From Sphaerobacter thermophilus DSM 20745 (lineage in GTDB: Bacteria > Chloroflexota > Chloroflexia > Thermomicrobiales > Thermomicrobiaceae): DNA of 64,000 nt. Shown piece by piece: positions 1-64,000 of the stretch (the stretch's first letter is position 1; each line of letters begins with the position of its first letter). The notes beneath the pieces were generated by a model, which saw nothing but the letters and a program-made list of their open reading frames with translations, ran no database searches and was not told the DNA's origin. The DNA is taken from contig NC_013524.1 of assembly GCF_000024985.1 (NCBI RefSeq), forward strand, positions 1,116,001 through 1,180,000, in the 5' to 3' direction. A program made the position numbers and the translations under genes.

Positions 1-616
1 GGCGTCCAAACTCCGCATAGATATCCAGAAGTTCCGTGTTCTCGGTCCCGCACATGGCTCCGAGACGACAGGCGACTGCGCCAAGTTCGCCTGCTTTGCT
101 CCTGGCAATCTCAAATGCCTTATTCACGTCGACCGAAGCGAGACCCTCACTAGCTAGATCCATGTGTTGGCCCGCCGCAGCTTTCAGCGCGTACTGGGAG
201 AGCGTTCGACAGAAGTCCGGCACGCGATGCGCGGGGATCTCGGTGCCACCGAGCCTAGCCAGACACTCTTGGGCTAGCATCAAGAGCGCGCTAGCCACGT
301 TGGCAGCCTGACCTAGACTGGAGGCCGTGACCACCGCCGAAGCGTCACCATCCTCGATCTCATCGAAGAGATCGGCCGCAGCAACAAAAAGCTCCACTGC
401 TGCCGCTACTCGAGCGGTCGCGGCCTGTGCACCTCCCGCTGCCCGCGACGCTGCACATACCAACATTACCCAGCGCGGGGACGGTGCTCCCCCCAAAACC
501 TTTCCGGGCTGGCGGAGCGGCAGGTAAAGCAGATCGCGGAACGAATCCGGCCCGGAGTTCTCATCAATGGCGGTCCGAATCTCTTGACCGACCAGTGAGA
601 AAAGCTCCGGGCACAT
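1..616 (-). CDS. trans-isoprenyl diphosphate synthase-like protein (ComQ-like), partial
   Basis: About 205 residues are visible before the window edge cuts off the C-terminus. The segment VELFVAAADLFDEIEDGD matches the first aspartate-rich motif of trans-isoprenyl diphosphate synthases in the form D-E-x-x-D. Further on come QHMDLASEG, like the family's GQxxDL, and KAFEIARSKAGELGAVACRLGA, like its KTxxLF..A..LGA helix. The second aspartate motif would lie outside the window. ATG at 616 is chosen because in-frame TAG and TGA codons occur a few codons upstream; its ribosome site is weak. It lies 38 bases after a small peptide gene in the same direction, an arrangement reminiscent of comQ-comX, where a relative of this family prenylates a tryptophan in a secreted peptide. 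A housekeeping polyprenyl synthase is the alternative. Confidence 0.75.
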   Translation of the reverse strand, partial: MCPELFSLVGQEIRTAIDENSGPDSFRDLLYLPLRQPGKVLGGAPSPRWVMLVCAASRAAGGAQAATARVAAAVELFVAAADLFDEIEDGDASAVVTASSLGQAANVASALLMLAQECLARLGGTEIPAHRVPDFCRTLSQYALKAAAGQHMDLASEGLASVDVNKAFEIARSKAGELGAVACRLGAMCGTENTELLDIYAEFGR

Positions 617-654
617 ACGATCTCGTTTCTTAGAGCGCGTTCACTACAGGGGGG

Positions 655-864
655 CTATGCCCACCACCCCAACGTCCCGATCGGGGCGGCGTTGAACTTG
701 GGGCCGCTGGCGAGCTGCAGGCAGAGCTTGCTCAGCGCCGCATGCTCAGCAGCACCCAGGCGGTACTCGCTCAGCGCCGCCGCCGAATCCTCGATCGCAC
801 GGGCACGGAACTCTGCGTCGGTGAAAAGACGTCGCACGACAGTCTCAACGGTTCGTAGATCCAC
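655..864 (-). CDS. 69-residue peptide with C-terminal GWWA; candidate modified-peptide precursor
   Basis: The gene starts with GTG at 864, preceded at a spacing of five bases by GGGAGG, which supports real translation. The first 50 or so residues form an amphipathic helical region (FTDAEFRARAIEDSAAALSE). This resembles leader regions of some ribosomally made, modified peptides, with a phenylalanine-aspartate-x-x-F core and an alanine-rich helix. The last 15 residues are different in character: Gly/Pro/Asn/Ala followed by Leu-Gly-Trp-Trp-Ala. Tryptophan near the C-terminus is the modified residue in ComX pheromones, and the next gene on the strand is an isoprenyl-synthase-like protein. A precursor role is inference; no export signal or cleavage motif is obvious. 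It could instead be a small structural or regulatory protein. Confidence 0.7.
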   Translation of the reverse strand: MDLRTVETVVRRLFTDAEFRARAIEDSAAALSEYRLGAAEHAALSKLCLQLASGPKFNAAPIGTLGWWA

Positions 865-902
865 GGTAACCTCCCTTGAACCAAAGCGGATACGTTGCCC
901 CT

Positions 903-933
903 ATTGTACCGTATCCAACCCAACTGTACGCAA
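903..933 (-). promoter_or_regulatory. candidate promoter for the GWWA peptide gene
   Basis: On the minus strand TTGCGT (928-933) and TACAAT (903-908) lie 19 bases apart, about 40 bases before the GTG start at 864. The -10 is good, the spacing longer than ideal. The rest of the 316-base gap (865-1180) shows no gene I can support. Confidence 0.35.
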
Positions 934-1180
934 GACTTTCCCAGCCTGCCTACTACCAAAAGGTCATCTCCGCGGCGGGGAGGATTGTCTGACCTGATCA
1001 ATTGCCGCGCCGGCTGTGCGCTGCGGCGCATGTGGGCCGACATGCGTCACGGCTCATCGCTCACTCCCTGCCCCTCCCCCAGTCGCGAAACGTGGAGAAG
1101 GACGCGACGACCGATATGTACAACGCACCACGCATGCCGGAAGATGAGGTGTGTATGGCGCTTGAGGGGTGATGTGGGAT

Positions 1181-2656
1181 TCAGAACCCCGCCGTCTCTG
1201 GGCGCTGGTAGGCGATCAGGCGCTGCAGCACCTGCAGTTCCCACGGGTGCCGGTACCACCGGAGGTGGTAGCGCCAGGCGCTGACGGCCCGCAGCAGCCA
1301 GCGCCAGCGGCGACGCAGCCGGGCATCGGTGATCGTGGGGTAGTAGGCGTTCAGCACGCGCTCGAAGTCATGCACCTGACGTCGCAGGGGGTCGTCGAGC
1401 CAGGGCATGTGCGCGCTGCGGCGCTGGGCGAACTCCTGCCACTCGGGACTGATCCATTCATCCAGCGTCTCGGGGAAGCGGAAGCCGCTCACCTTGGCTT
1501 GCTCGTACAGTTCTCCGGCCAGCGGCACCGGGGTGTACATGTAGAAGATGATCTCGGCGTCCGGGTTGACGCGCTTGACGGTGCGGATGAAGTCGAGCGT
1601 CTGGCGCACGTCCGCTTCCGGGTCGGGTGGGTTGCCGAGGACGAAGGAGAACTCGGGCACGATGCCGTAGCGGCGCATCTTCTCGGCGATGGCGAGGGTC
1701 TTCTCGGTCGAGGCGCTCTTGCCCTTGTTCATGCGCTGTAGCGTCTCATCGGATCCGGACTCGGCGCCGAGGAAGACCATGCGCAGGCCCGAGTCGCGCA
1801 TGAGTTCCCAGGTGCAGTCGGAGTACTTCCACAGCGTGTCGATGCGCCCCTCGCCCCACCAGGCGATGCCGAGGCTCCGGATCCGCTCGGCGAACTCGGC
1901 GGTGCGCGCCTCGTGGACGAAGAAGTTGTTGTCGTAGAACTCGACGGCGTCGACGCCCCATTCCTCCACCAGCCGGCTGGCGACCGACGCGGTGCGCTCG
2001 GCCGACTGGGCGAACCAGCGGCCGTTCACCATATTGACCACCGCGCAGAAGTTGCAGAAGAAGGGGCAGCCGTAGCTGGAGTGGTGTGGCAGCGTGCGGC
2101 GGCCGAGGAAGGTGGGGCGGACGTAGCGCGCCATCTCCACGCGCTGGTAGGGATAGTCGGGGAGCCGGTCGGGGTGGGGGATCGGCGGCATCCCGGTCGT
2201 GACGATCTCCCCGCTCTCGGGGTGGCGATAGGCGAGGCCGGGAATCGTGGACGGATTGGTGCCGTCGTGGAGTGCGTCGAGGAGGGCGACGAAGGTCACC
2301 TCGCCGTGCCCGCGGACGACGTAGTCGACGAACTCGGCGCGCAGGCAGACCTCGTAGTGCTGGGTCGGGAAGTAGCCGCCCCAGACGATGGTCAGCCCCG
2401 GATGCCGGGCTTTGATCCGGCGGCAGAGGGGGACCGCGTGGCTGAGCTGCGGACCCGGCATGACCGTGACGCCGAGGACGCGCGCCCCGGTCTCGCGGAT
2501 GGCGCGGTCCAGGGCGGCCTCCGGGTCGGGCTCGAGGTTGCCGTCGACGATCTGGTAGTCGTAGCGGCCCTCCAACAGAGCGCCGAGGGCCAGGAGAGAC
2601 ATCGGGAGCACCGGCTTGCGCCGGGCGTTGCTGGGAGGGTTGTAGAGGATCAGCAT
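1181..2656 (-). CDS. B12-binding-domain radical SAM protein (1 of 3)
   Basis: A 491-residue protein. Residues 1-150 form a Rossmann-like cobalamin-binding type domain (GVTVMPGPQ, IVWGGYFPTQ, YVVRGHGEVT). A radical SAM barrel follows, with the iron-sulfur cluster cysteines C197, C201 and C204 in YGCPFFCNFC. The motifs EFYDNNFF and FLGAESGSDETL are typical of the family's second and third strands. The C-terminal 100 residues are Arg/Trp-rich. Such enzymes often methylate or rearrange unactivated carbons, but the substrate cannot be read from sequence. It is the last gene of the operon starting at 9264 and lies 13 bases after the double methyltransferase. The canonical DxHxxG cobalamin motif is not visible, as is common in this class. 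Confidence 0.9.
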   Translation of the reverse strand: MLILYNPPSNARRKPVLPMSLLALGALLEGRYDYQIVDGNLEPDPEAALDRAIRETGARVLGVTVMPGPQLSHAVPLCRRIKARHPGLTIVWGGYFPTQHYEVCLRAEFVDYVVRGHGEVTFVALLDALHDGTNPSTIPGLAYRHPESGEIVTTGMPPIPHPDRLPDYPYQRVEMARYVRPTFLGRRTLPHHSSYGCPFFCNFCAVVNMVNGRWFAQSAERTASVASRLVEEWGVDAVEFYDNNFFVHEARTAEFAERIRSLGIAWWGEGRIDTLWKYSDCTWELMRDSGLRMVFLGAESGSDETLQRMNKGKSASTEKTLAIAEKMRRYGIVPEFSFVLGNPPDPEADVRQTLDFIRTVKRVNPDAEIIFYMYTPVPLAGELYEQAKVSGFRFPETLDEWISPEWQEFAQRRSAHMPWLDDPLRRQVHDFERVLNAYYPTITDARLRRRWRWLLRAVSAWRYHLRWYRHPWELQVLQRLIAYQRPETAGF

Positions 2657-2669
2657 CGGTTCCCAGCCC

Positions 2670-4370
2670 TTACCCTGGACCCCTCTCGCCGTCTGGGGAG
2701 AGGGGAGACGATTGCGGTGCGGTAATCCGGTAAATCCGTAGCACCTCGTTGACGAGGTCCCGCTCGGCGATCACCTCGATCGCCAGACCCGCGCTGGCCG
2801 CGGCACGGAGGAAACCGGGTGCGTCGCCATCGGACGAGAGGATCACGAGGGCACTGGCCCCCGGTGCCAGGTGCGCCGCCAGCCCGGCGGCGAAGCGCTC
2901 GGCGACGTCCTCAGAGCGCCACGCTCGATCGGCGTCGTCGCGCGGCGTGCCCCGGTAGAAGGGCGGGTTGAACAGCACGAGGTCGAAACGCTCGCCCGCG
3001 ACCGGGGCGAAGAGGTCACCCTGTCGCACCTCGACTCGGTCATTGACTCCGTTGGAGGCAGCGTTGATCTGGGCGCAGCGCACGGCGGCAGGGTTGATGT
3101 CGACGGCGACGACCCGCGCCGCGCGGCGGGCGGCGACGATCGCGCCCACGCCGGAGCCGGTGCCGAGGTCGAGCACGCTGCCGCCGAGTGGGACGAAGCT
3201 TTCCGCCACCTTGGCCAGGTACGCACCGGTGCGGAAGAGCACCGGGTTGAAGACGCCGGGCAGGACGACGATGTCGCGGCCCGCGACGCGCTCCAGGCGT
3301 GCGCGGTCGAAGCGGTCCCAGCCGAGGAGGCGTGCGCGCCAGCGTAGCCAGCGGCGCCAGAGCGCGCGGGTCGCGCGGCTGTGGCGGGCGACCGGCGGAC
3401 CACCAGGCAACGGTTCGGCGCGCTCCCCGGTAATCACGAGGAACCGGGCCGGTTCGCGGCGGCCCCGGAGCCGGGCCTTCCAGTGTCGGAGCGCCCAGTG
3501 CCAGCCGTACCATGGCTCGTGGGTGCGCCAGCGGAGTCCGAGCGCGGCCGCGAGCGAGTCGAGCCGAGCGACGGTCAGGAACCCCTCGCTCGGTAGGCTG
3601 TTGGAGGGGAAGCCGAAGCGACGCTTGAAGTCGGCCTCCCGTTCCCGCAGCATCTGCTCGCCGCTGCGTGCATCCCGGTAGACCGGCGAGTCGAGGATAA
3701 CGACCTGCCCGTCCGGCCCCAGCACGCGCAGCACCTCCGGCAGCGTCGTCGCGTAGTCCGGGGAGTAGTGGAGCGACGCGTTGAAGATGACGAGGTCGGC
3801 CTGGCCGTCGGCGAAGGGCAGGCGGTCGAACTCGGCCTGGACCGGCGTAAAGACCGCGTCGTAGTGGACATAAGCTCCGAGGCCGTCGCGCAGGTCGGTG
3901 AGGAGGTCCACGGCCACGACGGTATGCCCGCGGCGCGCCAGGCGGTAGCTGAGCCAGCAGTTGCCCGCGCCGAGGTCGAGGATGCGCAGCGGTCGGCGCC
4001 ACCGGGTCTCCAGGGGCGGGAGGACGCGGTTGACGAGCGCCTGGTAGCTGACGGCGCGGATGCGCCAGTCGTCCACGAACCGGCCGGTCAGGTCGTGGAA
4101 GGGGAGGGCGCGGTAGAAGCTGGGGTCGTCGTCGCCGCGACCCTCCGCACGGCGCACGGCGGCGTACTCGGCCATGAACTGGGCGAAGCGCGCCTCGCGC
4201 TCGGGCAACAGGAAGCGCCAGATCCCGTCCTCGTTCGGGAAGCGGTCTCCCTCGACGAGGCAGCGAACGGCGTCGTCCCCGTCCGGTACCAGCGGCGCGC
4301 GGCAGCGGGGGCAGGCGAGGGTGAGGTCGCTGATCCGCGAGGCAGTCGTTGCTTGCTCGCCCGCAATCAT
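2670..4370 (-). CDS. double-domain class I methyltransferase
   Basis: A 566-residue protein with two SAM-dependent methyltransferase folds. The N-terminus has a small Cys-rich knuckle (LACPRCRAPL, then one Cys about 14 residues on). The first methyltransferase domain contains ILDLGAGNCWLSYRLA. A connecting segment leads to a second domain with VLDLGTGSGVGAIVAA, VAVDINPAAV and the NPPF motif (LVLFNPPFYRG) of HemK/RsmC-type N-methyltransferases. ATG at 4370 overlaps the stop of the upstream methyltransferase as ATGA, indicating translational coupling. Both SAM sites look intact. Fusion of a small-molecule-type and an NPPF-type domain is unusual. The substrate is unknown and probably shared with the neighbouring radical SAM enzymes. 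Confidence 0.85.
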   Translation of the reverse strand: MIAGEQATTASRISDLTLACPRCRAPLVPDGDDAVRCLVEGDRFPNEDGIWRFLLPEREARFAQFMAEYAAVRRAEGRGDDDPSFYRALPFHDLTGRFVDDWRIRAVSYQALVNRVLPPLETRWRRPLRILDLGAGNCWLSYRLARRGHTVVAVDLLTDLRDGLGAYVHYDAVFTPVQAEFDRLPFADGQADLVIFNASLHYSPDYATTLPEVLRVLGPDGQVVILDSPVYRDARSGEQMLREREADFKRRFGFPSNSLPSEGFLTVARLDSLAAALGLRWRTHEPWYGWHWALRHWKARLRGRREPARFLVITGERAEPLPGGPPVARHSRATRALWRRWLRWRARLLGWDRFDRARLERVAGRDIVVLPGVFNPVLFRTGAYLAKVAESFVPLGGSVLDLGTGSGVGAIVAARRAARVVAVDINPAAVRCAQINAASNGVNDRVEVRQGDLFAPVAGERFDLVLFNPPFYRGTPRDDADRAWRSEDVAERFAAGLAAHLAPGASALVILSSDGDAPGFLRAAASAGLAIEVIAERDLVNEVLRIYRITAPQSSPLSPDGERGPG

Positions 4371-5227
4371 GCTTGATCCTCCCGGTCCAGCCCCGTAGCC
4401 GCTGGAGCGCACCGCCGCTCCAGCACCATCAGGTAGTGGTCGGCGAGCCAGGGCCAGGGGAACCGGCCGGCGATGCGGCGCTCGAGGGCGGCCAGCCGGG
4501 TGAACGCGCGTGGCTGGCACTCCACCAGCCCGGCTAGATACGAGGGCGGGAGCAGGACGCCGATACCGACGGTGCGGACATGCCGGAAAGCGGGGGCAAA
4601 CTCGGCGCGCAGCCGACGGGGCGTGGGATACCAGACACGCACGGAGGTCCCGCCGCCCGTGTGGGCCAGGGTGCCGTCCCGGCCTGCAGTCAGGCGCCGG
4701 ACCGCGCGCCGCGGCTGGCCGCGCGCCATGTGCCAGCCGATCTCCCAGGGGCAGAGCGGCCCCATCAGCACCAAGACCAGCCGCCCACCCGGCCGGATCC
4801 AGGCGGCGAGGGTGGACGCGAGCCGTCGCCGGTCGGGCAGGCAGTTGAGCGCGCCGAACGACGAGAAGGAGCCGTCGATGCCGTCCGGCCCCCGCCAGGA
4901 CGCGGGCAGCGACAGCGGGTGCTCACGTAGGTCGACCTGAGCGAGATGGACACGCTCGGCGACCCCGGCGTCCGCCGCCTTCTCGCGTGCCACGGCAATC
5001 ATCCCGGCCGAGACATCGGTCGCGAGCACGTCGATACCGCGCTGAGCCAGGCGCACGGCGTCCTCGCCGGTGCCGCAGCCCAGGTCGAGGACGCGGTCGC
5101 CCGGGTGGAAGGCGGCGTCAAGGTGCTCCCAGACGGCGGCCCGCAGGAGACGCCCGAGCGTGCGGTGCGTGAAGACCGCGTCGTAGCTCGGGGCTGCGGC
5201 GTCGAAGGGTGCGGCGGGCGCAGCCAT
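4367..5227 (-). CDS. class I SAM-dependent methyltransferase
   Basis: A 286-residue protein with the glycine-rich SAM-binding motif VLDLGCGTGEDAVRLAQRG (about residues 46-64), acidic strand-2 end VLATDVSAGM and GSFSSFGALNC, as in UbiE/type 11 methyltransferases. The start at 5227 shares its first base with the TGA stop of the preceding radical SAM gene (TGATG), and its own stop overlaps the next ATG. A GTG directly upstream (5230) is an equally possible start. Position inside the operon suggests it modifies the same product as its neighbours. Confidence 0.88.
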   Translation of the reverse strand: MAAPAAPFDAAAPSYDAVFTHRTLGRLLRAAVWEHLDAAFHPGDRVLDLGCGTGEDAVRLAQRGIDVLATDVSAGMIAVAREKAADAGVAERVHLAQVDLREHPLSLPASWRGPDGIDGSFSSFGALNCLPDRRRLASTLAAWIRPGGRLVLVLMGPLCPWEIGWHMARGQPRRAVRRLTAGRDGTLAHTGGGTSVRVWYPTPRRLRAEFAPAFRHVRTVGIGVLLPPSYLAGLVECQPRAFTRLAALERRIAGRFPWPWLADHYLMVLERRCAPAATGLDREDQA

Positions 5228-6627
5228 CACTGCCCTCGCTCTACCTCGTGCTGGGTTACCAGCATCCCCAGCCGGCCGATGCGTGCATTGACCATCGCCT
5301 TGGCGAGGCGCCGGTAATCGGGCTGCGCCTGCTGGCGCTCCCGGTGCGCCGCTACCTCGTTGACCATCCAGCGCGTGGCGAATTGGTAGAAGCGGCGCGA
5401 GTGGCGCCCGGCCACGGTGAAGTCCCGGTCGGACCCTTCGTCCCATGGCCTGAGCGGGATGATGCGGTCCTTGACCATCTCGTAGTACGGCGTGTTCTTG
5501 ATCGGGTAGGCGACGGTCGTGAGGAACACGTCGGGGTTGGACGCCTTCAGGTGCTCGACCGTAGCCTCCAGGTCGGGCATCTCCTCCCCCTCGTAGCCGA
5601 GCATGATGAACATGCCTGCCTCGATGCCGTGGCGCTGGAGCAGATGCACCATCTCCCGCACCCGCTCGGCCTTGGTGCGCCGTCGCATGGCGTCGAGGAT
5701 GCGCTGCGAGCCGGACTCGGCGCCGATCCAGATGCGGAAGGCGCCCATCTCCTTGAGGGTGCGGATGATCTCCTCGTTCAGCCGGTCCTCGCGCGAGATC
5801 GTCTCGAACGGGATGTTGATACCCCGGCGCTTGAGCTCGGCGGCGTAGCGGAAGAACCAGCCCTTGTGGATGGTGAAGACGTCGTCGGCGTACCAGACCA
5901 TGTCGGGCTGGTAGGTCTCGATGATGTGTTCCAGCTCGTCGGCGACGTTCTCCGGAGAGCGGCGCCGGTGGCTGTAGCCGTAGACAGCGTGGCTGCACCA
6001 GGTACAGGTGTAGGGGCAGCCCCGGGCGGTGATGAGCGACACCGAGCCGAGCCCGTGGTGCTCACGCCAGGTGCGCACGTAGCGCGGGATGTCGATCGCC
6101 GCGCGGTCGGGGAAGGGGAGCTCGTCCAGTTTGGGAATGTATGGCCGCGGCTCGGTGCGGACCAGTTGGCCGTCCCCGTTGCGGTAGACGATGCCCTGGA
6201 TGTGCTCCATACCGTTCGGCCCGTAGCGGGCCAGGTGCGGCAGCAACTCCTCGAGCGTCAGTTCGCCCTCGCCAATGACCACCACGTCGGCCCCGCGCGC
6301 GAGGTACTCCTCCGGGTAGTTGGCCGGCTCCGGCCCACCGGCGATGACCGTGGCGCCGACCGCCTTGGCCGCCTTCATCGTCTGGATGACCCGCGGGCGG
6401 GTCATCAGGTTGGCGTACACGCCGACGACGGGCGGCCGCTCCCGCTCCAGGTACGCGCGCTGCTCTTCGGGGCTGCTGAAGGTGGAGTCGAACACCTTCA
6501 CGTCGAACCCGCGCGACTTCAGGTAGGCCGAGATGTAGAGGATGCCGAGGGTGGGGTAGGGCTTCATGACCTGCAACTCGTGCGGGTCCTGGAAGAGGAA
6601 ATAGCCGTGGGTCAGCAGGATATCCAT
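5227..6627 (-). CDS. B12-binding-domain radical SAM protein (2 of 3)
   Basis: A 466-residue protein. The N-terminal cobalamin-type domain (YISAYLKSRGFDVKVFD; VIAGGPEPANYPEEYL; VVVIGEGELTLEELL) is followed by a radical SAM barrel with C204, C208 and C211 in ARGCPYTCTWC. Downstream are MVWYADDVFTIHKGWF and IWIGAESGSQRILDAMRRRT, family signatures. It lies 106 bases after the preceding radical SAM gene and is coupled to the following methyltransferase. Domain order is the same as in the third radical SAM protein, suggesting the two arose by duplication. The substrate is unknown; comparable enzymes act in natural-product, lipid and cofactor pathways. Confidence 0.9.
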   Translation of the reverse strand: MDILLTHGYFLFQDPHELQVMKPYPTLGILYISAYLKSRGFDVKVFDSTFSSPEEQRAYLERERPPVVGVYANLMTRPRVIQTMKAAKAVGATVIAGGPEPANYPEEYLARGADVVVIGEGELTLEELLPHLARYGPNGMEHIQGIVYRNGDGQLVRTEPRPYIPKLDELPFPDRAAIDIPRYVRTWREHHGLGSVSLITARGCPYTCTWCSHAVYGYSHRRRSPENVADELEHIIETYQPDMVWYADDVFTIHKGWFFRYAAELKRRGINIPFETISREDRLNEEIIRTLKEMGAFRIWIGAESGSQRILDAMRRRTKAERVREMVHLLQRHGIEAGMFIMLGYEGEEMPDLEATVEHLKASNPDVFLTTVAYPIKNTPYYEMVKDRIIPLRPWDEGSDRDFTVAGRHSRRFYQFATRWMVNEVAAHRERQQAQPDYRRLAKAMVNARIGRLGMLVTQHEVERGQ

Positions 6628-6733
6628 GGTGCCTGATGCCCTCCCTCTGGCGTCGTCGCGGCAGCCCCGGCGTTCTGACCGTCTCCCCTACGGCTGCCGC
6701 GGGAACACGTGGTCGGCGCTCCTGACGGGCCGC

Positions 6734-8293
6734 TCAGTCTCCTTCAGCCGGTGCCTGCGGCGTCGGGATGGCTGCCTCCTCGGGCGAGATGGTCGGTGGC
6801 AACGGCCCCACCCCCTGGTGCGGTACTTTCTCCAGCCGGTCGAGGCGGCGGCGCTCCAGCGGCAGCGTCGCGGCGTAGAAGGCCGCTGCGGCTGCCATGC
6901 GCAGATGGCGGCGACGGAGCTGGCCCGGCCGCTGCGCCAGCCCCCGGAGCACGCGCCAGTGCTTGCGCATCCGGAACTCCTTGTGCACCACGACGTGGAG
7001 TTGCCGGTAGAACTCAGTGGTGAACGGACCGCGGTAGAGCATGGCCAGGTCGTTGGAGTCGAGCCAGTTCTGCTTGACCCCGAGCTGATCCTTGACCCGC
7101 TCGTGGAACGGGGTCCCCGGCAGCGGGTAGGCGACCGAGACGCCGATGTCGTCCGGCTGGCAATCGCGCACCATCTGTAGGGTCAGCTCGATATCAGCGC
7201 GCGTCTCACCGGGGTAGCCGAACTGGAGGAAGAATCCGACCTGGATCCCCGCCGCGTGCAGGCGCCGGGCCACTTCCACGATCTGCTCGACCTTCGTCCC
7301 CTTCTCCATCGCGTCGAGGATGCGCTGCGAGCCGGACTCGGCTCCGACCCAGACGATCTGCGCACCCGCGCGCGCCAGCGCCTCGATCGTGTCGCCGCGG
7401 AGCAAGAGGTCCACCCGGTGCAGGCTCTTGAAGGGGGTGCGGACGCCGAGCCGCTCGACTTCGTCCGCGTAGCGCTGGAGCCAGCCCGGCTTGAGGCCCA
7501 TGATGTCGTCGACGAACCAGATGTGGTCGGGCTGGTAGTTGTCGCGCAGCCACTTCAGCTCGGCTGCGACGTTCTCCGGGCTGCGGGCGTTGTAGCGCTG
7601 GCCCCAGATCGGCTTCGCGCACCAGTTGCAGTGGAAGGGGCAGCCGCGGGTGGTGACCATGTTCATCGAGAAATACCCGTGCCGCCGTAGCCAGATGTCG
7701 CGGTAGCGCGGCACATCGACCAGGTCCCACGCCGGGAACGGCAGCGCGTCGAGGTCGCGGATATCCGGGCGGCGTGGGGTGCGCTTGACCCCGTCGGGCT
7801 GTGTCGGATCGGGGTAGGCCAGCCCCAGGATCCCCTCCAGCGGCTGGTCGCTCCGGCCGGTCAGGTGGTCGAGCAGTTCGGCCAGCGTGTACTCCCCCTC
7901 GCCGAGCAGGACGAAGTCGGCCCCGGCTTGCAGGTAGCGCCCGGCATGGTCCGTGGCGTCGGACCCGGCGACAATCACGGTGCAGCCGCGCTCACGCGCG
8001 GCGCGGATCATAACGAACGCGGCCTCGCGCATGCGCAGCAGGCACATCTTGGAGAGGTAGTTGAAGTTGTCCTCGTAGAGGACGGCGAAGCGCGGGCGCT
8101 CCCGGTCGAGCGCCGCATCCCACTCCGCCTCCGACTCCGCGAGCATGGCGTCGAAGAGCGCCACGTCGTAGCCGCGGGATCGCAGGTAGCTCGCAGCGTA
8201 GAGGGTCCCGAGCGGTGGGTAGGGCTGCATCGCCTCCCACAGCTTGGGGTCGAACCGCAGGTAATAGGACTGACCCAGCAGCACCTCGCTCAC
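6734..8293 (-). CDS. B12-binding-domain radical SAM protein (3 of 3)
   Basis: A 519-residue protein with the same layout as its downstream paralogue: cobalamin-type domain (residues 1-150, VIVAGSDATDHAGRYL, VLLGEGEYTLAELL) and radical SAM barrel with C218, C222 and C225 in TRGCPFHCNWC. WFVDDIMGLKPGWL and VWVGAESGSQRILDAMEKGT follow. GTG at 8293 is chosen because it overlaps the stop of the upstream gene as GTGA; a longer reading frame into the neighbouring gene would start without this coupling. A C-terminal extension of about 70 residues is Arg-rich and ends in an acidic Pro/Ala tail. Confidence 0.9.
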   Translation of the reverse strand: MSEVLLGQSYYLRFDPKLWEAMQPYPPLGTLYAASYLRSRGYDVALFDAMLAESEAEWDAALDRERPRFAVLYEDNFNYLSKMCLLRMREAAFVMIRAARERGCTVIVAGSDATDHAGRYLQAGADFVLLGEGEYTLAELLDHLTGRSDQPLEGILGLAYPDPTQPDGVKRTPRRPDIRDLDALPFPAWDLVDVPRYRDIWLRRHGYFSMNMVTTRGCPFHCNWCAKPIWGQRYNARSPENVAAELKWLRDNYQPDHIWFVDDIMGLKPGWLQRYADEVERLGVRTPFKSLHRVDLLLRGDTIEALARAGAQIVWVGAESGSQRILDAMEKGTKVEQIVEVARRLHAAGIQVGFFLQFGYPGETRADIELTLQMVRDCQPDDIGVSVAYPLPGTPFHERVKDQLGVKQNWLDSNDLAMLYRGPFTTEFYRQLHVVVHKEFRMRKHWRVLRGLAQRPGQLRRRHLRMAAAAAFYAATLPLERRRLDRLEKVPHQGVGPLPPTISPEEAAIPTPQAPAEGD

Positions 8294-9264
8294 GTTCCCC
8301 ACCCCTCGTCGGCATCCAGCAGGTCGAGCGCGCGCAGCCGCTCGGCGTAGGCCGCCAGCGTGCGGTGCCCGTGACCGTCGAAGTGGCCCTTGCACCAGTC
8401 GGCCGAGAACGCCGCCTCCCCACCCGGCCCGTGCACCTGGCTCAACCGCCGGATCTTCCGCTCCCGCTCCCAGCGCTCCAGTCGCTCCCCAGCCGGCGAG
8501 CGCAACGGAGCTTCGGCCAGCGCGCGGGCGACTGGGTGGACCGGGACGTCGGTCGTCACCAGGGAGGGCGGCCCCTCGGCGTTGGGCAGGAAGCGCGCGG
8601 TCCAGTCGTTGAGCCGTCGCAGGCGCGTGTAGATCTCCAGTCCGCTGAGCGGCACCATCTGGGTCATCTCATGTGCCGTGTAGAGGTTCCGCTCCTGCAG
8701 CACCAGGGCGTGCTCGGAGAGGAGATAGTTGGGGCAGATGATGTCGCCCCCATGGCGGGCGAGGCGGACGATGCCGATGATGAGCGCGCGGCAGAGCCAG
8801 AGGCGCCCCGGCTCGGTGACGATCAGGTAGTCGATGTCCGCGCCGTCGTCGACGCTGTCCATCGCCAGCTCGCCGGTGATCCCGACCATGCGCACGAAGG
8901 GGAGCCGGGCGATGGCGCGCCCGTAACGCACGGCGCGCGGCCAGACGCGTGCGGCCAGCGCTGCTCGGCGACGGCGCGTCGCGACGATTCCCTCCCGACC
9001 CCGGAGCATGAAGTAGCCGTCGTAGGTGGCGATCGCCGCCGGACGGTTCGCCGGGTCACGCAGGAGCGCGTTCACCTCTGCGGGCGTTGCCGCCACGCCG
9101 ACCAGATACCGGTGCACCTCGGCGGCGGTCAGCGGGTAGTCGAAGACATCGCCGTACGCCACCGCCCGCACGGTTGCGCGCGCCAGTGCGTCGCGATCGA
9201 CGGTCGACGCAGGCGCGTCCGCGGGCTGTGGAGCCGCGTATGCTGTCTTCGGGATCGCCGCCAT
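8290..9264 (-). CDS. nucleotidyltransferase-fold protein with N-terminal winged-helix-like segment
   Basis: A 324-residue protein. Residues 28-85 (AVAYGDVFDYPLTAAEVHRY) look like a helix-turn-helix module found at the front of some nucleotidyltransferase-like proteins. MVGITGELAMDSVDDGADIDYLIVTE then matches the G-S-x..D-x-D active site of the polymerase-beta-type nucleotidyltransferase fold, with an unusually long stretch between the Gly and the DxD. It is the first gene of the radical SAM operon; its GTGA overlap with the next gene shows coupling. ATG at 9264 has GAGAGG just upstream. Its role (nucleotidyl or sugar transfer to the pathway product, or regulation) is not determinable here. 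Confidence 0.7.
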   Translation of the reverse strand: MAAIPKTAYAAPQPADAPASTVDRDALARATVRAVAYGDVFDYPLTAAEVHRYLVGVAATPAEVNALLRDPANRPAAIATYDGYFMLRGREGIVATRRRRAALAARVWPRAVRYGRAIARLPFVRMVGITGELAMDSVDDGADIDYLIVTEPGRLWLCRALIIGIVRLARHGGDIICPNYLLSEHALVLQERNLYTAHEMTQMVPLSGLEIYTRLRRLNDWTARFLPNAEGPPSLVTTDVPVHPVARALAEAPLRSPAGERLERWERERKIRRLSQVHGPGGEAAFSADWCKGHFDGHGHRTLAAYAERLRALDLLDADEGWGT

Positions 9265-9845
9265 GCGCCTCTCCCGCCCCTACCCGATGAACCCGCATCG
9301 GTGTCAGTACGAGGAAGCGGGACGATTGGATTGTTTGGGGAGGGATAAATGCGCGGAAATGCCTGCGAAGCTGTCCTGATAGGGCTGCTAGGGCGCATGT
9401 CCATCTCAGGGGGTTCGGTCGCTACCCATCAAGTGTGGGCGCGTGTGCGTGCCTGGGTCTCGCCGGTATTCCGGCCGCCCTGTCTCCAACCCGCCACCAT
9501 GGACTCGTGGGGCTGCGACCCCCTCCGAGACGAGTGGTACAAGGATCCCCGCGCCGAGCGGAGGAACGCGTGAGTGCTGTCCCCCAGCCGGCTGATGGAG
9601 TTTGACGAAAGACGGTGGTACATGGGCCGGTCACCGTCGTTCGATCGCTGTCATCCTGAGCAGAGTGGAGTGCGTCGTCCAGCCGTCCCAGGCGCAGCGA
9701 AGGGATCCTTCGCTGCGTGGCCGGTTCCACTCGCCTGCCGATGGGACCGAACTATGGGGGTGGGGCGTGTAAACCAACTGGCTCCGCTGGTGCTTCCCCG
9801 CGGTGGACCGCCTGAATGACATGGAGAACGCTCGGGCGCGGCGCG
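9265..9845. other. 581-base intergenic region with a perfect hairpin
   Basis: No gene with a supported start is seen. It holds the upstream region of the radical SAM operon and a perfect inverted repeat at 9693-9717: eleven paired bases CGCAGCGAAGG, a GAT loop and the complement. The hairpin sits after GTCATCCTGAGC-type sequence, which recurs in intergenic DNA of several bacterial groups. No T-run follows on either strand, so a terminator role is doubtful. Confidence 0.4.
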
Positions 9846-10133
9846 TCAGCAAGACAGCCGAGAGAGGTGGCAGTAGATGTCGCGGCGGTGCCCGATGAGG
9901 ATGACGAGGATCAAGAGCCGCTCGTCCCTGACCTGATAGACGACACGGTAGTCTCCTACCCGAATGCGATACAGGTCGTCACCGCCAGTGATCTTCTCGC
10001 AGCCCTGCGGACGTGGATCGGTCGCGAGGTTATCGATACGCCGCGCGATCCGCGCCTGCATTGCCTTGGGCAGCGACGCAAGCTGCCGTACTGCCTGCGG
10101 TGTGAAGTCAATCGCGTACTGTGTGCGGAGCAG
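9846..10133 (-). CDS. RelE/ParE-type toxin, unusual start
   Basis: The reading frame gives IDFTPQAVRQLASLPKAMQ, then YRIRVGDYRVVYQVRDERL and ILIGHRRDIY, the classic RelE order of helix, strand and conserved Arg/His. Such toxins cleave mRNA on the ribosome. ATG at 10061 would remove the first helix, so the real start should be upstream. Between the antitoxin stop (TAG, 10137-10139) and IDFTPQ, however, there is no ATG, GTG or TTG. CTG at 10131-10133 is the best candidate and is used here. The frame is the same as the antitoxin's. Either a rare start codon is used, or the start has been lost and the gene is decaying. Confidence 0.7.
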   Translation of the reverse strand: MLRTQYAIDFTPQAVRQLASLPKAMQARIARRIDNLATDPRPQGCEKITGGDDLYRIRVGDYRVVYQVRDERLLILVILIGHRRDIYCHLSRLSC

Positions 10134-10136
10134 GCG

Positions 10137-10397
10137 CTAATCGTCGAGTCCGAGCTCAACCCGCAGGCGCTCCCAGGGGATCGTGCCGTCTCGTTCGGCT
10201 TCTTCCAGCGCGGCGCGCACGGCTTCCAAGTCGACCCGATCCTCCAATGCCTGGAGCAGTTCAGCATCCTCGATCGGGACGATGGCAGCGATCGCCTTCC
10301 CCCGACGTGTGAGCGTGATGCGCTCCTTTCCGTAGGCGGCGCGGTTGACGATCTCTGCGAACTCGTTGCGCGCTTCAACCGTTGTTACCGTCGTCAT
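10137..10397 (-). CDS. Phd/YefM-family antitoxin
   Basis: An 86-residue protein beginning TTVTTVEARNEFAEIVNRA and continuing KERITLTRRGKAIAAIVPIED, the standard DNA-binding N-terminus of Phd/YefM antitoxins. An acidic C-terminal tail (residues 55-86) wraps the toxin in characterised members. ATG at 10397 has GGAGA upstream and is preferred to an in-frame start eleven codons earlier. It precedes the RelE-like toxin gene; pairs like this normally repress their own promoter. Confidence 0.88.
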   Translation of the reverse strand: MTTVTTVEARNEFAEIVNRAAYGKERITLTRRGKAIAAIVPIEDAELLQALEDRVDLEAVRAALEEAERDGTIPWERLRVELGLDD

Positions 10398-10496
10398 GGC
10401 TCGTCTCCCTGTCTGTCGGAACCGGCTCAAATGTACAGTACCGACATTGCGGCGTAAAGCTCCATGGGGAGTCCAATAGATCCTCCGGGGCTCTCG

Positions 10497-10865
10497 TTAC
10501 ACAGAAGTGTTGTCGTCGTCTTCGGGGAAGTCAGTGTGCAGAATGGCCAGCACAGCGTCCCTGAGTGCAGGCACGTCGCGTGTAGCGGTATGCCACACGA
10601 TGGACCAGTCAACAGCGAAATAGGCGTGGACGACGATGTTCCGGAACCCAACGATGTCAGCCTAGGGCACGTGCGGATGCCGAGCCTGGAGGTCAGCCGG
10701 AAGTCGGGCAGCCGCTTCGCCGATAACCGTGAGCTTGTAGAGGACGGCACTGCGGAGCAGGTCGTCACTCGCGAAACGATCCTGGCTCGTTCCAGCGAGG
10801 AACCGGGCGATAGCCTCCGCCGCCTGCACGATATCCAACAAGTACAACCGCTCAGGCCGCGGCAT
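10497..10865 (-). pseudogene. HepT-type HEPN toxin interrupted by an in-frame TAG
   Basis: From ATG 10865 the frame reads LYLLDIVQAAEAIARFLAG and AVLYKLTVIGEAAARLP, the start of the HepT/DUF86 HEPN family, and stops at TAG (10662-10664) after 67 residues. The same frame continues for 54 more codons to TAA at 10497 and encodes the rest of the family: ADIVGFRNIVVHAYFAVDW, containing the RNase motif R-x4-H. At the stop, family members usually have tryptophan, so a single TGG to TAG change explains it. The truncated product would lack the catalytic site. The antitoxin gene upstream is intact. Confidence 0.8.
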
Positions 10866-11229
10866 AGACGACCTCAGCTTGGGCGAGCACTTCCTGGCGG
10901 ATCGCCTCTTTCAGCCCGGCTTTCGGCACGACGTCGACCTGGCGGCCGACAAGGGCGCTGAGTTCCCGCTGGAGACGGCTCAGTTCGATCAGTCCGATCG
11001 GGGCACCGGGCGCGAATTCGACCAGCACGTCGAGATCGCTTTCCGCGCCGAAGTCATCGCGTAGGGCCGAGCCAAAGACGGCGAGTTCTCGCACGTGGTA
11101 GCGCTGGCAGATGTCTGCCAGGGCACCTGCTGGGACCGAGAGCGCAGGTCCAAGTCTCACGCGCTCTCCCTTGCTCCCTGCTGGCCTGTCCTGCTGCGTC
11201 ACTTCAGGTGTCTCCCACGTTCGTGCCAA
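10852..11229 (-). CDS. MntA-type nucleotidyltransferase antitoxin
   Basis: A 125-residue protein with the minimal nucleotidyltransferase motif FGSALRDDFGAESDLDVLVEF (G-S-x10..D-x-D) at about residues 52-72. It overlaps the hepT gene by 14 bases, the usual arrangement of HepT/MntA modules, in which MntA AMPylates the HEPN toxin to neutralise it. The first 30 residues are poorly conserved in type, so the true start may lie downstream of 11229, nearer LSVPAGALADIC. Confidence 0.85.
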   Translation of the reverse strand: MARTWETPEVTQQDRPAGSKGERVRLGPALSVPAGALADICQRYHVRELAVFGSALRDDFGAESDLDVLVEFAPGAPIGLIELSRLQRELSALVGRQVDVVPKAGLKEAIRQEVLAQAEVVYAAA

Positions 11230-11298
11230 TGTCGGGCGTCGTCCGCCCGCGGCGCGGATTGGCTCGATATCCGCATTGTACCGTCAGGTCGCGTCGCC

Positions 11299-13185
11299 CT
11301 ACTCGGCTGCGGGGACTTCCTCGTCCAGGAGAACACCGCCGTTCAGCGTGGCGGGAGCGTCGTCAGTAACGAACTGGGCGCGGTAGAGGGAGGCGTAGAG
11401 CCCGTCGCGGGCGAGGAGTTCCTGGTGGGTGCCGCGCTCGACGATGCGCCCCTGATCGACCACCAGGATCTGGTCGGCCGCGAGCACGGTGCTCAGCCGG
11501 TGGGCGATGGCGATGGTGGTCCGCCCGCGCATGAGCGGCTGGAGAGCGGCCTGGATCAGCCGCTCCGAGTGGGTGTCGAGGGCCGATGTCGCCTCGTCCA
11601 GGATCAGGATGCGCGGGTTCTTCAGGATGACGCGAGCCAGCGCAAGGCGCTGCTTTTCCCCGCCAGAGAGCTTGTAGCCCCGCTCGCCGACGACTGTGTC
11701 GTAGCCGTCGGGGAGCTCCATGATCCGGTCGTGGATAGCCGCGGCACGCGCGGCTGCCTCGATCTCCTCCTGCGTCGCGTCCGGCTTGCCGTACAAGAGG
11801 TTCTCACGGACGGTGGCGTGGAAGAGATAGGTCTCCTGGGTGACGAAGCCGATGATCCGGCCCAGGCTCTCCAGCGTCACGTCGCGCACATCGTGCCCGT
11901 CGATCCGCACTGCGCCCGAGGTGACGTCGTAGAGCCGTGGGAGCAGGTAGGTGATGGTCGTCTTCCCGGCACCACTCGGCCCGACCAGCGCGACGAGCTG
12001 CCCCGGCTCGATGGTGAAGGTGACGTCATTCAGGGCCAGCGGCCGCTCGGTGGCGCCGTCGCTCCCGGGCGGGGCGGAGTCGTAGCGGAAGCTGACGTGG
12101 TCGTACTCGACGCGGCCGCGCACGCGGTCGGGATCGAGCGCCAGGGCGCCGGGCCGGTCGGTGATCTCGGGCTGGAGGTCCAGATACTCGAAGATGCGGT
12201 CGAACAGCGCCAGGGCCCCCTGCACGTCGACGTGGACGTTCAGGAGTTGCCCCAGCGGGAAGAAGAGCCGGCTCTGGAGTGTGGTGAAGGCCACGATGCT
12301 ACCGATCGTCAGCTCCGTGTCGCCGCCGATGATGGACCGCCCGGCGACCCAGTAGACCAGCCCTGGGGTGATCGAGAAGAAGACGTTGATGACCATGAAG
12401 AACCAGCGGCCGATCATCTGCTGGCGGATCTGCAACCCGGCCAGCCGCTCGTTCTCGGTGGCAAACCGCTCGGTCGCCTCGCGTTGTCGCCCGAACGTCT
12501 TGGTGAGGAGCACGCCGGAGACGGAAAGCGTCTCCTGGGTGATCGCGGTCAGGTCGGCCAGGCTACGCTGGGTGGAGGTCGAGAGCTCACGCCGCAGCGC
12601 GCCGACCCGGCGGGTGACGACGAGGAAGATCGGGGCGAGCGCCAGTGACAGCAGCGTGAGCTGCACGTCGATGGCGGCCATGAGCACGATCGTGCTGCCC
12701 ACGGTGGCAATGTTGCTGACAATCGTCGCGGCGGTGGAGGTGACCACCTGCTGGATGCCGCCGACGTCGTTGGCCAGGCGACTCTGGATCTCCCCGGTGC
12801 GGGTCGAGGTGAAGAAGCGCAGCGGCATGCGTTGCAGGTGGGCGTAGAGCGCGTTGCGCAGGTCGCGCATCACCCGCTGGCCGACCACGTTGCTCAGGTA
12901 GCTCTGCCCGACGCCGATCAGCCCGGAGATGATCGGCACGACGATCATCAGCCCGACGAAGAGGTTCAGGAGCGCCATGTCCCGTTGGGGGATGGCGGTG
13001 TCGATGATCAGCTTGAGCAGGTAGGGGTTGATCAGGCCAAGGCCGGAGGTGATCAGGATAGCGACCAGGACGAGGGCGATCTGCTGCCAGTAGGGCCGGA
13101 AGAAGGCGACCACCCGCCGGAAGGTGCCCGGCCGAGCTGTCTGCTCAGGTTTGTCAAACTGGCCCATCAATCGCCCACGGTGCAT
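11299..13185 (-). CDS. ABC transporter, fused permease and ATPase (exporter type)
   Basis: A 628-residue half-transporter. Residues 1-310 carry six membrane helices (IALVLVAILITSGLGLINPY and following). The ATPase domain has Walker A GPSGAGKTT, Q-loop FVTQETYLF, signature LSGGEKQR, Walker B ILILDEATSALD and the switch histidine in IAIAHRLS. It would act as a homodimer exporting lipid, peptide or drug-like substrates. ATG 13185 is favoured because AGGAGG lies four bases before it; an in-frame ATG upstream lacks this. No adjacent partner gene indicates the substrate. Confidence 0.92.
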   Translation of the reverse strand: MHRGRLMGQFDKPEQTARPGTFRRVVAFFRPYWQQIALVLVAILITSGLGLINPYLLKLIIDTAIPQRDMALLNLFVGLMIVVPIISGLIGVGQSYLSNVVGQRVMRDLRNALYAHLQRMPLRFFTSTRTGEIQSRLANDVGGIQQVVTSTAATIVSNIATVGSTIVLMAAIDVQLTLLSLALAPIFLVVTRRVGALRRELSTSTQRSLADLTAITQETLSVSGVLLTKTFGRQREATERFATENERLAGLQIRQQMIGRWFFMVINVFFSITPGLVYWVAGRSIIGGDTELTIGSIVAFTTLQSRLFFPLGQLLNVHVDVQGALALFDRIFEYLDLQPEITDRPGALALDPDRVRGRVEYDHVSFRYDSAPPGSDGATERPLALNDVTFTIEPGQLVALVGPSGAGKTTITYLLPRLYDVTSGAVRIDGHDVRDVTLESLGRIIGFVTQETYLFHATVRENLLYGKPDATQEEIEAAARAAAIHDRIMELPDGYDTVVGERGYKLSGGEKQRLALARVILKNPRILILDEATSALDTHSERLIQAALQPLMRGRTTIAIAHRLSTVLAADQILVVDQGRIVERGTHQELLARDGLYASLYRAQFVTDDAPATLNGGVLLDEEVPAAE

Positions 13186-13303
13186 CGGCCCTCCTCTGTG
13201 CGCCTCCACGGCGCAGCAAGCCTACCACTGGGTCTCCGTGACGAAACCCGGTCGTTCGGGTAGGTGCAGCCCTGCCCGTCCGGATCGGGCAGCGGCGGAG
13301 ACG

Positions 13304-14350
13304 TCACGTCCGTGCGGGGGCGGGGGCGCTCACCACGTTCTGGGGGTTGCCGTCGAGGAATGCGTTGATGTTCTCGATGGTCACGTCCATGATGCGGTGC
13401 ACCGCCTCGGTGCTGTAGAACGCGATGTGCGGCGTGATGACTACGTTCTCTCGGCGGGCCAGGAGGTGCTGGCGTAGCACTGCCCGCAGCTTGTCCTCCA
13501 CCGCCGGCTGGGTCAGGAGTTGCGACTCCTCCTGGATCAACTCTTCCCCCTCGAGCACGTCGAGCCCGGCGCCGGCGAGGATCCCCTCATCCAGCGCCCA
13601 CATCAGCGACTCGGTGTCGACAAGGCCACCGCGGGCCGTGTTGATCAGCAGCGAGCCGCGCTTCATGCGGGCAAAGGTCTCACGGTTCATCAGGTGGTGC
13701 GTCGCCGGGAGGTAGGGGACGTGCAGGCTCGCGATGTCGGATACCTGGAGCAGCTCGTCCAGCGGGACGTAGCGGAAGCCAAGCACCTCGGGCAGGATGC
13801 GGCTTGGACGCAGGTCGTGGGCGACGACCTCCATGCCGAATCCCTTGGCGATCCGGATGACGTGGAGGCCGATACTGCCCGTGCCGATCACGCCGAGGGT
13901 CTTGCCCTTCAGGTCGAATCCCTCCAGACCCGCCAGCGAGAAGTCGCCGCGCTGGGTGCGGACGTAGGCGCGGTGGATGTTGCGCGATAGCGCCAGGATG
14001 AGCCCGAAGGTGTGCTCGGCGACGGTGTTCTCGCCATAGTAGGGGACGTTCGTCACGACGACGCCGCGCTCGGCGCAGGCTGCCAGGTCGATATGGTCGT
14101 AGCCGGTCGAGCGGGTGGCGATGAGGCGCAACCGGGGCAGGCGCTCCAGTGTTGGGCGGTCGAGCCGTGAGTGGATGAAGACGGACACGATCTCAGCCTC
14201 GGCCGCAAGGTGGGTGCTGTCCTCGTCCAGCGGCTCGCTGTGGAAGACCGGGGCCAGTGGCCCCAGCGCCTCGCCGAAGTACGCCTGCTCGCGCGAGTCC
14301 GTCTCGAAGAAGACTACGCGCCCCGCTGTACCGCCCGCCCGATCGCTCAT
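13304..14350 (-). CDS. D-isomer-specific 2-hydroxyacid dehydrogenase
   Basis: A 348-residue NAD-dependent enzyme. The Rossmann motif is LGVIGTGSIGLHVIRIAKGFG; the catalytic residues appear in order as Arg in NTARGGLVD, Glu in the DVLEGEE region and His in ITPHIAFYS. TRSTGYDHIDLAAC and NVPYYGENTVAEHTFGLILAL are hallmarks of the D-lactate dehydrogenase branch. It likely interconverts a 2-keto acid and a D-2-hydroxy acid in the cytoplasm. ATG 14350 follows GGAGG by about ten bases. Confidence 0.9.
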   Translation of the reverse strand: MSDRAGGTAGRVVFFETDSREQAYFGEALGPLAPVFHSEPLDEDSTHLAAEAEIVSVFIHSRLDRPTLERLPRLRLIATRSTGYDHIDLAACAERGVVVTNVPYYGENTVAEHTFGLILALSRNIHRAYVRTQRGDFSLAGLEGFDLKGKTLGVIGTGSIGLHVIRIAKGFGMEVVAHDLRPSRILPEVLGFRYVPLDELLQVSDIASLHVPYLPATHHLMNRETFARMKRGSLLINTARGGLVDTESLMWALDEGILAGAGLDVLEGEELIQEESQLLTQPAVEDKLRAVLRQHLLARRENVVITPHIAFYSTEAVHRIMDVTIENINAFLDGNPQNVVSAPAPART

Positions 14351-14504
14351 ACCGCCGCTCCCTCCGAGGCCCGTTCGCCACATCTGCTGCGGGGTGAGGC
14401 TGCAACCCGTGTGCCAGGCGGGAAGCGAGCGCCCGCACTCCGGTTGGGCGATGACCGGGGGTGCGGGCGCAGGCTCTCTCGGCGTTCTGGCAGAGTGCTC
14501 GGCG

Positions 14505-15314
14505 TCACGAGCGCTGATGCTTGAGGAGCACGCGCGGGATTTGCGCGATCAGGGCGCTGGCATCACCGCCCACGAACGATTGCGAGAGCTGATCCGAGAA
14601 CCCCTGGGTCAGCGCCACGACGATCACCGGGCCGGATTCAAAGAAGATCACTCCCGCGTCGTGCCGCACCCCGGACAGCTCGCCGGTCTTGTGGGCGACG
14701 CGCATGTCGTCCGGGAGATAGAGCGGCAGGCGGTCGCGTACTTGCTGGCGCGCCATGATATCGAGCGCGAGGTCGCACGCCTCCGGCGTCAAGATCTGCC
14801 GGGTCGCTATCAGGCGGAGCAGGCGCGCGACGTCTGCCGGGGTAGTGAAGTTCTCGAGGCCGCGATCGCGCGCCTCATAGTCCATCATCTTCCGCTGTAG
14901 CTGCGTGCCCGTCAGCCCGAGCGACGCGATCGTACGGTTGATCGACTCCACGCCGAGCACGTCGATGCAGAGATTCGTCGCCGTGTTGTCGCTGACGATG
15001 ATCATGAGCGTCAGCAGATCGAGCAGCGAGATCGACGTGACGCTGGTGAGTTCCTTGAGGATGCCGAAGCCACCGACCTTGGCGTCGTCCGGCACCGGCA
15101 CCATCTGATCGAGACGGACTGTCCCTTCCTCTGCCTGACGGAGTCCCTCGACCAGGATGGGGATCTTGATGATGCTCGCGGCCAGGAACTGTGTCTCCGG
15201 CGACCACTCCAGCCGCTCGCCCGTCGTGAGGTCTTCGATCACGAGTCCGACGGTACCGGGCGCACGCCGGATCAGGTCGTCAAGCTCGGTCCGCGCTGCG
15301 GTCAGGTTCACCAC
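14505..15314 (-). CDS. class A beta-lactamase-like serine hydrolase
   Basis: About 269 residues with all three active-site elements of the penicillin-recognising fold: S-x-x-K in AASIIKIPI, S-D-N in IVSDNTATN and K-T-G in AHKTGELSGVRHDAG. No signal peptide is visible, so it may act in the cytoplasm, or a longer start could be used. GTG codons at 15314 and 15311 have GGGAGG five to eight bases upstream and are preferred to the TTG at 15332. The gene starts only about 20 bases after the permease gene, suggesting one transcript. It may hydrolyse a beta-lactam or a D-amino acid peptide. Confidence 0.88.
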   Translation of the reverse strand: MVNLTAARTELDDLIRRAPGTVGLVIEDLTTGERLEWSPETQFLAASIIKIPILVEGLRQAEEGTVRLDQMVPVPDDAKVGGFGILKELTSVTSISLLDLLTLMIIVSDNTATNLCIDVLGVESINRTIASLGLTGTQLQRKMMDYEARDRGLENFTTPADVARLLRLIATRQILTPEACDLALDIMARQQVRDRLPLYLPDDMRVAHKTGELSGVRHDAGVIFFESGPVIVVALTQGFSDQLSQSFVGGDASALIAQIPRVLLKHQRS

Positions 15315-15333
15315 CGGGGCCTCCCAGTTCAAC

Positions 15334-16749
15334 CTAGATCAGGATCCACAAGAGGATCACGAACAGGACCAGGTTCGCGGCCAAGATCGCCCAGCCGTTG
15401 TACAGCATCGAGCGCAGGTCACGGGATCGCGCCAGACCCATCTGCCCGATCATGTCGGCGTTGGGGAACGGCCCGAACCAGTCGATCTGCGAGGCGCCGA
15501 GGAGGACCAGCACCCACGCGAGCGCCGGGATCCCAAGCGCCTCCGCGGTCGGCCCGAAGACTTCATTCATCAACACGACCTGGGCAACGGCGGCCCCGGC
15601 GACACCGAGCCACCCGATCAGGAGCGCGACCAGAGCGAAGCCGTAGCCGCCGATCTCAGCGAGGATCGGCTCCCCTGCGTCCAGCAGCGCCTCGTAGGCT
15701 TGCATCTGCCCGACCAGCTCGATCAGCGGGTTGAAGAGCCAGAAGAGCAGGAACAGCCAGACCAGGCCGGACGCTCCGCGATAGATCGCCTGCAGGATTC
15801 CCTCGAGGCTCATGCCTCCCGCCAGCCCGGTGGTGAACGAGGTGACCAGCATGACGAGGATCGCGAAGGACGCCCCGGCCTCGGCCCGGATACCGTAGGC
15901 GACCATGACGGCGAGGGTCAGGACAAAGGCGATGGTGCCGCGGCGGGCTTGCTCGCCCAACGACTTCTGCTCCGCCGTGGCGAGCGCCTCTTCATCGTAG
16001 GCCTGCGACCCCTCGGTCCGGCGTTGGATCCACCGCGCCATGAAGAATCCCACGACCCAGGTGGTGATCGCCATCGGGAGTCCCGCCGCGGCGAGGTACG
16101 GCACGTAGTTCACGCCGGCGGTTTCGGTGAGGGTGACCACGGGCGGGGTGAAGGGACCGATGAAGAGCCCCGGCGCGCCACCCGAGTGGAGCATGATCGC
16201 CAGCGCCGCGGGGGTGAACCCGACAGCCGCCGCAATCGGGATCACGATCGGCGCCAGGATCGCGTTGGCACCCGCGAGAGTGCCCAGCGCGCCGACGAGA
16301 ATCGTCGACGTCAGCATGATGCCGAGCTGTACGCGCGTCCGCGTCCGCAGGCCGATCGTCTGGGTGATGAGGCGGACGAGGTACTCGGCAACTCCGGTCT
16401 CCCGCGTGACCTGCCCCAGCCCGCCGCCGAGGATGATGATCAGGCCGACGGTCACGATGAACGACCCGAGCGACTGTGCGAAGAGTCCGCTCAGGGCCAA
16501 CGGACCGGTTCCGGTCATGATCACGGCGGCGATCAGCGCACCGAGCGTCGCCAGGACGATGTCGAGCCCCAGCAGGGCGAGGATCGCGTAGAGCACGATG
16601 GGGACGAGGCCCCACACGCTCGGTGGTTCGACCGCGAGGTTGATGACGATCGCGGCGATGATCCCGATCACGAACGCAACGATACCGACTGTCTGGGTGA
16701 GGCCGCGGGCCTTCTCGGGCTCGGACGCCGGCAGTTCACGAGCAGTCAT
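15334..16749 (-). CDS. multi-spanning permease, ion transporter superfamily (NhaC/DcuC-like)
   Basis: A roughly 471-residue protein with about twelve hydrophobic segments, for example IVAFVIGIIAAIVINLAV, LSGLFAQSLGSFIVTVGLII and a last helix at the C-terminus. The two halves each have a GG/GA-rich re-entrant type region (LAGANAILAPIVIP; LGVAGAAVAQVVLMNEVFGP), typical of ion transporter superfamily carriers for organic anions or Na+/H+ exchange. Substrate assignment is open. It directly precedes the serine hydrolase gene, so it may import a substrate or product of that enzyme. ATG 16749 has AAGGCGAGG upstream; ATG 16770 is an alternative. Confidence 0.75.
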   Translation of the reverse strand: MTARELPASEPEKARGLTQTVGIVAFVIGIIAAIVINLAVEPPSVWGLVPIVLYAILALLGLDIVLATLGALIAAVIMTGTGPLALSGLFAQSLGSFIVTVGLIIILGGGLGQVTRETGVAEYLVRLITQTIGLRTRTRVQLGIMLTSTILVGALGTLAGANAILAPIVIPIAAAVGFTPAALAIMLHSGGAPGLFIGPFTPPVVTLTETAGVNYVPYLAAAGLPMAITTWVVGFFMARWIQRRTEGSQAYDEEALATAEQKSLGEQARRGTIAFVLTLAVMVAYGIRAEAGASFAILVMLVTSFTTGLAGGMSLEGILQAIYRGASGLVWLFLLFWLFNPLIELVGQMQAYEALLDAGEPILAEIGGYGFALVALLIGWLGVAGAAVAQVVLMNEVFGPTAEALGIPALAWVLVLLGASQIDWFGPFPNADMIGQMGLARSRDLRSMLYNGWAILAANLVLFVILLWILI

Positions 16750-16974
16750 CAGCCTCGCCTTCCACTCCATCCCGAAGCCACATCTCCGCGACGCGGCCGG
16801 GCTCTGTCATGTCCCGCAACCGAGCCGGGTGGCCGGCTACCACCTGCCGGCGCGTGCGCACCCCTAGCCCACTCCGCTGGGTCGACCGAACGTGCCCAGC
16901 GTTTCCCTACCGTACTGCACGGTTTCGTCTCAGGGAAGCAACTTGGATGACATTATGGTAGGCAGTGATGGAAT

Positions 16975-17000
16975 CCCCCGCCCCATCCGTGGGGCGGGGG
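16975..17000 (-). terminator. strong hairpin after tenA
   Basis: Ten G/C pairs (CCCCCGCCCC and its complement) around a six-base loop lie about 20 bases after the tenA stop. On the minus strand the hairpin is followed by ATTCC rather than a full T-run, so termination may be partial. Confidence 0.6.
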
Positions 17001-17021
17001 ACGGCGGGAGAGTCGTCGCAA

Positions 17022-17702
17022 TCACTCCTTGCCCTTGACCGGCCAGTCCTCCAGGCGCCACGCGGCATCCCAGAACATCCACTCGTACTTCGAGCAGGTC
17101 ACGAAGTGGCGGCGGACTCGGGCGCGCCTGGCGTCGGAGAGGTCGGCCACCATCTCGTTGGCGATAGCGAGGACCTCGCGCACGGGGACGGCGAACTCCT
17201 CTGAGGCGTAGGTGTCGATCCAGCGCTGGTAGTCAGGGTTGGGCGAGCCGGCCTCCTCGAGCTGCTTGCCGACCTCCCAGTAGATCCAGTAGCAGGGCAG
17301 CAGCGCGCCGATGACCTCTTCGAACGGCTCGCGGTAGGCGACCCGCACGAGGTACGAGGTGTAGGCCAGGTTGGTGGGGGAGGGGGGCGTGTTGAAGACC
17401 TCTTCGGTCGTGATCCCCCAGTCCTTGAAGAGACCCTCGTGCAGCGAGCGCTCGACGACCAGCGTGTCGCGCGCGTGGCCTGCCAGCGTCTCGGCCCAGG
17501 CGTCCTTGGGCGCCTTGGCAGTGGCAGCGGCGATCGAGCGGGCGAAGTCCTGGAGGTAGAGGGCGTCCTGAATCACGTACTGGCGGAAAGCCGGTGCGGG
17601 CAGCGAGCCGTCGGTCAGCCCCTTAATAAAGGGGTGTTCGAGGATCTGCTGGTAGATCGGGGTGATGCTCTCCCACAGCTCGTCAGTGAACCGCGTGTCC
17701 AT
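17022..17702 (-). CDS. tenA: TenA family thiaminase II (aminopyrimidine aminohydrolase)
   Basis: A 226-residue protein of the usual TenA length. Key features are HPFIKGLTDG, the helix QYVIQDALYLQDFARS, the catalytic Cys137 in PCYWIYWEVGK and YASEEFAVPVREVL. TenA salvages thiamine degradation products by hydrolysing the aminopyrimidine amine to HMP in the cytoplasm. ATG 17702 follows AGGAGT. The gene stands alone behind a TPP riboswitch, which fits thiamine salvage and repression when thiamine pyrophosphate is plentiful. Confidence 0.93.
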   Translation of the reverse strand: MDTRFTDELWESITPIYQQILEHPFIKGLTDGSLPAPAFRQYVIQDALYLQDFARSIAAATAKAPKDAWAETLAGHARDTLVVERSLHEGLFKDWGITTEEVFNTPPSPTNLAYTSYLVRVAYREPFEEVIGALLPCYWIYWEVGKQLEEAGSPNPDYQRWIDTYASEEFAVPVREVLAIANEMVADLSDARRARVRRHFVTCSKYEWMFWDAAWRLEDWPVKGKE

Positions 17703-17762
17703 CAGGCGACTCCTTTCGCGATGGCCCGGGCGCGGGGATGGGGAGCCGTCGGTGGGACAGAG

Positions 17763-17792
17763 AACGGCGCTGCCCGCGTGGACAGCGCCGTT
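17763..17792 (-). terminator. hairpin in the TPP riboswitch expression platform
   Basis: AACGGCGCTG and its exact complement surround a ten-base loop between the TPP aptamer and tenA. On the minus strand it is followed by TCTCTGTCCC, only mildly T-rich. It probably acts as the switchable terminator or masks the transcript, about 60 bases before the start codon. Confidence 0.55.
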
Positions 17793-17811
17793 GAACGGTC
17801 TGGTCAGCAGC

Positions 17812-17905
17812 CGTCCCTTCGCTGGCATTACCCAGTTCAGGTTCAGCGGTCGGTGGCGGATCGGTGGCCACCCTCTCAGCCCGGGTCCCCGGGCTCCCGT
17901 CGCGC
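17812..17905 (-). ncRNA. TPP riboswitch aptamer
   Basis: On the minus strand the conserved THI-box elements appear in order: a GGGAGCCC stem, CTGAGAGG, a variable hairpin, ACCGCTGAACCTG, then CTGGGTAATGCCAG and CGAAGGGA. This is the full thiamine pyrophosphate aptamer, sitting ahead of tenA. Confidence 0.95.
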
Positions 17906-17932
17906 TGTGCCGCTTATTGATCTGTCGCGAAC

Positions 17933-17961
17933 ACCGTAGCAGGTGCCCGCGGCGGTGTCAA
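17933..17961 (-). promoter_or_regulatory. promoter for the TPP riboswitch-tenA transcript
   Basis: A perfect TTGACA (minus strand, 17956-17961) is separated by 17 bases from TACGGT (17933-17938). Transcription would begin near 17926, about 20 bases before the aptamer. The -35 touches the end of the preceding gene. Confidence 0.6.
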
Positions 17962-17963
17962 AC

Positions 17964-19169
17964 CTAGTCGGCAGCGGTCTGCTGCGGCTTGAGCACTACC
18001 TTCGTGTAGCCCTCGACCCGCTTGTCGAACTTCTCGTAGGCCTCCGGCGCCTTCTCGAGCGGCACCCGGTGGCTGACGACGAAGCTCGGCTTGGCGCGGC
18101 CGGAGATGATCAGGTCGCGCAGGAAGACGTTGTACTGCTTCACGTTGGTCTGGCCGGTACCGAGCCGGATCCCCTTCTCGAACATTTTCCCGAAGGAGAG
18201 GAGCAACTGCCCCTGCTTGGCGGCCTGGTCGACGCCGCCCGGATCGGTCGGCACGTAGAGCCCTGGGATACCGATCCGCCCGGTTGGGTTCACCACCCGG
18301 ATCAGGTCTTCGAGCACCTGGTTCGGCTGCTCCTGGCTTCCGGTCCCGTGAGAGAACGCCTGGTAGCCGACCGCGTCGATACCGCACATGACGCCGATCA
18401 TGCTCTCTTCACCGGGGCGCATGGCGCCGGTGACGCCTGCGTTCTGCCGGCGCATGTCGAAGATCTGCTCCACCGGGTCGCCCTTGGAGAAGTCGATTGG
18501 GATCGCGCCGATCTCCTTCGCTTTCTGCAGGCGCTCCGGCACGCGGTCAACGACGTAGACCTCCGAAGCGCCGCGGAGGAGGGCGCTGTAGGCCGCCATC
18601 AGCCCCACCGGGCCGGCCCCGAAGACGGCGACGGTGCTGCCGGGACGAACGTCTGCCAGCTCTGTCCCGTGGTAGCCGGTGGGGAAGATGTCGGCCAGCA
18701 TCATAAAGTCATCTTCCCACTGATCGCCCGGTTGACCTGGGAGCTTGAGGCAGTTGAAGTCGGCGAAGGGAACGCGCAGCAACTCGGCCTGCCCGCCCGG
18801 GTAGGGGCCCATGGCGACGTAGCCGTAGGCGCTGCCGGCGAAGCCGGGGTTCGCCGTCAGGCAGAAGCCGGTATAGCCCCGCACACAGTTGAAGCAGAAG
18901 CCGCAGGCGATGTTGAAGGGCATGACCACCCGGTCGCCCTTCTTGATCGACGCGACGCCGCTGCCGACCTCCTCCACGACGCCCATGTTCTCGTGGCCGA
19001 AGACGATGCCCGGTGAGGCGGCGGTGCGCCCCTCATACATATGGAGATCGCTGCCGCAGATGGCGCTGGACGTGATGCGGACGAGTACATCGGTGGGGGC
19101 TTCGATCTTGGGGTCGGGGACTTCCTCGACGGCGACCTGATTCGGGCCCTTGTAGACAACGGCCTTCAT
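17964..19169 (-). CDS. zinc-dependent formaldehyde dehydrogenase, glutathione-independent type
   Basis: A 401-residue member of the zinc alcohol dehydrogenase family. Catalytic zinc ligands are in AICGSDLHMYEGR and FGHENMG; structural zinc cysteines in NIACGFCFNCVRGYTGFC; the NAD fold is VAVFGAGPVGLMAAY. The insert MCGIDAVGYQAFSHGTG and overall length match the glutathione-independent formaldehyde dehydrogenase branch, which oxidises formaldehyde with NAD and sometimes dismutates aldehydes. It is transcribed alone; a consensus promoter lies about 280 bases upstream, leaving a long leader. Confidence 0.88.
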   Translation of the reverse strand: MKAVVYKGPNQVAVEEVPDPKIEAPTDVLVRITSSAICGSDLHMYEGRTAASPGIVFGHENMGVVEEVGSGVASIKKGDRVVMPFNIACGFCFNCVRGYTGFCLTANPGFAGSAYGYVAMGPYPGGQAELLRVPFADFNCLKLPGQPGDQWEDDFMMLADIFPTGYHGTELADVRPGSTVAVFGAGPVGLMAAYSALLRGASEVYVVDRVPERLQKAKEIGAIPIDFSKGDPVEQIFDMRRQNAGVTGAMRPGEESMIGVMCGIDAVGYQAFSHGTGSQEQPNQVLEDLIRVVNPTGRIGIPGLYVPTDPGGVDQAAKQGQLLLSFGKMFEKGIRLGTGQTNVKQYNVFLRDLIISGRAKPSFVVSHRVPLEKAPEAYEKFDKRVEGYTKVVLKPQQTAAD

Positions 19170-19445
19170 GGAACCACTCCTCTTCCCGCAGCGGCCGGCT
19201 CGTGCGGTCGACCGCCACTCGGTACGACGATGTCAGGTCGTTCGGAGTGCGGGCGCGGCCGCCCCGTTGTCCGGGTACAGCGTCGATGTCCGCCACTGGT
19301 GAGTGGGGGGCGGGGCGGCCGCGATGAGCGGTGTGGTCGCTGGCGCCTCCTTCCCGGTCGAGATGCGGGACGCCCACCGCGCGGGGTGGAGGACGCCACA
19401 GCGCGGCAGGTGTCGCATGCGTGACGTTGCGCGCCGTCTGTTTTC

Positions 19446-19474
19446 ATGCTAGACGCTAACTATTCGCTTGTCAA
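19446..19474 (-). promoter_or_regulatory. consensus promoter upstream of formaldehyde dehydrogenase
   Basis: On the minus strand TTGACA (19469-19474), a 17-base spacer and TAGCAT (19446-19451) form a near-consensus housekeeping promoter. The predicted start near 19439 leaves an untranslated leader of about 270 bases before the ATG at 19169. Confidence 0.6.
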
Positions 19475-19552
19475 TGAGTTCTGTCTGGGGCCCGGTGGGA
19501 GCGTTGCGGGGTCTTGGGGTTGACGACTCGCGAGAGTGTGCGCGGGCGGCGT

Positions 19553-19913
19553 GTGCCCGGGGGTTTACCCCGGGCTGACAATGAAAGCCGGGTGAAGCCG
19601 GCTGGGACAGAGCAGTCCGCAAACCCAGATGATACGGTGTCTACCGGTCGGCCCGTGCCCGGGGGTTTACCCCCGGGCTGAGAAGGCGAAGCCCACTGAA
19701 GGGGCTGGGGACACTGCGCCCAGCGGGTGCCCGACCGGAGCAACGGGGTGGACAAGGGAGTCCCTTCAGTGGGCTTTCCCACACTCAGCCCGGGGATGTA
19801 TCCCCGGGCACCGACTGGACGGTGGACACCAAACGCCAGGGTGGAAGCCCTGGTCCGCCTCAGCCCGCTTTAGCGGGCTTTCCTGGTCAGCCCGGGGGTT
19901 TCCCCCGGGCACC
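19553..19913. repeat. cluster of CCCGGGGG-core intergenic hairpin repeats
   Basis: Four copies of a GC-rich palindrome occur at about 19553-19578, 19655-19682, 19786-19813 and 19888-19913. They share GTGCCCGGGGG, a short TTTAC/TTTCC centre and the complement, in both orientations. Between them are further inverted elements such as AAGCCCACTGAA against TTCAGTGGGCTT, and AGCCCGCTTTAGCGGGCTTT. Related units occur at 62009-62137, and the flank GATACGGTGTC recurs there. They are non-coding and fill most of the kilobase between formaldehyde dehydrogenase and the regulator gene. Confidence 0.75.
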
Positions 19914-20137
19914 TGCCGACCGCGTACACCCATGCAATTCGCCAAGCTCCGTGAGCGGGCCGGGGACAGGGCGGCGGGCGTGCCGGATTCGTTCGTGGAA
20001 GACCGTCACTTCCGCCCTGATGCTACCGAGCGGACCCCGGCAGGGGAGCGAGATGGTGTCTGTTGCGGATAAGTTTCGCGTGAGGCTCCGCGGAGCAGCG
20101 CGGGGAGGGGCGCTTCCGCACGGCCGGATCTGGTTGC

Positions 20138-20166
20138 TTGACACCGGCATGGGTTACCAGTAGAGT
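20138..20166 (+). promoter_or_regulatory. promoter of the ArsR-like regulator operon
   Basis: TTGACA (20138-20143), exactly 17 bases, then TAGAGT (20161-20166). The predicted transcript starts near 20173, at the edge of an inverted repeat. Confidence 0.7.
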
Positions 20167-20173
20167 CAGCGTC

Positions 20174-20187
20174 GAAAAAAGTTTTTC
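20174..20187 (+). promoter_or_regulatory. candidate operator at the transcription start
   Basis: GAAAAA and TTTTTC flank a two-base centre, making an A/T-rich inverted repeat in GC-rich DNA exactly at the predicted start site. This is a natural binding site for the winged-helix regulator encoded just downstream. Confidence 0.45.
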
Positions 20188-20227
20188 AACAATCGCCCAG
20201 GGGCGAGCGCGCATCTGTGGAGGAACG

Positions 20228-20911
20228 ATGCCGGGGCGAGCGGGGACACCGCCCGCGGACGACTACGAACCAGCCGAGGTCATGGTTGTCGAGGAGCTCG
20301 ATCAGCTCCGCATCCTCGCGAACCCGCTCCGGGCCGCGATCATCCAGGAGGTCATCCCGGCAGCGCGCACGGTCGCCGAGGTGGGTGAGGCGCTCGGCAT
20401 CAGTCCTACCAAGCTCTACTACCACTTCCGCGAACTGGAGATGGCCGGGCTCATCCGGTCGATCCCGGTGCATGAGGGTCAGGCGCAGCAGCGCTACCGG
20501 GCTGTTGCGCGCTTCTACCAGTTGTCGTCCCGGCTCCTGAACGCAAACAGCGCTCCGGAGACTCAGAGCGCTACCGTAGAGTTCACCATCAGTGCAATCG
20601 ATCACGTGGCGGCGCAATTGCGACGCGCGTTCAATGAGGGCAGTATTGCCCGAACGCCGGATGTGGTGACCGTGCAACGCCGCACGGCCCGCATGTCGGT
20701 GGCGGAGGCCCAGCAATTTGCCGACCGGCTGCGCAAACTGGCTAGCTCCTTCGAGAAGGCTGACCGGCCGGACGGCGAGATCACGGTCGAGCTGGGTCTC
20801 GCGTTGTTCCCGCGCCCGAGTCAGCCCGCGGTCAACGGCGACCAGGCGGTGCATCGCGCGCGGCGCTTCCCACGGCGTCAGCGTGGACGGAGTCCGCGTT
20901 CCAGAGGGTAG
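20228..20911 (+). CDS. ArsR-like winged-helix transcriptional regulator
   Basis: A 227-residue protein. Residues 20-90 carry LDQLRILANPLRAAIIQEVI, AEVGEALGISPTKLYYHFRELEMAGLI and a wing (QRYRAVARFYQL), a typical ArsR helix-turn-helix. The remaining residues form a probable helical ligand or dimerisation domain ending in an Arg-rich tail. ATG 20228 has GGAGG five bases upstream. It is followed at 45 bases by an importer binding-protein gene, so it probably senses the imported compound or its product and controls this operon. Confidence 0.85.
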   Translation: MPGRAGTPPADDYEPAEVMVVEELDQLRILANPLRAAIIQEVIPAARTVAEVGEALGISPTKLYYHFRELEMAGLIRSIPVHEGQAQQRYRAVARFYQLSSRLLNANSAPETQSATVEFTISAIDHVAAQLRRAFNEGSIARTPDVVTVQRRTARMSVAEAQQFADRLRKLASSFEKADRPDGEITVELGLALFPRPSQPAVNGDQAVHRARRFPRRQRGRSPRSRG

Positions 20912-20956
20912 TTGGGTGTACCCGCGGGTATGAATGGTCGAGGAGGACGTACGAGA

Positions 20957-22744
20957 ATGGGTGTTCAGGACCCGCGCGCGGGGGACGCGCAATCGGTTGA
21001 TCTGCTGGGGAGCCAGTTGAGCCGGCGGCGACTGGTCCGCTTGCTCGCGGCCGCGCCCGTGGCGGCAGGAGTCACCTCGATCCTCGCCGCCTGCGGCGGG
21101 GGCGACTCCACCGATTCGAACGGTGGCGACTCCGGCAGCGATGGCGGGAGCGGCGGCACGTCGACCACCCCGTCCGGCACGGCCGACAGCGGGAGCGGCG
21201 GCTCCAGCGGCGAGCCGAAGCAGGGTGGGCGGCTGATCATCGGGCGCAGCGGCGACTCCGACAGCCTCGACCCCCAGCACACCATCGCCTCGATCTCCTG
21301 GCAGGTCTTCCAGCATATCTATGACCCGCTGATTGGCCGGAACCTGGATCTGGAGTACGAGGGTGTGCTGGCCGAGCGGTGGGAGGTCTCCGAGGACGGC
21401 AAGGAGATCACGTTCACCATCCGCAAGGGGATCAAATTCCACGACGGGACCGACCTGACGCCGGAGGCGGTTGCCTTCACCTTCACCCGCCTGATGGACC
21501 CGGCGACGAACGCGCCGGCGGCGTCCTGGATTTCGCCGCTGCAGAAGACGGAGGCGATCGACGACTCGACCGTCAAGATGACGCTCTCCGAGGCGTTCTC
21601 GCCGCTGCTCGGTAACATCAGCAGCGCCTACTTCGGCATCATCTCGCCGGCCGCCGTGGAGAAGTACGGCGAGGACTTCGGCCAGAACCCGGTCGGCACC
21701 GGTCCCTACAAATTCAAAGAGTGGATCGCCGGCGAGAGCATCACGCTGGAGCGGAACCCGGATTACCAGAACTTCCGCACCACGTCGGAGAACAAGGGCG
21801 CTCCGTACCTGGATGAGATCGTCTTCCGCAACATCCCCGAAGAGCAGACGCAGGTGGCCTCGATGGAGACGGGCGAGATCAACTGTCTCCTGTCGGTGCC
21901 GCCGCATCAGGTCAAGAACTTCCAGGACAACCCGGATCTCCAGGTCTACATCCCCGAGGCGAGTACCAGCATCGCTTTCATCGAGTTCCACATGATGGAC
22001 CCCGGAGAGGAGTACGGCCAGGTCTACAAGCCGCCGTTCGACGACGTCCGGGTGCGCCAGGCGGTGGCGTACGCCATCAACGCCGACGAGATCATCGAGA
22101 GCGTCCTCGACGGGCTGGCAACGCGCAACTACGGCCCGATGCCGACCGGTAACTACGGCTACAACCCGGACATCAAGGAGTTCGGCTACGACTACGATCC
22201 GGAGAAGGCCAAGAGCCTGCTCGAGGAGGCGGGCTGGGTCGCGTCCGGCAATGGCCCGCGCCAGAAGGACGGCCAGCCGCTCGAAGTCCTGCTCTGGACC
22301 TGGAACGCGAGCACCCAGGAGCGCGTGGCGCAGGTGATCCAGAACCAGCTCAACCAGGTCGGGTTCGACGTCAAGCTGGAGACGATGGAAGTCGCGACCG
22401 TCCTGGCGCGGCTGGGCCAGCCGGACGATCCCTCCCACTTCGACCTGATGTCCTGGGGTTGGTCGGAGTCCGACCTGCTCTACATGATGACTGATACTGA
22501 GAGCGGGATCGGCTGGTATCGCCCGAAGGAGTACCGTGACCTGGTCGAGGAGGCCCGCCGGGTGAACGATCTGGAGGAGCGCGGCCGCCTCTACTTCGAG
22601 GCGATGAAGATCATGCTGCGCGACTGCGCCATGGTTCCGCTCTGGAGCCCGGTCAACGTGGTCGGCACCCGCGCCGAGGTCAAGGGCATGAAGCTCGACG
22701 GCCAGGGGTATCCGATCTACCACGATATCTACATCGAGTCCTAG
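20957..22744 (+). CDS. ABC transporter substrate-binding lipoprotein, peptide/oligopeptide family 5
   Basis: A 595-residue protein. The N-terminus has an arginine pair (SRRRLVRLLAAA), a hydrophobic stretch and the lipobox-like LAAC, then a Gly/Ser/Asp-rich linker. The mature part reads LDPQHTIASISWQVFQHIYDPL, the RWEVSEDGKEITFTIRKGIKFHDG signature and GTGPYKFKEWI, all family 5 hallmarks. It should sit on the outer face of the membrane, delivering peptides or similar solutes to the two permeases encoded next. ATG 20957 follows GAGGAGG. An earlier in-frame GTG is less likely. Confidence 0.93.
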   Translation: MGVQDPRAGDAQSVDLLGSQLSRRRLVRLLAAAPVAAGVTSILAACGGGDSTDSNGGDSGSDGGSGGTSTTPSGTADSGSGGSSGEPKQGGRLIIGRSGDSDSLDPQHTIASISWQVFQHIYDPLIGRNLDLEYEGVLAERWEVSEDGKEITFTIRKGIKFHDGTDLTPEAVAFTFTRLMDPATNAPAASWISPLQKTEAIDDSTVKMTLSEAFSPLLGNISSAYFGIISPAAVEKYGEDFGQNPVGTGPYKFKEWIAGESITLERNPDYQNFRTTSENKGAPYLDEIVFRNIPEEQTQVASMETGEINCLLSVPPHQVKNFQDNPDLQVYIPEASTSIAFIEFHMMDPGEEYGQVYKPPFDDVRVRQAVAYAINADEIIESVLDGLATRNYGPMPTGNYGYNPDIKEFGYDYDPEKAKSLLEEAGWVASGNGPRQKDGQPLEVLLWTWNASTQERVAQVIQNQLNQVGFDVKLETMEVATVLARLGQPDDPSHFDLMSWGWSESDLLYMMTDTESGIGWYRPKEYRDLVEEARRVNDLEERGRLYFEAMKIMLRDCAMVPLWSPVNVVGTRAEVKGMKLDGQGYPIYHDIYIES

Positions 22745-22813
22745 TCCGACCAGGAAGCTCTGGTGGGGTCGGGGGACACCCCCGACCCTGCCGGGGACTG
22801 GGGGAGTGCGCTC

Positions 22814-23740
22814 ATGCTCCGCTATATCGCCGTCCGCCTGATCTCAGCTATCCCTGTGGTCTTCGGCGTGACCCTGGCGGTCTTCTTCATGGTCCGGCTC
22901 GTCCCTGGTGACCCGGTGGACATCATGTTCGGCAACCAGGCCCGGCCGACCCCCGAGCAGCGGGCGGCGATGCGCAAGCAACTGGGTTTGGACCTGCCGA
23001 TCCACAAGCAGTACGTCAAGTTCATCTCCGACGCGCTCCGGGGCGACCTCGGGCGCTCATTCCGCAGCAAGCGGCCGGTGATGCAGGAGATCCTGATCCG
23101 GTTGCCCAACACGCTCAAGCTGACCGCGGCCAGCCTCGCGGTCGCGGTGGTGATCGGGACGGTGACCGGCGTGCTGGCCGCCACCTTTAAGGGGTCCTGG
23201 ATCGACAACGTCAGCATGGTCAGCGCCGTCCTGGGCGTCTCGATCCCCGGGTTCTGGCTGGGCCTGATGTTGATCCTCCTCTTCTCCGTGAGGCTCGGCT
23301 GGCTCCCGGTCTCCGGGACCGGCACCTGGAAGCACCTGGTCCTGCCGGCCTTCACCCTCGGCCTGCTCAGCTCGGCCATCCTTGCCCGGCTGACGCGCGC
23401 CAGCATGCTGGAGGCACTTTCGGGCGACTACGTCCGGACGGCCCGCGCCAAGGGGCTGCGTGAGTGGTGGGTCGTGATTCGTCACGCGCTGCGCAACGCC
23501 CTGATCCCGATCGTGACGATGCTCGGCCTCCAGATCGGCGGGCTCCTCTCCGGGGCCTTCATCATCGAGGCGGTCTTCGGCTACTCGGGCATCGGCCTGC
23601 TCGCGGTGGGCGCGCTGCAGACGCGCGACTTCCCCCTGATCCAGGGAATCGTGCTCATGGTGTCGCTGATCTACGTCGGGGTGAACCTCCTGGTGGACAT
23701 CATCTATGCCGCGATCGATCCGCGCATCAGCTACTCATAG
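22814..23740 (+). CDS. ABC transporter permease, DppB/OppB type
   Basis: A 308-residue inner membrane protein with six predicted helices. It shows the DppB pattern VRLVPGDPVDIMFGNQA, QLGLDLPIHKQYVKFI and GDLGRSFRSKRPV, and the ATPase-coupling loop DYVRTARAKGLREWWVVIRHA. It partners the permease encoded ten bases downstream. ATG 22814 is chosen because the family normally begins LRYIAVRL. Confidence 0.92.
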   Translation: MLRYIAVRLISAIPVVFGVTLAVFFMVRLVPGDPVDIMFGNQARPTPEQRAAMRKQLGLDLPIHKQYVKFISDALRGDLGRSFRSKRPVMQEILIRLPNTLKLTAASLAVAVVIGTVTGVLAATFKGSWIDNVSMVSAVLGVSIPGFWLGLMLILLFSVRLGWLPVSGTGTWKHLVLPAFTLGLLSSAILARLTRASMLEALSGDYVRTARAKGLREWWVVIRHALRNALIPIVTMLGLQIGGLLSGAFIIEAVFGYSGIGLLAVGALQTRDFPLIQGIVLMVSLIYVGVNLLVDIIYAAIDPRISYS

Positions 23741-23750
23741 GCAGGGGGAC

Positions 23751-24665
23751 ATGAACGCAGACCGGCAAACCATGCAGCGGGTCGATGCCAAAGGTGCTTT
23801 GCCGCTCGGCGCCGGCGCCGCGCCTCGCTCCCAGCGCCAGATCGTGTGGCGGCGACTGCGCTCGAACCGCCTGGCCATGCTCGGCGGGGTCATCGTCGGG
23901 ACGCTGATCCTGCTCGCCATCTTCGCTCCCGTCCTCGCGCGCTACGACCCGACCGAGATGCGGCTGTCGGACCAGTTCCTGCCGCCCAGCCTGGAGCACC
24001 CCTTCGGCACCGACGACTTCGGGCGGGACATCCTGACGCGCATCCTCTACGGCGCGCGCATCTCGCTGCGAGTCGGCCTGGTGGCGGTCGGGATCGCCGC
24101 GATCGTCGGGTCGATCATCGGCATGACAGCCGGTTACTTCGGCGGCTGGTTCGACATCATCAGCCAGCGCGTGATCGACGTCATGCTCGCCTTCCCGGAT
24201 CTCCTCCTCGCGCTGGCGATCATCGCCGTGCTCGGCCCGAGCCTGACGAACGTCATGATCGCCGTCGGGATCGGCTCGGTACCGACCTATGCCCGGCTGA
24301 TGCGCGGGCAGGTGCTCTCGCTGAAGCGCAAGGAGTACGTGGAGGCGGCGCGGGCTATCGGCGCGCCGACCCGGCGCATCCTGTTCGTCCACATCCTCCC
24401 GAACGCGCTCTCGCCGATGATCGTGCTCGCCTCGCTCGGCATCGCCAGCTCGATCCTTTCGGCTGCCGCGCTCAGCTTCATCGGCATGGGCGCCCAGCCG
24501 CCGACGCCCGAGTGGGGCGCGATGCTCAGCAACGGCCGCGAGTTCCTACGCGAAGAGTGGTGGATCGCCACCTTCCCCGGCCTCGCGATCGCCATCACCG
24601 TGCTGGGCTTCAATATCCTGGGGGACGGTCTGCGCGACGCGCTCGACCCGCAGTCCCGCGACTGA
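23751..24665 (+). CDS. ABC transporter permease, DppC/OppC type
   Basis: A 304-residue permease. The first 45 residues are cytoplasmic, followed by helix GGVIVGTLILLAIFAPVLA and the DppC motif HPFGTDDFGRDILTRILYGAR. The coupling loop is EYVEAARAIGAPTRRILFVHI, and PEWGAMLSNGR is near the end. ATG 23751 has AGGGGG just upstream. No ATPase gene follows, so the importer must borrow ATPases encoded elsewhere. Confidence 0.92.
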   Translation: MNADRQTMQRVDAKGALPLGAGAAPRSQRQIVWRRLRSNRLAMLGGVIVGTLILLAIFAPVLARYDPTEMRLSDQFLPPSLEHPFGTDDFGRDILTRILYGARISLRVGLVAVGIAAIVGSIIGMTAGYFGGWFDIISQRVIDVMLAFPDLLLALAIIAVLGPSLTNVMIAVGIGSVPTYARLMRGQVLSLKRKEYVEAARAIGAPTRRILFVHILPNALSPMIVLASLGIASSILSAAALSFIGMGAQPPTPEWGAMLSNGREFLREEWWIATFPGLAIAITVLGFNILGDGLRDALDPQSRD

Positions 24666-24791
24666 CGCAGGTGCAGCGGAGGGAGTAGGGAACCAGAGCA
24701 CTTCCGGGCCGTGACGGCCCATCGGTCGTGAGTGGACGCAGCCCTGCTGCCCTCGCCCGGCCACGGCGGGGGCCGGCAGGCCGGAAAGGTA

Positions 24792-26165
24792 ATGCGACGC
24801 ATGAGCAACGAACTGACGCGGCCAGGCACGCTCGACGAGGCCGTGCGCGATGCGATGACGCGCTGGTCGATCCCCGGCATCGCGGTGGGGATCTTCCGCG
24901 ACGGCGCCGTCGAGACCCACGGCTACGGTGTGGCCAGCCTGGAGACTGGCTTCCCGGTGCGCCCGGACACCCTGTTCCAGATCGGGTCGATCTCTAAGGT
25001 CTACACCGCCACCCTGGCCATGCAGCTCGTCGAGGAGGGCAAGCTGTCACTCGACACGCCGGTGATCGAGTACCTGCCCGACCTGAAGCTGGCCGACGCC
25101 GATGCCCAGCGCACCATCACCATGCGCCACCTCCTGACCCACACCAGCGGGCTGGAGGGTGACCGCTTCGATGACTACGGCATCGGCGACGACGCCCTCG
25201 CCAAGGCGATCGCCGAGTTCCACACCCTGCGCCAGTGGACCGCCCCGGGCGAGCTCTGGTCCTACTGCAACAGCGGGTTCTACCTCGCCGGCCGCGTCAT
25301 GGAGCAGATCCTGGGCCAGACCTTCGAGCAGGCGATGCGCGAGCGGGTCTTCGCGCCCCTGGGCATGGAGCACAGCTTCTTCTTCGCCCACGAGGCCATC
25401 GTCTACCCGGTCGCCGTCGGCCACACGCAGGTCACCCCGTCGAGCGCCGAGCACAAGGTTGCCCGGCTCTACCCGCTGCCGCGCTGCGTCAACGCCGCTG
25501 GCGGGATCATCGCCAACGTCGGCGACCTGCTCCGCTTTGCCGCCTTCCACATGAGCAACGGCACGGTCGGTGGGAAGCAGATCCTTTCGGCCGAGTCGAT
25601 CGCGGCGATGCAGGAGCAGCAGGTCAAGGCAGGCAACTTCGCCGACGCCTACGGCATCGGCTGGGCGCTCGACACGGTCGACGGCGTCAAGATCGTCTCG
25701 CACGGCGGCTCGACCAACGGCTTCCAGGCGCAGCTCGCGCTGGTGCCCTCGCGCCGGTTCGCCATCGCCATCCTCACCAACGGTGACCGCGGCGCCGCGG
25801 CACACCGCGATATCCAGCGCTGGGCGCTCGAGCACGAACTCGGCCTGCGCTCCACCGACCCGGAGCCGATCACGCTCCCGGCCGAGGCGCTGGAGCGCGT
25901 CGTCGGAACCTACAAGCGGCCGCACAGCACCATCACGCTGTCGGTCGACGAGGGTCGGCTGAAGGCGGAGATCCAGATGAGCAGCCCGCTGACCGGCGAG
26001 ACAGAGACCCTGCCGCCGCTCTTCATGTCACCCCTCAGCGAGCAGGAGTTCATCGTCACCGAGGGCGACTACCAGGGCATGCGAACCGACGTCATCTTCG
26101 GCGACGACGGCAAGCCGCGCTTCCTCCGCTTCAGCGGCCGCCTGGCGGAGTACGTCCAGGACTAA
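24792..26165 (+). CDS. class C beta-lactamase-type serine hydrolase
   Basis: A 457-residue protein. S-x-x-K appears in IGSISKVYTATLA; Y-x-N in SYCNSGFYLAG (Tyr then Cys-Asn); and the third motif is HGGSTNGFQ in place of KTG, as in many esterase or peptidase relatives. A C-terminal domain of about 100 residues (VVGTYKRPHSTITLSV) is a lipocalin-like module common in this group. No signal peptide is visible. It follows the importer genes by 126 bases and may process the imported peptide or ester. ATG 24792 has AAAGG before it; 24801 is an alternative. Confidence 0.88.
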   Translation: MRRMSNELTRPGTLDEAVRDAMTRWSIPGIAVGIFRDGAVETHGYGVASLETGFPVRPDTLFQIGSISKVYTATLAMQLVEEGKLSLDTPVIEYLPDLKLADADAQRTITMRHLLTHTSGLEGDRFDDYGIGDDALAKAIAEFHTLRQWTAPGELWSYCNSGFYLAGRVMEQILGQTFEQAMRERVFAPLGMEHSFFFAHEAIVYPVAVGHTQVTPSSAEHKVARLYPLPRCVNAAGGIIANVGDLLRFAAFHMSNGTVGGKQILSAESIAAMQEQQVKAGNFADAYGIGWALDTVDGVKIVSHGGSTNGFQAQLALVPSRRFAIAILTNGDRGAAAHRDIQRWALEHELGLRSTDPEPITLPAEALERVVGTYKRPHSTITLSVDEGRLKAEIQMSSPLTGETETLPPLFMSPLSEQEFIVTEGDYQGMRTDVIFGDDGKPRFLRFSGRLAEYVQD

Positions 26166-26198
26166 GCGGCCGGATCACGCGACAACCCCCCGATCCGT

Positions 26199-26230
26199 GG
26201 CTGGGACATCCCAGCCACGGATCCGTTTTC
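26199..26230 (+). terminator. intrinsic terminator between serine hydrolase and CRISPR array
   Basis: ATCCGTGGCTGGGA and its perfect complement surround a two-base loop, followed on the plus strand by CCGTTTTCC. It should end the importer operon and also separates it from the far end of the CRISPR array. Confidence 0.7.
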
Positions 26231-26249
26231 CGCGTCGTCTCGTGCTCGT

Positions 26250-28538
26250 AGTTCACCCCCACGCGTGTGGGGACAACGATACTGGTACCCGCGTAGTGGT
26301 CGTACAGATCGGTTCACCCCCACGCGTGTGGGGACAACGCACTGGAGGGGGAACTGTGATGACCGATCATCGGTTCACCCCCACGCGTGTGGGGACAACA
26401 GCGCCTCCCCACAGCGCGGGCACGCCTGGTACGGTTCACCCCCACGCGTGTGGGGACAACCAACTCCGATTGTCGGACGCTGGCGGCAACCCCGGTTCAC
26501 CCCCACGCGTGTGGGGACAACGGCCGTGGGACGGCGTGCCGGGTAGATACATCCGGTTCACCCCCACGCGTGTGGGGACAACTCCGCAAGCGGGTTGATT
26601 ATCGTACGCACCGACGGTTCACCCCCACGCGTGTGGGGACAACGCCAATCTGCTCTACACCGCCGCGCGCGCGGCCGGTTCACCCCCACGCGTGTGGGGA
26701 CAACGCGATCGGAGGGCGCATGACCGAGCGCCGCAGCTGGTTCACCCCCACGCGTGTGGGGACAACGCCGCCTCAGCGATCCACCGAGCGCGCCGGGACG
26801 GTTCACCCCCACGCGTGTGGGGACAACGGTAGGCGCCCTCGCCCAGTTCGTCGAGCTGACGGTTCACCCCCACGCGTGTGGGGACAACCGGGCGATCGGT
26901 GAGCACACGATTTCGACATCCGGTTCACCCCCACGCGTGTGGGGACAACCTGCTCCTGTGGGGCGTTGCCCCTGCCTCAACCGGTTCACCCCCACGCGTG
27001 TGGGGACAACGCGGCACCCCCGTTCTGTGGGACGGGCGTGATCGGTTCACCCCCACGCGTGTGGGGACAACCATGCCGTCACCCCCTCATCCGCCAGATG
27101 CTTCCGGTTCACCCCCACGCGTGTGGGGACAACAACTGTCTGATTCGGGCTGCCTGCTCGTTGATCGGTTCACCCCCACGCGTGTGGGGACAACAGCTCG
27201 CTCAGACGCCGCACGAGTTCCAGCGTCGGTTCACCCCCACGCGTGTGGGGACAACTTGTGGACGCCGCGCGCCGATTCGTCCAGGCCCGGTTCACCCCCA
27301 CGCGTGTGGGGACAACCCGTTCCCGGTTAGCCGTCGAAAGCACCCGCCCGGTTCACCCCCACGCGTGTGGGGACAACTCCAAGCGCGGGGAACAACTCCC
27401 CATCGTGGTCGGTTCACCCCCACGCGTGTGGGGACAACCACCGAGGGCATCCTCGGCCGGCTGAGCAACACGGTTCACCCCCACGCGTGTGGGGACAACA
27501 GTGCCCGGCTCCAGACCTGCGTCGAGCAACCCGGTTCACCCCCACGCGTGTGGGGACAACGCCAATCTGCTCTACACCGCCGCGCGCGCGGCCGGTTCAC
27601 CCCCACGCGTGTGGGGACAACGCGATCGGAGGGCGCATGACCGAGCGCCGCAGCTGGTTCACCCCCACGCGTGTGGGGACAACGGCATCGCCCGTGCCGT
27701 TCGCGAACGCGTCGTCGGTTCACCCCCACGCGTGTGGGGACAACTAGAGAAACGGATGACCGCACTGCACATGGGTCGGTTCACCCCCACGCGTGTGGGG
27801 ACAACATCTCGACCCGCTCATTGGCGCCCACGACCGGCGGTTCACCCCCACGCGTGTGGGGACAACGACGGGGCATGGCGTCGGGGGCGGGTTCCTGGAC
27901 GGTTCACCCCCACGCGTGTGGGGACAACGGCTGCCTGCGGCCGCCGCCGGCGCGCGGCCTCGGTTCACCCCCACGCGTGTGGGGACAACCGCATCTGCGG
28001 CGTGTTCGGGGTGCCGCCGATCGGTTCACCCCCACGCGTGTGGGGACAACCCTTGCCTCGCTCGTCCATCGCACTCGCTACCCGGTTCACCCCCACGCGT
28101 GTGGGGACAACGTGCTTGCGCTCCATGAACGAGTCGGCGTCGGCGGTTCACCCCCACGCGTGTGGGGACAACGCCGACAAGAGCCTGGTTGCGTTCGGCC
28201 TCGGCGGTTCACCCCCACGCGTGTGGGGACAACGGTGACGGGTCGCACGCCTAGTTCAGCGGCCACGGTTCACCCCCACGCGTGTGGGGACAACGTCCGA
28301 CCCTGACCTCCAGATCATCGCCGAGACGGTTCACCCCCACGCGTGTGGGGACAACGATCGACCTTTGCGGAGGTTTTGGTGGGCGACCGGTTCACCCCCA
28401 CGCGTGTGGGGACAACCTTCTGTAGCTCTTGCTCACGGACTTCGAGGGCGGTTCACCCCCACGCGTGTGGGGACAACCCGCCACCAGATGGGCACGTTCT
28501 CGATCCGCTCGGTTCACCCCCACGCGTGTGGGGACAAC
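26250..28538 (-). CRISPR. type I-E CRISPR array, 38 repeats and 37 spacers
   Basis: An invariant 28-base core repeat, beginning GGTTCACCCCCACGCG on the plus strand and ending GGGGACAAC, recurs every 61 bases; four periods are 62. Spacers are 33-34 bases counted against the 28-base core. Sense orientation is minus, since the complement starts GTTGTCCCC and ends GGGTGAACC like type I-E crRNA repeats, and the cas genes lie upstream on that strand. The base following the core is G in most units but A at the repeats near 26739 and 27656. The terminal repeat at 26250 is altered at its outer base, consistent with the old end. Two adjacent spacers (26644-26676, 26705-26738) recur exactly at 27561-27593 and 27622-27655. 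Confidence 0.98.
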
Positions 28539-28551
28539 ACTTCCATTTTCC

Positions 28552-28830
28552 TCATTCTGACGGCACTCGGATCAATGTCAGGCCGTCGAAGTCTACCACC
28601 TCCCTGCCTAGATTTCCCCAGAATCGGACGACAAAGCCTTGCTCCGTGTTGCTGCTGTAGATCAGCATCCCGGCGCCGCCCTTCATGCTCGCGCACGCCT
28701 TCTCCCAGAGCTTGTCGCGTACCAACGCGGACATCGTCCCAACGAACACGCCCGCTTTCGGCTCCAGCATCCAGCGGGTCAACTCGCCACGCAGGCTGCG
28801 CGGTACCCGCTCCAGGATCATGACGACCAC
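28552..28830 (-). CDS. cas2: CRISPR-associated Cas2, type I-E
   Basis: A 92-residue protein matching the Cas2e type: [36 protein letters not shown] and GFVVRFWG. Cas2 dimers form the centre of the Cas1-Cas2 integrase that inserts new spacers. The GTG start at 28830 lies three bases after the cas1 stop. Its own stop is only 13 bases before the first repeat of the array, so any leader must overlap this gene. Confidence 0.95.
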
Positions 28831-28833
28831 ACG

Positions 28834-29781
28834 TTACTCCTCCTCTCCACCCTCGGGGGCATGGTTCACCCCGCCCGCGACTGCTCCGCTGGGGTCCCAA
28901 AGCCCGCCGGGGTAAGCGGCGTCCTCATCGAAGTCCGGTTCGTCGGCGCCGCCGTCTGCGTCGCTGATGTCCAGCACGTGCTCGATGTCTGTCGCGATGG
29001 TTCCCAACAGACGGTGCGCCACGAAGGCATCACGGCAAGCGCGCCGAACCCTTCCTTCCAGGTCATGCGTCCCTTCGGCGACGACGCGGAACGCCAGCGG
29101 GATCGTCACCGTTGCCTTGTACAGGTCGGCGATGTCGTACACGAACGACAGCATCTTGCCGGTGTGGATGAACCCGAGTCCTGGCGAGTAGCCAAGGGAG
29201 ACGATCGCTGCGTGGCAGATGCCGTATAGACAACTGTTCGCGCACGAGAGGGCACGGTTGATGGGGTCGGTCGCTGACCAGTTCCGTCGCTGGAAGGAGC
29301 GCCCGCGCCAGGGGACGCCGGTCTCACGACTGGCGCGGGCGTAGGCATCGCGGACGCGTGCCCCTTCCATGCCCCGGATCTGCTGCAGCGTCAGATCGGG
29401 GGGCAAGGGCTCCGAGAAGCGCATCTGGTACATGCGGAAGACGACCCGCAGGCGCAGCGCCGGGTCGGCCCAGAGCCGCGCCTGCCGCATCAGGTTGCGG
29501 GCGGAGCGGGTCTCGCCCAGCCCCTGCGCGTAGAACCGAACCCCTTCCTCGCCCGTCCAGAGGACGAGGCAGCCGTTTTCGGCCAGCGTCCGGATCGCGG
29601 CGTGGCTGATGCTCGTCCCTGGCCCGAGCATCAGGATTCCGAGTGACGCACAGGGCACCGGGACCATGCCCACGGCATCGTGGATGGCGATCGCCTTCGC
29701 CTCCTGCTCGATCCTGGCGTGCTCGACGTACAGGTAGCTCCAGCTATCGCGTACCTTCGGCAAGATGTGCAGGTCCATCAC
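28834..29781 (-). CDS. cas1: CRISPR-associated Cas1, type I-E integrase
   Basis: A 315-residue protein. Metal-binding residues expected for Cas1 appear in the Glu region [13 protein letters not shown], the His in [20 protein letters not shown] and the following Asp residues. The opening [14 protein letters not shown] is typical of the I-E subtype. It starts inside the stop of cas6e as ATGA. The acidic C-terminal tail (residues 280-315) is longer than usual. Cas1 cuts and joins spacer DNA at the leader end of the array. Confidence 0.96.
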
Positions 29782-30551
29782 GCACTCCTCGCGGGGGCGA
29801 TCGAAAGGAGGCCGAAGCCGTAGGCCTTGGCGGAGCCGATGCCCTGGACCAGCGCGGCGCGGAAGCGGTCGGCGTCGACGATGCGCAGGAGCCCGTCGAA
29901 CGTCACCGCTGCGAAGGTCATCCGCTCTCCGTCCGCGCGCCGGCCATAGACCTTGCTGCCCCGGACAGCGCGGACGTCAGGGACCGGCTCCGGCTTGTCC
30001 GCCTCCAGGCCGAAGATCGCCGCGGCGCGCTCCCAGCGGTACGCCTCGTGCTCCGTGGTGGCGCGCACGGAGAGCACCTCGAAGCCACACTGCTCGCCCT
30101 TGCGGCGGAGCCAGGCGAGCTGGTCCGCCTCGGTGCGGAGCTCCACCCGCTTGCCGAGTCGATTGCTGCGCCCGGGGTCGGTGTCCGGCTTGATGCGTTT
30201 GGTCGGGTTGGCGCGGAGACGGAAGGTGAGGACCATCCCGGCGTCGAGCGCGTCGTAGATCGGCCCGACCGGCTTGCAGTCGGGGTTGGGCACGCCGGCG
30301 GTGTTGAGCAGGTAGTCGGCGGGGAGCTGGCTCCAGGTCGGCTCGATCGCCGACTGGACGAGCAGCGTCGGCATGCCGGTGCGCGGGTGGGTCTCAAGCC
30401 GGTAGAGGATGCCGAGCCGGGCGCGGGCATCGCCCGGCGCGGCGAGGTTCGGGAAGCCGGACATCACGGAGCGGTGGAGCTGCTGGCAGTCCGCCAGGTC
30501 CCGCCGCACCTCCCGGCTACGCGGATTCAGAATCAGGCGCGAGAGGTACAT
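29778..30551 (-). CDS. cas6e: Cas6e crRNA-processing endonuclease
   Basis: A 257-residue protein. The catalytic histidine region is DCQQLHRSVMSGFP near residue 25, and the C-terminal glycine-rich loop GIGSAKAYGFGLLSI binds RNA. Cas6e cleaves within the repeat hairpin, here the GC-rich CCCCAC/GTGGGG stem, and stays bound to the 3' end of the crRNA in Cascade. It overlaps cas5e by 19 bases and cas1 by 4. Confidence 0.95.
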   Translation of the reverse strand: MYLSRLILNPRSREVRRDLADCQQLHRSVMSGFPNLAAPGDARARLGILYRLETHPRTGMPTLLVQSAIEPTWSQLPADYLLNTAGVPNPDCKPVGPIYDALDAGMVLTFRLRANPTKRIKPDTDPGRSNRLGKRVELRTEADQLAWLRRKGEQCGFEVLSVRATTEHEAYRWERAAAIFGLEADKPEPVPDVRAVRGSKVYGRRADGERMTFAAVTFDGLLRIVDADRFRAALVQGIGSAKAYGFGLLSIAPARSA

Positions 30552-31270
30552 GGGTCACCTCCCTCCGGTGGTGGTGGCGTCGCAATCCAGACAGTGCGGA
30601 CGGCGCGGGTGCTGAAGCGGCGCTCGGCGAAGGAGATCGGCACGTCCATGCGGATGTCGGCCGCATCGTCACCTTCCGCGTCGAGCACGAGGCGCAGCCT
30701 GTCGGGTGCGTCCGCGCGGGGGTGTGGAAGCTGGTAACCGAGCCACGGGTAGGTGCGCAGGGCCGTCTCCAGTGGCTCCGGGCGCAGGCCCGGTCCCCAG
30801 GGCGGCGTGTCCGGCAGGCGGACCGGCGCAGCGGGGACGAACGACTTTCGGCCGAGGAAGAGCTGCCAGCGGGGCGCAGCCAGGGCGCGGTCGAGCAGGA
30901 CCAGCAGCTCCTCGTCGCCCTCCAGGCCGACGAGGAAGTCGGCGTCGGCCAGGTAGAAGCGGCGGGAGATCTGGGGCCGGCGGGCAGTGCCGCTCGGATC
31001 GGGCACGCCGTAGCCTGCCTCCGCCCGGCGATGCCAGCCGCCGGCTGTGTGGAAATCGACGTGCATCGTTCCTTCGCGGTCGACCCGAACGCCCATGCGG
31101 AGGCGTGCCAGGTCGTCCACCGGGGCGGATCGCGGCCGGCCCAGCGCGGCGCAGAGGAGGCCGATCACGCCGCTCTTTGAGGGTTCCAGGCCGGTGTCGC
31201 GCCAGGAAAAGCGGCTTTGAGTGCCCCAGGCCTGCATGGGGCCGGTCAAGCGAAGCAGGAGGGTACTCAT
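30533..31270 (-). CDS. cas5e: Cas5e Cascade subunit
   Basis: A 245-residue protein beginning STLLLRLTGPMQAWGTQSRF, the conserved Cas5 start, followed by TGLEPSKSGVIGLLCAALG. ATG 31270 overlaps the cas7e stop as ATGA and fixes the start; a longer frame upstream lies inside cas7e. Cas5e caps the 5' handle of the crRNA. Confidence 0.95.
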   Translation of the reverse strand: MSTLLLRLTGPMQAWGTQSRFSWRDTGLEPSKSGVIGLLCAALGRPRSAPVDDLARLRMGVRVDREGTMHVDFHTAGGWHRRAEAGYGVPDPSGTARRPQISRRFYLADADFLVGLEGDEELLVLLDRALAAPRWQLFLGRKSFVPAAPVRLPDTPPWGPGLRPEPLETALRTYPWLGYQLPHPRADAPDRLRLVLDAEGDDAADIRMDVPISFAERRFSTRAVRTVWIATPPPPEGGDPCTSRA

Positions 31271-32460
31271 GCTGCCGCGCCCGTTTCGGCTTCGGCGAAG
31301 GCCGCTGTGACCACGGCGTCGACCAGCTCCTCGAAGGTGTCGACGTGCAGCTCCTCCAGCGGACCAAGTTCGCGCGGGTTGACGTTGACGCACCAGGTGC
31401 CGCGCAGCTCGCCGCCGTAGACCCGGACCAGATTGGACCAGTACGCTTCCAGCGCGTCCACCGAGCGCTCGATCAGGTCGCCGTCGTGCGCCGGCGCCAC
31501 CGGGTTGACGAAGGCGTTGGCGAGAGACCAGAGACCGCGGTCGCGGACCACGGCCATCACGAACGACGGCGGGTTCTGGGCCGCCATGCTGTTCTGCTTG
31601 CCGGTTGGGATCGCGTGGATTGAGGCCCAGAGGAAGGCTTCGACGGTTGTCCGCGCCAGATCAACATCGCCGCCCAGGTTCTCGATCAGTTGATCCACGT
31701 CGATATTGCTGTACCGGTAGAAACAAGCGGAGTTGAATTCGACGGTGCCGAGCATGTCGGCGCCGGCGGTGTCGTCTGGCTTCAGATCATCCACGGCGGT
31801 GTAGAAGTCGAACTCGGTGGCGACCCGGTGGGTGGAGATGGCGTGCGCCACCTGGCTGGCCGCGTCGATGTTCTTCTCGGGAAGGTCGGCCAGCATCCGG
31901 CCGAACAGGGCGACGTCGGCGGAGCGGCCGTCGAGTGCGTCGAGGAGCGCCAGTTGAACCTGCTTCGGCAGGGCCGCCTTGTTCGCCTTCTTGGCTTTCT
32001 TGGCGTCGCGTTCGGAAGCCGCATCCGCGTTTGGCGCGACATCAACCAGGGTGTCCCAGTGCGCCAGGCAGACATCGGCCAGGGCGTTGATCTCCCGCTG
32101 ACCCAGGAACAGCAGGTACTGCGTCTTCTTCTCGGTGTCCCCCTCCTTTGGTTTCTCAAAGCTGAGACCGATTCCCTGGATGGCGGCTTCGACCACCGCG
32201 GCGGCTGCGACGGCGTCCTTCCCGCTGGCGACCAGCCGCTCGACGAGAGCTCCGGCTATGCGCTTGGTGCGTCGTGCGCGGCTCTCCTCGGGCAGCAGAT
32301 TTTCCTCGCCGAAGGTCATCCGGATCGCACGCTTGAGGGCCTGGCTCGAGATGCGCGCCCGGCGGTAGCCGCCGAACTGGCAGTCCTTCGGCGCACCGGT
32401 GTCGTCCCGGTTCAGGTTCGAGGGCGCGAAGTTCTGGATGATGTGCAGTTCAACGAACAT
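31267..32460 (-). CDS. cas7e: Cas7e (Cse4/CasC) Cascade backbone
   Basis: A 397-residue protein. FVELHIIQNFAPSNLNRDD, GGYRRARISSQALKRAIR and the IHAIPTGKQNSMAAQNPPSF region are diagnostic. Six copies normally line the crRNA in Cascade. The Lys/Ala-rich stretch near residues 145-170 (KKAKKANKAALPK) is an insertion of a type seen in Actinobacterial relatives. ATG 32460 has GGAG upstream and matches the family start; an in-frame codon seven residues earlier is less likely. Confidence 0.96.
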   Translation of the reverse strand: MFVELHIIQNFAPSNLNRDDTGAPKDCQFGGYRRARISSQALKRAIRMTFGEENLLPEESRARRTKRIAGALVERLVASGKDAVAAAAVVEAAIQGIGLSFEKPKEGDTEKKTQYLLFLGQREINALADVCLAHWDTLVDVAPNADAASERDAKKAKKANKAALPKQVQLALLDALDGRSADVALFGRMLADLPEKNIDAASQVAHAISTHRVATEFDFYTAVDDLKPDDTAGADMLGTVEFNSACFYRYSNIDVDQLIENLGGDVDLARTTVEAFLWASIHAIPTGKQNSMAAQNPPSFVMAVVRDRGLWSLANAFVNPVAPAHDGDLIERSVDALEAYWSNLVRVYGGELRGTWCVNVNPRELGPLEELHVDTFEELVDAVVTAAFAEAETGAAA

Positions 32461-32489
32461 GGTTACCGTCTCCTTCCTCACTCATGCAA

Positions 32490-33062
32490 CTATGCAACCG
32501 ACTGCGGTTGATCGGTGATCGTATCGCCGGCACCAGGGGCGCCTGCTTGGGCCGCGGACTGACCCCAGAAGGCGCGTGCCCACTCGCGTTGCACGGCGCG
32601 GGTATCCCAGTGCCAGCCCAGGATGTCGCTGAGCAATTGCGCCCAGTCTATGGGGATCTCGTGTGCCTTAAGCAGGCCGACCGCGGAGCGCAAGTGAGCC
32701 GGCAGGTCGTCGAGGTGGCAGTTGAGCAGCGCGACGAAGCGCTTTTCGATGCTCGGGCTACCGTCCGACGCCATCAGCCGGGCGAAGGACGCACCGAGGT
32801 TGCTGCGCCCCTCATCGTCACGTGGGTGCCAGCTATGCGGATGCAGCGCAAAGAGCCCAGCGACGAGGACGTAGGCGTTCTCCTCCCGCGGCGATGCCGT
32901 GCTTGGCAGCCACGGGAGGACGTAGGGGTAGAGGTCGGCGACCTCGCCGGGCTTCTTGCCCAGCCCGCGACGGAGCGCGGCCAGCGCGCCGCGGTCCTGG
33001 CGGTCGGCGAGTGCCTCCAGCGACGCGATGAAGCGCCGATGTCGGTCAAGCGGCCGGCTCAT
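32490..33062 (-). CDS. cse2: Cse2 (CasB) small Cascade subunit
   Basis: A 190-residue all-helical protein with HRRFIASLEALADRQDRGALAALRRGLGK, LFALHPH and the C-terminal HWDTRAVQREWARAFWG. Two copies line the belly of Cascade and hold the displaced DNA strand. ATG 33062 overlaps the end of cse1 by 17 bases. Confidence 0.94.
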   Translation of the reverse strand: MSRPLDRHRRFIASLEALADRQDRGALAALRRGLGKKPGEVADLYPYVLPWLPSTASPREENAYVLVAGLFALHPHSWHPRDDEGRSNLGASFARLMASDGSPSIEKRFVALLNCHLDDLPAHLRSAVGLLKAHEIPIDWAQLLSDILGWHWDTRAVQREWARAFWGQSAAQAGAPGAGDTITDQPQSVA

Positions 33063-34713
33063 CGGTTTCCTCCTCTCGTGCCGGCAAATAGCCAGTGAGC
33101 ATCTCCCGGAGCAGCCGGTTGAAGGCACGCTCGGCGCGGGCGGCCGCCTTCAGTGCCCGAGCGCTGGAGTCGAGGCTGTGGATCACGCCCCTGAAGGCGA
33201 CTTGTGCTGTGCGCTGGATCTCACGGGTCCAGCGCGCGAGCGGGTCGCCGGCGATATCGCCGCCGAGGTCGCTTACTAGTTGGCTGAACGGCACCGCCAG
33301 CCTCGACCAAAAGACGGCGCTGGGTGCGAGCGACTTGGCGATGCTCCTCACCGTTGTCGGGCTAGGGGTGACAGCGTCGTCCGGCGCAGCCAGGGTCTGA
33401 GCGAAGACGCGCAACGGGCTGGGTAGCTTTCGGGTCTTGCCATCCGCGCCGGTAACCGTGACAACGTCGTTCACCAGGAGGGTGCTGACCCGCTCGGCCA
33501 GCCCCAGCGCCTCTTGAAGCAGCTCGTACCGTTCTCGGTCGTTCAGGAGCGGCGCGGGAAGTGGCAGGCGCTCGTGCCGCCAGAGTGTGACGTTGGCCTG
33601 GTCGGTCACCATGCCGTACAGGTCGAGGGCAAATCGAGCGCGGGATCCCAGCGGCCCTTCGGCGGCCAGACCGGCGACCCAGTCGAGCATCTTCGGCCGG
33701 GCCGACTGGCCGCTTACCGATTGGAACAATGCCAAGCTGTCGCGCCAGAGGGCGCGATCCTCCTGGAAGCCAATGGGGAACCAGGGTGGCACCCCGTCCC
33801 TGGGCTTGAGACTCTTGCGGAAGGCGACCATTGGCTCGTAGTCGGCTGGATTCCAGCCGTCGGGAAACTGCTCGCCCTTCATGATGACTGCATAGCGGAC
33901 GACTGGGGCTGCGTTCCCGTCTGCAGACTCAGGAAGGAGCCGCACGCGCCGGCTCTGCCAGGTCAGCAGATCGACGTAGCCGCTCGGGCGGCGCTCCCGA
34001 GGCGTGGGGTGCTCGTCCCGCTCCCAGGCCGCGCTGTCGTCCGTGAAGTGGAAAGGAAGCCCATCGGCGCCGTTGTAGGCGTGGAGGTTGAGCATCAGCG
34101 TTTGGAACAGGTTGCGACCCTTGACGAGCGCGACCGCGCTGGTGGTCAGCGGGCCGGCCTTGGTGTACTTAGCGACGCTCGCTTCCTCACCGTGCCGACT
34201 CTGATAGGAGATCATGCCGCCGACGTCGAACGCCTGATACGCGACCAGGTATCGGGCGGCCTGGGCGGGTGACAGTGCAGGCGGATCGGTTGCCACGCTG
34301 TGGTCAAACAACGTGAGGTAGTTGCCAAGCATCATCCCGTGAACGATCCCCGCCACCGGCTTCGCGTAGGATGCGTCGACCGCGGGCGTTTGGTAGAAGG
34401 GGTACGTCGGATCGAATAGGTTGAAGCGATTCCGCCAGCGTTCGCAGTAGCGGTCGATCGGATCGGGATCCCAGGAACCGCGCTCCCACAACGCCGCCCA
34501 CTCGTCGATGCTGGCCGGGCCGAAGACGCGGTGCAGGAACGCGAGCAGCAAGCGGTGCAGGCTGACCGTCACCAGTGGCGAGGGATCGACGATCTCGCGC
34601 AACTCGTGTGCGCGGACCAGGACGTCGCGCAGGCTTAGGTCTTCCCAAGCACCGTCCGCGGCCCGCATGCAGGGGATCCACGGGCAATCGAGCAGGTTGA
34701 AGCCATCCGTCAT
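33046..34713 (-). CDS. cse1: Cse1 (CasA) large Cascade subunit
   Basis: A 555-residue protein with the family opening NLLDCPWIPCMRADG-type sequence (FNLLDCPWIPCM) and LVTVSLHRLLLAFLHRVFG. The C-terminal four-helix bundle ends with RAFNRLLREMLTG. Cse1 reads the PAM and recruits Cas3. ATG 34713 follows AGGAGG by four bases; an earlier in-frame start would overlap the region just after cas3. Confidence 0.95.
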   Translation of the reverse strand: MTDGFNLLDCPWIPCMRAADGAWEDLSLRDVLVRAHELREIVDPSPLVTVSLHRLLLAFLHRVFGPASIDEWAALWERGSWDPDPIDRYCERWRNRFNLFDPTYPFYQTPAVDASYAKPVAGIVHGMMLGNYLTLFDHSVATDPPALSPAQAARYLVAYQAFDVGGMISYQSRHGEEASVAKYTKAGPLTTSAVALVKGRNLFQTLMLNLHAYNGADGLPFHFTDDSAAWERDEHPTPRERRPSGYVDLLTWQSRRVRLLPESADGNAAPVVRYAVIMKGEQFPDGWNPADYEPMVAFRKSLKPRDGVPPWFPIGFQEDRALWRDSLALFQSVSGQSARPKMLDWVAGLAAEGPLGSRARFALDLYGMVTDQANVTLWRHERLPLPAPLLNDRERYELLQEALGLAERVSTLLVNDVVTVTGADGKTRKLPSPLRVFAQTLAAPDDAVTPSPTTVRSIAKSLAPSAVFWSRLAVPFSQLVSDLGGDIAGDPLARWTREIQRTAQVAFRGVIHSLDSSARALKAAARAERAFNRLLREMLTGYLPAREEETDEPAA

Positions 34714-34724
34714 ACGACCTCCTC

Positions 34725-37535
34725 TCACTCCACAACCAGTCCTAGTTCCGGATCGAGGCGCAGCGCGTACTTCCCGACCGAGGCACGACCCGAAGAATCA
34801 AGCAGGATGAGCCGCTGGTGCCGCAGCAGGGCGGACTCGCGCCAGGCGGTCGGTGGGTCGGTCGTGAGCAACTCCGGAACGACGCGCCGGTCGCTGAGCG
34901 TCACCGAGCGGGCCAGCAGGCGCCGGGTTAGATTCAGCGACGGTGGCTCCGAGAGATCGATCACCTCTCGGCCGGCGGGGTCGAGGGCCAAGCGCCCGTC
35001 GACGTCGAACAGGCACACGACCGAGACGGACGGCGGGGTGAGCCGCGTCAGGGCCTGGTGTGCCTGGTGGAAGTCGGGAGCGTCCTCGGCGCGGGCGTTA
35101 GCGGTCATCTGCCAGATGAAGCCGCCGGCTCCCGGCCGCTTGATCCAGCGGACGGCAGCCTCGGCCGCGTCCTTCTCGGCTAGCTCCTCATAACGCTGCC
35201 GTGTCTCCTCCCACGCCGCGCGGACGGTGGGGGGCTCGGTGGCCGGGCAGGGGCGGTCGTCGTAGACCGCCTCGATGAGATCCGGGATCTCGTCGGGGAT
35301 TGCGATGGCGTCACGATCCCGCAGTACCAGCCACGAACGCAGCAGCGCGTGGGCGTCGTAGACCGCCGTCGTGCCGTGGTCGAAGACCGGCACGCCCTCG
35401 GTGATGTGCTCAGGTCGACAGATCCATAGGCGCGGCACTTCCAGGCCGCGCGGGCGGGCATCACGCCGGTGACGGTGGAGTCGACCGGCGCGCTGGAGGA
35501 CGAGGTCGGCCGGGGCCAGATCGGTCACCATCAGATCGAAGTCGAGATCGAGGCTCTGCTCAACGATTTGCGTCGCGATAAGTACCGCTCGCTTCGGGCG
35601 CCTCACCTGGATCGTCCCTTCCTCGGTGGTGACGACACCGCCGGGCTTGCCGAAGCGCCGAAGAGCACGCTGCTCGCGGTGCTGGCGCTCATCGACGAGG
35701 AACCGTGCATGCAGGAGGTCCAGCTCCGGCTCGCCGTCGTCAGCGACGCCTTGGAAGTAGCGCTTGAGGGCCTGGTACACCGCCTGGGCGCGGCCGACTG
35801 TGTTGCAGACCACCACCGCGCAGCCGCCGGGTTCCAGGGCGGCCTCGAGCTGTTTGCCGAGGGGAAATGGCTCTTCGGGTGTCTCCGGGAGTCGGCCATC
35901 GACCCACCCGATCCCGACCGAGCGGGTCGTACGGGCCGAAGCCGGCACGTGCCGACTGTTGATGCCGTTCCGGGTCACCCAGGTGACGCGCGGGTACACG
36001 GCGGAGGGATCCGTGCGTGGCTCCAATGATGGTGTGTCTAACCCGGCGGCGTAGGCCCTGGCGAGTGTGGCGCGGCGGGCATCGGGGAGCGTGGCCGAAA
36101 GCAGGATCACCGGGCTGCCAAGGGCGGCGAGCCACTCCAGCAGCCGCTCGAGCAAGGTTGACATATACGTGTCGTAGGCATGCACCTCATCGATCACCAC
36201 CGTCTTGCCGGCCAGGCCGAAGAGGCGTACGAAGACATGTCGCGTCTGGAGCACTGCCAGTAGCGCTTGGTCGATCGTTCCGACCCCGAAGGGGGAGAGG
36301 AGGCCGCGCTTGCGGTAGGTGAACCATTCGGCTGCGACCACTCCCGAGGCAATCTCGGGATCCTGATCGGCGTCGTCCTCGCGTGGGCTCAGCAGCGCGT
36401 CGGTGCGCTGGCGCAGGGCGGCAAATTCGGCGTTGAGTGCGGCGTGGCCGTGTAGTAGCTGGAGGTTGACCGTCTCCGTGTCGAAGCGCGGGATAAGGTA
36501 GTCGCGCACGCGTCCGAACATCTGGTTACTGGTGGCCTGTGTCGGCATGGCGACGTAGGTGCCCCGATTGCCGCCCACCGCGTTCATGTGATCGGCCAGG
36601 AAGAGTGCTGCCTCAGTCTTCCCTTCGCCCATCGGCGCCTCAACAATGACCAGCGAAGGGTGGGGGAGGTCTCGCGCCAGCTCAATGACAGCCTCTTGGA
36701 GCGCGTTCGGTGTGATGTGCGGGAACAGATCACTGAAGGCGCGAGGTTCGGCGCCGGCCCGGGATTTCAGCCAGGCGAGCCGCGCCATGGCCTGGGCCGC
36801 CTGCCCCTCGGCCTGTCGGTAGTAGTTCCTGAAATCGAGAGAAGAGGCGGCCGCGGCGTCGGCCGCGGCGAACGGGAAGATCAAATCGTCGGAACCGATC
36901 CAGTCAGCAACCGACACGAGTCCCGCTAGCGTCATCGCTGCCGGGTTGTCGATGCCGCGCGGTACCGCGTCACGCGGAACGCCGATATGCGAGGCCAACT
37001 CACGCACGAGTGCCGCCCGGGCCGTGTTCCAGGGCCCGCGGCCCACCGCGACGGTAGGCATGTCGCAAAGATCATGTGCCCGGGGGAAAATCCCGTGGTG
37101 GCCCCCGATGACGGTTCCGAGGCGCCGCGCCAGTTGGTTATCGAGTTGGAACTCAGCGACCAAGATCTCCGGGAGGGTAGCGGCAGTAACGCTCCCGTGC
37201 GGGGTCGCGCGTGGGTCGAGTGGCCGCTGCGGTAGGGGGAAACCGGCGTCGCGAAGGAGCGAGTGGGCAGCGGTCCATGTGAGCTGGAAGGCCGGAGACG
37301 CCTTCCCCAAGTCGTGGAGACCCGTTAGGAAGGCGATCCACGGGCCTGCGTCCGTTTCCGAAAGTCCGAATGCCGCCGCCAGATACCGCCGGACAGCCGG
37401 AGAGAGGACATCGTCCCACATAACCCGCGCCACTAGAGCCACGTCGAGCAGGTGGCAGAGCAGCGGGTGATATGCGGGATCGCCCGGGACCCGCGACCGT
37501 TTTGCCCACAGGAGATGGTTGTGCTGCTCTCCCAT
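34725..37535 (-). CDS. cas3: Cas3 helicase-nuclease
   Basis: A 936-residue protein. The HD nuclease domain has H28 and GLHDLGKASPAF with His74-Asp75, plus GGHHGIFP. The helicase has Walker A EAPMGEGKTEAAL, the DExH box in VVIDEVHAYD, SATLPDARR and motif VI LQRAGRLHRHRR. Cas3 is recruited by Cascade to unwind and degrade target DNA. It is the first gene of the cas operon and both catalytic domains appear intact. The 307-base gap upstream (37536-37842), shared with the divergent oxidoreductase, shows GGAGG before the ATG but no clear consensus promoter. Confidence 0.96.
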   Translation of the reverse strand: MGEQHNHLLWAKRSRVPGDPAYHPLLCHLLDVALVARVMWDDVLSPAVRRYLAAAFGLSETDAGPWIAFLTGLHDLGKASPAFQLTWTAAHSLLRDAGFPLPQRPLDPRATPHGSVTAATLPEILVAEFQLDNQLARRLGTVIGGHHGIFPRAHDLCDMPTVAVGRGPWNTARAALVRELASHIGVPRDAVPRGIDNPAAMTLAGLVSVADWIGSDDLIFPFAAADAAAASSLDFRNYYRQAEGQAAQAMARLAWLKSRAGAEPRAFSDLFPHITPNALQEAVIELARDLPHPSLVIVEAPMGEGKTEAALFLADHMNAVGGNRGTYVAMPTQATSNQMFGRVRDYLIPRFDTETVNLQLLHGHAALNAEFAALRQRTDALLSPREDDADQDPEIASGVVAAEWFTYRKRGLLSPFGVGTIDQALLAVLQTRHVFVRLFGLAGKTVVIDEVHAYDTYMSTLLERLLEWLAALGSPVILLSATLPDARRATLARAYAAGLDTPSLEPRTDPSAVYPRVTWVTRNGINSRHVPASARTTRSVGIGWVDGRLPETPEEPFPLGKQLEAALEPGGCAVVVCNTVGRAQAVYQALKRYFQGVADDGEPELDLLHARFLVDERQHREQRALRRFGKPGGVVTTEEGTIQVRRPKRAVLIATQIVEQSLDLDFDLMVTDLAPADLVLQRAGRLHRHRRDARPRGLEVPRLWICRPEHITEGVPVFDHGTTAVYDAHALLRSWLVLRDRDAIAIPDEIPDLIEAVYDDRPCPATEPPTVRAAWEETRQRYEELAEKDAAEAAVRWIKRPGAGGFIWQMTANARAEDAPDFHQAHQALTRLTPPSVSVVCLFDVDGRLALDPAGREVIDLSEPPSLNLTRRLLARSVTLSDRRVVPELLTTDPPTAWRESALLRHQRLILLDSSGRASVGKYALRLDPELGLVVE

Positions 37536-37842
37536 CTCAGTTCATCCTCCGTCCCACCGCCGACAGTCACCACTGGCTTGCCGATAAGCTGTAACACTAC
37601 AACCGTAGCTGCCGCTCGGGAAGGCAGTCGTTCCCGTGCATCGACCTGTTCCCGCTGCTCGACCTGCAAAGGATGGGAAGATCATACCGTTCTGCAGGAT
37701 TATGCACATGGCGCTCATATTCCGGGGAGGTTGTCAGGCTGTGGCCGTGGACAGTGCCCCGTCACCGATGCTTCGGATCGGTCATAATGGCTCCGCGTGG
37801 GCAGCGACTGGCGCGGAGTGATTGCAGGAGAGGGGGCATGAG

Positions 37843-38631
37843 ATGGATCTGGGGCTGACCGGGAAGGTTGCGCTGGTGCCGGCGGCGAGCTCGGGATTGG
37901 GCCGGGCGGTGGCGCTGGCGCTTGCGCGCGAGGGGGCGCAGGTCGTCGTCAGTAGCCGCAATCAAGCGGCGGTCGATGAGGTGGCGGGGGAGATCCGCGC
38001 CGCGGGCGGAGATGCGCTGGCGGTGGCGGCCGACGTCACCAAGCCGGCCGATCTGGAGCGGCTGGTCCAGGCGGCGATTGATCGCTACGGCGGGATCGAT
38101 GTGCTGATCACCAACGCCGGCGGGCCGCCGGCGGGGACGTTTGACAAGTTCAACGATGCTGACTGGCAGGCGGCATTTGAGCTGACGCTGATGAGCGCGG
38201 TGCGGCTGATCCGGCTGGCGCTCCCGTCGATGCGGGCGCGGGGCGGCGGTGTGATCATCGCCATGACCTCGTCTTCGATCAAGCAGCCGATCCCGAACCT
38301 GCTGCTGTCGAACGTGATGCGGGCTGGAGTCGCGGGGCTGGCCAAGACCCTGGCGGACGAGTTGGCGCCGGACGGCATCCGGGTCAACACCATCGTGCCG
38401 GGGCGCATCGCCACCCCGCGGGTGGCGCAACTCGATCGGGTCAACGCCGAGCGGCAGGGGGTCGACGTTGCAGTGATCGAGCAGCGGGAGACGTCGCGGA
38501 TCCCCATGGGCCGCTACGGCACGCCTGAGGAGTTCGCCGATGCCGTCGCCTTCCTGGCGTCGGAGCGGGCCAGCTACATCACCGGGGCCACGCTCCAGGT
38601 GGACGGCGGGATGATCCGCTCACTCTGGTAG
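37843..38631 (+). CDS. short-chain dehydrogenase/reductase with altered active site
   Basis: A 262-residue protein. The nucleotide-binding turn is VPAASSGLGRAVALALA, a variant of TGxxxGxG; NAGGPPAG matches the NAG motif. Where YxxxK is expected the sequence reads LLLSNVMRAGVAGLAKTLA, so both the catalytic Tyr and Lys are replaced (Ser and Arg). The end, ITGATLQVDGGMIRS, is standard. A subgroup of the family shares this change, so the protein may still reduce a substrate by another mechanism or bind only. ATG 37843 is preceded by a purine-rich tract. Confidence 0.85.
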   Translation: MDLGLTGKVALVPAASSGLGRAVALALAREGAQVVVSSRNQAAVDEVAGEIRAAGGDALAVAADVTKPADLERLVQAAIDRYGGIDVLITNAGGPPAGTFDKFNDADWQAAFELTLMSAVRLIRLALPSMRARGGGVIIAMTSSSIKQPIPNLLLSNVMRAGVAGLAKTLADELAPDGIRVNTIVPGRIATPRVAQLDRVNAERQGVDVAVIEQRETSRIPMGRYGTPEEFADAVAFLASERASYITGATLQVDGGMIRSLW

Positions 38632-38653
38632 CTTTGGGTCTGGTTGGTGTCGG

Positions 38654-38669
38654 AAGTACGATCGTACTT
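38654..38669. promoter_or_regulatory. 16-base perfect palindrome, probable operator
   Basis: AAGTACGA followed by its exact complement TCGTACTT, overlapping the first bases of the -35 box of the exopolysaccharide promoter. A half-site AAGTACG recurs at about 38723-38729, downstream of the transcription start. Confidence 0.6.
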
Positions 38670-38696
38670 GGTGCAATAGCCATTTGGATCTAGATA
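38668..38696 (+). promoter_or_regulatory. promoter of the exopolysaccharide operon leader
   Basis: TTGGTG (38668-38673), 17 bases, TAGATA (38691-38696). Transcription would start near 38703, giving a leader of nearly 490 bases before the first gene. Confidence 0.6.
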
Positions 38697-38727
38697 AGTC
38701 GTGGGTGCGTATGGTAGGAATTAAGTA

Positions 38728-38872
38728 CGCGAGCGATGAGAGCCTAGTACCACGCTCGCGAGGGAAAACGAAACGTCGGAGACGTTGAGGCGCAGGCTGT
38801 AATCTGGGCACCTCGCCTGCGCCGAGTCTGAGGTGCAACCGGCCGACCCTTTGGGTGTCGAGCCGGTTTTTT
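38728..38872 (+). ncRNA. leader RNA copy 1 with pseudoknot and intrinsic terminator
   Basis: Stems on the plus strand: CGCGAGCG/CGCTCGCG (38728-38735 with 38753-38760); AACGTC-GGA-GACGTT (38772-38786); and GGCGCAGGC/GCCTGCGCC (38789-38797 with 38815-38823). The 17-base loop of the last stem reads TGTAATCTGG then GCACCTC. The loop's GCACCTC (38808-38814) is exactly complementary to GAGGTGC (38830-38836), giving an H-type pseudoknot. Two bases later a terminator hairpin begins (CCGGC at 38839, GCCGG at 38862-38866, six Ts). The architecture is that of a riboswitch or other cis-acting RNA; the class is not one I recognise. Confidence 0.65.
38839..38872 (+). terminator. intrinsic terminator after leader RNA copy 1
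   Basis: CCGGC/GCCGG with an inner CGACCC/GGGTGTCG stem, followed by TTTTTT. Confidence 0.8.
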
Positions 38873-38950
38873 GCGTTCAGGGAGGAACGTCACCGCGGGC
38901 GTCCGGAAGCGGGCGTAGACAACAGAAGACGAGCGTGAGCGCGGAGGCGA

Positions 38951-39032
38951 TGACGCGCGGGCTGTAATTTGGGCACCTCGCCCGCGCCGAGCCTGGGGTG
39001 CAACCGGCCGGCTAAGACCCTGGCCGGTTTTT
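38951..39032 (+). ncRNA. leader RNA copy 2 with pseudoknot and intrinsic terminator
   Basis: The second copy of the element, starting about 165 bases after the first. The stem is GCGCGGGC/GCCCGCGC (38955-38962 with 38980-38987). Compared with copy 1 an A-T pair has become G-C on both sides, a compensatory change. The 17-base loop is identical except for one C/T. The loop's GCACCTC (38973-38979) can pair with GGGGTGC (38995-39001) using one G-T wobble. The pseudoknot strand is again two bases before a terminator. Conservation of loop and pairing, with drift elsewhere, argues for a selected RNA structure. Confidence 0.65.
39004..39032 (+). terminator. intrinsic terminator after leader RNA copy 2
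   Basis: CCGGCC/GGCCGG around a 12-base loop, then TTTTT. Readthrough would be needed to express the polysaccharide operon, whose first gene starts at 39189. Confidence 0.8.
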
Positions 39033-39188
39033 GTTTGGTCGCGCGTATGTCAGTTTCTGTTATCTACCCTATTTGGTTGATATCGCAACCTACCCGCGGT
39101 GAGAGCGACACGTCGAGGAGGGCGATCCCGAGCGGGATCTGGTGGCTGGAGCGGTGGGTCCCGTGGGCGCCCGGCAGGGAGGGTGATT

Positions 39189-39920
39189 GTGGAGCAGGTT
39201 CGTGCGCGTGGTACACGCGGGCTGGACCGGCTACGCCTGGCGGTGGCTGGGACCGCTGCCTGGGATACGCTGGTCGACCAGCCCTCCGACATCGAGGAAA
39301 CGGTCGCCCTCATCGCGCCGTCGGCCGAGTGGGAGGCATTCCCGCGGAGCTACCGGATCGCTAAGCGGGTGCTCGACATCGTGATTGCCAGCCTCGGTCT
39401 GGTGCTGCTCGCGCCGCTGATGCTGGTGATCGCCGCGATGATCCGGCTGGACTCCCCGGGTCCGGCGATCTTTCGCCAGGAGCGTGTTGGGCAGGGTGGC
39501 CGGCGGTTCCAGATCCTGAAGTTCCGCACGATGGTCAACGGCTGTGACCTGCTGCGCGATGGGCCGCACAAGCGCCCCGACGACGCGCGGGTCACGCGGG
39601 TGGGCCGGCTGCTGCGCCGCACCAGCCTGGACGAGCTGCCGCAGCTCATCAACGTGCTGCGCGGCGAGATGAGCCTAGTCGGGCCACGGCCGGAGCTGCC
39701 GGAGATCGTCGAGGCCCACTACGAGCCGTGGCAGTACCGCCGCTTCCTGGTGCCGCAGGGCATCACCGGCTGGTGGCAGGTGACCGGGCGCGGGAAGAAG
39801 CTGATGTACGAGCACACCGAGGACGACCTCTACTACATCGAGAACCCTTCTTTCCGCTTTGACCTGCTGATCCTGGCCAAGACTGTCGTCGCCGTTCTGC
39901 GCCGGGAGGGAGCGTTCTGA
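39189..39920 (+). CDS. undecaprenyl-phosphate sugar phosphotransferase (priming enzyme)
   Basis: A 243-residue bacterial sugar transferase. One N-terminal membrane segment (VLDIVIASLGLVLLAPLMLVI) precedes the catalytic part: PAIFRQERVGQGGRRFQILKFRTM, RRTSLDELPQLINVLRGEMSLVGPRPELP and ITGWWQVTGRG. It transfers a sugar phosphate onto undecaprenyl phosphate, the first step of exopolysaccharide synthesis. Length matches the short WcaJ/EpsL-like core without the extra five-helix domain. GTG 39189 has GGGAGG six bases upstream; a longer reading frame has no such site. Confidence 0.9.
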   Translation: MEQVRARGTRGLDRLRLAVAGTAAWDTLVDQPSDIEETVALIAPSAEWEAFPRSYRIAKRVLDIVIASLGLVLLAPLMLVIAAMIRLDSPGPAIFRQERVGQGGRRFQILKFRTMVNGCDLLRDGPHKRPDDARVTRVGRLLRRTSLDELPQLINVLRGEMSLVGPRPELPEIVEAHYEPWQYRRFLVPQGITGWWQVTGRGKKLMYEHTEDDLYYIENPSFRFDLLILAKTVVAVLRREGAF

Positions 39921-40768
39921 TGCAGCAGGTTCGTCACGAAGCGACCGCAGTCAAGATCGGGACCGGCTCGCAGGCCGTTGCGGGGGCGCCTCTCCCGCTC
40001 CCGGCCAACCGCAGCCGCCGCATCCTCGGGATGCGCGTCGATGCCACGTCGTACGACGCTGCGGCCGAGCAGGTCATCACCTGGGCCAAGGCTGGGGAGT
40101 CGCGCTACGTCTGTGTCTCCACCGTGCACATGGTCATGGAGGGGCACGACCGCGCCGAGTTCCAGCGGATCGTCAATGCGGCCGATCTGGTCACGCCGGA
40201 CGGCATGCCGCTGGTGTGGGGGCTCAAGCTGCTGGGAATCCCCTCGGCCACCCGGGTGTACGGCCCGGACCTGACGCCGGTGGTGTGCGAGCATGCGGCG
40301 CGTGAGGGGGTGCCGGTCGGCTTTTACGGCGGCACGCCGGAGGTGCTGGACCGCATGATCGCCAACCTCACGGCGCGCTACCCGGGCCTGCAGGTCGTCT
40401 ACCGCCATAGCCCGCCGTTCCGTCCCCTGACGGCCGAGGAGGAGGCGCGGGAGATCGAGGAGATTCGTGCCTCCGGCGCGCGCATCCTCTTCGTCGGCCT
40501 GGGGTGCCCCAAGCAGGAGCAGTGGATGGCGGCGCGGCGGGGCCGGATCGACGCGGTCATGCTGGGTGTCGGAGCCGCCTTCGACTTCCTCGCCGGCGCC
40601 AAGCGGCAGGCGCCGGACCTGATCCAGTCGCTGGGGCTGGAGTGGCTCTTCCGGCTGGCGACCGAGCCCCGGCGACTCTGGCGACGCTACCTCTACAACA
40701 ATCCGCGGTTTGTGGTCTTGTTCGCGGCCCAGGTACTCAAGGGCCGGACTCAATGGGAGGCTCACTAA
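39920..40768 (+). CDS. WecG/TagA/CpsF family glycosyltransferase
   Basis: A 282-residue protein, GT26 type: VSTVHMVMEGHDRAEFQRIV, ADLVTPDGMPLVWGLKLLG, VGFYGGTPEVLDRM and FVGLGCPKQEQWM. These enzymes add the second sugar (often ManNAc or a hexuronate) to the lipid-linked first sugar. It overlaps the previous stop as TGATG and the next start as TAATG. The first 35 residues are low-complexity and may be an extension. Confidence 0.9.
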   Translation: MQQVRHEATAVKIGTGSQAVAGAPLPLPANRSRRILGMRVDATSYDAAAEQVITWAKAGESRYVCVSTVHMVMEGHDRAEFQRIVNAADLVTPDGMPLVWGLKLLGIPSATRVYGPDLTPVVCEHAAREGVPVGFYGGTPEVLDRMIANLTARYPGLQVVYRHSPPFRPLTAEEEAREIEEIRASGARILFVGLGCPKQEQWMAARRGRIDAVMLGVGAAFDFLAGAKRQAPDLIQSLGLEWLFRLATEPRRLWRRYLYNNPRFVVLFAAQVLKGRTQWEAH

Positions 40769-41757
40769 TGGCAACGCGTGTTCTGGTCACCGGCGCTGGT
40801 GGTTTCATCGGTCATCATCTGGTCCGTTACCTGGTCGCCAAGGGGTATTGGGTTCGCGGTGTCGACATCAAGTACCCCGAGTTCGAGTCGTCGCTGGCGC
40901 ACGACTTCCAACTGCTCGACCTGCGCCGGTTCGACAACTGCCTGATCGCCACCAGCGGCGTGGACGAGGTCTACCACCTGGCGGCCGACATGGGTGGCAT
41001 CGGCTATATCACCGGGAACCACGCCAGTATCGCGCACAACGACATCCTGATCAACACCCACATGCTGGAGGCGAGCCGGATCAACGGGGTGCAGCGGTTC
41101 CTCTTCTCGTCCTCGGCCTGCGTCTACCCGGACTACCGGCAGGACGATCCCGACGTCACGCCGCTGCGTGAGGAGGACGCCTACCCGGCGGCGCCGGAGG
41201 AGGGCTACGGCTGGGAGAAGCTCTTCACCGAAAAGCTCTGCCAGTACTACGCCGAGGACTACGGCATGGAGACCCGCGTGGTGCGGTTCCACAACGTCTA
41301 CGGTCCGCTCGGCACCTACGAGGGGGGCAAGGAGAAGGCCCCGGCGGCGCTCTGCCGCAAGATCGCCTTGGCCGAGGACGGCGACGAGATCGAGATCTGG
41401 GGCGATGGTGAGCAGACCCGCTCCTTCATGTACGTCGACGACTGCGTCGAGGGGATCTACCGGCTGATGCGGTCGGACTACCGCCACCCGCTGAATCTTG
41501 GGACTGACCGGCTAGTGACGATCAACGAACTGGTTGACATCATCGCCGATATCGCCGGGAAGCGGATCGTGAAGCGGCACGAGCTCACGAAGCCGCAGGG
41601 TGTCCGCGGGCGCAACAGTGACAACACCCGGCTGCGCCAGGTGCTCGGCTGGGAGCCGCAGATCTCGCTAGAGGAGGGCCTGGCGGTTACCTACCAGTGG
41701 ATCGCCCGGCAGGTCGCCCCGACGCGGCACGGCCAGCGCCGGCTGGTGGCGGTGTAG
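40768..41757 (+). CDS. GDP-mannose 3,5-epimerase-like NAD-dependent sugar epimerase
   Basis: A 329-residue extended SDR. The NAD motif is VTGAGGFIGHHLV. LAADMGGIGYITGNHASIAHN, SSSACVYPDYRQ, EEGYGWEKLFTEKL (catalytic YxxxK), FHNVYGPLGTYEGGKEKAPA and GVRGRNSDNTRLR all parallel plant GDP-mannose 3,5-epimerase closely, more than typical UDP-glucose epimerases. It may make GDP-L-galactose or GDP-gulose for the polysaccharide. ATG 40768 overlaps the preceding stop by one base. Confidence 0.85.
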   Translation: MATRVLVTGAGGFIGHHLVRYLVAKGYWVRGVDIKYPEFESSLAHDFQLLDLRRFDNCLIATSGVDEVYHLAADMGGIGYITGNHASIAHNDILINTHMLEASRINGVQRFLFSSSACVYPDYRQDDPDVTPLREEDAYPAAPEEGYGWEKLFTEKLCQYYAEDYGMETRVVRFHNVYGPLGTYEGGKEKAPAALCRKIALAEDGDEIEIWGDGEQTRSFMYVDDCVEGIYRLMRSDYRHPLNLGTDRLVTINELVDIIADIAGKRIVKRHELTKPQGVRGRNSDNTRLRQVLGWEPQISLEEGLAVTYQWIARQVAPTRHGQRRLVAV

Positions 41758-41770
41758 GAGGGACACGGCG

Positions 41771-42577
41771 GTGATCGTACGACGACTGTTCGTCACTGGT
41801 GGGGCATTGGCGTTGAGCGGCTTGGTCCTGGCGGGGGCTCACGCCGCCCCCAATCTGGGTCGCAAGTGGTACGGTCGCCGCATGTTCCCGCTCATACGGC
41901 GGATCCCCATCCACGGTGCGGTGGCGCTTACGTTCGACGACGGACCCGGCGAAGCGCTGGATGACTTTCTCACAACCTTGGATCGGTACAACGCTCGGGC
42001 GACGTTCTTTGTCGTCGGTGAACAGGTGAAGGCGGCACCAGGCCGCGTCCGGGACATCATCGACGCGGGGCATGAGGTGGGCCTGCACTGTTACCACCAC
42101 CGCAACTACCTCCACCGTCCACCGTGGGAGGCCGTCCAGGACCTGGATCGCGCGCAGGCGACGATCGAGGACGCCACGGGGCGACCCATCACGCTCTACC
42201 GCCCGCCACACGGCATGTTCAACCTCGCGACATTCATCGAATCCGGGCGTCGCGGCTGGCACCGTGTGTACTGGCAGCGCCAGGGGTGGGACTGGGAAGC
42301 CAGCGCGACTCCTGAGTCGATCGCGGCGGGGGTTGGGGTGCCCGATCCGGGAGACATCATCTTGCTCCACGACGACGATCGATACAGTGCCCCAGGCTCG
42401 TGGCGACGGACCCTCGCGGCGCTGCCGCGCATCTTGGAGACAGCGAAATCGGCGGGTATGGAGGTCTGTTCGGTTGGCGAACTGCTGGCCCGTGCAGGGG
42501 ATTACGCTCCGCCACGGGCCAGCGCAGCTCGGGCGCAGCGGACCGATGACTCGTACCGAACCGGGCGAGTCTCGTGA
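41771..42577 (+). CDS. polysaccharide deacetylase (NodB homology)
   Basis: A 268-residue protein with a hydrophobic N-terminus (LFVTGGALALSGLVLAGAHA) that may be a signal or anchor. The catalytic domain has VALTFDDGPGEA (metal Asp pair), GHEVGLHCYHHRN (His metal ligands), YRPPHGMF and DIILLHDDD. It probably removes N-acetyl groups from the polysaccharide outside the membrane, or modifies an intermediate. It starts with GTG thirteen bases after the epimerase and its stop overlaps the next gene. Confidence 0.9.
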   Translation: MIVRRLFVTGGALALSGLVLAGAHAAPNLGRKWYGRRMFPLIRRIPIHGAVALTFDDGPGEALDDFLTTLDRYNARATFFVVGEQVKAAPGRVRDIIDAGHEVGLHCYHHRNYLHRPPWEAVQDLDRAQATIEDATGRPITLYRPPHGMFNLATFIESGRRGWHRVYWQRQGWDWEASATPESIAAGVGVPDPGDIILLHDDDRYSAPGSWRRTLAALPRILETAKSAGMEVCSVGELLARAGDYAPPRASAARAQRTDDSYRTGRVS

Positions 42578-43932
42578 TGACGGCCAGGAGTGAAAGTGCT
42601 ACTCGCATGAGAGCGTATGCCGCTGCGCTCACGTGGGCTTATCTATTTCCCGCCGATGCGGCGTTCCATAGCGACGACGATCGCTTGACCCCGGTGTTTC
42701 GTTCGCTCCTAGAGCAGCGAGAACCAAACGGGCGCGATGTCCAGATTGTCTGGGGCTCGTCCAGCGGTCGGCTTCCGCGCCTGGAGGACCGGTACGGACT
42801 CGTCGCGGTTAACTGCCGGGGGATCTCCGCGCGCGACTTGCAAGAGGCTGGATTCACCTATGTGAGACGCCTCGCGGTCGTTCCGAGCCTCGCGAAACCG
42901 CGTTGGTTTGTCCCGCTCGATTCACGGGCAGCGGCGTCGGCAGGCTTTCGTATCCATACCCCGACCAATCGGGTGGGACACGTTAAGTTCAACGCGGTCC
43001 GTGCCGCCGCTCGGCTTGGTCTTCCGGTGTGGTACCGCGACACGATCACCATTGCTCAGCGGGCCGTTCCTCCGATTGAGCAAACGATCCAATCCCTGTT
43101 CCCAGAGTCGGCCCTGCGGCTCACGCTCTCGACCGGGGATCTGGCATGGCCGGATACAGCCCGCGGCCTACGCGTGATGGCGGTGAACCTTGCTGGGGAG
43201 GTGCTGGCTTTCGGGAAGTTCGCTTCCTCGCGTATCACGCAGCAGTGGCTGGAGAATGAAGCGGCGGCGTTGAAGACGCTGACCGCGCGCTTCGGCGAGC
43301 GATGGTCCGGGCCGCGGTTGCTGAGCGCAGGTGAGGTCGATGGCACCTTCGCTCTCTTCCAGACGCCGGTGGAGGGGGCTTTGGTGGGTCCTGAGTTGTC
43401 CTCGGCGCACTGGCGCTTCTTGGCGAGCCTCCAAGACCACAATCGCAAACCGGTCAGCGAGACAGCGCTCGTCCGTACCTTGACCGAGCGCGTCGCCGAT
43501 CTACCGCCCCTCGCATCGATCTTTGATTCGGCTATGGCGACGCTCGCTGGAGTGTCCTTGCCTGTCACGATCACGCACGGTGACTTCGCGCCGTGTAACG
43601 TGCGGCGGGTAGATGGGTCAATCTCGGCATTCGATTGGGAGAACGCCGTACTCGACGGTCTGCCGATGGTGGATGCGGTTACCTATCGCCTTGCTTCCAT
43701 TCCTCGGAACCGTGACACGCCGGCAGAAGTATCGGTACGGCTGATCGACTCGGTCATGCGCGGCCACGGTGAACCGAATGGGTTGAGCCGCGACGTGATC
43801 CGAGCGCTCGCGGTCTTGGCTCTGCTCGCGAACATCTTTCGCAGCATTGATCTGGGGCGTAGCTTCAGCGATCCCGAGGTGACGTGGGTGACGCAGATTG
43901 CTCGCGAGCTTGCGATGGCCACCTCGCTATAA
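42574..43932 (+). CDS. APH-like kinase/phosphotransferase of the polysaccharide operon
   Basis: A 452-residue protein. The C-terminal half has the phosphotransferase catalytic loop ITHGDFAPCNVRR (HGD-x4-N) and metal motif FDWENAVLDGLPMVDAV, like aminoglycoside/choline kinases. The first 200 residues (GLVAVNCRGISARDLQEAG and RFGERW after them) form a region I do not recognise. Such enzymes occasionally occur in surface-polysaccharide operons and may phosphorylate a sugar or lipid intermediate. The start is GTG 42574 or ATG 42577, both overlapping the deacetylase stop. Confidence 0.7.
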   Translation: MMTARSESATRMRAYAAALTWAYLFPADAAFHSDDDRLTPVFRSLLEQREPNGRDVQIVWGSSSGRLPRLEDRYGLVAVNCRGISARDLQEAGFTYVRRLAVVPSLAKPRWFVPLDSRAAASAGFRIHTPTNRVGHVKFNAVRAAARLGLPVWYRDTITIAQRAVPPIEQTIQSLFPESALRLTLSTGDLAWPDTARGLRVMAVNLAGEVLAFGKFASSRITQQWLENEAAALKTLTARFGERWSGPRLLSAGEVDGTFALFQTPVEGALVGPELSSAHWRFLASLQDHNRKPVSETALVRTLTERVADLPPLASIFDSAMATLAGVSLPVTITHGDFAPCNVRRVDGSISAFDWENAVLDGLPMVDAVTYRLASIPRNRDTPAEVSVRLIDSVMRGHGEPNGLSRDVIRALAVLALLANIFRSIDLGRSFSDPEVTWVTQIARELAMATSL

Positions 43933-43974
43933 GCCGGTCCTGGCTCTCGACATTAGGTGAGGTGCAACGGCAGG

Positions 43975-45372
43975 ATGACTAGCCTACGCGAACAAGCACT
44001 ACGAGGTGGGGCGTATCTTGCCGTGCGGCAAGGGATCAGCCTGTTCATCAGCCTGGGTGGGGTCCTCCTGCTCACCCGACTCATCGGTCCTGCGAGCTAC
44101 GGTCTCTATGCGGGCTCCCTCGGGATTGTGTCGGTCCTGACCCTGATCGGACGCCTCGGTATCAACGTATTCCTGATTCGTTGTCCGGAGCCGCCTGATC
44201 AGCACATGTATAACCAGGCCACCACCCTGTTGCTGCTCTCCGGGTTGGCCCTGGCTCTCGGGGGCGTAGCCCTCCCACCGCTTTTCGCGGGACGCTTGCT
44301 GAGTCCCGACTTTGTGCCGCCATTGCAGGTCATGGCGGCGGTTTCTCCGATCGCTCTCGTGACTATGCCTGCACTGGCCAAGCTTGAGCGTGACCTTAAT
44401 TATCGCGCCGTGGCGCTCATCGAGCTTGCGGGGCAGATCGCGCACTACACCGTGTCCTTGCCCCTGGCAGCACTCGGCGCTGGCGTGTGGAGCCCGGTGG
44501 CAGGCCACGTGACATGGCAGGTTCTCCTCTTGGTATGGGTCTATCGCGCGTCGGGGCTGCGCCCACGTCCTACCTGGTCGAGAGTCCTTGTCGCCGAGAT
44601 GCTCCGTTTCGGGGTGGGGCAAACGACGTCGGTAGGGGTGCGGAGACTCCGGGACCTGATCAATCCGCTCGTCGTTGGACACTTCTTCGGACCCGAGGGC
44701 GTCGGGTACGTCGCCCTCGCGATCCGATTCGGCGAAGTTCTCTCGTTTTTCCGAGAGGTTTCCGGGCGGGTATCAATTGCCGTTCTGGCAAAGGTTCAGG
44801 ACGATTACTCCCGCCTTCGCCGCGGGGTGGAAGAGGCAATGACTATGCAGGTGCTGGCGGTCGGGCCCTTCCTCTGCGGGTTCTCACTTGTCGCCACTCC
44901 GTTGGTCCCACTCCTCTTTGGTGCGCGGTGGGAGCCAGCCCTGGAAGTCTACCCGTTCATCGCGCTGGGCATGCTCGTCAACACGGTGTTCAACGTGCAG
45001 GCATCCGCACTCTACGCGCTGGGACGAAATGGGGACGTGACCCTTTGTTATCTCGTCCACGTGGTCCTTTTCGTACTCGGGGCCTGGATCATGGTGCCAC
45101 GCGTGGGGTTCATCGGGTATGGACTGAGTGAGGTGCTGGCGTTGGGCGGCTATGCTGTCTTGCACTTCCGTATCTCGCGCCTTTTCGCGTTCTCCTATCG
45201 GGAAGTTATGCCGTGGCTGGTCGCGATGATACCTCCGCTGTTTGCCCTGCACTTCGAGCCGGGTGCGCGCCTGCTGTTCTGGTTGCCCCTGATCGTGGTA
45301 GCTCTGCTGCCGCACCAGCGGCAGATGATCGCGCAGTACCTGGGGTACGTCCGCACCTGGAGACTGACGTGA
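43975..45372 (+). CDS. polysaccharide flippase (Wzx/MATE-like)
   Basis: A 465-residue membrane protein with about twelve hydrophobic helices. It opens REQALRGGAYLAVRQGISLF and continues LLLTRLIGPASYGLYAGSLG, the standard Wzx N-terminus; RFGEVLSFFREVSGRVSIAVLAK and PLLFGARWEPALEVYPFIALGM lie in the middle. It would move lipid-linked repeat units across the membrane. The start is uncertain: ATG 43975 fits the family; an in-frame GTG at 43957 is possible. The stop overlaps the next short reading frame as TGATG. Confidence 0.9.
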   Translation: MTSLREQALRGGAYLAVRQGISLFISLGGVLLLTRLIGPASYGLYAGSLGIVSVLTLIGRLGINVFLIRCPEPPDQHMYNQATTLLLLSGLALALGGVALPPLFAGRLLSPDFVPPLQVMAAVSPIALVTMPALAKLERDLNYRAVALIELAGQIAHYTVSLPLAALGAGVWSPVAGHVTWQVLLLVWVYRASGLRPRPTWSRVLVAEMLRFGVGQTTSVGVRRLRDLINPLVVGHFFGPEGVGYVALAIRFGEVLSFFREVSGRVSIAVLAKVQDDYSRLRRGVEEAMTMQVLAVGPFLCGFSLVATPLVPLLFGARWEPALEVYPFIALGMLVNTVFNVQASALYALGRNGDVTLCYLVHVVLFVLGAWIMVPRVGFIGYGLSEVLALGGYAVLHFRISRLFAFSYREVMPWLVAMIPPLFALHFEPGARLLFWLPLIVVALLPHQRQMIAQYLGYVRTWRLT

Positions 45373-45569
45373 TGCTGCTTCCGCTCGTCCGTATCGTCAA
45401 CAACAACTACAACGACGCACGATATCTTGGATGGGTTCTGGCCATCCTGGTGGCACCACGGCATGTCGCATGCTGGATTGGTGACTTAGGGCTCCTCGAC
45501 AGCAAGTCCGTACGGTTCGGTACATTGCCGATCGCGACATTGTGGAGCATATGGGGAGCGGCGCGATGA
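45372..45569 (+). pseudogene. 65-residue remnant of a family 2 glycosyltransferase N-terminus
   Basis: The first 25 residues (PLVRIVNNNYNDARYLGWVL) are recognisably the start of a GT2 glycosyltransferase, comparable with PLVSIIIDNYNYGHLIAEAI in the gene immediately downstream. After that the similarity ends and the frame runs on to a stop at 45567-45569. It has no DDGS motif and cannot be an enzyme. It is, however, coupled at both ends (TGATG with the flippase, ATGA with the next gene), so translation through it may feed the downstream gene. It is probably debris of a duplicated, mostly deleted transferase gene. Confidence 0.6.
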
Positions 45570-46654
45570 CGATGGCAGTCGATCACCGGTCTTCCGTCCC
45601 GCGTCCGAATCATAAAGGAGAGCAGAACGCGGCAGCGCGCACGGGTCCGGAGGTGGTCGCGCCGTTGGTGTCGATCATCATCGACAACTACAACTATGGC
45701 CACCTGATCGCGGAAGCGATCGACAGTGCCCTGGCGCAGACGTACCCGAACATCGAGGTGGTTGTGGTCGACGACGGCTCGACCGACAACTCGCGGGACG
45801 TCATCGCGCGGTACGGGGACCGGGTCGTGCCGGTGTTCAAGGAGAACGGCGGGCAGTGCTCCGCGTTCAACGCGGGCTTCGCCGCCTGCCGGGGCGACAT
45901 CATCACGCTGCTGGACTCAGACGACGTGTGGGACCGGGACAAGGTCGCGCGCGTGGTCGACATTTTCCAGCGACACCCTGAGGTGGGCTGGGTCGGGCAT
46001 AAGCTCACGATCACCGACGAGGTACTGAAGCCGCTGGGGTACACGTTCCCCGACCGGTTGGAGACAGGGCTGGTTCCCCCCGATCCGCACCTCCACCTGG
46101 AGCGGATGGTCAAGGTGGGCGTGTGCGGGTTATCGTTCCGCCGGAGCGCGGGCGAGCGCGCCTTCCCGATTCCCCACGAGGATGGGATCTGGCGGACCTG
46201 CGCGGACCTCTATCTCATGTCGATGTTCGCGATCGAGGGGATCTGGGGCTATACGCTGGACGAGTCCCTCGGTCTGTACCGGCAACACGCAGGGCAGGAG
46301 TTCGCGCAGCCTGACGCGATCGCCCGGCGGATCGAGCGGGATGCGACCATCTCGGAAGCGCTCGCGGAGATCTGGACGCAGCGCACCGGTCGGAGATTCT
46401 ACTCTTCGACCGTCTACAAACACCGGCTCGTGGCAACGGCATTGACGGGCCATTCGATCTGGAGCGGGGAACGGTGGCGGTTGCTGGCGGACGGCATCCG
46501 ATCTGTGGTCGATCTACTCCGTCCGCACCCGCGGCTTGCCGCACGCCAGGGGGCAGCGATCATGCTCGCTTTCGCCTTTCCGAATTGGTGGACGCGCCGG
46601 GTCTTCCGGCGGTTTGGAACGCAGCTTGTGCCGCGGACTGCGGCAACATCATGA
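45566..46654 (+). CDS. family 2 glycosyltransferase
   Basis: A 362-residue cytoplasmic GT-A transferase. LVSIIIDNYNYGHLIAEAIDS, VVVVDDGSTDNSRDVIARYG, NGGQCSAFNAGFAACRGDI and LLDSDDVWDRDKV (DxD metal site) are canonical. The N-terminal 35 residues are disordered in character. The start at 45566 is set by the ATGA overlap with the preceding short frame. It adds a sugar to the lipid-linked repeat unit. Confidence 0.92.
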   Translation: MTMAVDHRSSVPRPNHKGEQNAAARTGPEVVAPLVSIIIDNYNYGHLIAEAIDSALAQTYPNIEVVVVDDGSTDNSRDVIARYGDRVVPVFKENGGQCSAFNAGFAACRGDIITLLDSDDVWDRDKVARVVDIFQRHPEVGWVGHKLTITDEVLKPLGYTFPDRLETGLVPPDPHLHLERMVKVGVCGLSFRRSAGERAFPIPHEDGIWRTCADLYLMSMFAIEGIWGYTLDESLGLYRQHAGQEFAQPDAIARRIERDATISEALAEIWTQRTGRRFYSSTVYKHRLVATALTGHSIWSGERWRLLADGIRSVVDLLRPHPRLAARQGAAIMLAFAFPNWWTRRVFRRFGTQLVPRTAATS

Positions 46655-46669
46655 CGTGGCCCTCGGTTT

Positions 46670-48139
46670 ATGGAGAGGGATACAGAGTTGGGTCACATGA
46701 GGGCCAGTGACGCGATCCACCGCTGGGTAGCGCCGATCATCCTGGCGGCCGCTGCTGTGCTGAGCCTCGTCGCGGCGCTCGTGGCGGCGGCTGTGCCGCT
46801 CCTGGCCGTCATGGCCCTTGCAGCCGCTTCGCTCGCGGTGCTGTTGATGCTCTCGCGGTCGCTGGTCCTGGCGATCCTCCTGATGAGCGGGCTGGTGGAT
46901 CTGCTCACCCCGTTTCGCATCGGCCCCCTCTCGGCCATGGGAGTCACGACCATCCTGTATGCCATCGGGAGCTGGTTTGTCTGGCTGCTCCGCGCGGAGT
47001 TGCCTGCCCGCCTGCGGCGCGCTCTCCTTCCATTCGCGCTGTTCCTGTTCTGGGCGGGGGTCTCGATGGTGCTCTGGTACCGGCCGTCGGTGGAGGGTGT
47101 CCAGAACCTCCTGGTGATCGTGGCGTTCCTCGGGTTGATCGTCCTGACGGCCAACGAGACGCGGCGCTCCCCGGAGTTCATCGACACGCTGGGTAGAGTG
47201 ATGACGGCGGCGACGGTGATTGCCGTCGTCCTTCAGGTGCTGAGCTACCACCTGGGTGTAATGCCGGCCGGCTTCGGAATCCAGGCGCGGAGTTTCGCCC
47301 TCTTCGCACTCGTCGCCCTCGCCTGGCAACTCGGCCGCTGGCGTTCGGGAGATCGCCGCGCCTTCTGGGCCGCTTTGGCGATAGTGGGCCTGATCGGTAT
47401 CAGCCTGTCGCGCACGGCGTTCGTCGTTGGGGTCTTGCTCTTCCCTGCGTCCCATATGCGCCTGCAATCCGTCCGTGGCTGGTTCCAGGCTGGCGTGCTC
47501 GGCGTCGGAGCGGTCGGGCTGCTGTACACCATCGTGTCGCGCGTCGAACCGCTTCGCGCGCGCTTCTTCGAAGGCGATCTGTCGCTGAAGGTGGGCGGGA
47601 TTGCCATCAACGCGATGGGGCGCACTGCCTTCTGGGAGATCACCCTGGCGTCATGGCGGAAGTCGCCTCTGATTGGCAATGGGTCGGGTTCGGCGCAGCC
47701 GCTGATCGAGGCGTACTTCCCGGGGTTGGGGCATCCGCACAACGACTACCTGCGTATCCTGCACGACTACGGCCTGATCGGCCTGGCCATCTGGCTCGTG
47801 GGATACCTTGTGCTCCTCTGGGTAACCTCGTCGGCGTGGAGCCGGTCCGACCCGCAGCGGGACGCGGCCGCCGGCGTTCATCTGGCCGCGTTCCTGGCGC
47901 TCGCGGCGGTGGCGGCGGCGATGGTCACGGACAACACGATGGTCTATGTCTTCGTCATGGCTCCGGCCGGTATCCTCGTCGGTGCCTCGTTCGGCGTAAT
48001 GGAGCGCGATCAGCACAAGGACCCTGCTCCCACCGGATCGACGCTGGGTCCGCCCGGTCTTGAGGATGGCCCCGCCTCCGGAGTTGCCCCTGGGGCAGCC
48101 CCGCCTTCGCTGGTGACGAGGGAATCGTGCGCGTCCTAG
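46670..48139 (+). CDS. O-antigen ligase/polymerase family membrane protein
   Basis: A 489-residue protein with about ten to twelve hydrophobic helices and the large loop ending GHPHNDYLRILHDYGLIG. This is the hallmark of the Wzy_C/O-antigen ligase (RfaL/WaaL) domain, with its conserved His. It probably polymerises or ligates repeat units outside the membrane. The Pro/Gly-rich C-terminal tail (residues 440-489) is not conserved. Start choice is open: ATG 46670 has no ribosome site; TTG 46688, nine bases after GGAGAGG, may be real. Confidence 0.85.
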   Translation: MERDTELGHMRASDAIHRWVAPIILAAAAVLSLVAALVAAAVPLLAVMALAAASLAVLLMLSRSLVLAILLMSGLVDLLTPFRIGPLSAMGVTTILYAIGSWFVWLLRAELPARLRRALLPFALFLFWAGVSMVLWYRPSVEGVQNLLVIVAFLGLIVLTANETRRSPEFIDTLGRVMTAATVIAVVLQVLSYHLGVMPAGFGIQARSFALFALVALAWQLGRWRSGDRRAFWAALAIVGLIGISLSRTAFVVGVLLFPASHMRLQSVRGWFQAGVLGVGAVGLLYTIVSRVEPLRARFFEGDLSLKVGGIAINAMGRTAFWEITLASWRKSPLIGNGSGSAQPLIEAYFPGLGHPHNDYLRILHDYGLIGLAIWLVGYLVLLWVTSSAWSRSDPQRDAAAGVHLAAFLALAAVAAAMVTDNTMVYVFVMAPAGILVGASFGVMERDQHKDPAPTGSTLGPPGLEDGPASGVAPGAAPPSLVTRESCAS

Positions 48140-49320
48140 CGGTCCACAACCGCTATCAGCAGGCTGGCGGCGAGGATGTGGTATTCGCCGCGGAGGTCGA
48201 GCTGCTGCGGAGCTACGGCCACACCGTCACCGAGCTCATCTTCGACAACCGGGAAATCCCCGAGCGGCCCGCGCCGCTCGATGCCGCTCGCCTCGCGCTC
48301 GGCACCGTCTGGTCCCGAAAGGGGGCAGCGCGGGTCCGCGCGATGATCCGGGAGCACCGGCCGGAGGTGGTCCACTTTCACAACATGTTCCCGCTAGTGT
48401 CACCGGCGGCCTACTACGCGGCGCGAGCCGAGCGCTTGGCAGTGGTGCAGACGCTCCACAACTACCGGCTGATCTGCCCGGGCTCGCTGCTCTACCGTGA
48501 CGGCCGTGTCTGCCAGGACTGCGTCGGGCGAGTGGTGCCGTGGCCCGGTGTGCTCCACGGATGCTATCGCGGGTCACGGGCGCAGACGGCCCCCGTCGCA
48601 GCGATGGTAGGTGCCCATCGACTGGGTGGCACCTGGCGGAACCTCGTCGATCGCTACATTGTGCTCAGCCAGGTCGCGCGGGACCAGTTCGTTGCCGGCG
48701 GCTTGCCCGAGGACCGGATCGTGATCAAGCCGAACTTCGTGGAGTTGGACTTGGGGGAACGGTCCTCCCCGGGAGAGTATTACCTCTATGCCGGTCGGCT
48801 CGCGGCCGAAAAGGGCGTGGAGACGCTCCTGCGCGCCTGGACGGAGCACGGGCGGCGTGAGCCGCTCCACATCGTCGGCGACGGCCCGCTGGCGCCGCAG
48901 GTCGAAGCGGCAGCGCAGGCGTCGCCCAGCATTCGCTACCTGGGGCGGTTGGATCGGGCGGCGGTCCTCGAGCAGATGCGCCACGCGCGGGCTTTGATCT
49001 TCCCGTCGGTGTGGTACGAGGGCTTCCCGATGATTCTGGTCGAGGCTCTGGCGTCCGGTCTTCCAGTGATTGCGAGTCGGCTGGGGGCCGCCGCTGAGAT
49101 CATCGAGGATGGGGTGACCGGGTTGCACTTCACGGTCGGCAGCGCTGCCGATCTCGCGGCGAAGGTGGACTGGGTATCCCAGCACACGGAGGCCACTGCG
49201 GAGATGGGGCGGGCGGCGCGCTGCACCTACGAGGCGAAATACACCGGCGCTCGGAACCACGACCAGTTGATGGCGATCTACCAGGCGGCGCTGGAGGAGT
49301 CCCGCCGCTCACATGCGTAG
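48127..49320 (+). CDS. family 4 glycosyltransferase
   Basis: A 397-residue GT-B transferase. The N-terminal domain opens VLAVHNRYQQAGGEDVVFAAE and has VVQTLHNYRLICPGSLLYRDG; the donor-binding domain has YAGRLAAEKGVETLLRAW, HIVGDGPL and FPSVWYEGFPMILVEALASGLPV (E-x7-E). Both domains are intact. GTG 48127 overlaps the preceding gene by 13 bases. It is the last gene of the plus-strand operon. Confidence 0.93.
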   Translation: MRVLAVHNRYQQAGGEDVVFAAEVELLRSYGHTVTELIFDNREIPERPAPLDAARLALGTVWSRKGAARVRAMIREHRPEVVHFHNMFPLVSPAAYYAARAERLAVVQTLHNYRLICPGSLLYRDGRVCQDCVGRVVPWPGVLHGCYRGSRAQTAPVAAMVGAHRLGGTWRNLVDRYIVLSQVARDQFVAGGLPEDRIVIKPNFVELDLGERSSPGEYYLYAGRLAAEKGVETLLRAWTEHGRREPLHIVGDGPLAPQVEAAAQASPSIRYLGRLDRAAVLEQMRHARALIFPSVWYEGFPMILVEALASGLPVIASRLGAAAEIIEDGVTGLHFTVGSAADLAAKVDWVSQHTEATAEMGRAARCTYEAKYTGARNHDQLMAIYQAALEESRRSHA

Positions 49321-49344
49321 GCCAGCGGCCGGTCGCCGCTGGCC
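49320..49344. terminator. hairpin between convergent genes
   Basis: GGCCAGCGG and its complement around a seven-base loop, in the 42-base gap between the converging glycosyltransferase and beta-helix genes. No T-run on either side. Confidence 0.5.
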
Positions 49345-49362
49345 ACGCTATGCGTTGTGATC

Positions 49363-50781
49363 CTAGCCCAGGTTGCCGTAGATCGTCGCCTGGGCCGGTG
49401 GTACCAGACTGATGGGGCCGCGCGTGTTCCCGCGCAGGTCGTTGTTGGCGATCACCACATTCCGCCAGGTGAAGTTGGTCGTCCCGTCGATGTAGTTCTG
49501 CACGCCGTATTGCTGGCGGCTCGCGGGCGACGAGGCGAAGCAGCGATTCTCAACGACCTGCAACCCGTCGATCACCGTGCCGTCTTGACCGCACACGATC
49601 GCGATTCCCTGGGAGTTGTCCCAGCAGGTATTGCCGCTGATGGTGTTGTTTGCGATCGGGCGGTAAGCCACGCCCCAGAGGAGGATGCCCGCTGCGCCGT
49701 AGTTGTTGATCTGGTTGCCGCTAACGACGTTGTGTGAGCCGCAGAAGGCGATGCCCTCATAGCCCAGGCCGGCGCCGGTGATGCGGTTGTTGAGCACCAC
49801 CCCGTAGTCGACGTCATCCAGGCCGATGCCGACGCCGCTCGTCGTGATGAGGTTCCCCTCCACCGTCACGTACTCATGCCGAGCGTCAGGCTCCCCGCCG
49901 TGGCACTGCACGGGCGCGTTGCCGCTGGTCATGGAGGTGTTGATCTGCTCGAAGGTGCACGCCCGGATGGTCACGTTCCGGTTGACGTTCCCCGCCCCCG
50001 GGTGTTGCAGGCGGACGCCTGAGTAGCGGGTTCCGATGAAATGGCAGCCGCTGATCGTCACGTCGCTCACATGCCAGAGGCTGACGGCTGTCTCGGGGAT
50101 GTCGCGCAGCCGGCACTCCCGGATCGTCACACCACCCGCGTCGACCAGTTCGATCGCTGGTCCGTACTTGCCGTGGGTGCCCATGCCCTGCAGGGTCAGC
50201 CCGGCAATCTCCACGCCCGAGGTGTTCTCAATGCCGACCATGCGGATCTCGGATCGGGCGAGCAGGATCGCCTGATCCATTCCCGCCCCGACGATCCGGA
50301 CGGGGCGGCTGATGTAGAGTCCTCGTGAGATGAAGTAGGTACCCGCTGGGATCGAAACGACCGCATCGGGGATCGCGGCCGCTGCCTCGATCGCCCGCTG
50401 GATCGCGCGCGAGTCATCGGCGACGCCGTCGCCCTTGGCACCGTAGTCTCGAACGTTCACCACCGGGCCATCCTGCGCCGCTGCTGGCGGGGGTGCTGAT
50501 TCCGGTGCCGGCGTCGGTGTCGGGGTTGGAGTCGGAGTCGGCGTTGCCTTCGTCTTGGATGGCTTCGGGGTAGGAGTGGGCTTCATCACCTTCGTCGGCG
50601 TTGGGGTCTTGCGGGGTTGCGGGGTCAATCTCAGGTTGCTGATGCTCAGGCGCTCGTTGGCGCCCACGGAGTCCGGTAAGACCGCCCAGGCCACGGCCGG
50701 CAGGCTCACTGCGCCGCCGACCACCAATTTTAGGAAATCGCGCCGCGTAGACCGCTCGGGTCCGTTTCTGTGATCCTTCAT
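49363..50781 (-). CDS. Tat-exported right-handed beta-helix protein (pectate-lyase superfamily)
   Basis: A 472-residue protein. The N-terminus TRRDFLKLVVGGAVSLPAVA is a twin-arginine signal. Residues 50-90 are a Thr/Pro repeat linker. NVRDYGAKGDGVADDSRAIQRAI marks the start of a parallel beta-helix, followed by repeated N-rich turns (GNQINNYGAAGILLW; NNTISGNTCWDNSQG). Such proteins bind or cleave polysaccharides, for example epimerases, lyases or depolymerases; no catalytic signature can be singled out. It is placed opposite the polysaccharide operon and is controlled by a cyclic-di-GMP riboswitch. Confidence 0.88.
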   Translation of the reverse strand: MKDHRNGPERSTRRDFLKLVVGGAVSLPAVAWAVLPDSVGANERLSISNLRLTPQPRKTPTPTKVMKPTPTPKPSKTKATPTPTPTPTPTPAPESAPPPAAAQDGPVVNVRDYGAKGDGVADDSRAIQRAIEAAAAIPDAVVSIPAGTYFISRGLYISRPVRIVGAGMDQAILLARSEIRMVGIENTSGVEIAGLTLQGMGTHGKYGPAIELVDAGGVTIRECRLRDIPETAVSLWHVSDVTISGCHFIGTRYSGVRLQHPGAGNVNRNVTIRACTFEQINTSMTSGNAPVQCHGGEPDARHEYVTVEGNLITTSGVGIGLDDVDYGVVLNNRITGAGLGYEGIAFCGSHNVVSGNQINNYGAAGILLWGVAYRPIANNTISGNTCWDNSQGIAIVCGQDGTVIDGLQVVENRCFASSPASRQQYGVQNYIDGTTNFTWRNVVIANNDLRGNTRGPISLVPPAQATIYGNLG

Positions 50782-50870
50782 ATTTCCGCTCCACTCCCAA
50801 TCCCTGTGCCACCGATTTGGCGTCCCGGGAGGAGGGGGCGGAATACCGCACTCGGACCCGCTGCTGTCTT

Positions 50871-50958
50871 GAGTGCTGGCAGCCTGGCGGCCTCCGGGTG
50901 GAGGTCCATGGCTTTGCGCCCCCGCCTCGCGACGGGTTTGCCCTTTTCAGCTGTGCTC
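50871..50958 (-). ncRNA. cyclic-di-GMP-I (GEMM) riboswitch
   Basis: Minus strand: AGGGCAAACC, a variable hairpin (CCGTCGCGAGGCGG), GGGCGCAAAGCC, a second hairpin (GGACCTCCACCCGGAGGCC) and GCCAGGCTGCC. These match the conserved GEMM aptamer core, with the GGCA/TGCC closing pair. About 90 bases separate it from the ATG at 50781. A C-rich stretch at about 50827-50841 could pair with the GGGAGTGGAG ribosome site, suggesting control of translation. Confidence 0.92.
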
Positions 50959-51126
50959 AGGTTAGGCGGTAGGTAGAATCGAGGGCAGGACCCAATGGGG
51001 CCAACGCGGACTTCCGATCTGGCTAGGCTCCGCGGTGCTTTTGGCCCTGGCCGCGCCGGTACCATGGTTAGTGGGGGCGCCAGGTGGGCGGTGCGATCAT
51101 GGAGTGGAGCGGGAGTGGGGGTACAC

Positions 51127-51924
51127 GTGACGACATCCGAAGAGCCGACGGCGCACGCCAGGCTGGTCGATCTCCACAGCCACGTGCTGCCGGGGGTGGA
51201 CGACGGGGCCCGTGATGTGGATGAGGCGCTGCGGATGCTGCGCGTGGCGGAGGAGGACGGCATCGCGACCATCGCCGCCACGCCTCACGCCGACTCCGTG
51301 ACCCCGCAGCAGATCCTGGACGGCGTGGCGGAGTTGAACCGGCTGGCAGCCGACGCCGGACTGCGTATCCGCGTCGTTCCGGGGAGTGAGGTGCGGATCG
51401 CGGCCGACCTGCCCGCTCGGGCGGCGGATGGGCGGCTGGTGACGCTCGCGGACACCCCGTACCTGTTGCTGGAGCTGTCGCTCTGGGGCGACTGGCCGCC
51501 CTTCCTGCTGGAGGCGATCTACTCCTGCCAGGTGGTCGGGCTCTGGCCGATCCTGGCGCATGCGGAGCGCTACCCGGCGGTGCAGCGAGATCCGGGCCGA
51601 GTGCTCCCGCTCGTCGAGCGCGGAGTGCTGGTGCAGGTGAACGCCGACTCGCTGTTCGGGCGCAACGGGCGGAAGGCGCAGTGGGCCGCAGAGGAGTTGA
51701 TCCGCTCACGCGCGGCGCACCTGATCGCCAGCGATGCGCACCGGTCGGATTCACGCCCCCCACGCGTGCGGGCGGCGCTGGAACGCGCGGCGGCTGTCGC
51801 CGGGGAGGAATACGCGACCTGGATGGCGCAGGCGGCGGTGGATGTGCTGCGTGGCGCGCCGGTTACCCCGCCCCAGCCCGAGCCTCCGCGACGTCGTCGC
51901 CGGTTCCGCTGGCTCTTCCGATAG
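51127..51924 (+). CDS. CpsB/CapC-type PHP-domain tyrosine phosphatase
   Basis: A 265-residue protein with the PHP metal sites DLHSHVLPGVDDGARD, ATPHADSVTP, PGSEVRIAADL, LAHAERYP and LIASDAHRSD. This family dephosphorylates the tyrosine cluster of the matching autokinase, in this case the one at 56285. The C-terminus is Arg-rich (PPRRRRRFRW). GTG 51127 is selected; start codons further upstream lack conserved sequence. The 345-base gap before it (50782-51126) contains the cyclic-di-GMP riboswitch on the other strand. Confidence 0.9.
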   Translation: MTTSEEPTAHARLVDLHSHVLPGVDDGARDVDEALRMLRVAEEDGIATIAATPHADSVTPQQILDGVAELNRLAADAGLRIRVVPGSEVRIAADLPARAADGRLVTLADTPYLLLELSLWGDWPPFLLEAIYSCQVVGLWPILAHAERYPAVQRDPGRVLPLVERGVLVQVNADSLFGRNGRKAQWAAEELIRSRAAHLIASDAHRSDSRPPRVRAALERAAAVAGEEYATWMAQAAVDVLRGAPVTPPQPEPPRRRRRFRWLFR

Positions 51925-52028
51925 CCGCGAGGTGAGGGGAGTGGCCGGGCACTTGCGACCCATTTGGTGTGGACGGGCGTGGTCGCGCCCGGTGGCACAC
52001 CCCACAGCAGCGGGTCTTGGAGGAGCCG

Positions 52029-52721
52029 ATGGACACGCGCTTTGAGAACCGCACCGACGCGGGCCGGAGGCTGGCGACGCGGCTGGCGCACTATGCCGGA
52101 CGGCCGGATGTCCTGGTGCTGGCGCTGCCGCGCGGGGGTGTTCCGGTCGGATACGAGGTGGCTCGCGCGCTCGGTGTGCCCCTGGATGTCCTGGTCGTGC
52201 GCAAGCTGGGTGTGCCGGGGCACGAGGAGTTGGCGATGGGCGCGATCGCCAGCGGCGGGACGCGGGTGCTCAATCGCCAGGTGATCGCCGACCTCGCCAT
52301 CTCCCAGAGCGTCATCGACGTTGTTGCCGCGCGGGAGCACGCCGTGCTGCGGCAGCGGGAGCGTGCCTACCGCGGCGATCGGCCCCCGGCCGACGTGCGC
52401 GGGCGCACGGTGATCCTGGTCGACGACGGGCTGGCGACGGGGGCGACGATGCGTGCCGCGGTCGCGGCGCTCCGCCAGCGGGAGCCGGCTCGGATCGTCG
52501 TCGCGGTGCCGGTTGCCTCGTCGGAGACCTGCCGTGCCCTCGAGCCACACGTCGACGAGATCGTCTGCTACGCTACCCCCGACGTGTTCCACGCCGTGGG
52601 CCTCTGGTACGAGGACTTCACGCCGACGTCCGACGACGAAGTGCGCGACCTGCTCCGCGACGCCGCCAACTGGCAGGAGCCGCGCGCTGAGCACCCACCG
52701 GACGCCGACCCGGGCGCGTAG
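52029..52721 (+). CDS. phosphoribosyltransferase-domain protein
   Basis: A 230-residue type I phosphoribosyltransferase fold. It opens [20 protein letters not shown] and [20 protein letters not shown], with the PRPP loop [18 protein letters not shown]. This form, often annotated as a putative PRTase linked to stress proteins, differs from the pyrimidine and purine enzymes and its substrate is unknown. ATG 52029 follows GGAGGAG. It faces the universal stress protein gene across a short gap. Confidence 0.88.
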
Positions 52722-52815
52722 GAGCGCAACCACCTGCACGCGATACCTCGGCCACGCCCCCGTTCTTACCCAGTGGCCCGATCGTCCGCGCCGCTACCGA
52801 CCCCGGTTTGCGGCC

Positions 52816-54216
52816 TCAATCCGGGTCTACCGGGGATTCCTCCAGAAGAAGCAACTTCAGCAGATCACGCCGGGTCACGATGCCGACTGGAACCCCATCC
52901 TGTACCACCGGGATGCGATGGATACCGTGCCGGCGCATCTGGTCCGCGATACTTCCGACCGAGTCCTCCGGCGCAGCCGTGACCACCGGCTGCGTCATGA
53001 CGGCACTGGCGGTTAGCTTCCGTCCGGTTTCGAAGAGGTGCTCCACCTCCGGCGCAGGTATGGCGCGGGAGAGGATTTCCGACGCTTCGTAGATCCAGAA
53101 CGGGATCGAGCCGCGCAGGAAATCGGACTCGGTGATGATCCCGACCAGGTGGCCGTTCTGGTCGACCACCGGCGCGCAGCCAATCTGGTGCTCCAGCATC
53201 GTCTTCGCTACCGCGTCGAGCGTGTCATCTTCGCGGACCGTCACCACCGGGCTGGTCAGGATGTCGCGGATGGGCACCTGCCGGATCGCCCGGGCTATGG
53301 CACGGCGACGGGCCTGCTCGGCCACCCGTTCCTCCTCCAGGCGGGCGAGGTCGTGCAACTCCGGTCGGACCAGCAGCACCGGCATGGGCGCCCGGTTCAC
53401 CACCCGCTCGGCATCCGAGCCGAGCAACAGGCGCTCGGCGCCGCTGCGGCTGTGCGTGGCCATGGCAATGAGCCGGGCACCGCGCTCCTGGGCCGCCTCG
53501 ATGATCTCGCTCGCGACGGACCCGAAGCGGACCTCCCAATCCACGGTCGCCGTCTCAGATGGCAACCGGCTGGCAACCTGCTGCAGATACTGGTTCAGGA
53601 CGCGAGTGCTCGTGGCGTGGTCGGCCCCCGTGATGTAGTCGAGCACGTGCACCAGGTGGATGGTGAGATCCTCGTCACCGAGGACCGCCCGCACCGCGTC
53701 GAGTGCCATTTCGCCGAAGGCCGATCCGTCCAGGGGGACGACGACGGACGACGGCGTCCAGTCGTCCGGGACCGGCTCGCGCACCAGTAAGACGGGACAT
53801 GGCGCGGACTGGAGCACGGCGCGCGTTGGGCCGCCGTGGAGAATCCGGAGCAGTGCCGGACGGCGTTCGGTTGCCATGACGAGCAGCGGGTCCGGCAGCC
53901 GATCGAGCAGGCTGAGCAATTCGTCGGACGGATCACCGACGCCGACCGCCGTGTCCACCGGCACGCGCGTGATCGTCGCTGCGACCTGCTCCAGGTACAC
54001 CTGCCGTTCCTCGACGACTTGCTCAACCTCGCGCGCGACCGCTGGCGTCTCGGGTCGGGCCTCGAGATCCGGAGAGACCTCGACGAGCGAGAGGAGGAGC
54101 ATGTTCGCTCCCACCCGTTCCGCCAGCGCCGTCGCGACCGGCAGCGCTCGCTCGGAGAGGCGATCTTCGTCGACGTCTGGCGGAAGCAGGGGTACGACGA
54201 CCGTCTGGGTCATCAT
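52816..54216 (-). CDS. universal stress protein tandem fused to CBS domain pair
   Basis: A 466-residue protein. Residues 1-145 and 150-290 are two universal-stress-protein domains, the second carrying ATP-binding type GSVASEIIEAA and MATHSRSGAERLLLGSDAERVV. Residues 310-460 are two CBS domains (ILTSPVVTVREDDTLDAV; VMTQPVVTAAPEDSVGSI), which bind adenine nucleotides. It probably senses energy state or stress. ATG 54216 has AAAGGA upstream. Confidence 0.88.
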   Translation of the reverse strand: MMTQTVVVPLLPPDVDEDRLSERALPVATALAERVGANMLLLSLVEVSPDLEARPETPAVAREVEQVVEERQVYLEQVAATITRVPVDTAVGVGDPSDELLSLLDRLPDPLLVMATERRPALLRILHGGPTRAVLQSAPCPVLLVREPVPDDWTPSSVVVPLDGSAFGEMALDAVRAVLGDEDLTIHLVHVLDYITGADHATSTRVLNQYLQQVASRLPSETATVDWEVRFGSVASEIIEAAQERGARLIAMATHSRSGAERLLLGSDAERVVNRAPMPVLLVRPELHDLARLEEERVAEQARRRAIARAIRQVPIRDILTSPVVTVREDDTLDAVAKTMLEHQIGCAPVVDQNGHLVGIITESDFLRGSIPFWIYEASEILSRAIPAPEVEHLFETGRKLTASAVMTQPVVTAAPEDSVGSIADQMRRHGIHRIPVVQDGVPVGIVTRRDLLKLLLLEESPVDPD

Positions 54217-54382
54217 GTCATCCTTTCTCATTCAACCACCGTGCGGCAGCGATCGCATTCTCCTCGCCAACCGATCGCATCGCCGTTGTGGCGTTCGGCG
54301 GTGCGGACCCAGCATACCCGGTTCCCGGCCAGCGAGAACGCCGCGCGACGCGTGTTCTCCTGGACCGGCGACGGAGTTTGCG

Positions 54383-56278
54383 TCAGCGGCAGAGAGTGGT
54401 GAGGACGAGTGTCAGGTCGGCGGTGAGCGTGGTAGTGAACGGCGCCTGGCAACCCGGCGTTGCGACGGTGAGCTCGACCGGGATGATCCCCGGCTGGCGA
54501 CGGATGAGGAGCTGGGGCGAGTCGGGCATAGTGAAGCGCATGGCGAACTGGGTGGTCTCGCCGGCAAGGATTTCCAGATCGTAGCTACCGCCGTTGGGGG
54601 CGTCGGGGTCCGGCTGCGGCTCATGACTGCTGTCGAGCCGGGAACTCCCCTCGGGCAGCGTCACTTCGACCCACCAGCGCTGATATCCCGCGTAGTAGAG
54701 ATCGGCCGTCGGGTCGCCGGTGTGGACGAAGTCGGCGGCGAGGGTCACGACGCGTTGCCCATTGACGGGCGGCTCGATCGTCAGGGTCACGCGCGGGTGC
54801 ACGGCGCGGCTGGCCTTGGTGGTGACGAGGCTGGCCGCATTCAGCGCCAGGGTGGGCACTCCCGGCTGTGGGAGCAGCCGCCCGCTCCAGCGATGCTCGT
54901 CCGCGATGGCTTGCAGCCGGGGGTTGACGGCGTAGACCTGGAGGTCGCGCTCGTCGGCGGCGGTGCGCATCGTCCGGATCAGGTCGAGCAGAAGCGCGCG
55001 GTCAGCCGTGGATAGCCGCTCGATGAGCACCCGGCCGACGAGGGCCAGAACCGCCTTGTGCGACGGGGCGGTCTCATCACCACCGTGCACGTACCGCTGC
55101 CGCTCGATTTCGTCATGAACGTTGTCGGCGTCGATCCGGCGTGGCTCACCGTCGACCTCCACAGTCACCGGGCCCGTGAGTGCCAGGATGTCGCTGACGA
55201 CGTCGGGGGTGACCGCCACGACGCCCTTGATCGCGGGCCAGCCGGTGGCGGGGTACATCTCGACCATCTGCGCTGCGCCTTCGGCGAAATCGGTCACCCA
55301 GGTCGCATCCTGGATCGGCAGTTCTTCATGGCCGAAGTGGCGCGCGACCGGCAAGGGCGGCGTGACCGGCTCGGTCCGCCCGGCCTCATACGCGCGCTGG
55401 AGTTCGTAGACATCGTGGAACTCGTACGATGCGAGCTGGCCACGGTCGAACGTGACCAGCGCGACCGTGCCCGGGAATCCGCCGCTCAATCGCAGCTCGT
55501 TCGTGTTCTGGAAGAGGAACAGGTAGCGTGCCGGTTCCTCGGCCCCCAGCGCTGCCGCGAACACCGGCAGGTCGTCGTTCACGAGCCGCAGCGGGTCGAT
55601 CGCGTCGAACGCGCGGTCGAGTGCAGGCAGGCGTGCGCGAGCCGACGCCGGTAGCGCCTCTTCGTCGATGTTGGCTCGGATGCGGCGCGCCTCCTCGACC
55701 TGGGCGATGATGACCTCCAGGTCCCCCTGGTGGCTCATCAGCATGTCGAGCCAGGTCGGGCCGGTCTCGTCTGGCGAACGGCTGATCCCGGTGGCATGGA
55801 AGGCGGCAAGTGTCTCCCGGCCGATAGCGGCGGCGGTGATCCCCGCGCTGGTCAGGTTGTCGACGATACGGATCAGGTCCTTGCCAGCGGCGTAGCGTGG
55901 CCCGATCACCGGGAGGCGTTCGACCAGCCCGGCGCCGACGGGCGGGGTGACGGCCGTGTCCAACCGGTTGAGGTCGTGCCGGAGCTGTGCCAGGCTGCCC
56001 TCAATCGTGAGGAGGTCGTCCTCCCGCATGCTGGACAGATCGGTGGCCTGCAGCGCCTCTAACGCTTCCACGCCGGCGCGAACGTCCCGGTAGGCGGCCA
56101 GCGCCGCGCGCGCCCGCAGGCCGGCCAGCCCGCCCAAGAGGAGGATGATGAGGAGCACGCCGCTGACGACGAAAGGCCAGCGGCGACGCCTGGCGGTGGT
56201 GGTCGGAGTGGGTGGGCGTAAGGCGACGAAGATCGGAGTCGCTGCCTGGCGGCCGGTCGGGTCGTCCACGTCGTGCAT
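54383..56278 (-). CDS. DUF4012 domain membrane protein
   Basis: A 631-residue protein. It has a basic N-terminus, one membrane helix (WPFVVSGVLLIILLLGGLAG) and a helical region (about residues 60-240). The DUF4012 core, YLFLFQNTNELRLSGGFPG, is the diagnostic motif. The family has no established function but is commonly found near exopolysaccharide and cell-surface genes in Chloroflexota and Actinobacteria, consistent with this position. It ends six bases from the autokinase gene, forming an operon with it. Confidence 0.85.
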   Translation of the reverse strand: MHDVDDPTGRQAATPIFVALRPPTPTTTARRRRWPFVVSGVLLIILLLGGLAGLRARAALAAYRDVRAGVEALEALQATDLSSMREDDLLTIEGSLAQLRHDLNRLDTAVTPPVGAGLVERLPVIGPRYAAGKDLIRIVDNLTSAGITAAAIGRETLAAFHATGISRSPDETGPTWLDMLMSHQGDLEVIIAQVEEARRIRANIDEEALPASARARLPALDRAFDAIDPLRLVNDDLPVFAAALGAEEPARYLFLFQNTNELRLSGGFPGTVALVTFDRGQLASYEFHDVYELQRAYEAGRTEPVTPPLPVARHFGHEELPIQDATWVTDFAEGAAQMVEMYPATGWPAIKGVVAVTPDVVSDILALTGPVTVEVDGEPRRIDADNVHDEIERQRYVHGGDETAPSHKAVLALVGRVLIERLSTADRALLLDLIRTMRTAADERDLQVYAVNPRLQAIADEHRWSGRLLPQPGVPTLALNAASLVTTKASRAVHPRVTLTIEPPVNGQRVVTLAADFVHTGDPTADLYYAGYQRWWVEVTLPEGSSRLDSSHEPQPDPDAPNGGSYDLEILAGETTQFAMRFTMPDSPQLLIRRQPGIIPVELTVATPGCQAPFTTTLTADLTLVLTTLCR

Positions 56279-56284
56279 CAGCGC

Positions 56285-57979
56285 CTAGGTCTCGGAGTCG
56301 GCCGGCTTGGAGATCGTGGGCCGGAGCGACCGCCGGATGACCACACGGTCGCCGGCACCGTCCGCCCAGTGCGGGATGACCGAGGGGGATTCCCCACGGC
56401 GGGCGCCTCCCGCGTCGTCCTCCTGGCTGCGATAGTACGTGTAGTAGCCGCCGGATTTCTCCAGCGGGAAGCGGTTCAGGATGATCCCGAGCAGCGTCGA
56501 GCCCGACTGCTGGATCTGCTGCACGGCGTCGGCGATCTCGGCCGTGCGGACCCGCCCGGTTTCGGAGACGAGGATGACGCCGTTAGTCAACCGGCTCAGC
56601 ACGAGCGCGTCAGACACCGCCAACGGTGGTGCGTCGAAGATGACGACATCGGCCTGCTCGGCCAGCCAGTCCAATACCTCGCGCATCCGGGGCGAACTGA
56701 GGAGGTCCAGCGGGTTCGGCGGCAGAGGGCCGGCCGGAAGGACGGTGAGGCCGGCGATGGTTGTCTGCCGCAGCGTTGGAGTGAGCTTGACGTCCCACTC
56801 GCTCAACAAGAGGTTGGACAAACCGCTGCGCGTGTTGAGCCCCGCAAAGTAACGGTGGACTTGCGGCCGGCGCAGGTCGGCATCCACGAGGATGACCCGC
56901 TGGCCGCCCTGGGCCAGGACTGCCGCCAGGTTCACCGCCGTGGTCGTCTTGCCGTCGCCGGGGCGTGGGCTCGTCACCACGAACGAGCGCAGGCTCTGGC
57001 CCACGGCAACGAACTGGAGGTTGGTTCGCGCGGTGCGGTAGGCTTCGCTCCCGACCGAGTCCGGGTGGGCGATGGCTTCGATGCTCTCGGGCGAGCGGAG
57101 CTCGGGGATGAGCCCCAACGCACCGCGCCCGGTGAGCCGCTGCACGTCCTCGCTGGTCTTGACCGTGTCGTCGAGGTAGCCCGCCACCAGCACGAGCCCG
57201 GCCGCGAGCACGATCCCGAGCGCGCCCGCCAGGGCGGTGTTCACGAGGATACGCGGCTTGACGAACTTCGTCGGCGGCACGGCCTGCTCGACGACCCGGA
57301 TCTGGGTCGCGCTCTGCGCAGCGGCAAGCTCCATCCGCTGCTGGGCTTCCAGCAGGCTCGCGTAGAGCGCCTGGTCCTGGCTCAGTTGCGTCTGCAGCGT
57401 CCGCAGCTCGGTCTGGACGGCGGTGCCGCTGGCACCAGACTGCTGCAGCTCCGCGATCCGAGAGCTGGTGTCCTCGATGCGCTGCTGCACCTCCTCAATC
57501 TGGCGCCGCAGCTCATCCCGGCCGCTCCAGGTCGCGGCATCCTCCTGCGCGTGCGTCTCCTCGATGAAGACCTGAGCCAGGGTATTGGCGATCTGGGCGG
57601 CCTGCCTCGGATCGGGATCTTCGACGGCAATCTCGACGAGTTGGGTGCTCCCGATGCGGGTGACGCTGATGTTCTCAACCAGATCTTCCGGCGTGGTGTC
57701 GAGCGAGAGACGGTTGATGGTCTGCTCCAAAACGGGGCGGGCCGTGACGAGGCGACTGTAGGTGGCCGCGAGCTCCTGCGCGGCCTGGATGTCGCCCACG
57801 TTGAGGCTGCCGGTCGTCTCGCGCTGATCGATGAACAGGGTCGCCTCAGCGCGATAGATCGGGGTCAGCGCGCGGCTGACGCCATATGCGGCAGCGGCGG
57901 CGAGAAGTGGGCAGACGATGAACACCCACCACCAGCGCCGGATGAGTCCGAGGATCTCGATAAATGTCAAGTCGCGCAT
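56285..57979 (-). CDS. Wzc-type tyrosine autokinase and chain-length regulator (BY-kinase)
   Basis: A 564-residue protein. Residues 1-290 carry a Wzz domain with two membrane helices (WWWVFIVCPLLAAAAAYGV near the start; ILVNTALAGALGIVLAAGLV) around a coiled-coil-rich segment. The kinase domain has Walker A SPRPGDGKTTTAVNLA, Walker A' VILVDADLRRP and Walker B VVIFDAPP. The tyrosine cluster at the end is SGGYYTYYRSQEDD. ATG 57979 is selected from the conserved start RDLTFIEILGLI. It sets polysaccharide chain length and is likely opposed by the PHP phosphatase. Confidence 0.93.
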   Translation of the reverse strand: MRDLTFIEILGLIRRWWWVFIVCPLLAAAAAYGVSRALTPIYRAEATLFIDQRETTGSLNVGDIQAAQELAATYSRLVTARPVLEQTINRLSLDTTPEDLVENISVTRIGSTQLVEIAVEDPDPRQAAQIANTLAQVFIEETHAQEDAATWSGRDELRRQIEEVQQRIEDTSSRIAELQQSGASGTAVQTELRTLQTQLSQDQALYASLLEAQQRMELAAAQSATQIRVVEQAVPPTKFVKPRILVNTALAGALGIVLAAGLVLVAGYLDDTVKTSEDVQRLTGRGALGLIPELRSPESIEAIAHPDSVGSEAYRTARTNLQFVAVGQSLRSFVVTSPRPGDGKTTTAVNLAAVLAQGGQRVILVDADLRRPQVHRYFAGLNTRSGLSNLLLSEWDVKLTPTLRQTTIAGLTVLPAGPLPPNPLDLLSSPRMREVLDWLAEQADVVIFDAPPLAVSDALVLSRLTNGVILVSETGRVRTAEIADAVQQIQQSGSTLLGIILNRFPLEKSGGYYTYYRSQEDDAGGARRGESPSVIPHWADGAGDRVVIRRSLRPTISKPADSET

Positions 57980-58057
57980 GTGTGGGTGCTCCCTGATACC
58001 GTGCCTCCTGGTCGCACATCCACGCCTGCAGTGGCGCAAGATGGCGCACTTGAGTCT

Positions 58058-58074
58058 ACTATAGACCCTATAGT
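58058..58074. promoter_or_regulatory. inverted repeat upstream of the autokinase gene
   Basis: ACTATAG, three bases, CTATAGT: a perfect A/T-rich inverted repeat in GC-rich DNA about 80 bases upstream of the autokinase start. On the minus strand TTCGAC, 17 bases and TATAGG could form a promoter overlapping it, so it may be an operator. The rest of the gap (57980-58285) holds nothing else recognised. Confidence 0.45.
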
Positions 58075-58285
58075 TACGACGAGGAGTCGGTCGAAAAGGA
58101 GTGACTTTTGTCCTGTTCGGTGCGCGATCAGGGGCGCGTGGGCTGGACGAGCAGCAGCACGGTACAATCCTCATGATCCGCGGGGATATCCGGCACATGC
58201 CGCGGACATCCGGGCATGGAGGAGTGGTCTCGGGTCTGACCCGACAAGGCAGACCCGTAACTGGCGAAGGGGTGGCGACGACGCA

Positions 58286-59110
58286 ATGGATCTTCGTGAG
58301 CAGGTGGAGCTAGCGATTCGAAACTACGAGAATCTGCCGCCGCTGCCGCTGAGCGCGGACTTGCCGGAGGCGGAGCAGCACCTGGCGACGCCCGATCGGC
58401 TGGGTTTCGCGCTCGGCTGGGTGGTGGCCAACGTGATCGTCGGGGCGCGCTTCGCCGACTCGGCGATCGATGCGCTGCCGATCTACCACCCGGAGAATGG
58501 CTGGGATCGCTTCCTCCTCACGCGGCGGGTGAGTGCTCCGCCCTTCGCCAACGAGCCAGCGGACTCCTTCGGGATGATTCTCCTCAGCGGCGAGGATGCG
58601 CCGCGCATCACGCATGGTAGCGGCGACCTGCGCCTGGCTCTCGGTACCTTGCTGCGCGAGGACCCGGAGCGGGCGCAGGAAGAGATCATCGCGCTCTTCC
58701 CCCGGATGGGGTTGCCGGGCAATCTGGGCTACTCGTGGCCGCAGAAGCAGAAGCACTACCCGCGCCTGTACCAGGCCGTGACCGAGTTGATCCTGGAGTA
58801 CCCCGGGCTGGTGGCGGCTCGTGAGATCTTCGTGGACGACCAGCCGGTCGATGGTGCCTATCACCCCCTCTACCTGCACGGCGTCGCGCTCAAGCCGAAG
58901 ATGGTCTACGACTGGTGGCTGGTGCAGATGGGCGATCGGGCGGCTTTCATGCGCGTGCACGCGGGGCAGGCGATCTACGAGACCGATCGCGGCGGGTGGT
59001 CCACGGTGCGCAAGCAGTTGTCCGAAATGGAGACGGTGGACGACATCAAGCGGCGCATCTTGGCGTGGCTGCGGATCAAAGGGTCGCCGTCGCCCGACAC
59101 GGTCGACTGA
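58286..59110 (+). CDS. conserved-looking hypothetical protein
   Basis: A 274-residue soluble protein. No family recognised. Recurrent features are ELAIRNYENLPPLPLSAD at the start, DRLGFALGWVVANVIVGARFAD, the phrase PRMGLPGNLGYSWPQKQKHYPR and a C-terminus rich in Trp/Tyr (YDWWLVQMGDRAAFMRVHAG). The even composition and good coding bias support a real gene. It is alone on the plus strand, between the autokinase and a candidate small RNA. Confidence 0.75.
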   Translation: MDLREQVELAIRNYENLPPLPLSADLPEAEQHLATPDRLGFALGWVVANVIVGARFADSAIDALPIYHPENGWDRFLLTRRVSAPPFANEPADSFGMILLSGEDAPRITHGSGDLRLALGTLLREDPERAQEEIIALFPRMGLPGNLGYSWPQKQKHYPRLYQAVTELILEYPGLVAAREIFVDDQPVDGAYHPLYLHGVALKPKMVYDWWLVQMGDRAAFMRVHAGQAIYETDRGGWSTVRKQLSEMETVDDIKRRILAWLRIKGSPSPDTVD

Positions 59111-59274
59111 TGGGTCACAGTGACGCGCCGGAATCGGCGGTTTCGCATGGCTATTGATTCGGTTCCGGCGCGAGATACGGCGAAACGAAGCCGAGAACAC
59201 CCACCAAGGCGACCACCGATACGCAAAGCGGGGAAACTCTCGCAAGGTTCGCGCGAACCGCTGCGCGTCTGGCC

Positions 59275-59302
59275 TTGCCATAAGGCGGGAACCTGTTACA
59301 CT
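59275..59302 (+). promoter_or_regulatory. promoter of a candidate small RNA
   Basis: TTGCCA (59275-59280), 16 bases, TACACT (59297-59302); predicted start near 59309. No gene with a supported start follows before the terminator. Confidence 0.45.
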
Positions 59303-59308
59303 CGTAGT

Positions 59309-59447
59309 GCGTGAGTCGCGCGGCCGTGGCGCCAGGCGGCCGGGCGCACTCGTTGGCGACAGTGGGCGTTTCGGGGGGTTGTGGCCGCTGTCGCCCGCAC
59401 CGAACCCCGTTGCAGGGACGGGAGGAGCCGGTTAGCCGGCTCTTTCC
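59309..59447 (+). ncRNA. candidate small RNA with intrinsic terminator
   Basis: A compact unit of about 139 bases: promoter-like boxes, then internal pairings GGCCG/CGGCC and GGCGACAG/CTGTCGCC, then a terminator hairpin GAGCCGG-TTAG-CCGGCTC (59425-59442) followed by TTTCCT. It fits none of the standard RNA classes I can recall (SRP, 6S, tmRNA, common riboswitches). It lies between a plus-strand hypothetical gene and the converging minus-strand gene at 59472. The remainder of the 361-base gap contains a GCGCCGGAA/TTCCGGCGC stem just after the hypothetical gene. Confidence 0.45.
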
Positions 59448-59448
59448 T
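59425..59448 (+). terminator. intrinsic terminator of the candidate small RNA
   Basis: Seven-pair stem GAGCCGG/CCGGCTC with loop TTAG, followed by TTTCCT. Confidence 0.6.
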
Positions 59449-59471
59449 GTGTCTGGGCCTCGCGCACCGCG

Positions 59472-59744
59472 CTATGCCCCCGCGAGCATCGCTTCCAGCC
59501 GCTGTTCCGCTTCACGTGGCAGTTGCAACGGCTCATCCTCCGAGCCGCGGAGTTCGCCGTCTGCCGTATGCCCGCTCAGGACGACCGACCACTGGCCACC
59601 CGGCTCCTGGCGCCAGAGGGTGAACCCGGCGCCGAGCTGTGAGGTGAGCGGGACGAGTTCCAGGCGCTCCAACCCTTCAACAATCGCGACTGGGTGCCAG
59701 TCGTGCGCCTGCAGTGTGTCAACCATGTGCTTCGCTACGGTCAT
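59472..59744 (-). CDS. small hypothetical protein
   Basis: A 90-residue acidic soluble protein, TVAKHMVDTLQAHDWHPVAI at the start and SVVLSGHTADGELRGSEDEP later. No family recognised. ATG 59744 has GAGGTGG upstream; a longer frame lacks a site. It is isolated: the 332-base gap upstream (59745-60076) has no supported gene, apart from a 40-codon plus-strand frame at 59985-60107 behind AGGAGA that is Arg/Pro-rich and doubtful. Confidence 0.6.
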   Translation of the reverse strand: MTVAKHMVDTLQAHDWHPVAIVEGLERLELVPLTSQLGAGFTLWRQEPGGQWSVVLSGHTADGELRGSEDEPLQLPREAEQRLEAMLAGA

Positions 59745-60076
59745 GGGCGCCACCTCTCCGTCGCCGAGTACCGGCGCTGCTCTCGTCGCGCCGGGGGTTA
59801 ACCTTCTCCGGAGGGGTGCAAGCCCTGTGCCGGGGAGGGGAGGCACCGCTATGACGCAGATCGCCTCTGCCTCACCGCGTCGGACAGAGCGGAGCATAGT
59901 CGATGCGAAGCGACCTGGGTGAGGCTACCGTGCCGGGTCAGGATTCGTGCGGCGCGCTCGCGATCCGGGTCGGTAGGAGAATCCATGGCGGATGAGGCGG
60001 ATACGCGGCCGGCAGCACGATCCCGGCTCCGACCGCGTCCAAACCGTCCCCGCCGTGGGCTGGGTGCCGGTATGCC

Positions 60077-60616
60077 TCAGCGCCGGTCCGTGGCTTCGCC
60101 CTGGTAGATGCCGTCGTACCCCTCGGCCGTGGCCGCTGCCAGTCGGTGGAACACCAGTTGGCCGATGCGGGCGCCGTGCTGCACCCGGAAGCCGTGCGGG
60201 TTGTAGACGACCAGGAGTGATTGGCCGCGTCCGGCATAGCCGGCGTCCCACACGGCGGTGTGCAGCGCCACGCCCGAGCGCAGCAGGGTGGAGCGGGGAC
60301 GGAGGTAGGCCATGAGGTCGGCCGGGAGATTGACCGTCTCGGTGAAACGCACCAGGTAGGCGCCGGGTGAGAGGTAGAGCTGGCCATCGGGGCCGAAGGT
60401 CAGGTCTGTGCTGTCGGCCAGTCGCCGCCCGGCATTGTCCACGGTCAGCGTCCCCGGTCCGGTGAAATTGGCGACCGAGTCGAGCGTCAGGTCGATCCCG
60501 TTCGGCTGGACCTGCGCCTCACGGTCGCGCAGGCCCGTGACCAGTGGTGGCTCACCGTCGAGTAGTTCCAGCAGTTGTTCCCGGCTCAGGACCCCGGCGC
60601 TGAGGTTGTGGGGCAT
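60077..60616 (-). CDS. dUTPase/dCTP deaminase family protein
   Basis: A 179-residue protein. The family core is YLRPRSTLLRSGVALHTAVWDAGYAGRG, with FRVQHGARIGQLVFHRL. In dCTP deaminases the deaminating Glu lies in VLEFYN; the same place here reads LLVVYN, so the acid is missing. The Asp of DAGYAGRG, used by dUTPases to activate water, is present. dUTP hydrolysis is therefore more likely than dCTP deamination. ATG 60616 follows GGAGGAG at seven bases, clearer than the TTG six bases earlier. Confidence 0.85.
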   Translation of the reverse strand: MPHNLSAGVLSREQLLELLDGEPPLVTGLRDREAQVQPNGIDLTLDSVANFTGPGTLTVDNAGRRLADSTDLTFGPDGQLYLSPGAYLVRFTETVNLPADLMAYLRPRSTLLRSGVALHTAVWDAGYAGRGQSLLVVYNPHGFRVQHGARIGQLVFHRLAAATAEGYDGIYQGEATDRR

Positions 60617-60765
60617 CGGCAAACTCCTCCGTGCGACCCGACATATGTACGTACACTACCTGTGCACCAGGCCGTCGTCAAGGCGTAGGCGGCTCTGGCG
60701 CCCAGTGTGCTATTCTCCCTCACCGAATACGCGCGCTGCGACGGGGGGACGGAGAGGGACTGGCG

Positions 60766-61947
60766 ATGGTAGAGGGACGCTGGCTCCACTACGCGACACA
60801 GGAGGAGATCAAGGCTGGGCGCACGACGGACGTCTATTTCCTGCGCACCGTCGAGATCTTGAAAGCCGAGGGGCGGAACCCACATGTCCGCGCCGAGTTC
60901 GTCGCCAAGTCGCTGCCCGGCGGCATGTCGTGGGCCGTCCTGGCCGGGCTCGACGAGGTGGTGGGGCTGCTCGACGGCATCCCAGTGGACGTGCGGGCCA
61001 TGCCCGAGGGAAGCATCTTCTACCCCTACGAGCCGGTGATGGAGATTTCCGGCCCGTACCTCTCCTTCGCGGTGCTGGAGACGGCGATCCTGGGGCTGAT
61101 CTGCCAGTCGTCCGGGGTAGCGACCAAGGCCGCCCGGATCCGGCGGCTCGCCGGTGACAAGACGGTCGTCAGCTTCGGCGCCCGGCGTATCCACCCCGCG
61201 GTGAGCCTGGCCGTGGAGCGCGCCGCCTACATCGGCGGCTGCGACGGTGTCAGCGTCGTCGAGGCGGCGGAACTGCTCGGCCAGGACCCGACCGGCACGA
61301 CGCCCCACGCGCTTATCCTCATCATGGGCGACACGGTGGACGCTATGCTCGCCTACGACCGCATCCTGCCTCCGGAGATCCCGCGCATCGCGCTGATCGA
61401 CACCTTCCAGGACGAGAAATTCGAGGCGATCCGCGTCGCCGAGGCGCTCGGCGATCGCCTCTGGGGTGTGCGGTTGGACACCCCGGGCTCGCGACGGGGC
61501 AACTTCCTGCGCATCCTGGAGGAGGTGCGCTGGGAGTTGGACCTGCGCGGCTTCCAGCATGTCAAGCTGATCGTCAGCGGCGGGCTGGACGAGGACGAGG
61601 TGGTGCGCCTGCGCCACATCGTCGATGCCTTCGGCGTCGGCACGAGCATCAGCGGCGCCAAGACGATCGACTTCAGCATGGACATCGTCGAGATCGAAGG
61701 CGAGCCGATCGCCAAGCGGGGCAAGATGAGCGGCGCGAAAGAGGTCTGGCGCTGCCCGGCCACTGGCGCGGGCCGCGTCACGCGCCTTGGCGACCCGCCT
61801 CCGGCCGATCTCTGTCCCGACGGCGTCCAGCCCGAGCGGGCGCTCAAGCCGCTGCTGCGCGAGGGCACGCTGGTCGCCCCACTGCCGACGCCGAGCGAGA
61901 TCCGCGACCACGTCATCAACCAGCTCAAGACCTGGCCGCTGGAGTAA
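60766..61947 (+). CDS. pncB: nicotinate phosphoribosyltransferase
   Basis: A 393-residue protein of the NAD salvage enzyme family: DVYFLRTVEILKAEGRNPHV, the GARRIHPAVSLAVERAAYIGG substrate region, LDTPGSRRGNF and the phosphate-binding IVSGGLDEDEV and FGVGTSISGAKTIDFSMDIVE. It converts nicotinate and PRPP to nicotinate mononucleotide. A Cys-x-n zinc-like end (EVWRCPATGAG) is seen. ATG 60766 is preferred; a long alternative frame starts inside the promoter region. Confidence 0.88.
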   Translation: MVEGRWLHYATQEEIKAGRTTDVYFLRTVEILKAEGRNPHVRAEFVAKSLPGGMSWAVLAGLDEVVGLLDGIPVDVRAMPEGSIFYPYEPVMEISGPYLSFAVLETAILGLICQSSGVATKAARIRRLAGDKTVVSFGARRIHPAVSLAVERAAYIGGCDGVSVVEAAELLGQDPTGTTPHALILIMGDTVDAMLAYDRILPPEIPRIALIDTFQDEKFEAIRVAEALGDRLWGVRLDTPGSRRGNFLRILEEVRWELDLRGFQHVKLIVSGGLDEDEVVRLRHIVDAFGVGTSISGAKTIDFSMDIVEIEGEPIAKRGKMSGAKEVWRCPATGAGRVTRLGDPPPADLCPDGVQPERALKPLLREGTLVAPLPTPSEIRDHVINQLKTWPLE

Positions 61948-62008
61948 CGCGCGGCTGGCGTGAGCGGGCTACCTCGGTGGCGTGATGGCTCCCGCGCCAC
62001 GGTGCGGA

Positions 62009-62137
62009 TGCCCGGGGCTGAAGCCGCCGGGCTCACAAGGAAAGCCCGCTATAGCGGGCTGAGGCGTGGCGAGGCTCACGCTCGGGTGATACGGTGTCCG
62101 CCATCCAAATGAGTGCCCGGGGGTAAACCCCCCGGGC
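62009..62137. repeat. second site of CCCGGGGG-core intergenic repeats
   Basis: Contains GCCCGGGGCTGAAGCC, a AGCCCGCTATAGCGGGCT palindrome, GATACGGTGTC and GTGCCCGGGGGTAAAC with its complement. All are close relatives of the elements at 19553-19913. It fills most of the gap between two converging genes. Confidence 0.7.
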
Positions 62138-62195
62138 CCGGTCCACACCGTTGAGTTCCTTGCACCGCTCGGCTCGCGCCCGAAGCGGCGAGACA

Positions 62196-62903
62196 TCACT
62201 CGGCCGCGGCGCGACTCGCTGATGCCGCGTTGGCGTGGGAGAGCCGACCGTCGGCGATGCGGATGACGCGGTCCACCAGGTCGAGCATGCGCTCGTCGTG
62301 GGTGACCATCACCGCGGCCTTGTTCCGCTCCTTCACCTCCCGGGCGAGCATCTCCACGACCTCGCGCCCGCGAACGGAGTCGAGACTCGAAGTCGGCTCG
62401 TCGGCCAGCAGGATGTCGGGGTCGTTCATCAGCGCGCGGGCGATTGCCACCCGCTGGCGTTCGCCGCCGGAGAGGGCTTCCGGGTAGTGATCGAGGCGGT
62501 GACCCAGCCCGAGTTCCCGCAGGAGATCGTCGGCGCGCGTTCGCGCAGCCGCGTCGATCCGCCCGGCCAGGCGCGCGACCAGCAGCAACTGATCGCGTGC
62601 CGTGAGGTAGGGGACGAGGTTCGATGTCTGGAGCACGAAGCCGATGTGCTCCAACCGGATGCGGGCGAGCGCGGCTGCGTTGAGGCCGGTGAGTTCCTGC
62701 CCTTTGAGCACAACCCGGCCTCGTGTCGGTTGCAGTAGCGCGCCGGCGATCGCCAGGAGCGTCGTCTTGCCCGAGCCGGACGGCCCCACGACCGCCACCA
62801 GCTCCCCGGCGGAGACGCTGAGCGAGACGCCATCCAGGGCGGTGACGGCGTACTCCCCTTGCCCGTAGATCTTGGTGACGTTGTCCAGCAACAAGGTGGT
62901 CAT
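62196..62903 (-). CDS. ABC transporter ATPase, LolD/MacB type
   Basis: A 235-residue ATPase: Walker A GPSGSGKTTLLAIAG, Q-loop GFVLQTSNLVP, signature LSGGERQRVAIARALM, Walker B ILLADEPTSSLD and MVTHDERM. The MacB/LolD/DevA-like sequence goes with the FtsX-like permease encoded three bases upstream in the operon. It would power export or membrane extraction of a lipid or peptide. Confidence 0.93.
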   Translation of the reverse strand: MTTLLLDNVTKIYGQGEYAVTALDGVSLSVSAGELVAVVGPSGSGKTTLLAIAGALLQPTRGRVVLKGQELTGLNAAALARIRLEHIGFVLQTSNLVPYLTARDQLLLVARLAGRIDAAARTRADDLLRELGLGHRLDHYPEALSGGERQRVAIARALMNDPDILLADEPTSSLDSVRGREVVEMLAREVKERNKAAVMVTHDERMLDLVDRVIRIADGRLSHANAASASRAAAE

Positions 62904-62905
62904 TG

Positions 62906-64000
62906 TCAGTCCACTCTCCCGATGGCGATGAGCGGGTCGATCTTGGCGATCCGACGGAGCGAGAGGAGCGTCCCGAGGAGGCCGACTCCCACCAGGACCA
63001 CGGCGTAGGTCAGGATGAGCCGAGAGTCCAGGGAGAAGGGGATCTCGGGCGGGATCATCGCCGCCACGATGTAGGTCAACCCGGCAGCGGCAGCCACTCC
63101 GAGCAAAGTCAAGAGTATGACCTGGGCGATCAGGTCGCGGGCCAGGAAGCTGGTGGTGGCGCCGAGTGCCTTGAGCACGCCGAACTGGTTGGTCTTCTGC
63201 AGGGTCAGGATGTAGAAGAAGACAGCCAGCACGAAGGCGGCGATCACGAAGAGGAAGGCGAGTATCAGGGTGATGGTGCCCATCTCCTCGCGGTATCCGG
63301 GGAGGTTCTCCAGCGCCACCTGACGGGTGGCGACCTCGACGCCAGGCACGTCCTGCTCGACTCGCGCAGCGGTGGACTCATCCATCTGCACGGCCACGGC
63401 GCTGATCGGATCGACCACCGACCCGGCCGAGCCGGGCGCGGCAAACTTGAGTTCGCGCCAGGTCGGGATGTCCATGAAGATCACCGGCAGGTGGTTGTAC
63501 GTCTGGCCGGTGGTGAAGCCAACCACGGTCAGCACCGTGCCTGACGGGCTGACGATCAACTGGTCGCCCAGCCGCACCCCATGGCGCTTGAAACTGTCGT
63601 TCACCACGACGCTCGCTGCCGGCTGGCCGGCGAACGTCTGGCCCTCGACGATCCGCGGCGCGAGGAAGCTGTTGGGATCGATTGCCAGGATGGTGGCGTC
63701 GATCTTCTCGTCCTCCTCGCCGCGCGTCACGGTGACCGTGAGGTGGCCAAGAGGCGCGGCGGCGGTGACGCCTGGCACAGCGCGCACCGCCTCCACCGCC
63801 TCTTCGGGTAGGATCGAGAGGTGGAGGAAGAAGCGCACGTCAGCCTGGAAGACGAGGTGGTCGGCTTCCATGTTCATCAGGCTGGCGCCGTTGTCGGTCG
63901 CAAGGCCGGTGGCCAACCCGGAGAGGAGGAAGACGAGCCACGCGATCAGCGCGATAATCGCGCCGATCAGGATGTAACGCAGGCGGGCGTGGCGGAACTC
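62906..64000 (-). CDS. FtsX-like ABC permease (DevC/MacB type), partial
   Basis: At least 365 residues are visible; the frame remains open to the window edge, so the N-terminus is cut off. Visible parts: a membrane helix near the cut end (RYILIGAIIALIAWLVFLL), a large extracytoplasmic domain (VPGVTAAAPLGHLTVTV; VVGFTTGQTYNHLPVIF) and three C-terminal helices (LILAFLFVIAAFVLAVFFYI). It pairs with the ATPase gene that follows. Confidence 0.88.
   Translation of the reverse strand, partial: EFRHARLRYILIGAIIALIAWLVFLLSGLATGLATDNGASLMNMEADHLVFQADVRFFLHLSILPEEAVEAVRAVPGVTAAAPLGHLTVTVTRGEEDEKIDATILAIDPNSFLAPRIVEGQTFAGQPAASVVVNDSFKRHGVRLGDQLIVSPSGTVLTVVGFTTGQTYNHLPVIFMDIPTWRELKFAAPGSAGSVVDPISAVAVQMDESTAARVEQDVPGVEVATRQVALENLPGYREEMGTITLILAFLFVIAAFVLAVFFYILTLQKTNQFGVLKALGATTSFLARDLIAQVILLTLLGVAAAAGLTYIVAAMIPPEIPFSLDSRLILTYAVVLVGVGLLGTLLSLRRIAKIDPLIAIGRVD

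Follow-up and report, generated by a model that had tools for sequence, protein, structure and literature searches.

In Sphaerobacter thermophilus DSM 20745, the leader that separates an SDR gene (37822-38631) from a cluster of polysaccharide genes (39189-49320) carries one structured element twice, as located by reading the sequence. This raises the question of which RNA class the element belongs to, and how two copies in series might control the genes downstream. Positions are those of the window, i.e., the whole stretch of 64,000 nucleotides that was analyzed (Table 1).

The two copies form a direct repeat (88% identity over 69 nt, spacing 165 nt). In copy 1, a stem of 9 pairs (GGCGCAGGC/GCCTGCGCC) closes a loop of 17 nt (TGTAATCTGGGCACCTC), the end of which (GCACCTC) forms a pseudoknot of 7 pairs with the downstream strand GAGGTGC. 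The stem of copy 2 comprises 8 pairs (GCGCGGGC/GCCCGCGC), its loop (TGTAATTTGGGCACCTC) differs from that of copy 1 by one base, and its pseudoknot strand GGGGTGC forms 7 pairs, including one G-U. Between the stems of the two copies, a compensatory change from A-T to G-C is present. A stem of 8-9 pairs, a 17-base loop with one change, a strand complementary to the last seven bases of the loop and the compensatory change had all been described in the first-pass annotation, and all were recovered in the sequence. Two helices had been missed, P1 (in copy 1, 38775-38779 with 38843-38847) and P2 (3 pairs), so that P1, P2, P3 and the pseudoknot between the loop and the 3' strand were found in both copies; P1 of copy 2 was short, bulged and weaker than that of copy 1.

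On the 3' side of the pseudoknot strand, copy 1 reads AA, then CCGGC...GCCGG and TTTTTT, while copy 2 reads AA, then CCGGCCGG...CTGGCCGG and TTTTTG. The terminator announced earlier was present in both copies, although the gap of two bases placed in front of it was not, as the two A's are themselves the first bases of the stem (AACCGGC/GCCGGTT). The span first assigned to the element (38728-39032) took in a separate upstream hairpin (38728-38761) lying outside either aptamer; this hairpin was dropped as a functional part, as it is not conserved in the more distant member of the genus.

Table 1. Features of the tandem leader and of the genes downstream (positions in the window)
Feature	Position	Strand	Evidence
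c-di-GMP-II aptamer, copy 1	38769..38853	+	RF01786, 73.0 bits, full model 1-84
Copy 1, P3 stem	38789-38797/38815-38823	+	
Copy 1, pseudoknot	38808-38814/38830-38836	+	
Copy 1, pocket AACCG	from 38837	+	
Intrinsic terminator 1	38837..38872 (U-tract 38867-38872)	+	sequence; fold -20.7 kcal/mol at 37 C
c-di-GMP-II aptamer, copy 2	38935..39018	+	RF01786, 66.6 bits, full model 1-84
Copy 2, pseudoknot	38973-38979/38995-39001	+	
Copy 2, pocket AACCG	from 39002	+	
Intrinsic terminator 2	39002..39036	+	terminator scan; fold -17.1 kcal/mol
Sugar transferase (Bac_transf), first gene	39189..39920	+	PF02397, E 1.3e-64
Rest of presumed operon	39920..49320	+	Pfam; tight same-strand spacing

Both copies belong to the known c-di-GMP-II class according to their sequence. 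When the window was scanned against Rfam 15 and weaker matches of the same clan were dropped, three matches exceeded the gathering score, and two of them were the leader copies. Each copy matched RF01786 (gathering score 53.5) over the full model length and without truncation (E = 1.6e-14 and 1e-12, over all Rfam families and the whole window), and clan competition with the variant models GAG and GCG retained RF01786 for both. The first-pass annotation had recognized no known class and suggested an undescribed riboswitch or antitermination RNA, while itself naming a match to a known riboswitch family as grounds for giving this up; such a match was found for both copies. The pseudoknot, the tandem copies and the terminators that had prompted the suggestion are all there, but with matches to a named class that span the full model at E 1e-12 or better, a new RNA class is ruled out and an undescribed one is left with next to no probability. 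What stands of that description is a tandem, pseudoknotted and terminator-coupled regulatory RNA before an exopolysaccharide operon, and its being a riboswitch; its own list of ligands for testing opened with c-di-GMP.

The ligand pocket of this class is known from PDB 3Q3Z, in which the contacts include A69, A70, C71, C72, G73 and A74 (PMC7288161). Residues of the window copies were mapped by alignment and tested at contacts A13, U37, G39, A61, C68, A69, A70, C71, C72 and G73; contacts A14, U60 and A74 are also named, but vary across relatives. All tested bases were found in both copies, except A61. Position 61 is a ligand-contacting A in 46 of the 51 aligned aptamers, and a U in both window copies. 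The near-invariant U63 was also replaced in both, giving a pseudoknot extended to seven pairs. With U61 and a changed U63, the affinity for c-di-GMP may differ and may be tuned.

A variant of the class, with a changed ligand or much weakened binding, would account for two near-invariant residues (A61 and U63) being altered in both copies, and for a U at a ligand contact together with a pseudoknot of 7 instead of 5 pairs; related Rfam variants, GAG and GCG, have been named (PMC12452182). Such a variant is nevertheless quite unlikely, since the core (A69, A70, C71, C72, G73, U37 and G39) is intact, canonical RF01786 scores above the other clan models, and the orthologous copy 2 of another genus member (G401) retains A61 beside the same long pseudoknot. 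It is likewise quite unlikely that the Sphaerobacter doublet represents a retuned c-di-GMP-II subtype, in which U61 and the seven-pair pseudoknot would shift affinity or ligand preference and the thresholds of the copies would differ; if true, the response of the pair would be unlike that of two equal switches.

Elsewhere, a subgroup of c-di-GMP-II aptamers from Sphaerobacteraceae (sites L004 (1501-1584, minus strand), L050, L057, L058 and L059) displayed ACCCGG where most other aligned aptamers have AACCGG, changing contact A70 to C. Of the four members that were aligned, three (L057, L058 and L059) also had the right arm of the hairpin changed to CCGGGU. The members checked lie 5' of genes for secreted surface proteins (WxL, Ig-like repeats, LPKTG-type end), and the ligand specificity of this subgroup may differ.

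Assignment of the leader copies to the c-di-GMP-II class was accompanied by a survey of 400 Chloroflexota genomes, of which 102 held a match to the class and 48 a match above the cut-off. An alignment of 51 Chloroflexota aptamers was tested against the Rfam structure with its pseudoknot, with shuffled and slid controls. Paired cells amounted to 88.8%, versus 67.2% in shuffled and 33-40% in slid controls. Double-sided changes occurred at 19 of 22 pairs, with covariation in all four helices; kinship inflates such counts, yet the slid controls retain kinship and score far lower. The pseudoknot was paired in all 51 aptamers and showed double-sided changes at four of its five pairs.

The position of the terminators bears on how the two riboswitches would work. 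The left arm of each terminator consists of AACCGG, corresponding to aptamer bases 69-74, followed by the 3' strand of P1. Since these are pocket and P1 bases, the bound aptamer and the terminator are expected to be mutually exclusive, which predicts an ON switch where the ligand prevents termination. Because a shuffle test on a single copy was too weak (an overlapping hairpin also arose in 13% of shuffles), it was repeated over relatives: a terminator-like hairpin overlapping the pocket and P1 bases was found at 53 of 56 sites, whereas dinucleotide shuffling of the sequence 3' of the aptamers would give 17.4, where the sites include the two of the window, relatives are not independent, and criteria were somewhat looser than in the single-copy test. 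In two of the six terminators of the genus (copy 2 of G400 and of G401), the left arm is shifted and covers P1, not the pocket A's.

From class membership, structure, terminators, their overlap with the aptamers and conservation, all read from the sequence, we infer ligand binding and the direction of switching. Without ligand, AACCGGC(C) at the 3' end of the aptamer would pair with GCCGGTT and transcription would stop at the U-tract. With c-di-GMP bound, A69, A70, C71, C72 and G73 would be held in the pocket and the 3' strand in P1, blocking the terminator and letting RNA polymerase read through. A tandem OFF switch, with c-di-GMP promoting termination and shutting the operon, finds a precedent in the class I c-di-GMP switches of C. 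difficile, which are OFF, and the direction is not transferable between species (PMC6366702). It is very unlikely here, as the terminator uses up the pocket bases and the 3' strand of P1 and so excludes the bound state, and a separate antiterminator is neither needed nor seen in the unbound fold. In C. difficile, the four switches of class II all act in the ON direction (PMC6366702). The leader thus very probably comprises two complete c-di-GMP-II riboswitches in series, acting as a tandem ON switch for exopolysaccharide synthesis.

Two ON switches in series would approximate an AND gate on one signal, polymerase reaching the sugar transferase and the later polysaccharide genes only when both are bound. 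High c-di-GMP would turn exopolysaccharide synthesis on, with little leak and a response that is somewhat steeper, in line with the 'pseudo-cooperative' scheme for tandem switches (PMC9481103). The steep response proposed at first is reasonable, but would be modest: calculated for two switches that act independently with the same affinity, the 10-90% range narrows from 81-fold to 40-fold. The larger predicted effect is the lower leak, since the leaks of the two terminators multiply. Unequal thresholds of the two copies are possible, because P1 of copy 2 is weaker.

Each of the three genomes examined for the genus had the doublet, with copies 166-173 nt apart. The doublet of G400 has the same SDR gene on its 5' side and, judged from translations, a window-like series of genes on its 3' side (sugar transferase, WecG-type, epimerase, deacetylase, flippase). 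When G000 was compared with the more distant G401, the aptamers were 85-87% identical, versus 41-57% for the region upstream of them, the spacer between them and the sequence leading up to the first gene. A genome of another genus of the family (G385) carried a single copy with a terminator 5' of a sugar transferase and an epimerase (63% and 75% identity to those of the window, respectively). As this single copy precedes orthologous genes, the association of the switch with polysaccharide genes probably predates the doublet. The window copies were 87% alike, versus at most 82% to any copy outside the genus, which suggests duplication within the Sphaerobacter lineage. A third copy in the genome was ruled out as partner of the doublet, being a lone, sub-threshold and variant site on the other replicon.

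In G385, a gene for an HD-domain protein (L061, 357-1346, minus strand; PF13487), possibly a c-di-GMP phosphodiesterase, is oriented divergently from the single riboswitch and its polysaccharide genes. In a groundwater Chloroflexi genome, two c-di-GMP-II aptamers lie one base apart (L034/L048, G121:C17:17629-17800, minus strand) with a terminator only on the second, a possible dual-aptamer, single-platform arrangement. Scanning the whole collection with a DNA pattern for c-di-GMP-II aptamers placed directly side by side gave 13 candidate stretches by pattern alone, of which one was from Chloroflexi.

The genes downstream (39189-49320) are presumed to be co-transcribed as one operon because of their tight spacing on the same strand. 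Behind the sugar transferase, Pfam matches pointed to a WecG/TagA glycosyltransferase, a GDP-mannose-type epimerase, a polysaccharide deacetylase, an APH-like protein (sub-threshold), a flippase, a GT2, a Wzy/O-antigen ligase-like protein and a GT4. Such gene content is typical of a Wzx/Wzy-type exopolysaccharide cluster. The genome (3,993,764 bases in two contigs) held nine GGDEF and three EAL matches, so that c-di-GMP is probably both made and broken down, and c-di-GMP signalling is likely in this organism.

Upstream, a promoter search of the leader returned no consensus sigma-70 site; TATGGTAGGAATTAAGTACGC at 38710-38730 was largely conserved across the three genus members. A perfect palindrome of 14 bases (AGTACGATCGTACT, 38655-38668), 5' of the leader and imperfect in the two other genus members, is a possible protein-binding site. 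Type I CRISPR-Cas genes, identified by eye, occupy the opposite strand further upstream (29778-37535, minus strand; Cas3-like at 34725-37535, then Cascade subunits). Past the operon, a c-di-GMP-I-GGC riboswitch (RF03167, 64.6 bits; 50874-50951, minus strand) lies 5' of a gene for a right-handed beta-helix protein (49363-50781, minus strand), convergent with the polysaccharide operon, so that a class I variant and the class II doublet flank one cluster.

Compared with RF01786 riboswitches in general, the Sphaerobacter copies share the fold, the pseudoknot, the pocket bases, the surface or matrix gene context and a terminator made from the 3' end of the aptamer, but both have U61 and a pseudoknot two pairs longer than usual. 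Enrichment of c-di-GMP switches in tandem arrangements is documented (PMC12452182), and a catalogue of c-di-GMP-II riboswitches from 2022 lists 59 doublets and 9 triplets, mostly from Paraclostridium and relatives and before COG4932 surface anchor genes (PMC9481103). Like those doublets, which are two complete switches of one class in series and expected to be pseudo-cooperative, the present leader holds two full aptamers of the same class, each with its own terminator, an arrangement kept in G400 and G401; it differs in belonging to Sphaerobacter (Chloroflexota) and in preceding a polysaccharide operon, not surface anchor genes. The triple-tandem c-di-GMP-I riboswitch Bc3-5 of Bacillus thuringiensis likewise places several switches of one class in one 5' UTR, but its aptamers are class I and non-homologous to class II (PMC4759541). 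Within the library of papers searched, no relevant report on c-di-GMP switches in Sphaerobacter or Chloroflexota was found. The tandem c-di-GMP-II arrangement is thus already described, and the Sphaerobacter case is a further example, in a phylum and a gene context for which no report was found. It would extend tandem c-di-GMP-II control from mainly surface anchor genes to the synthesis of exopolysaccharide by a thermophilic member of the Chloroflexota, and predicts that matrix production in Sphaerobacter would be switched on by c-di-GMP through the control of transcription termination.
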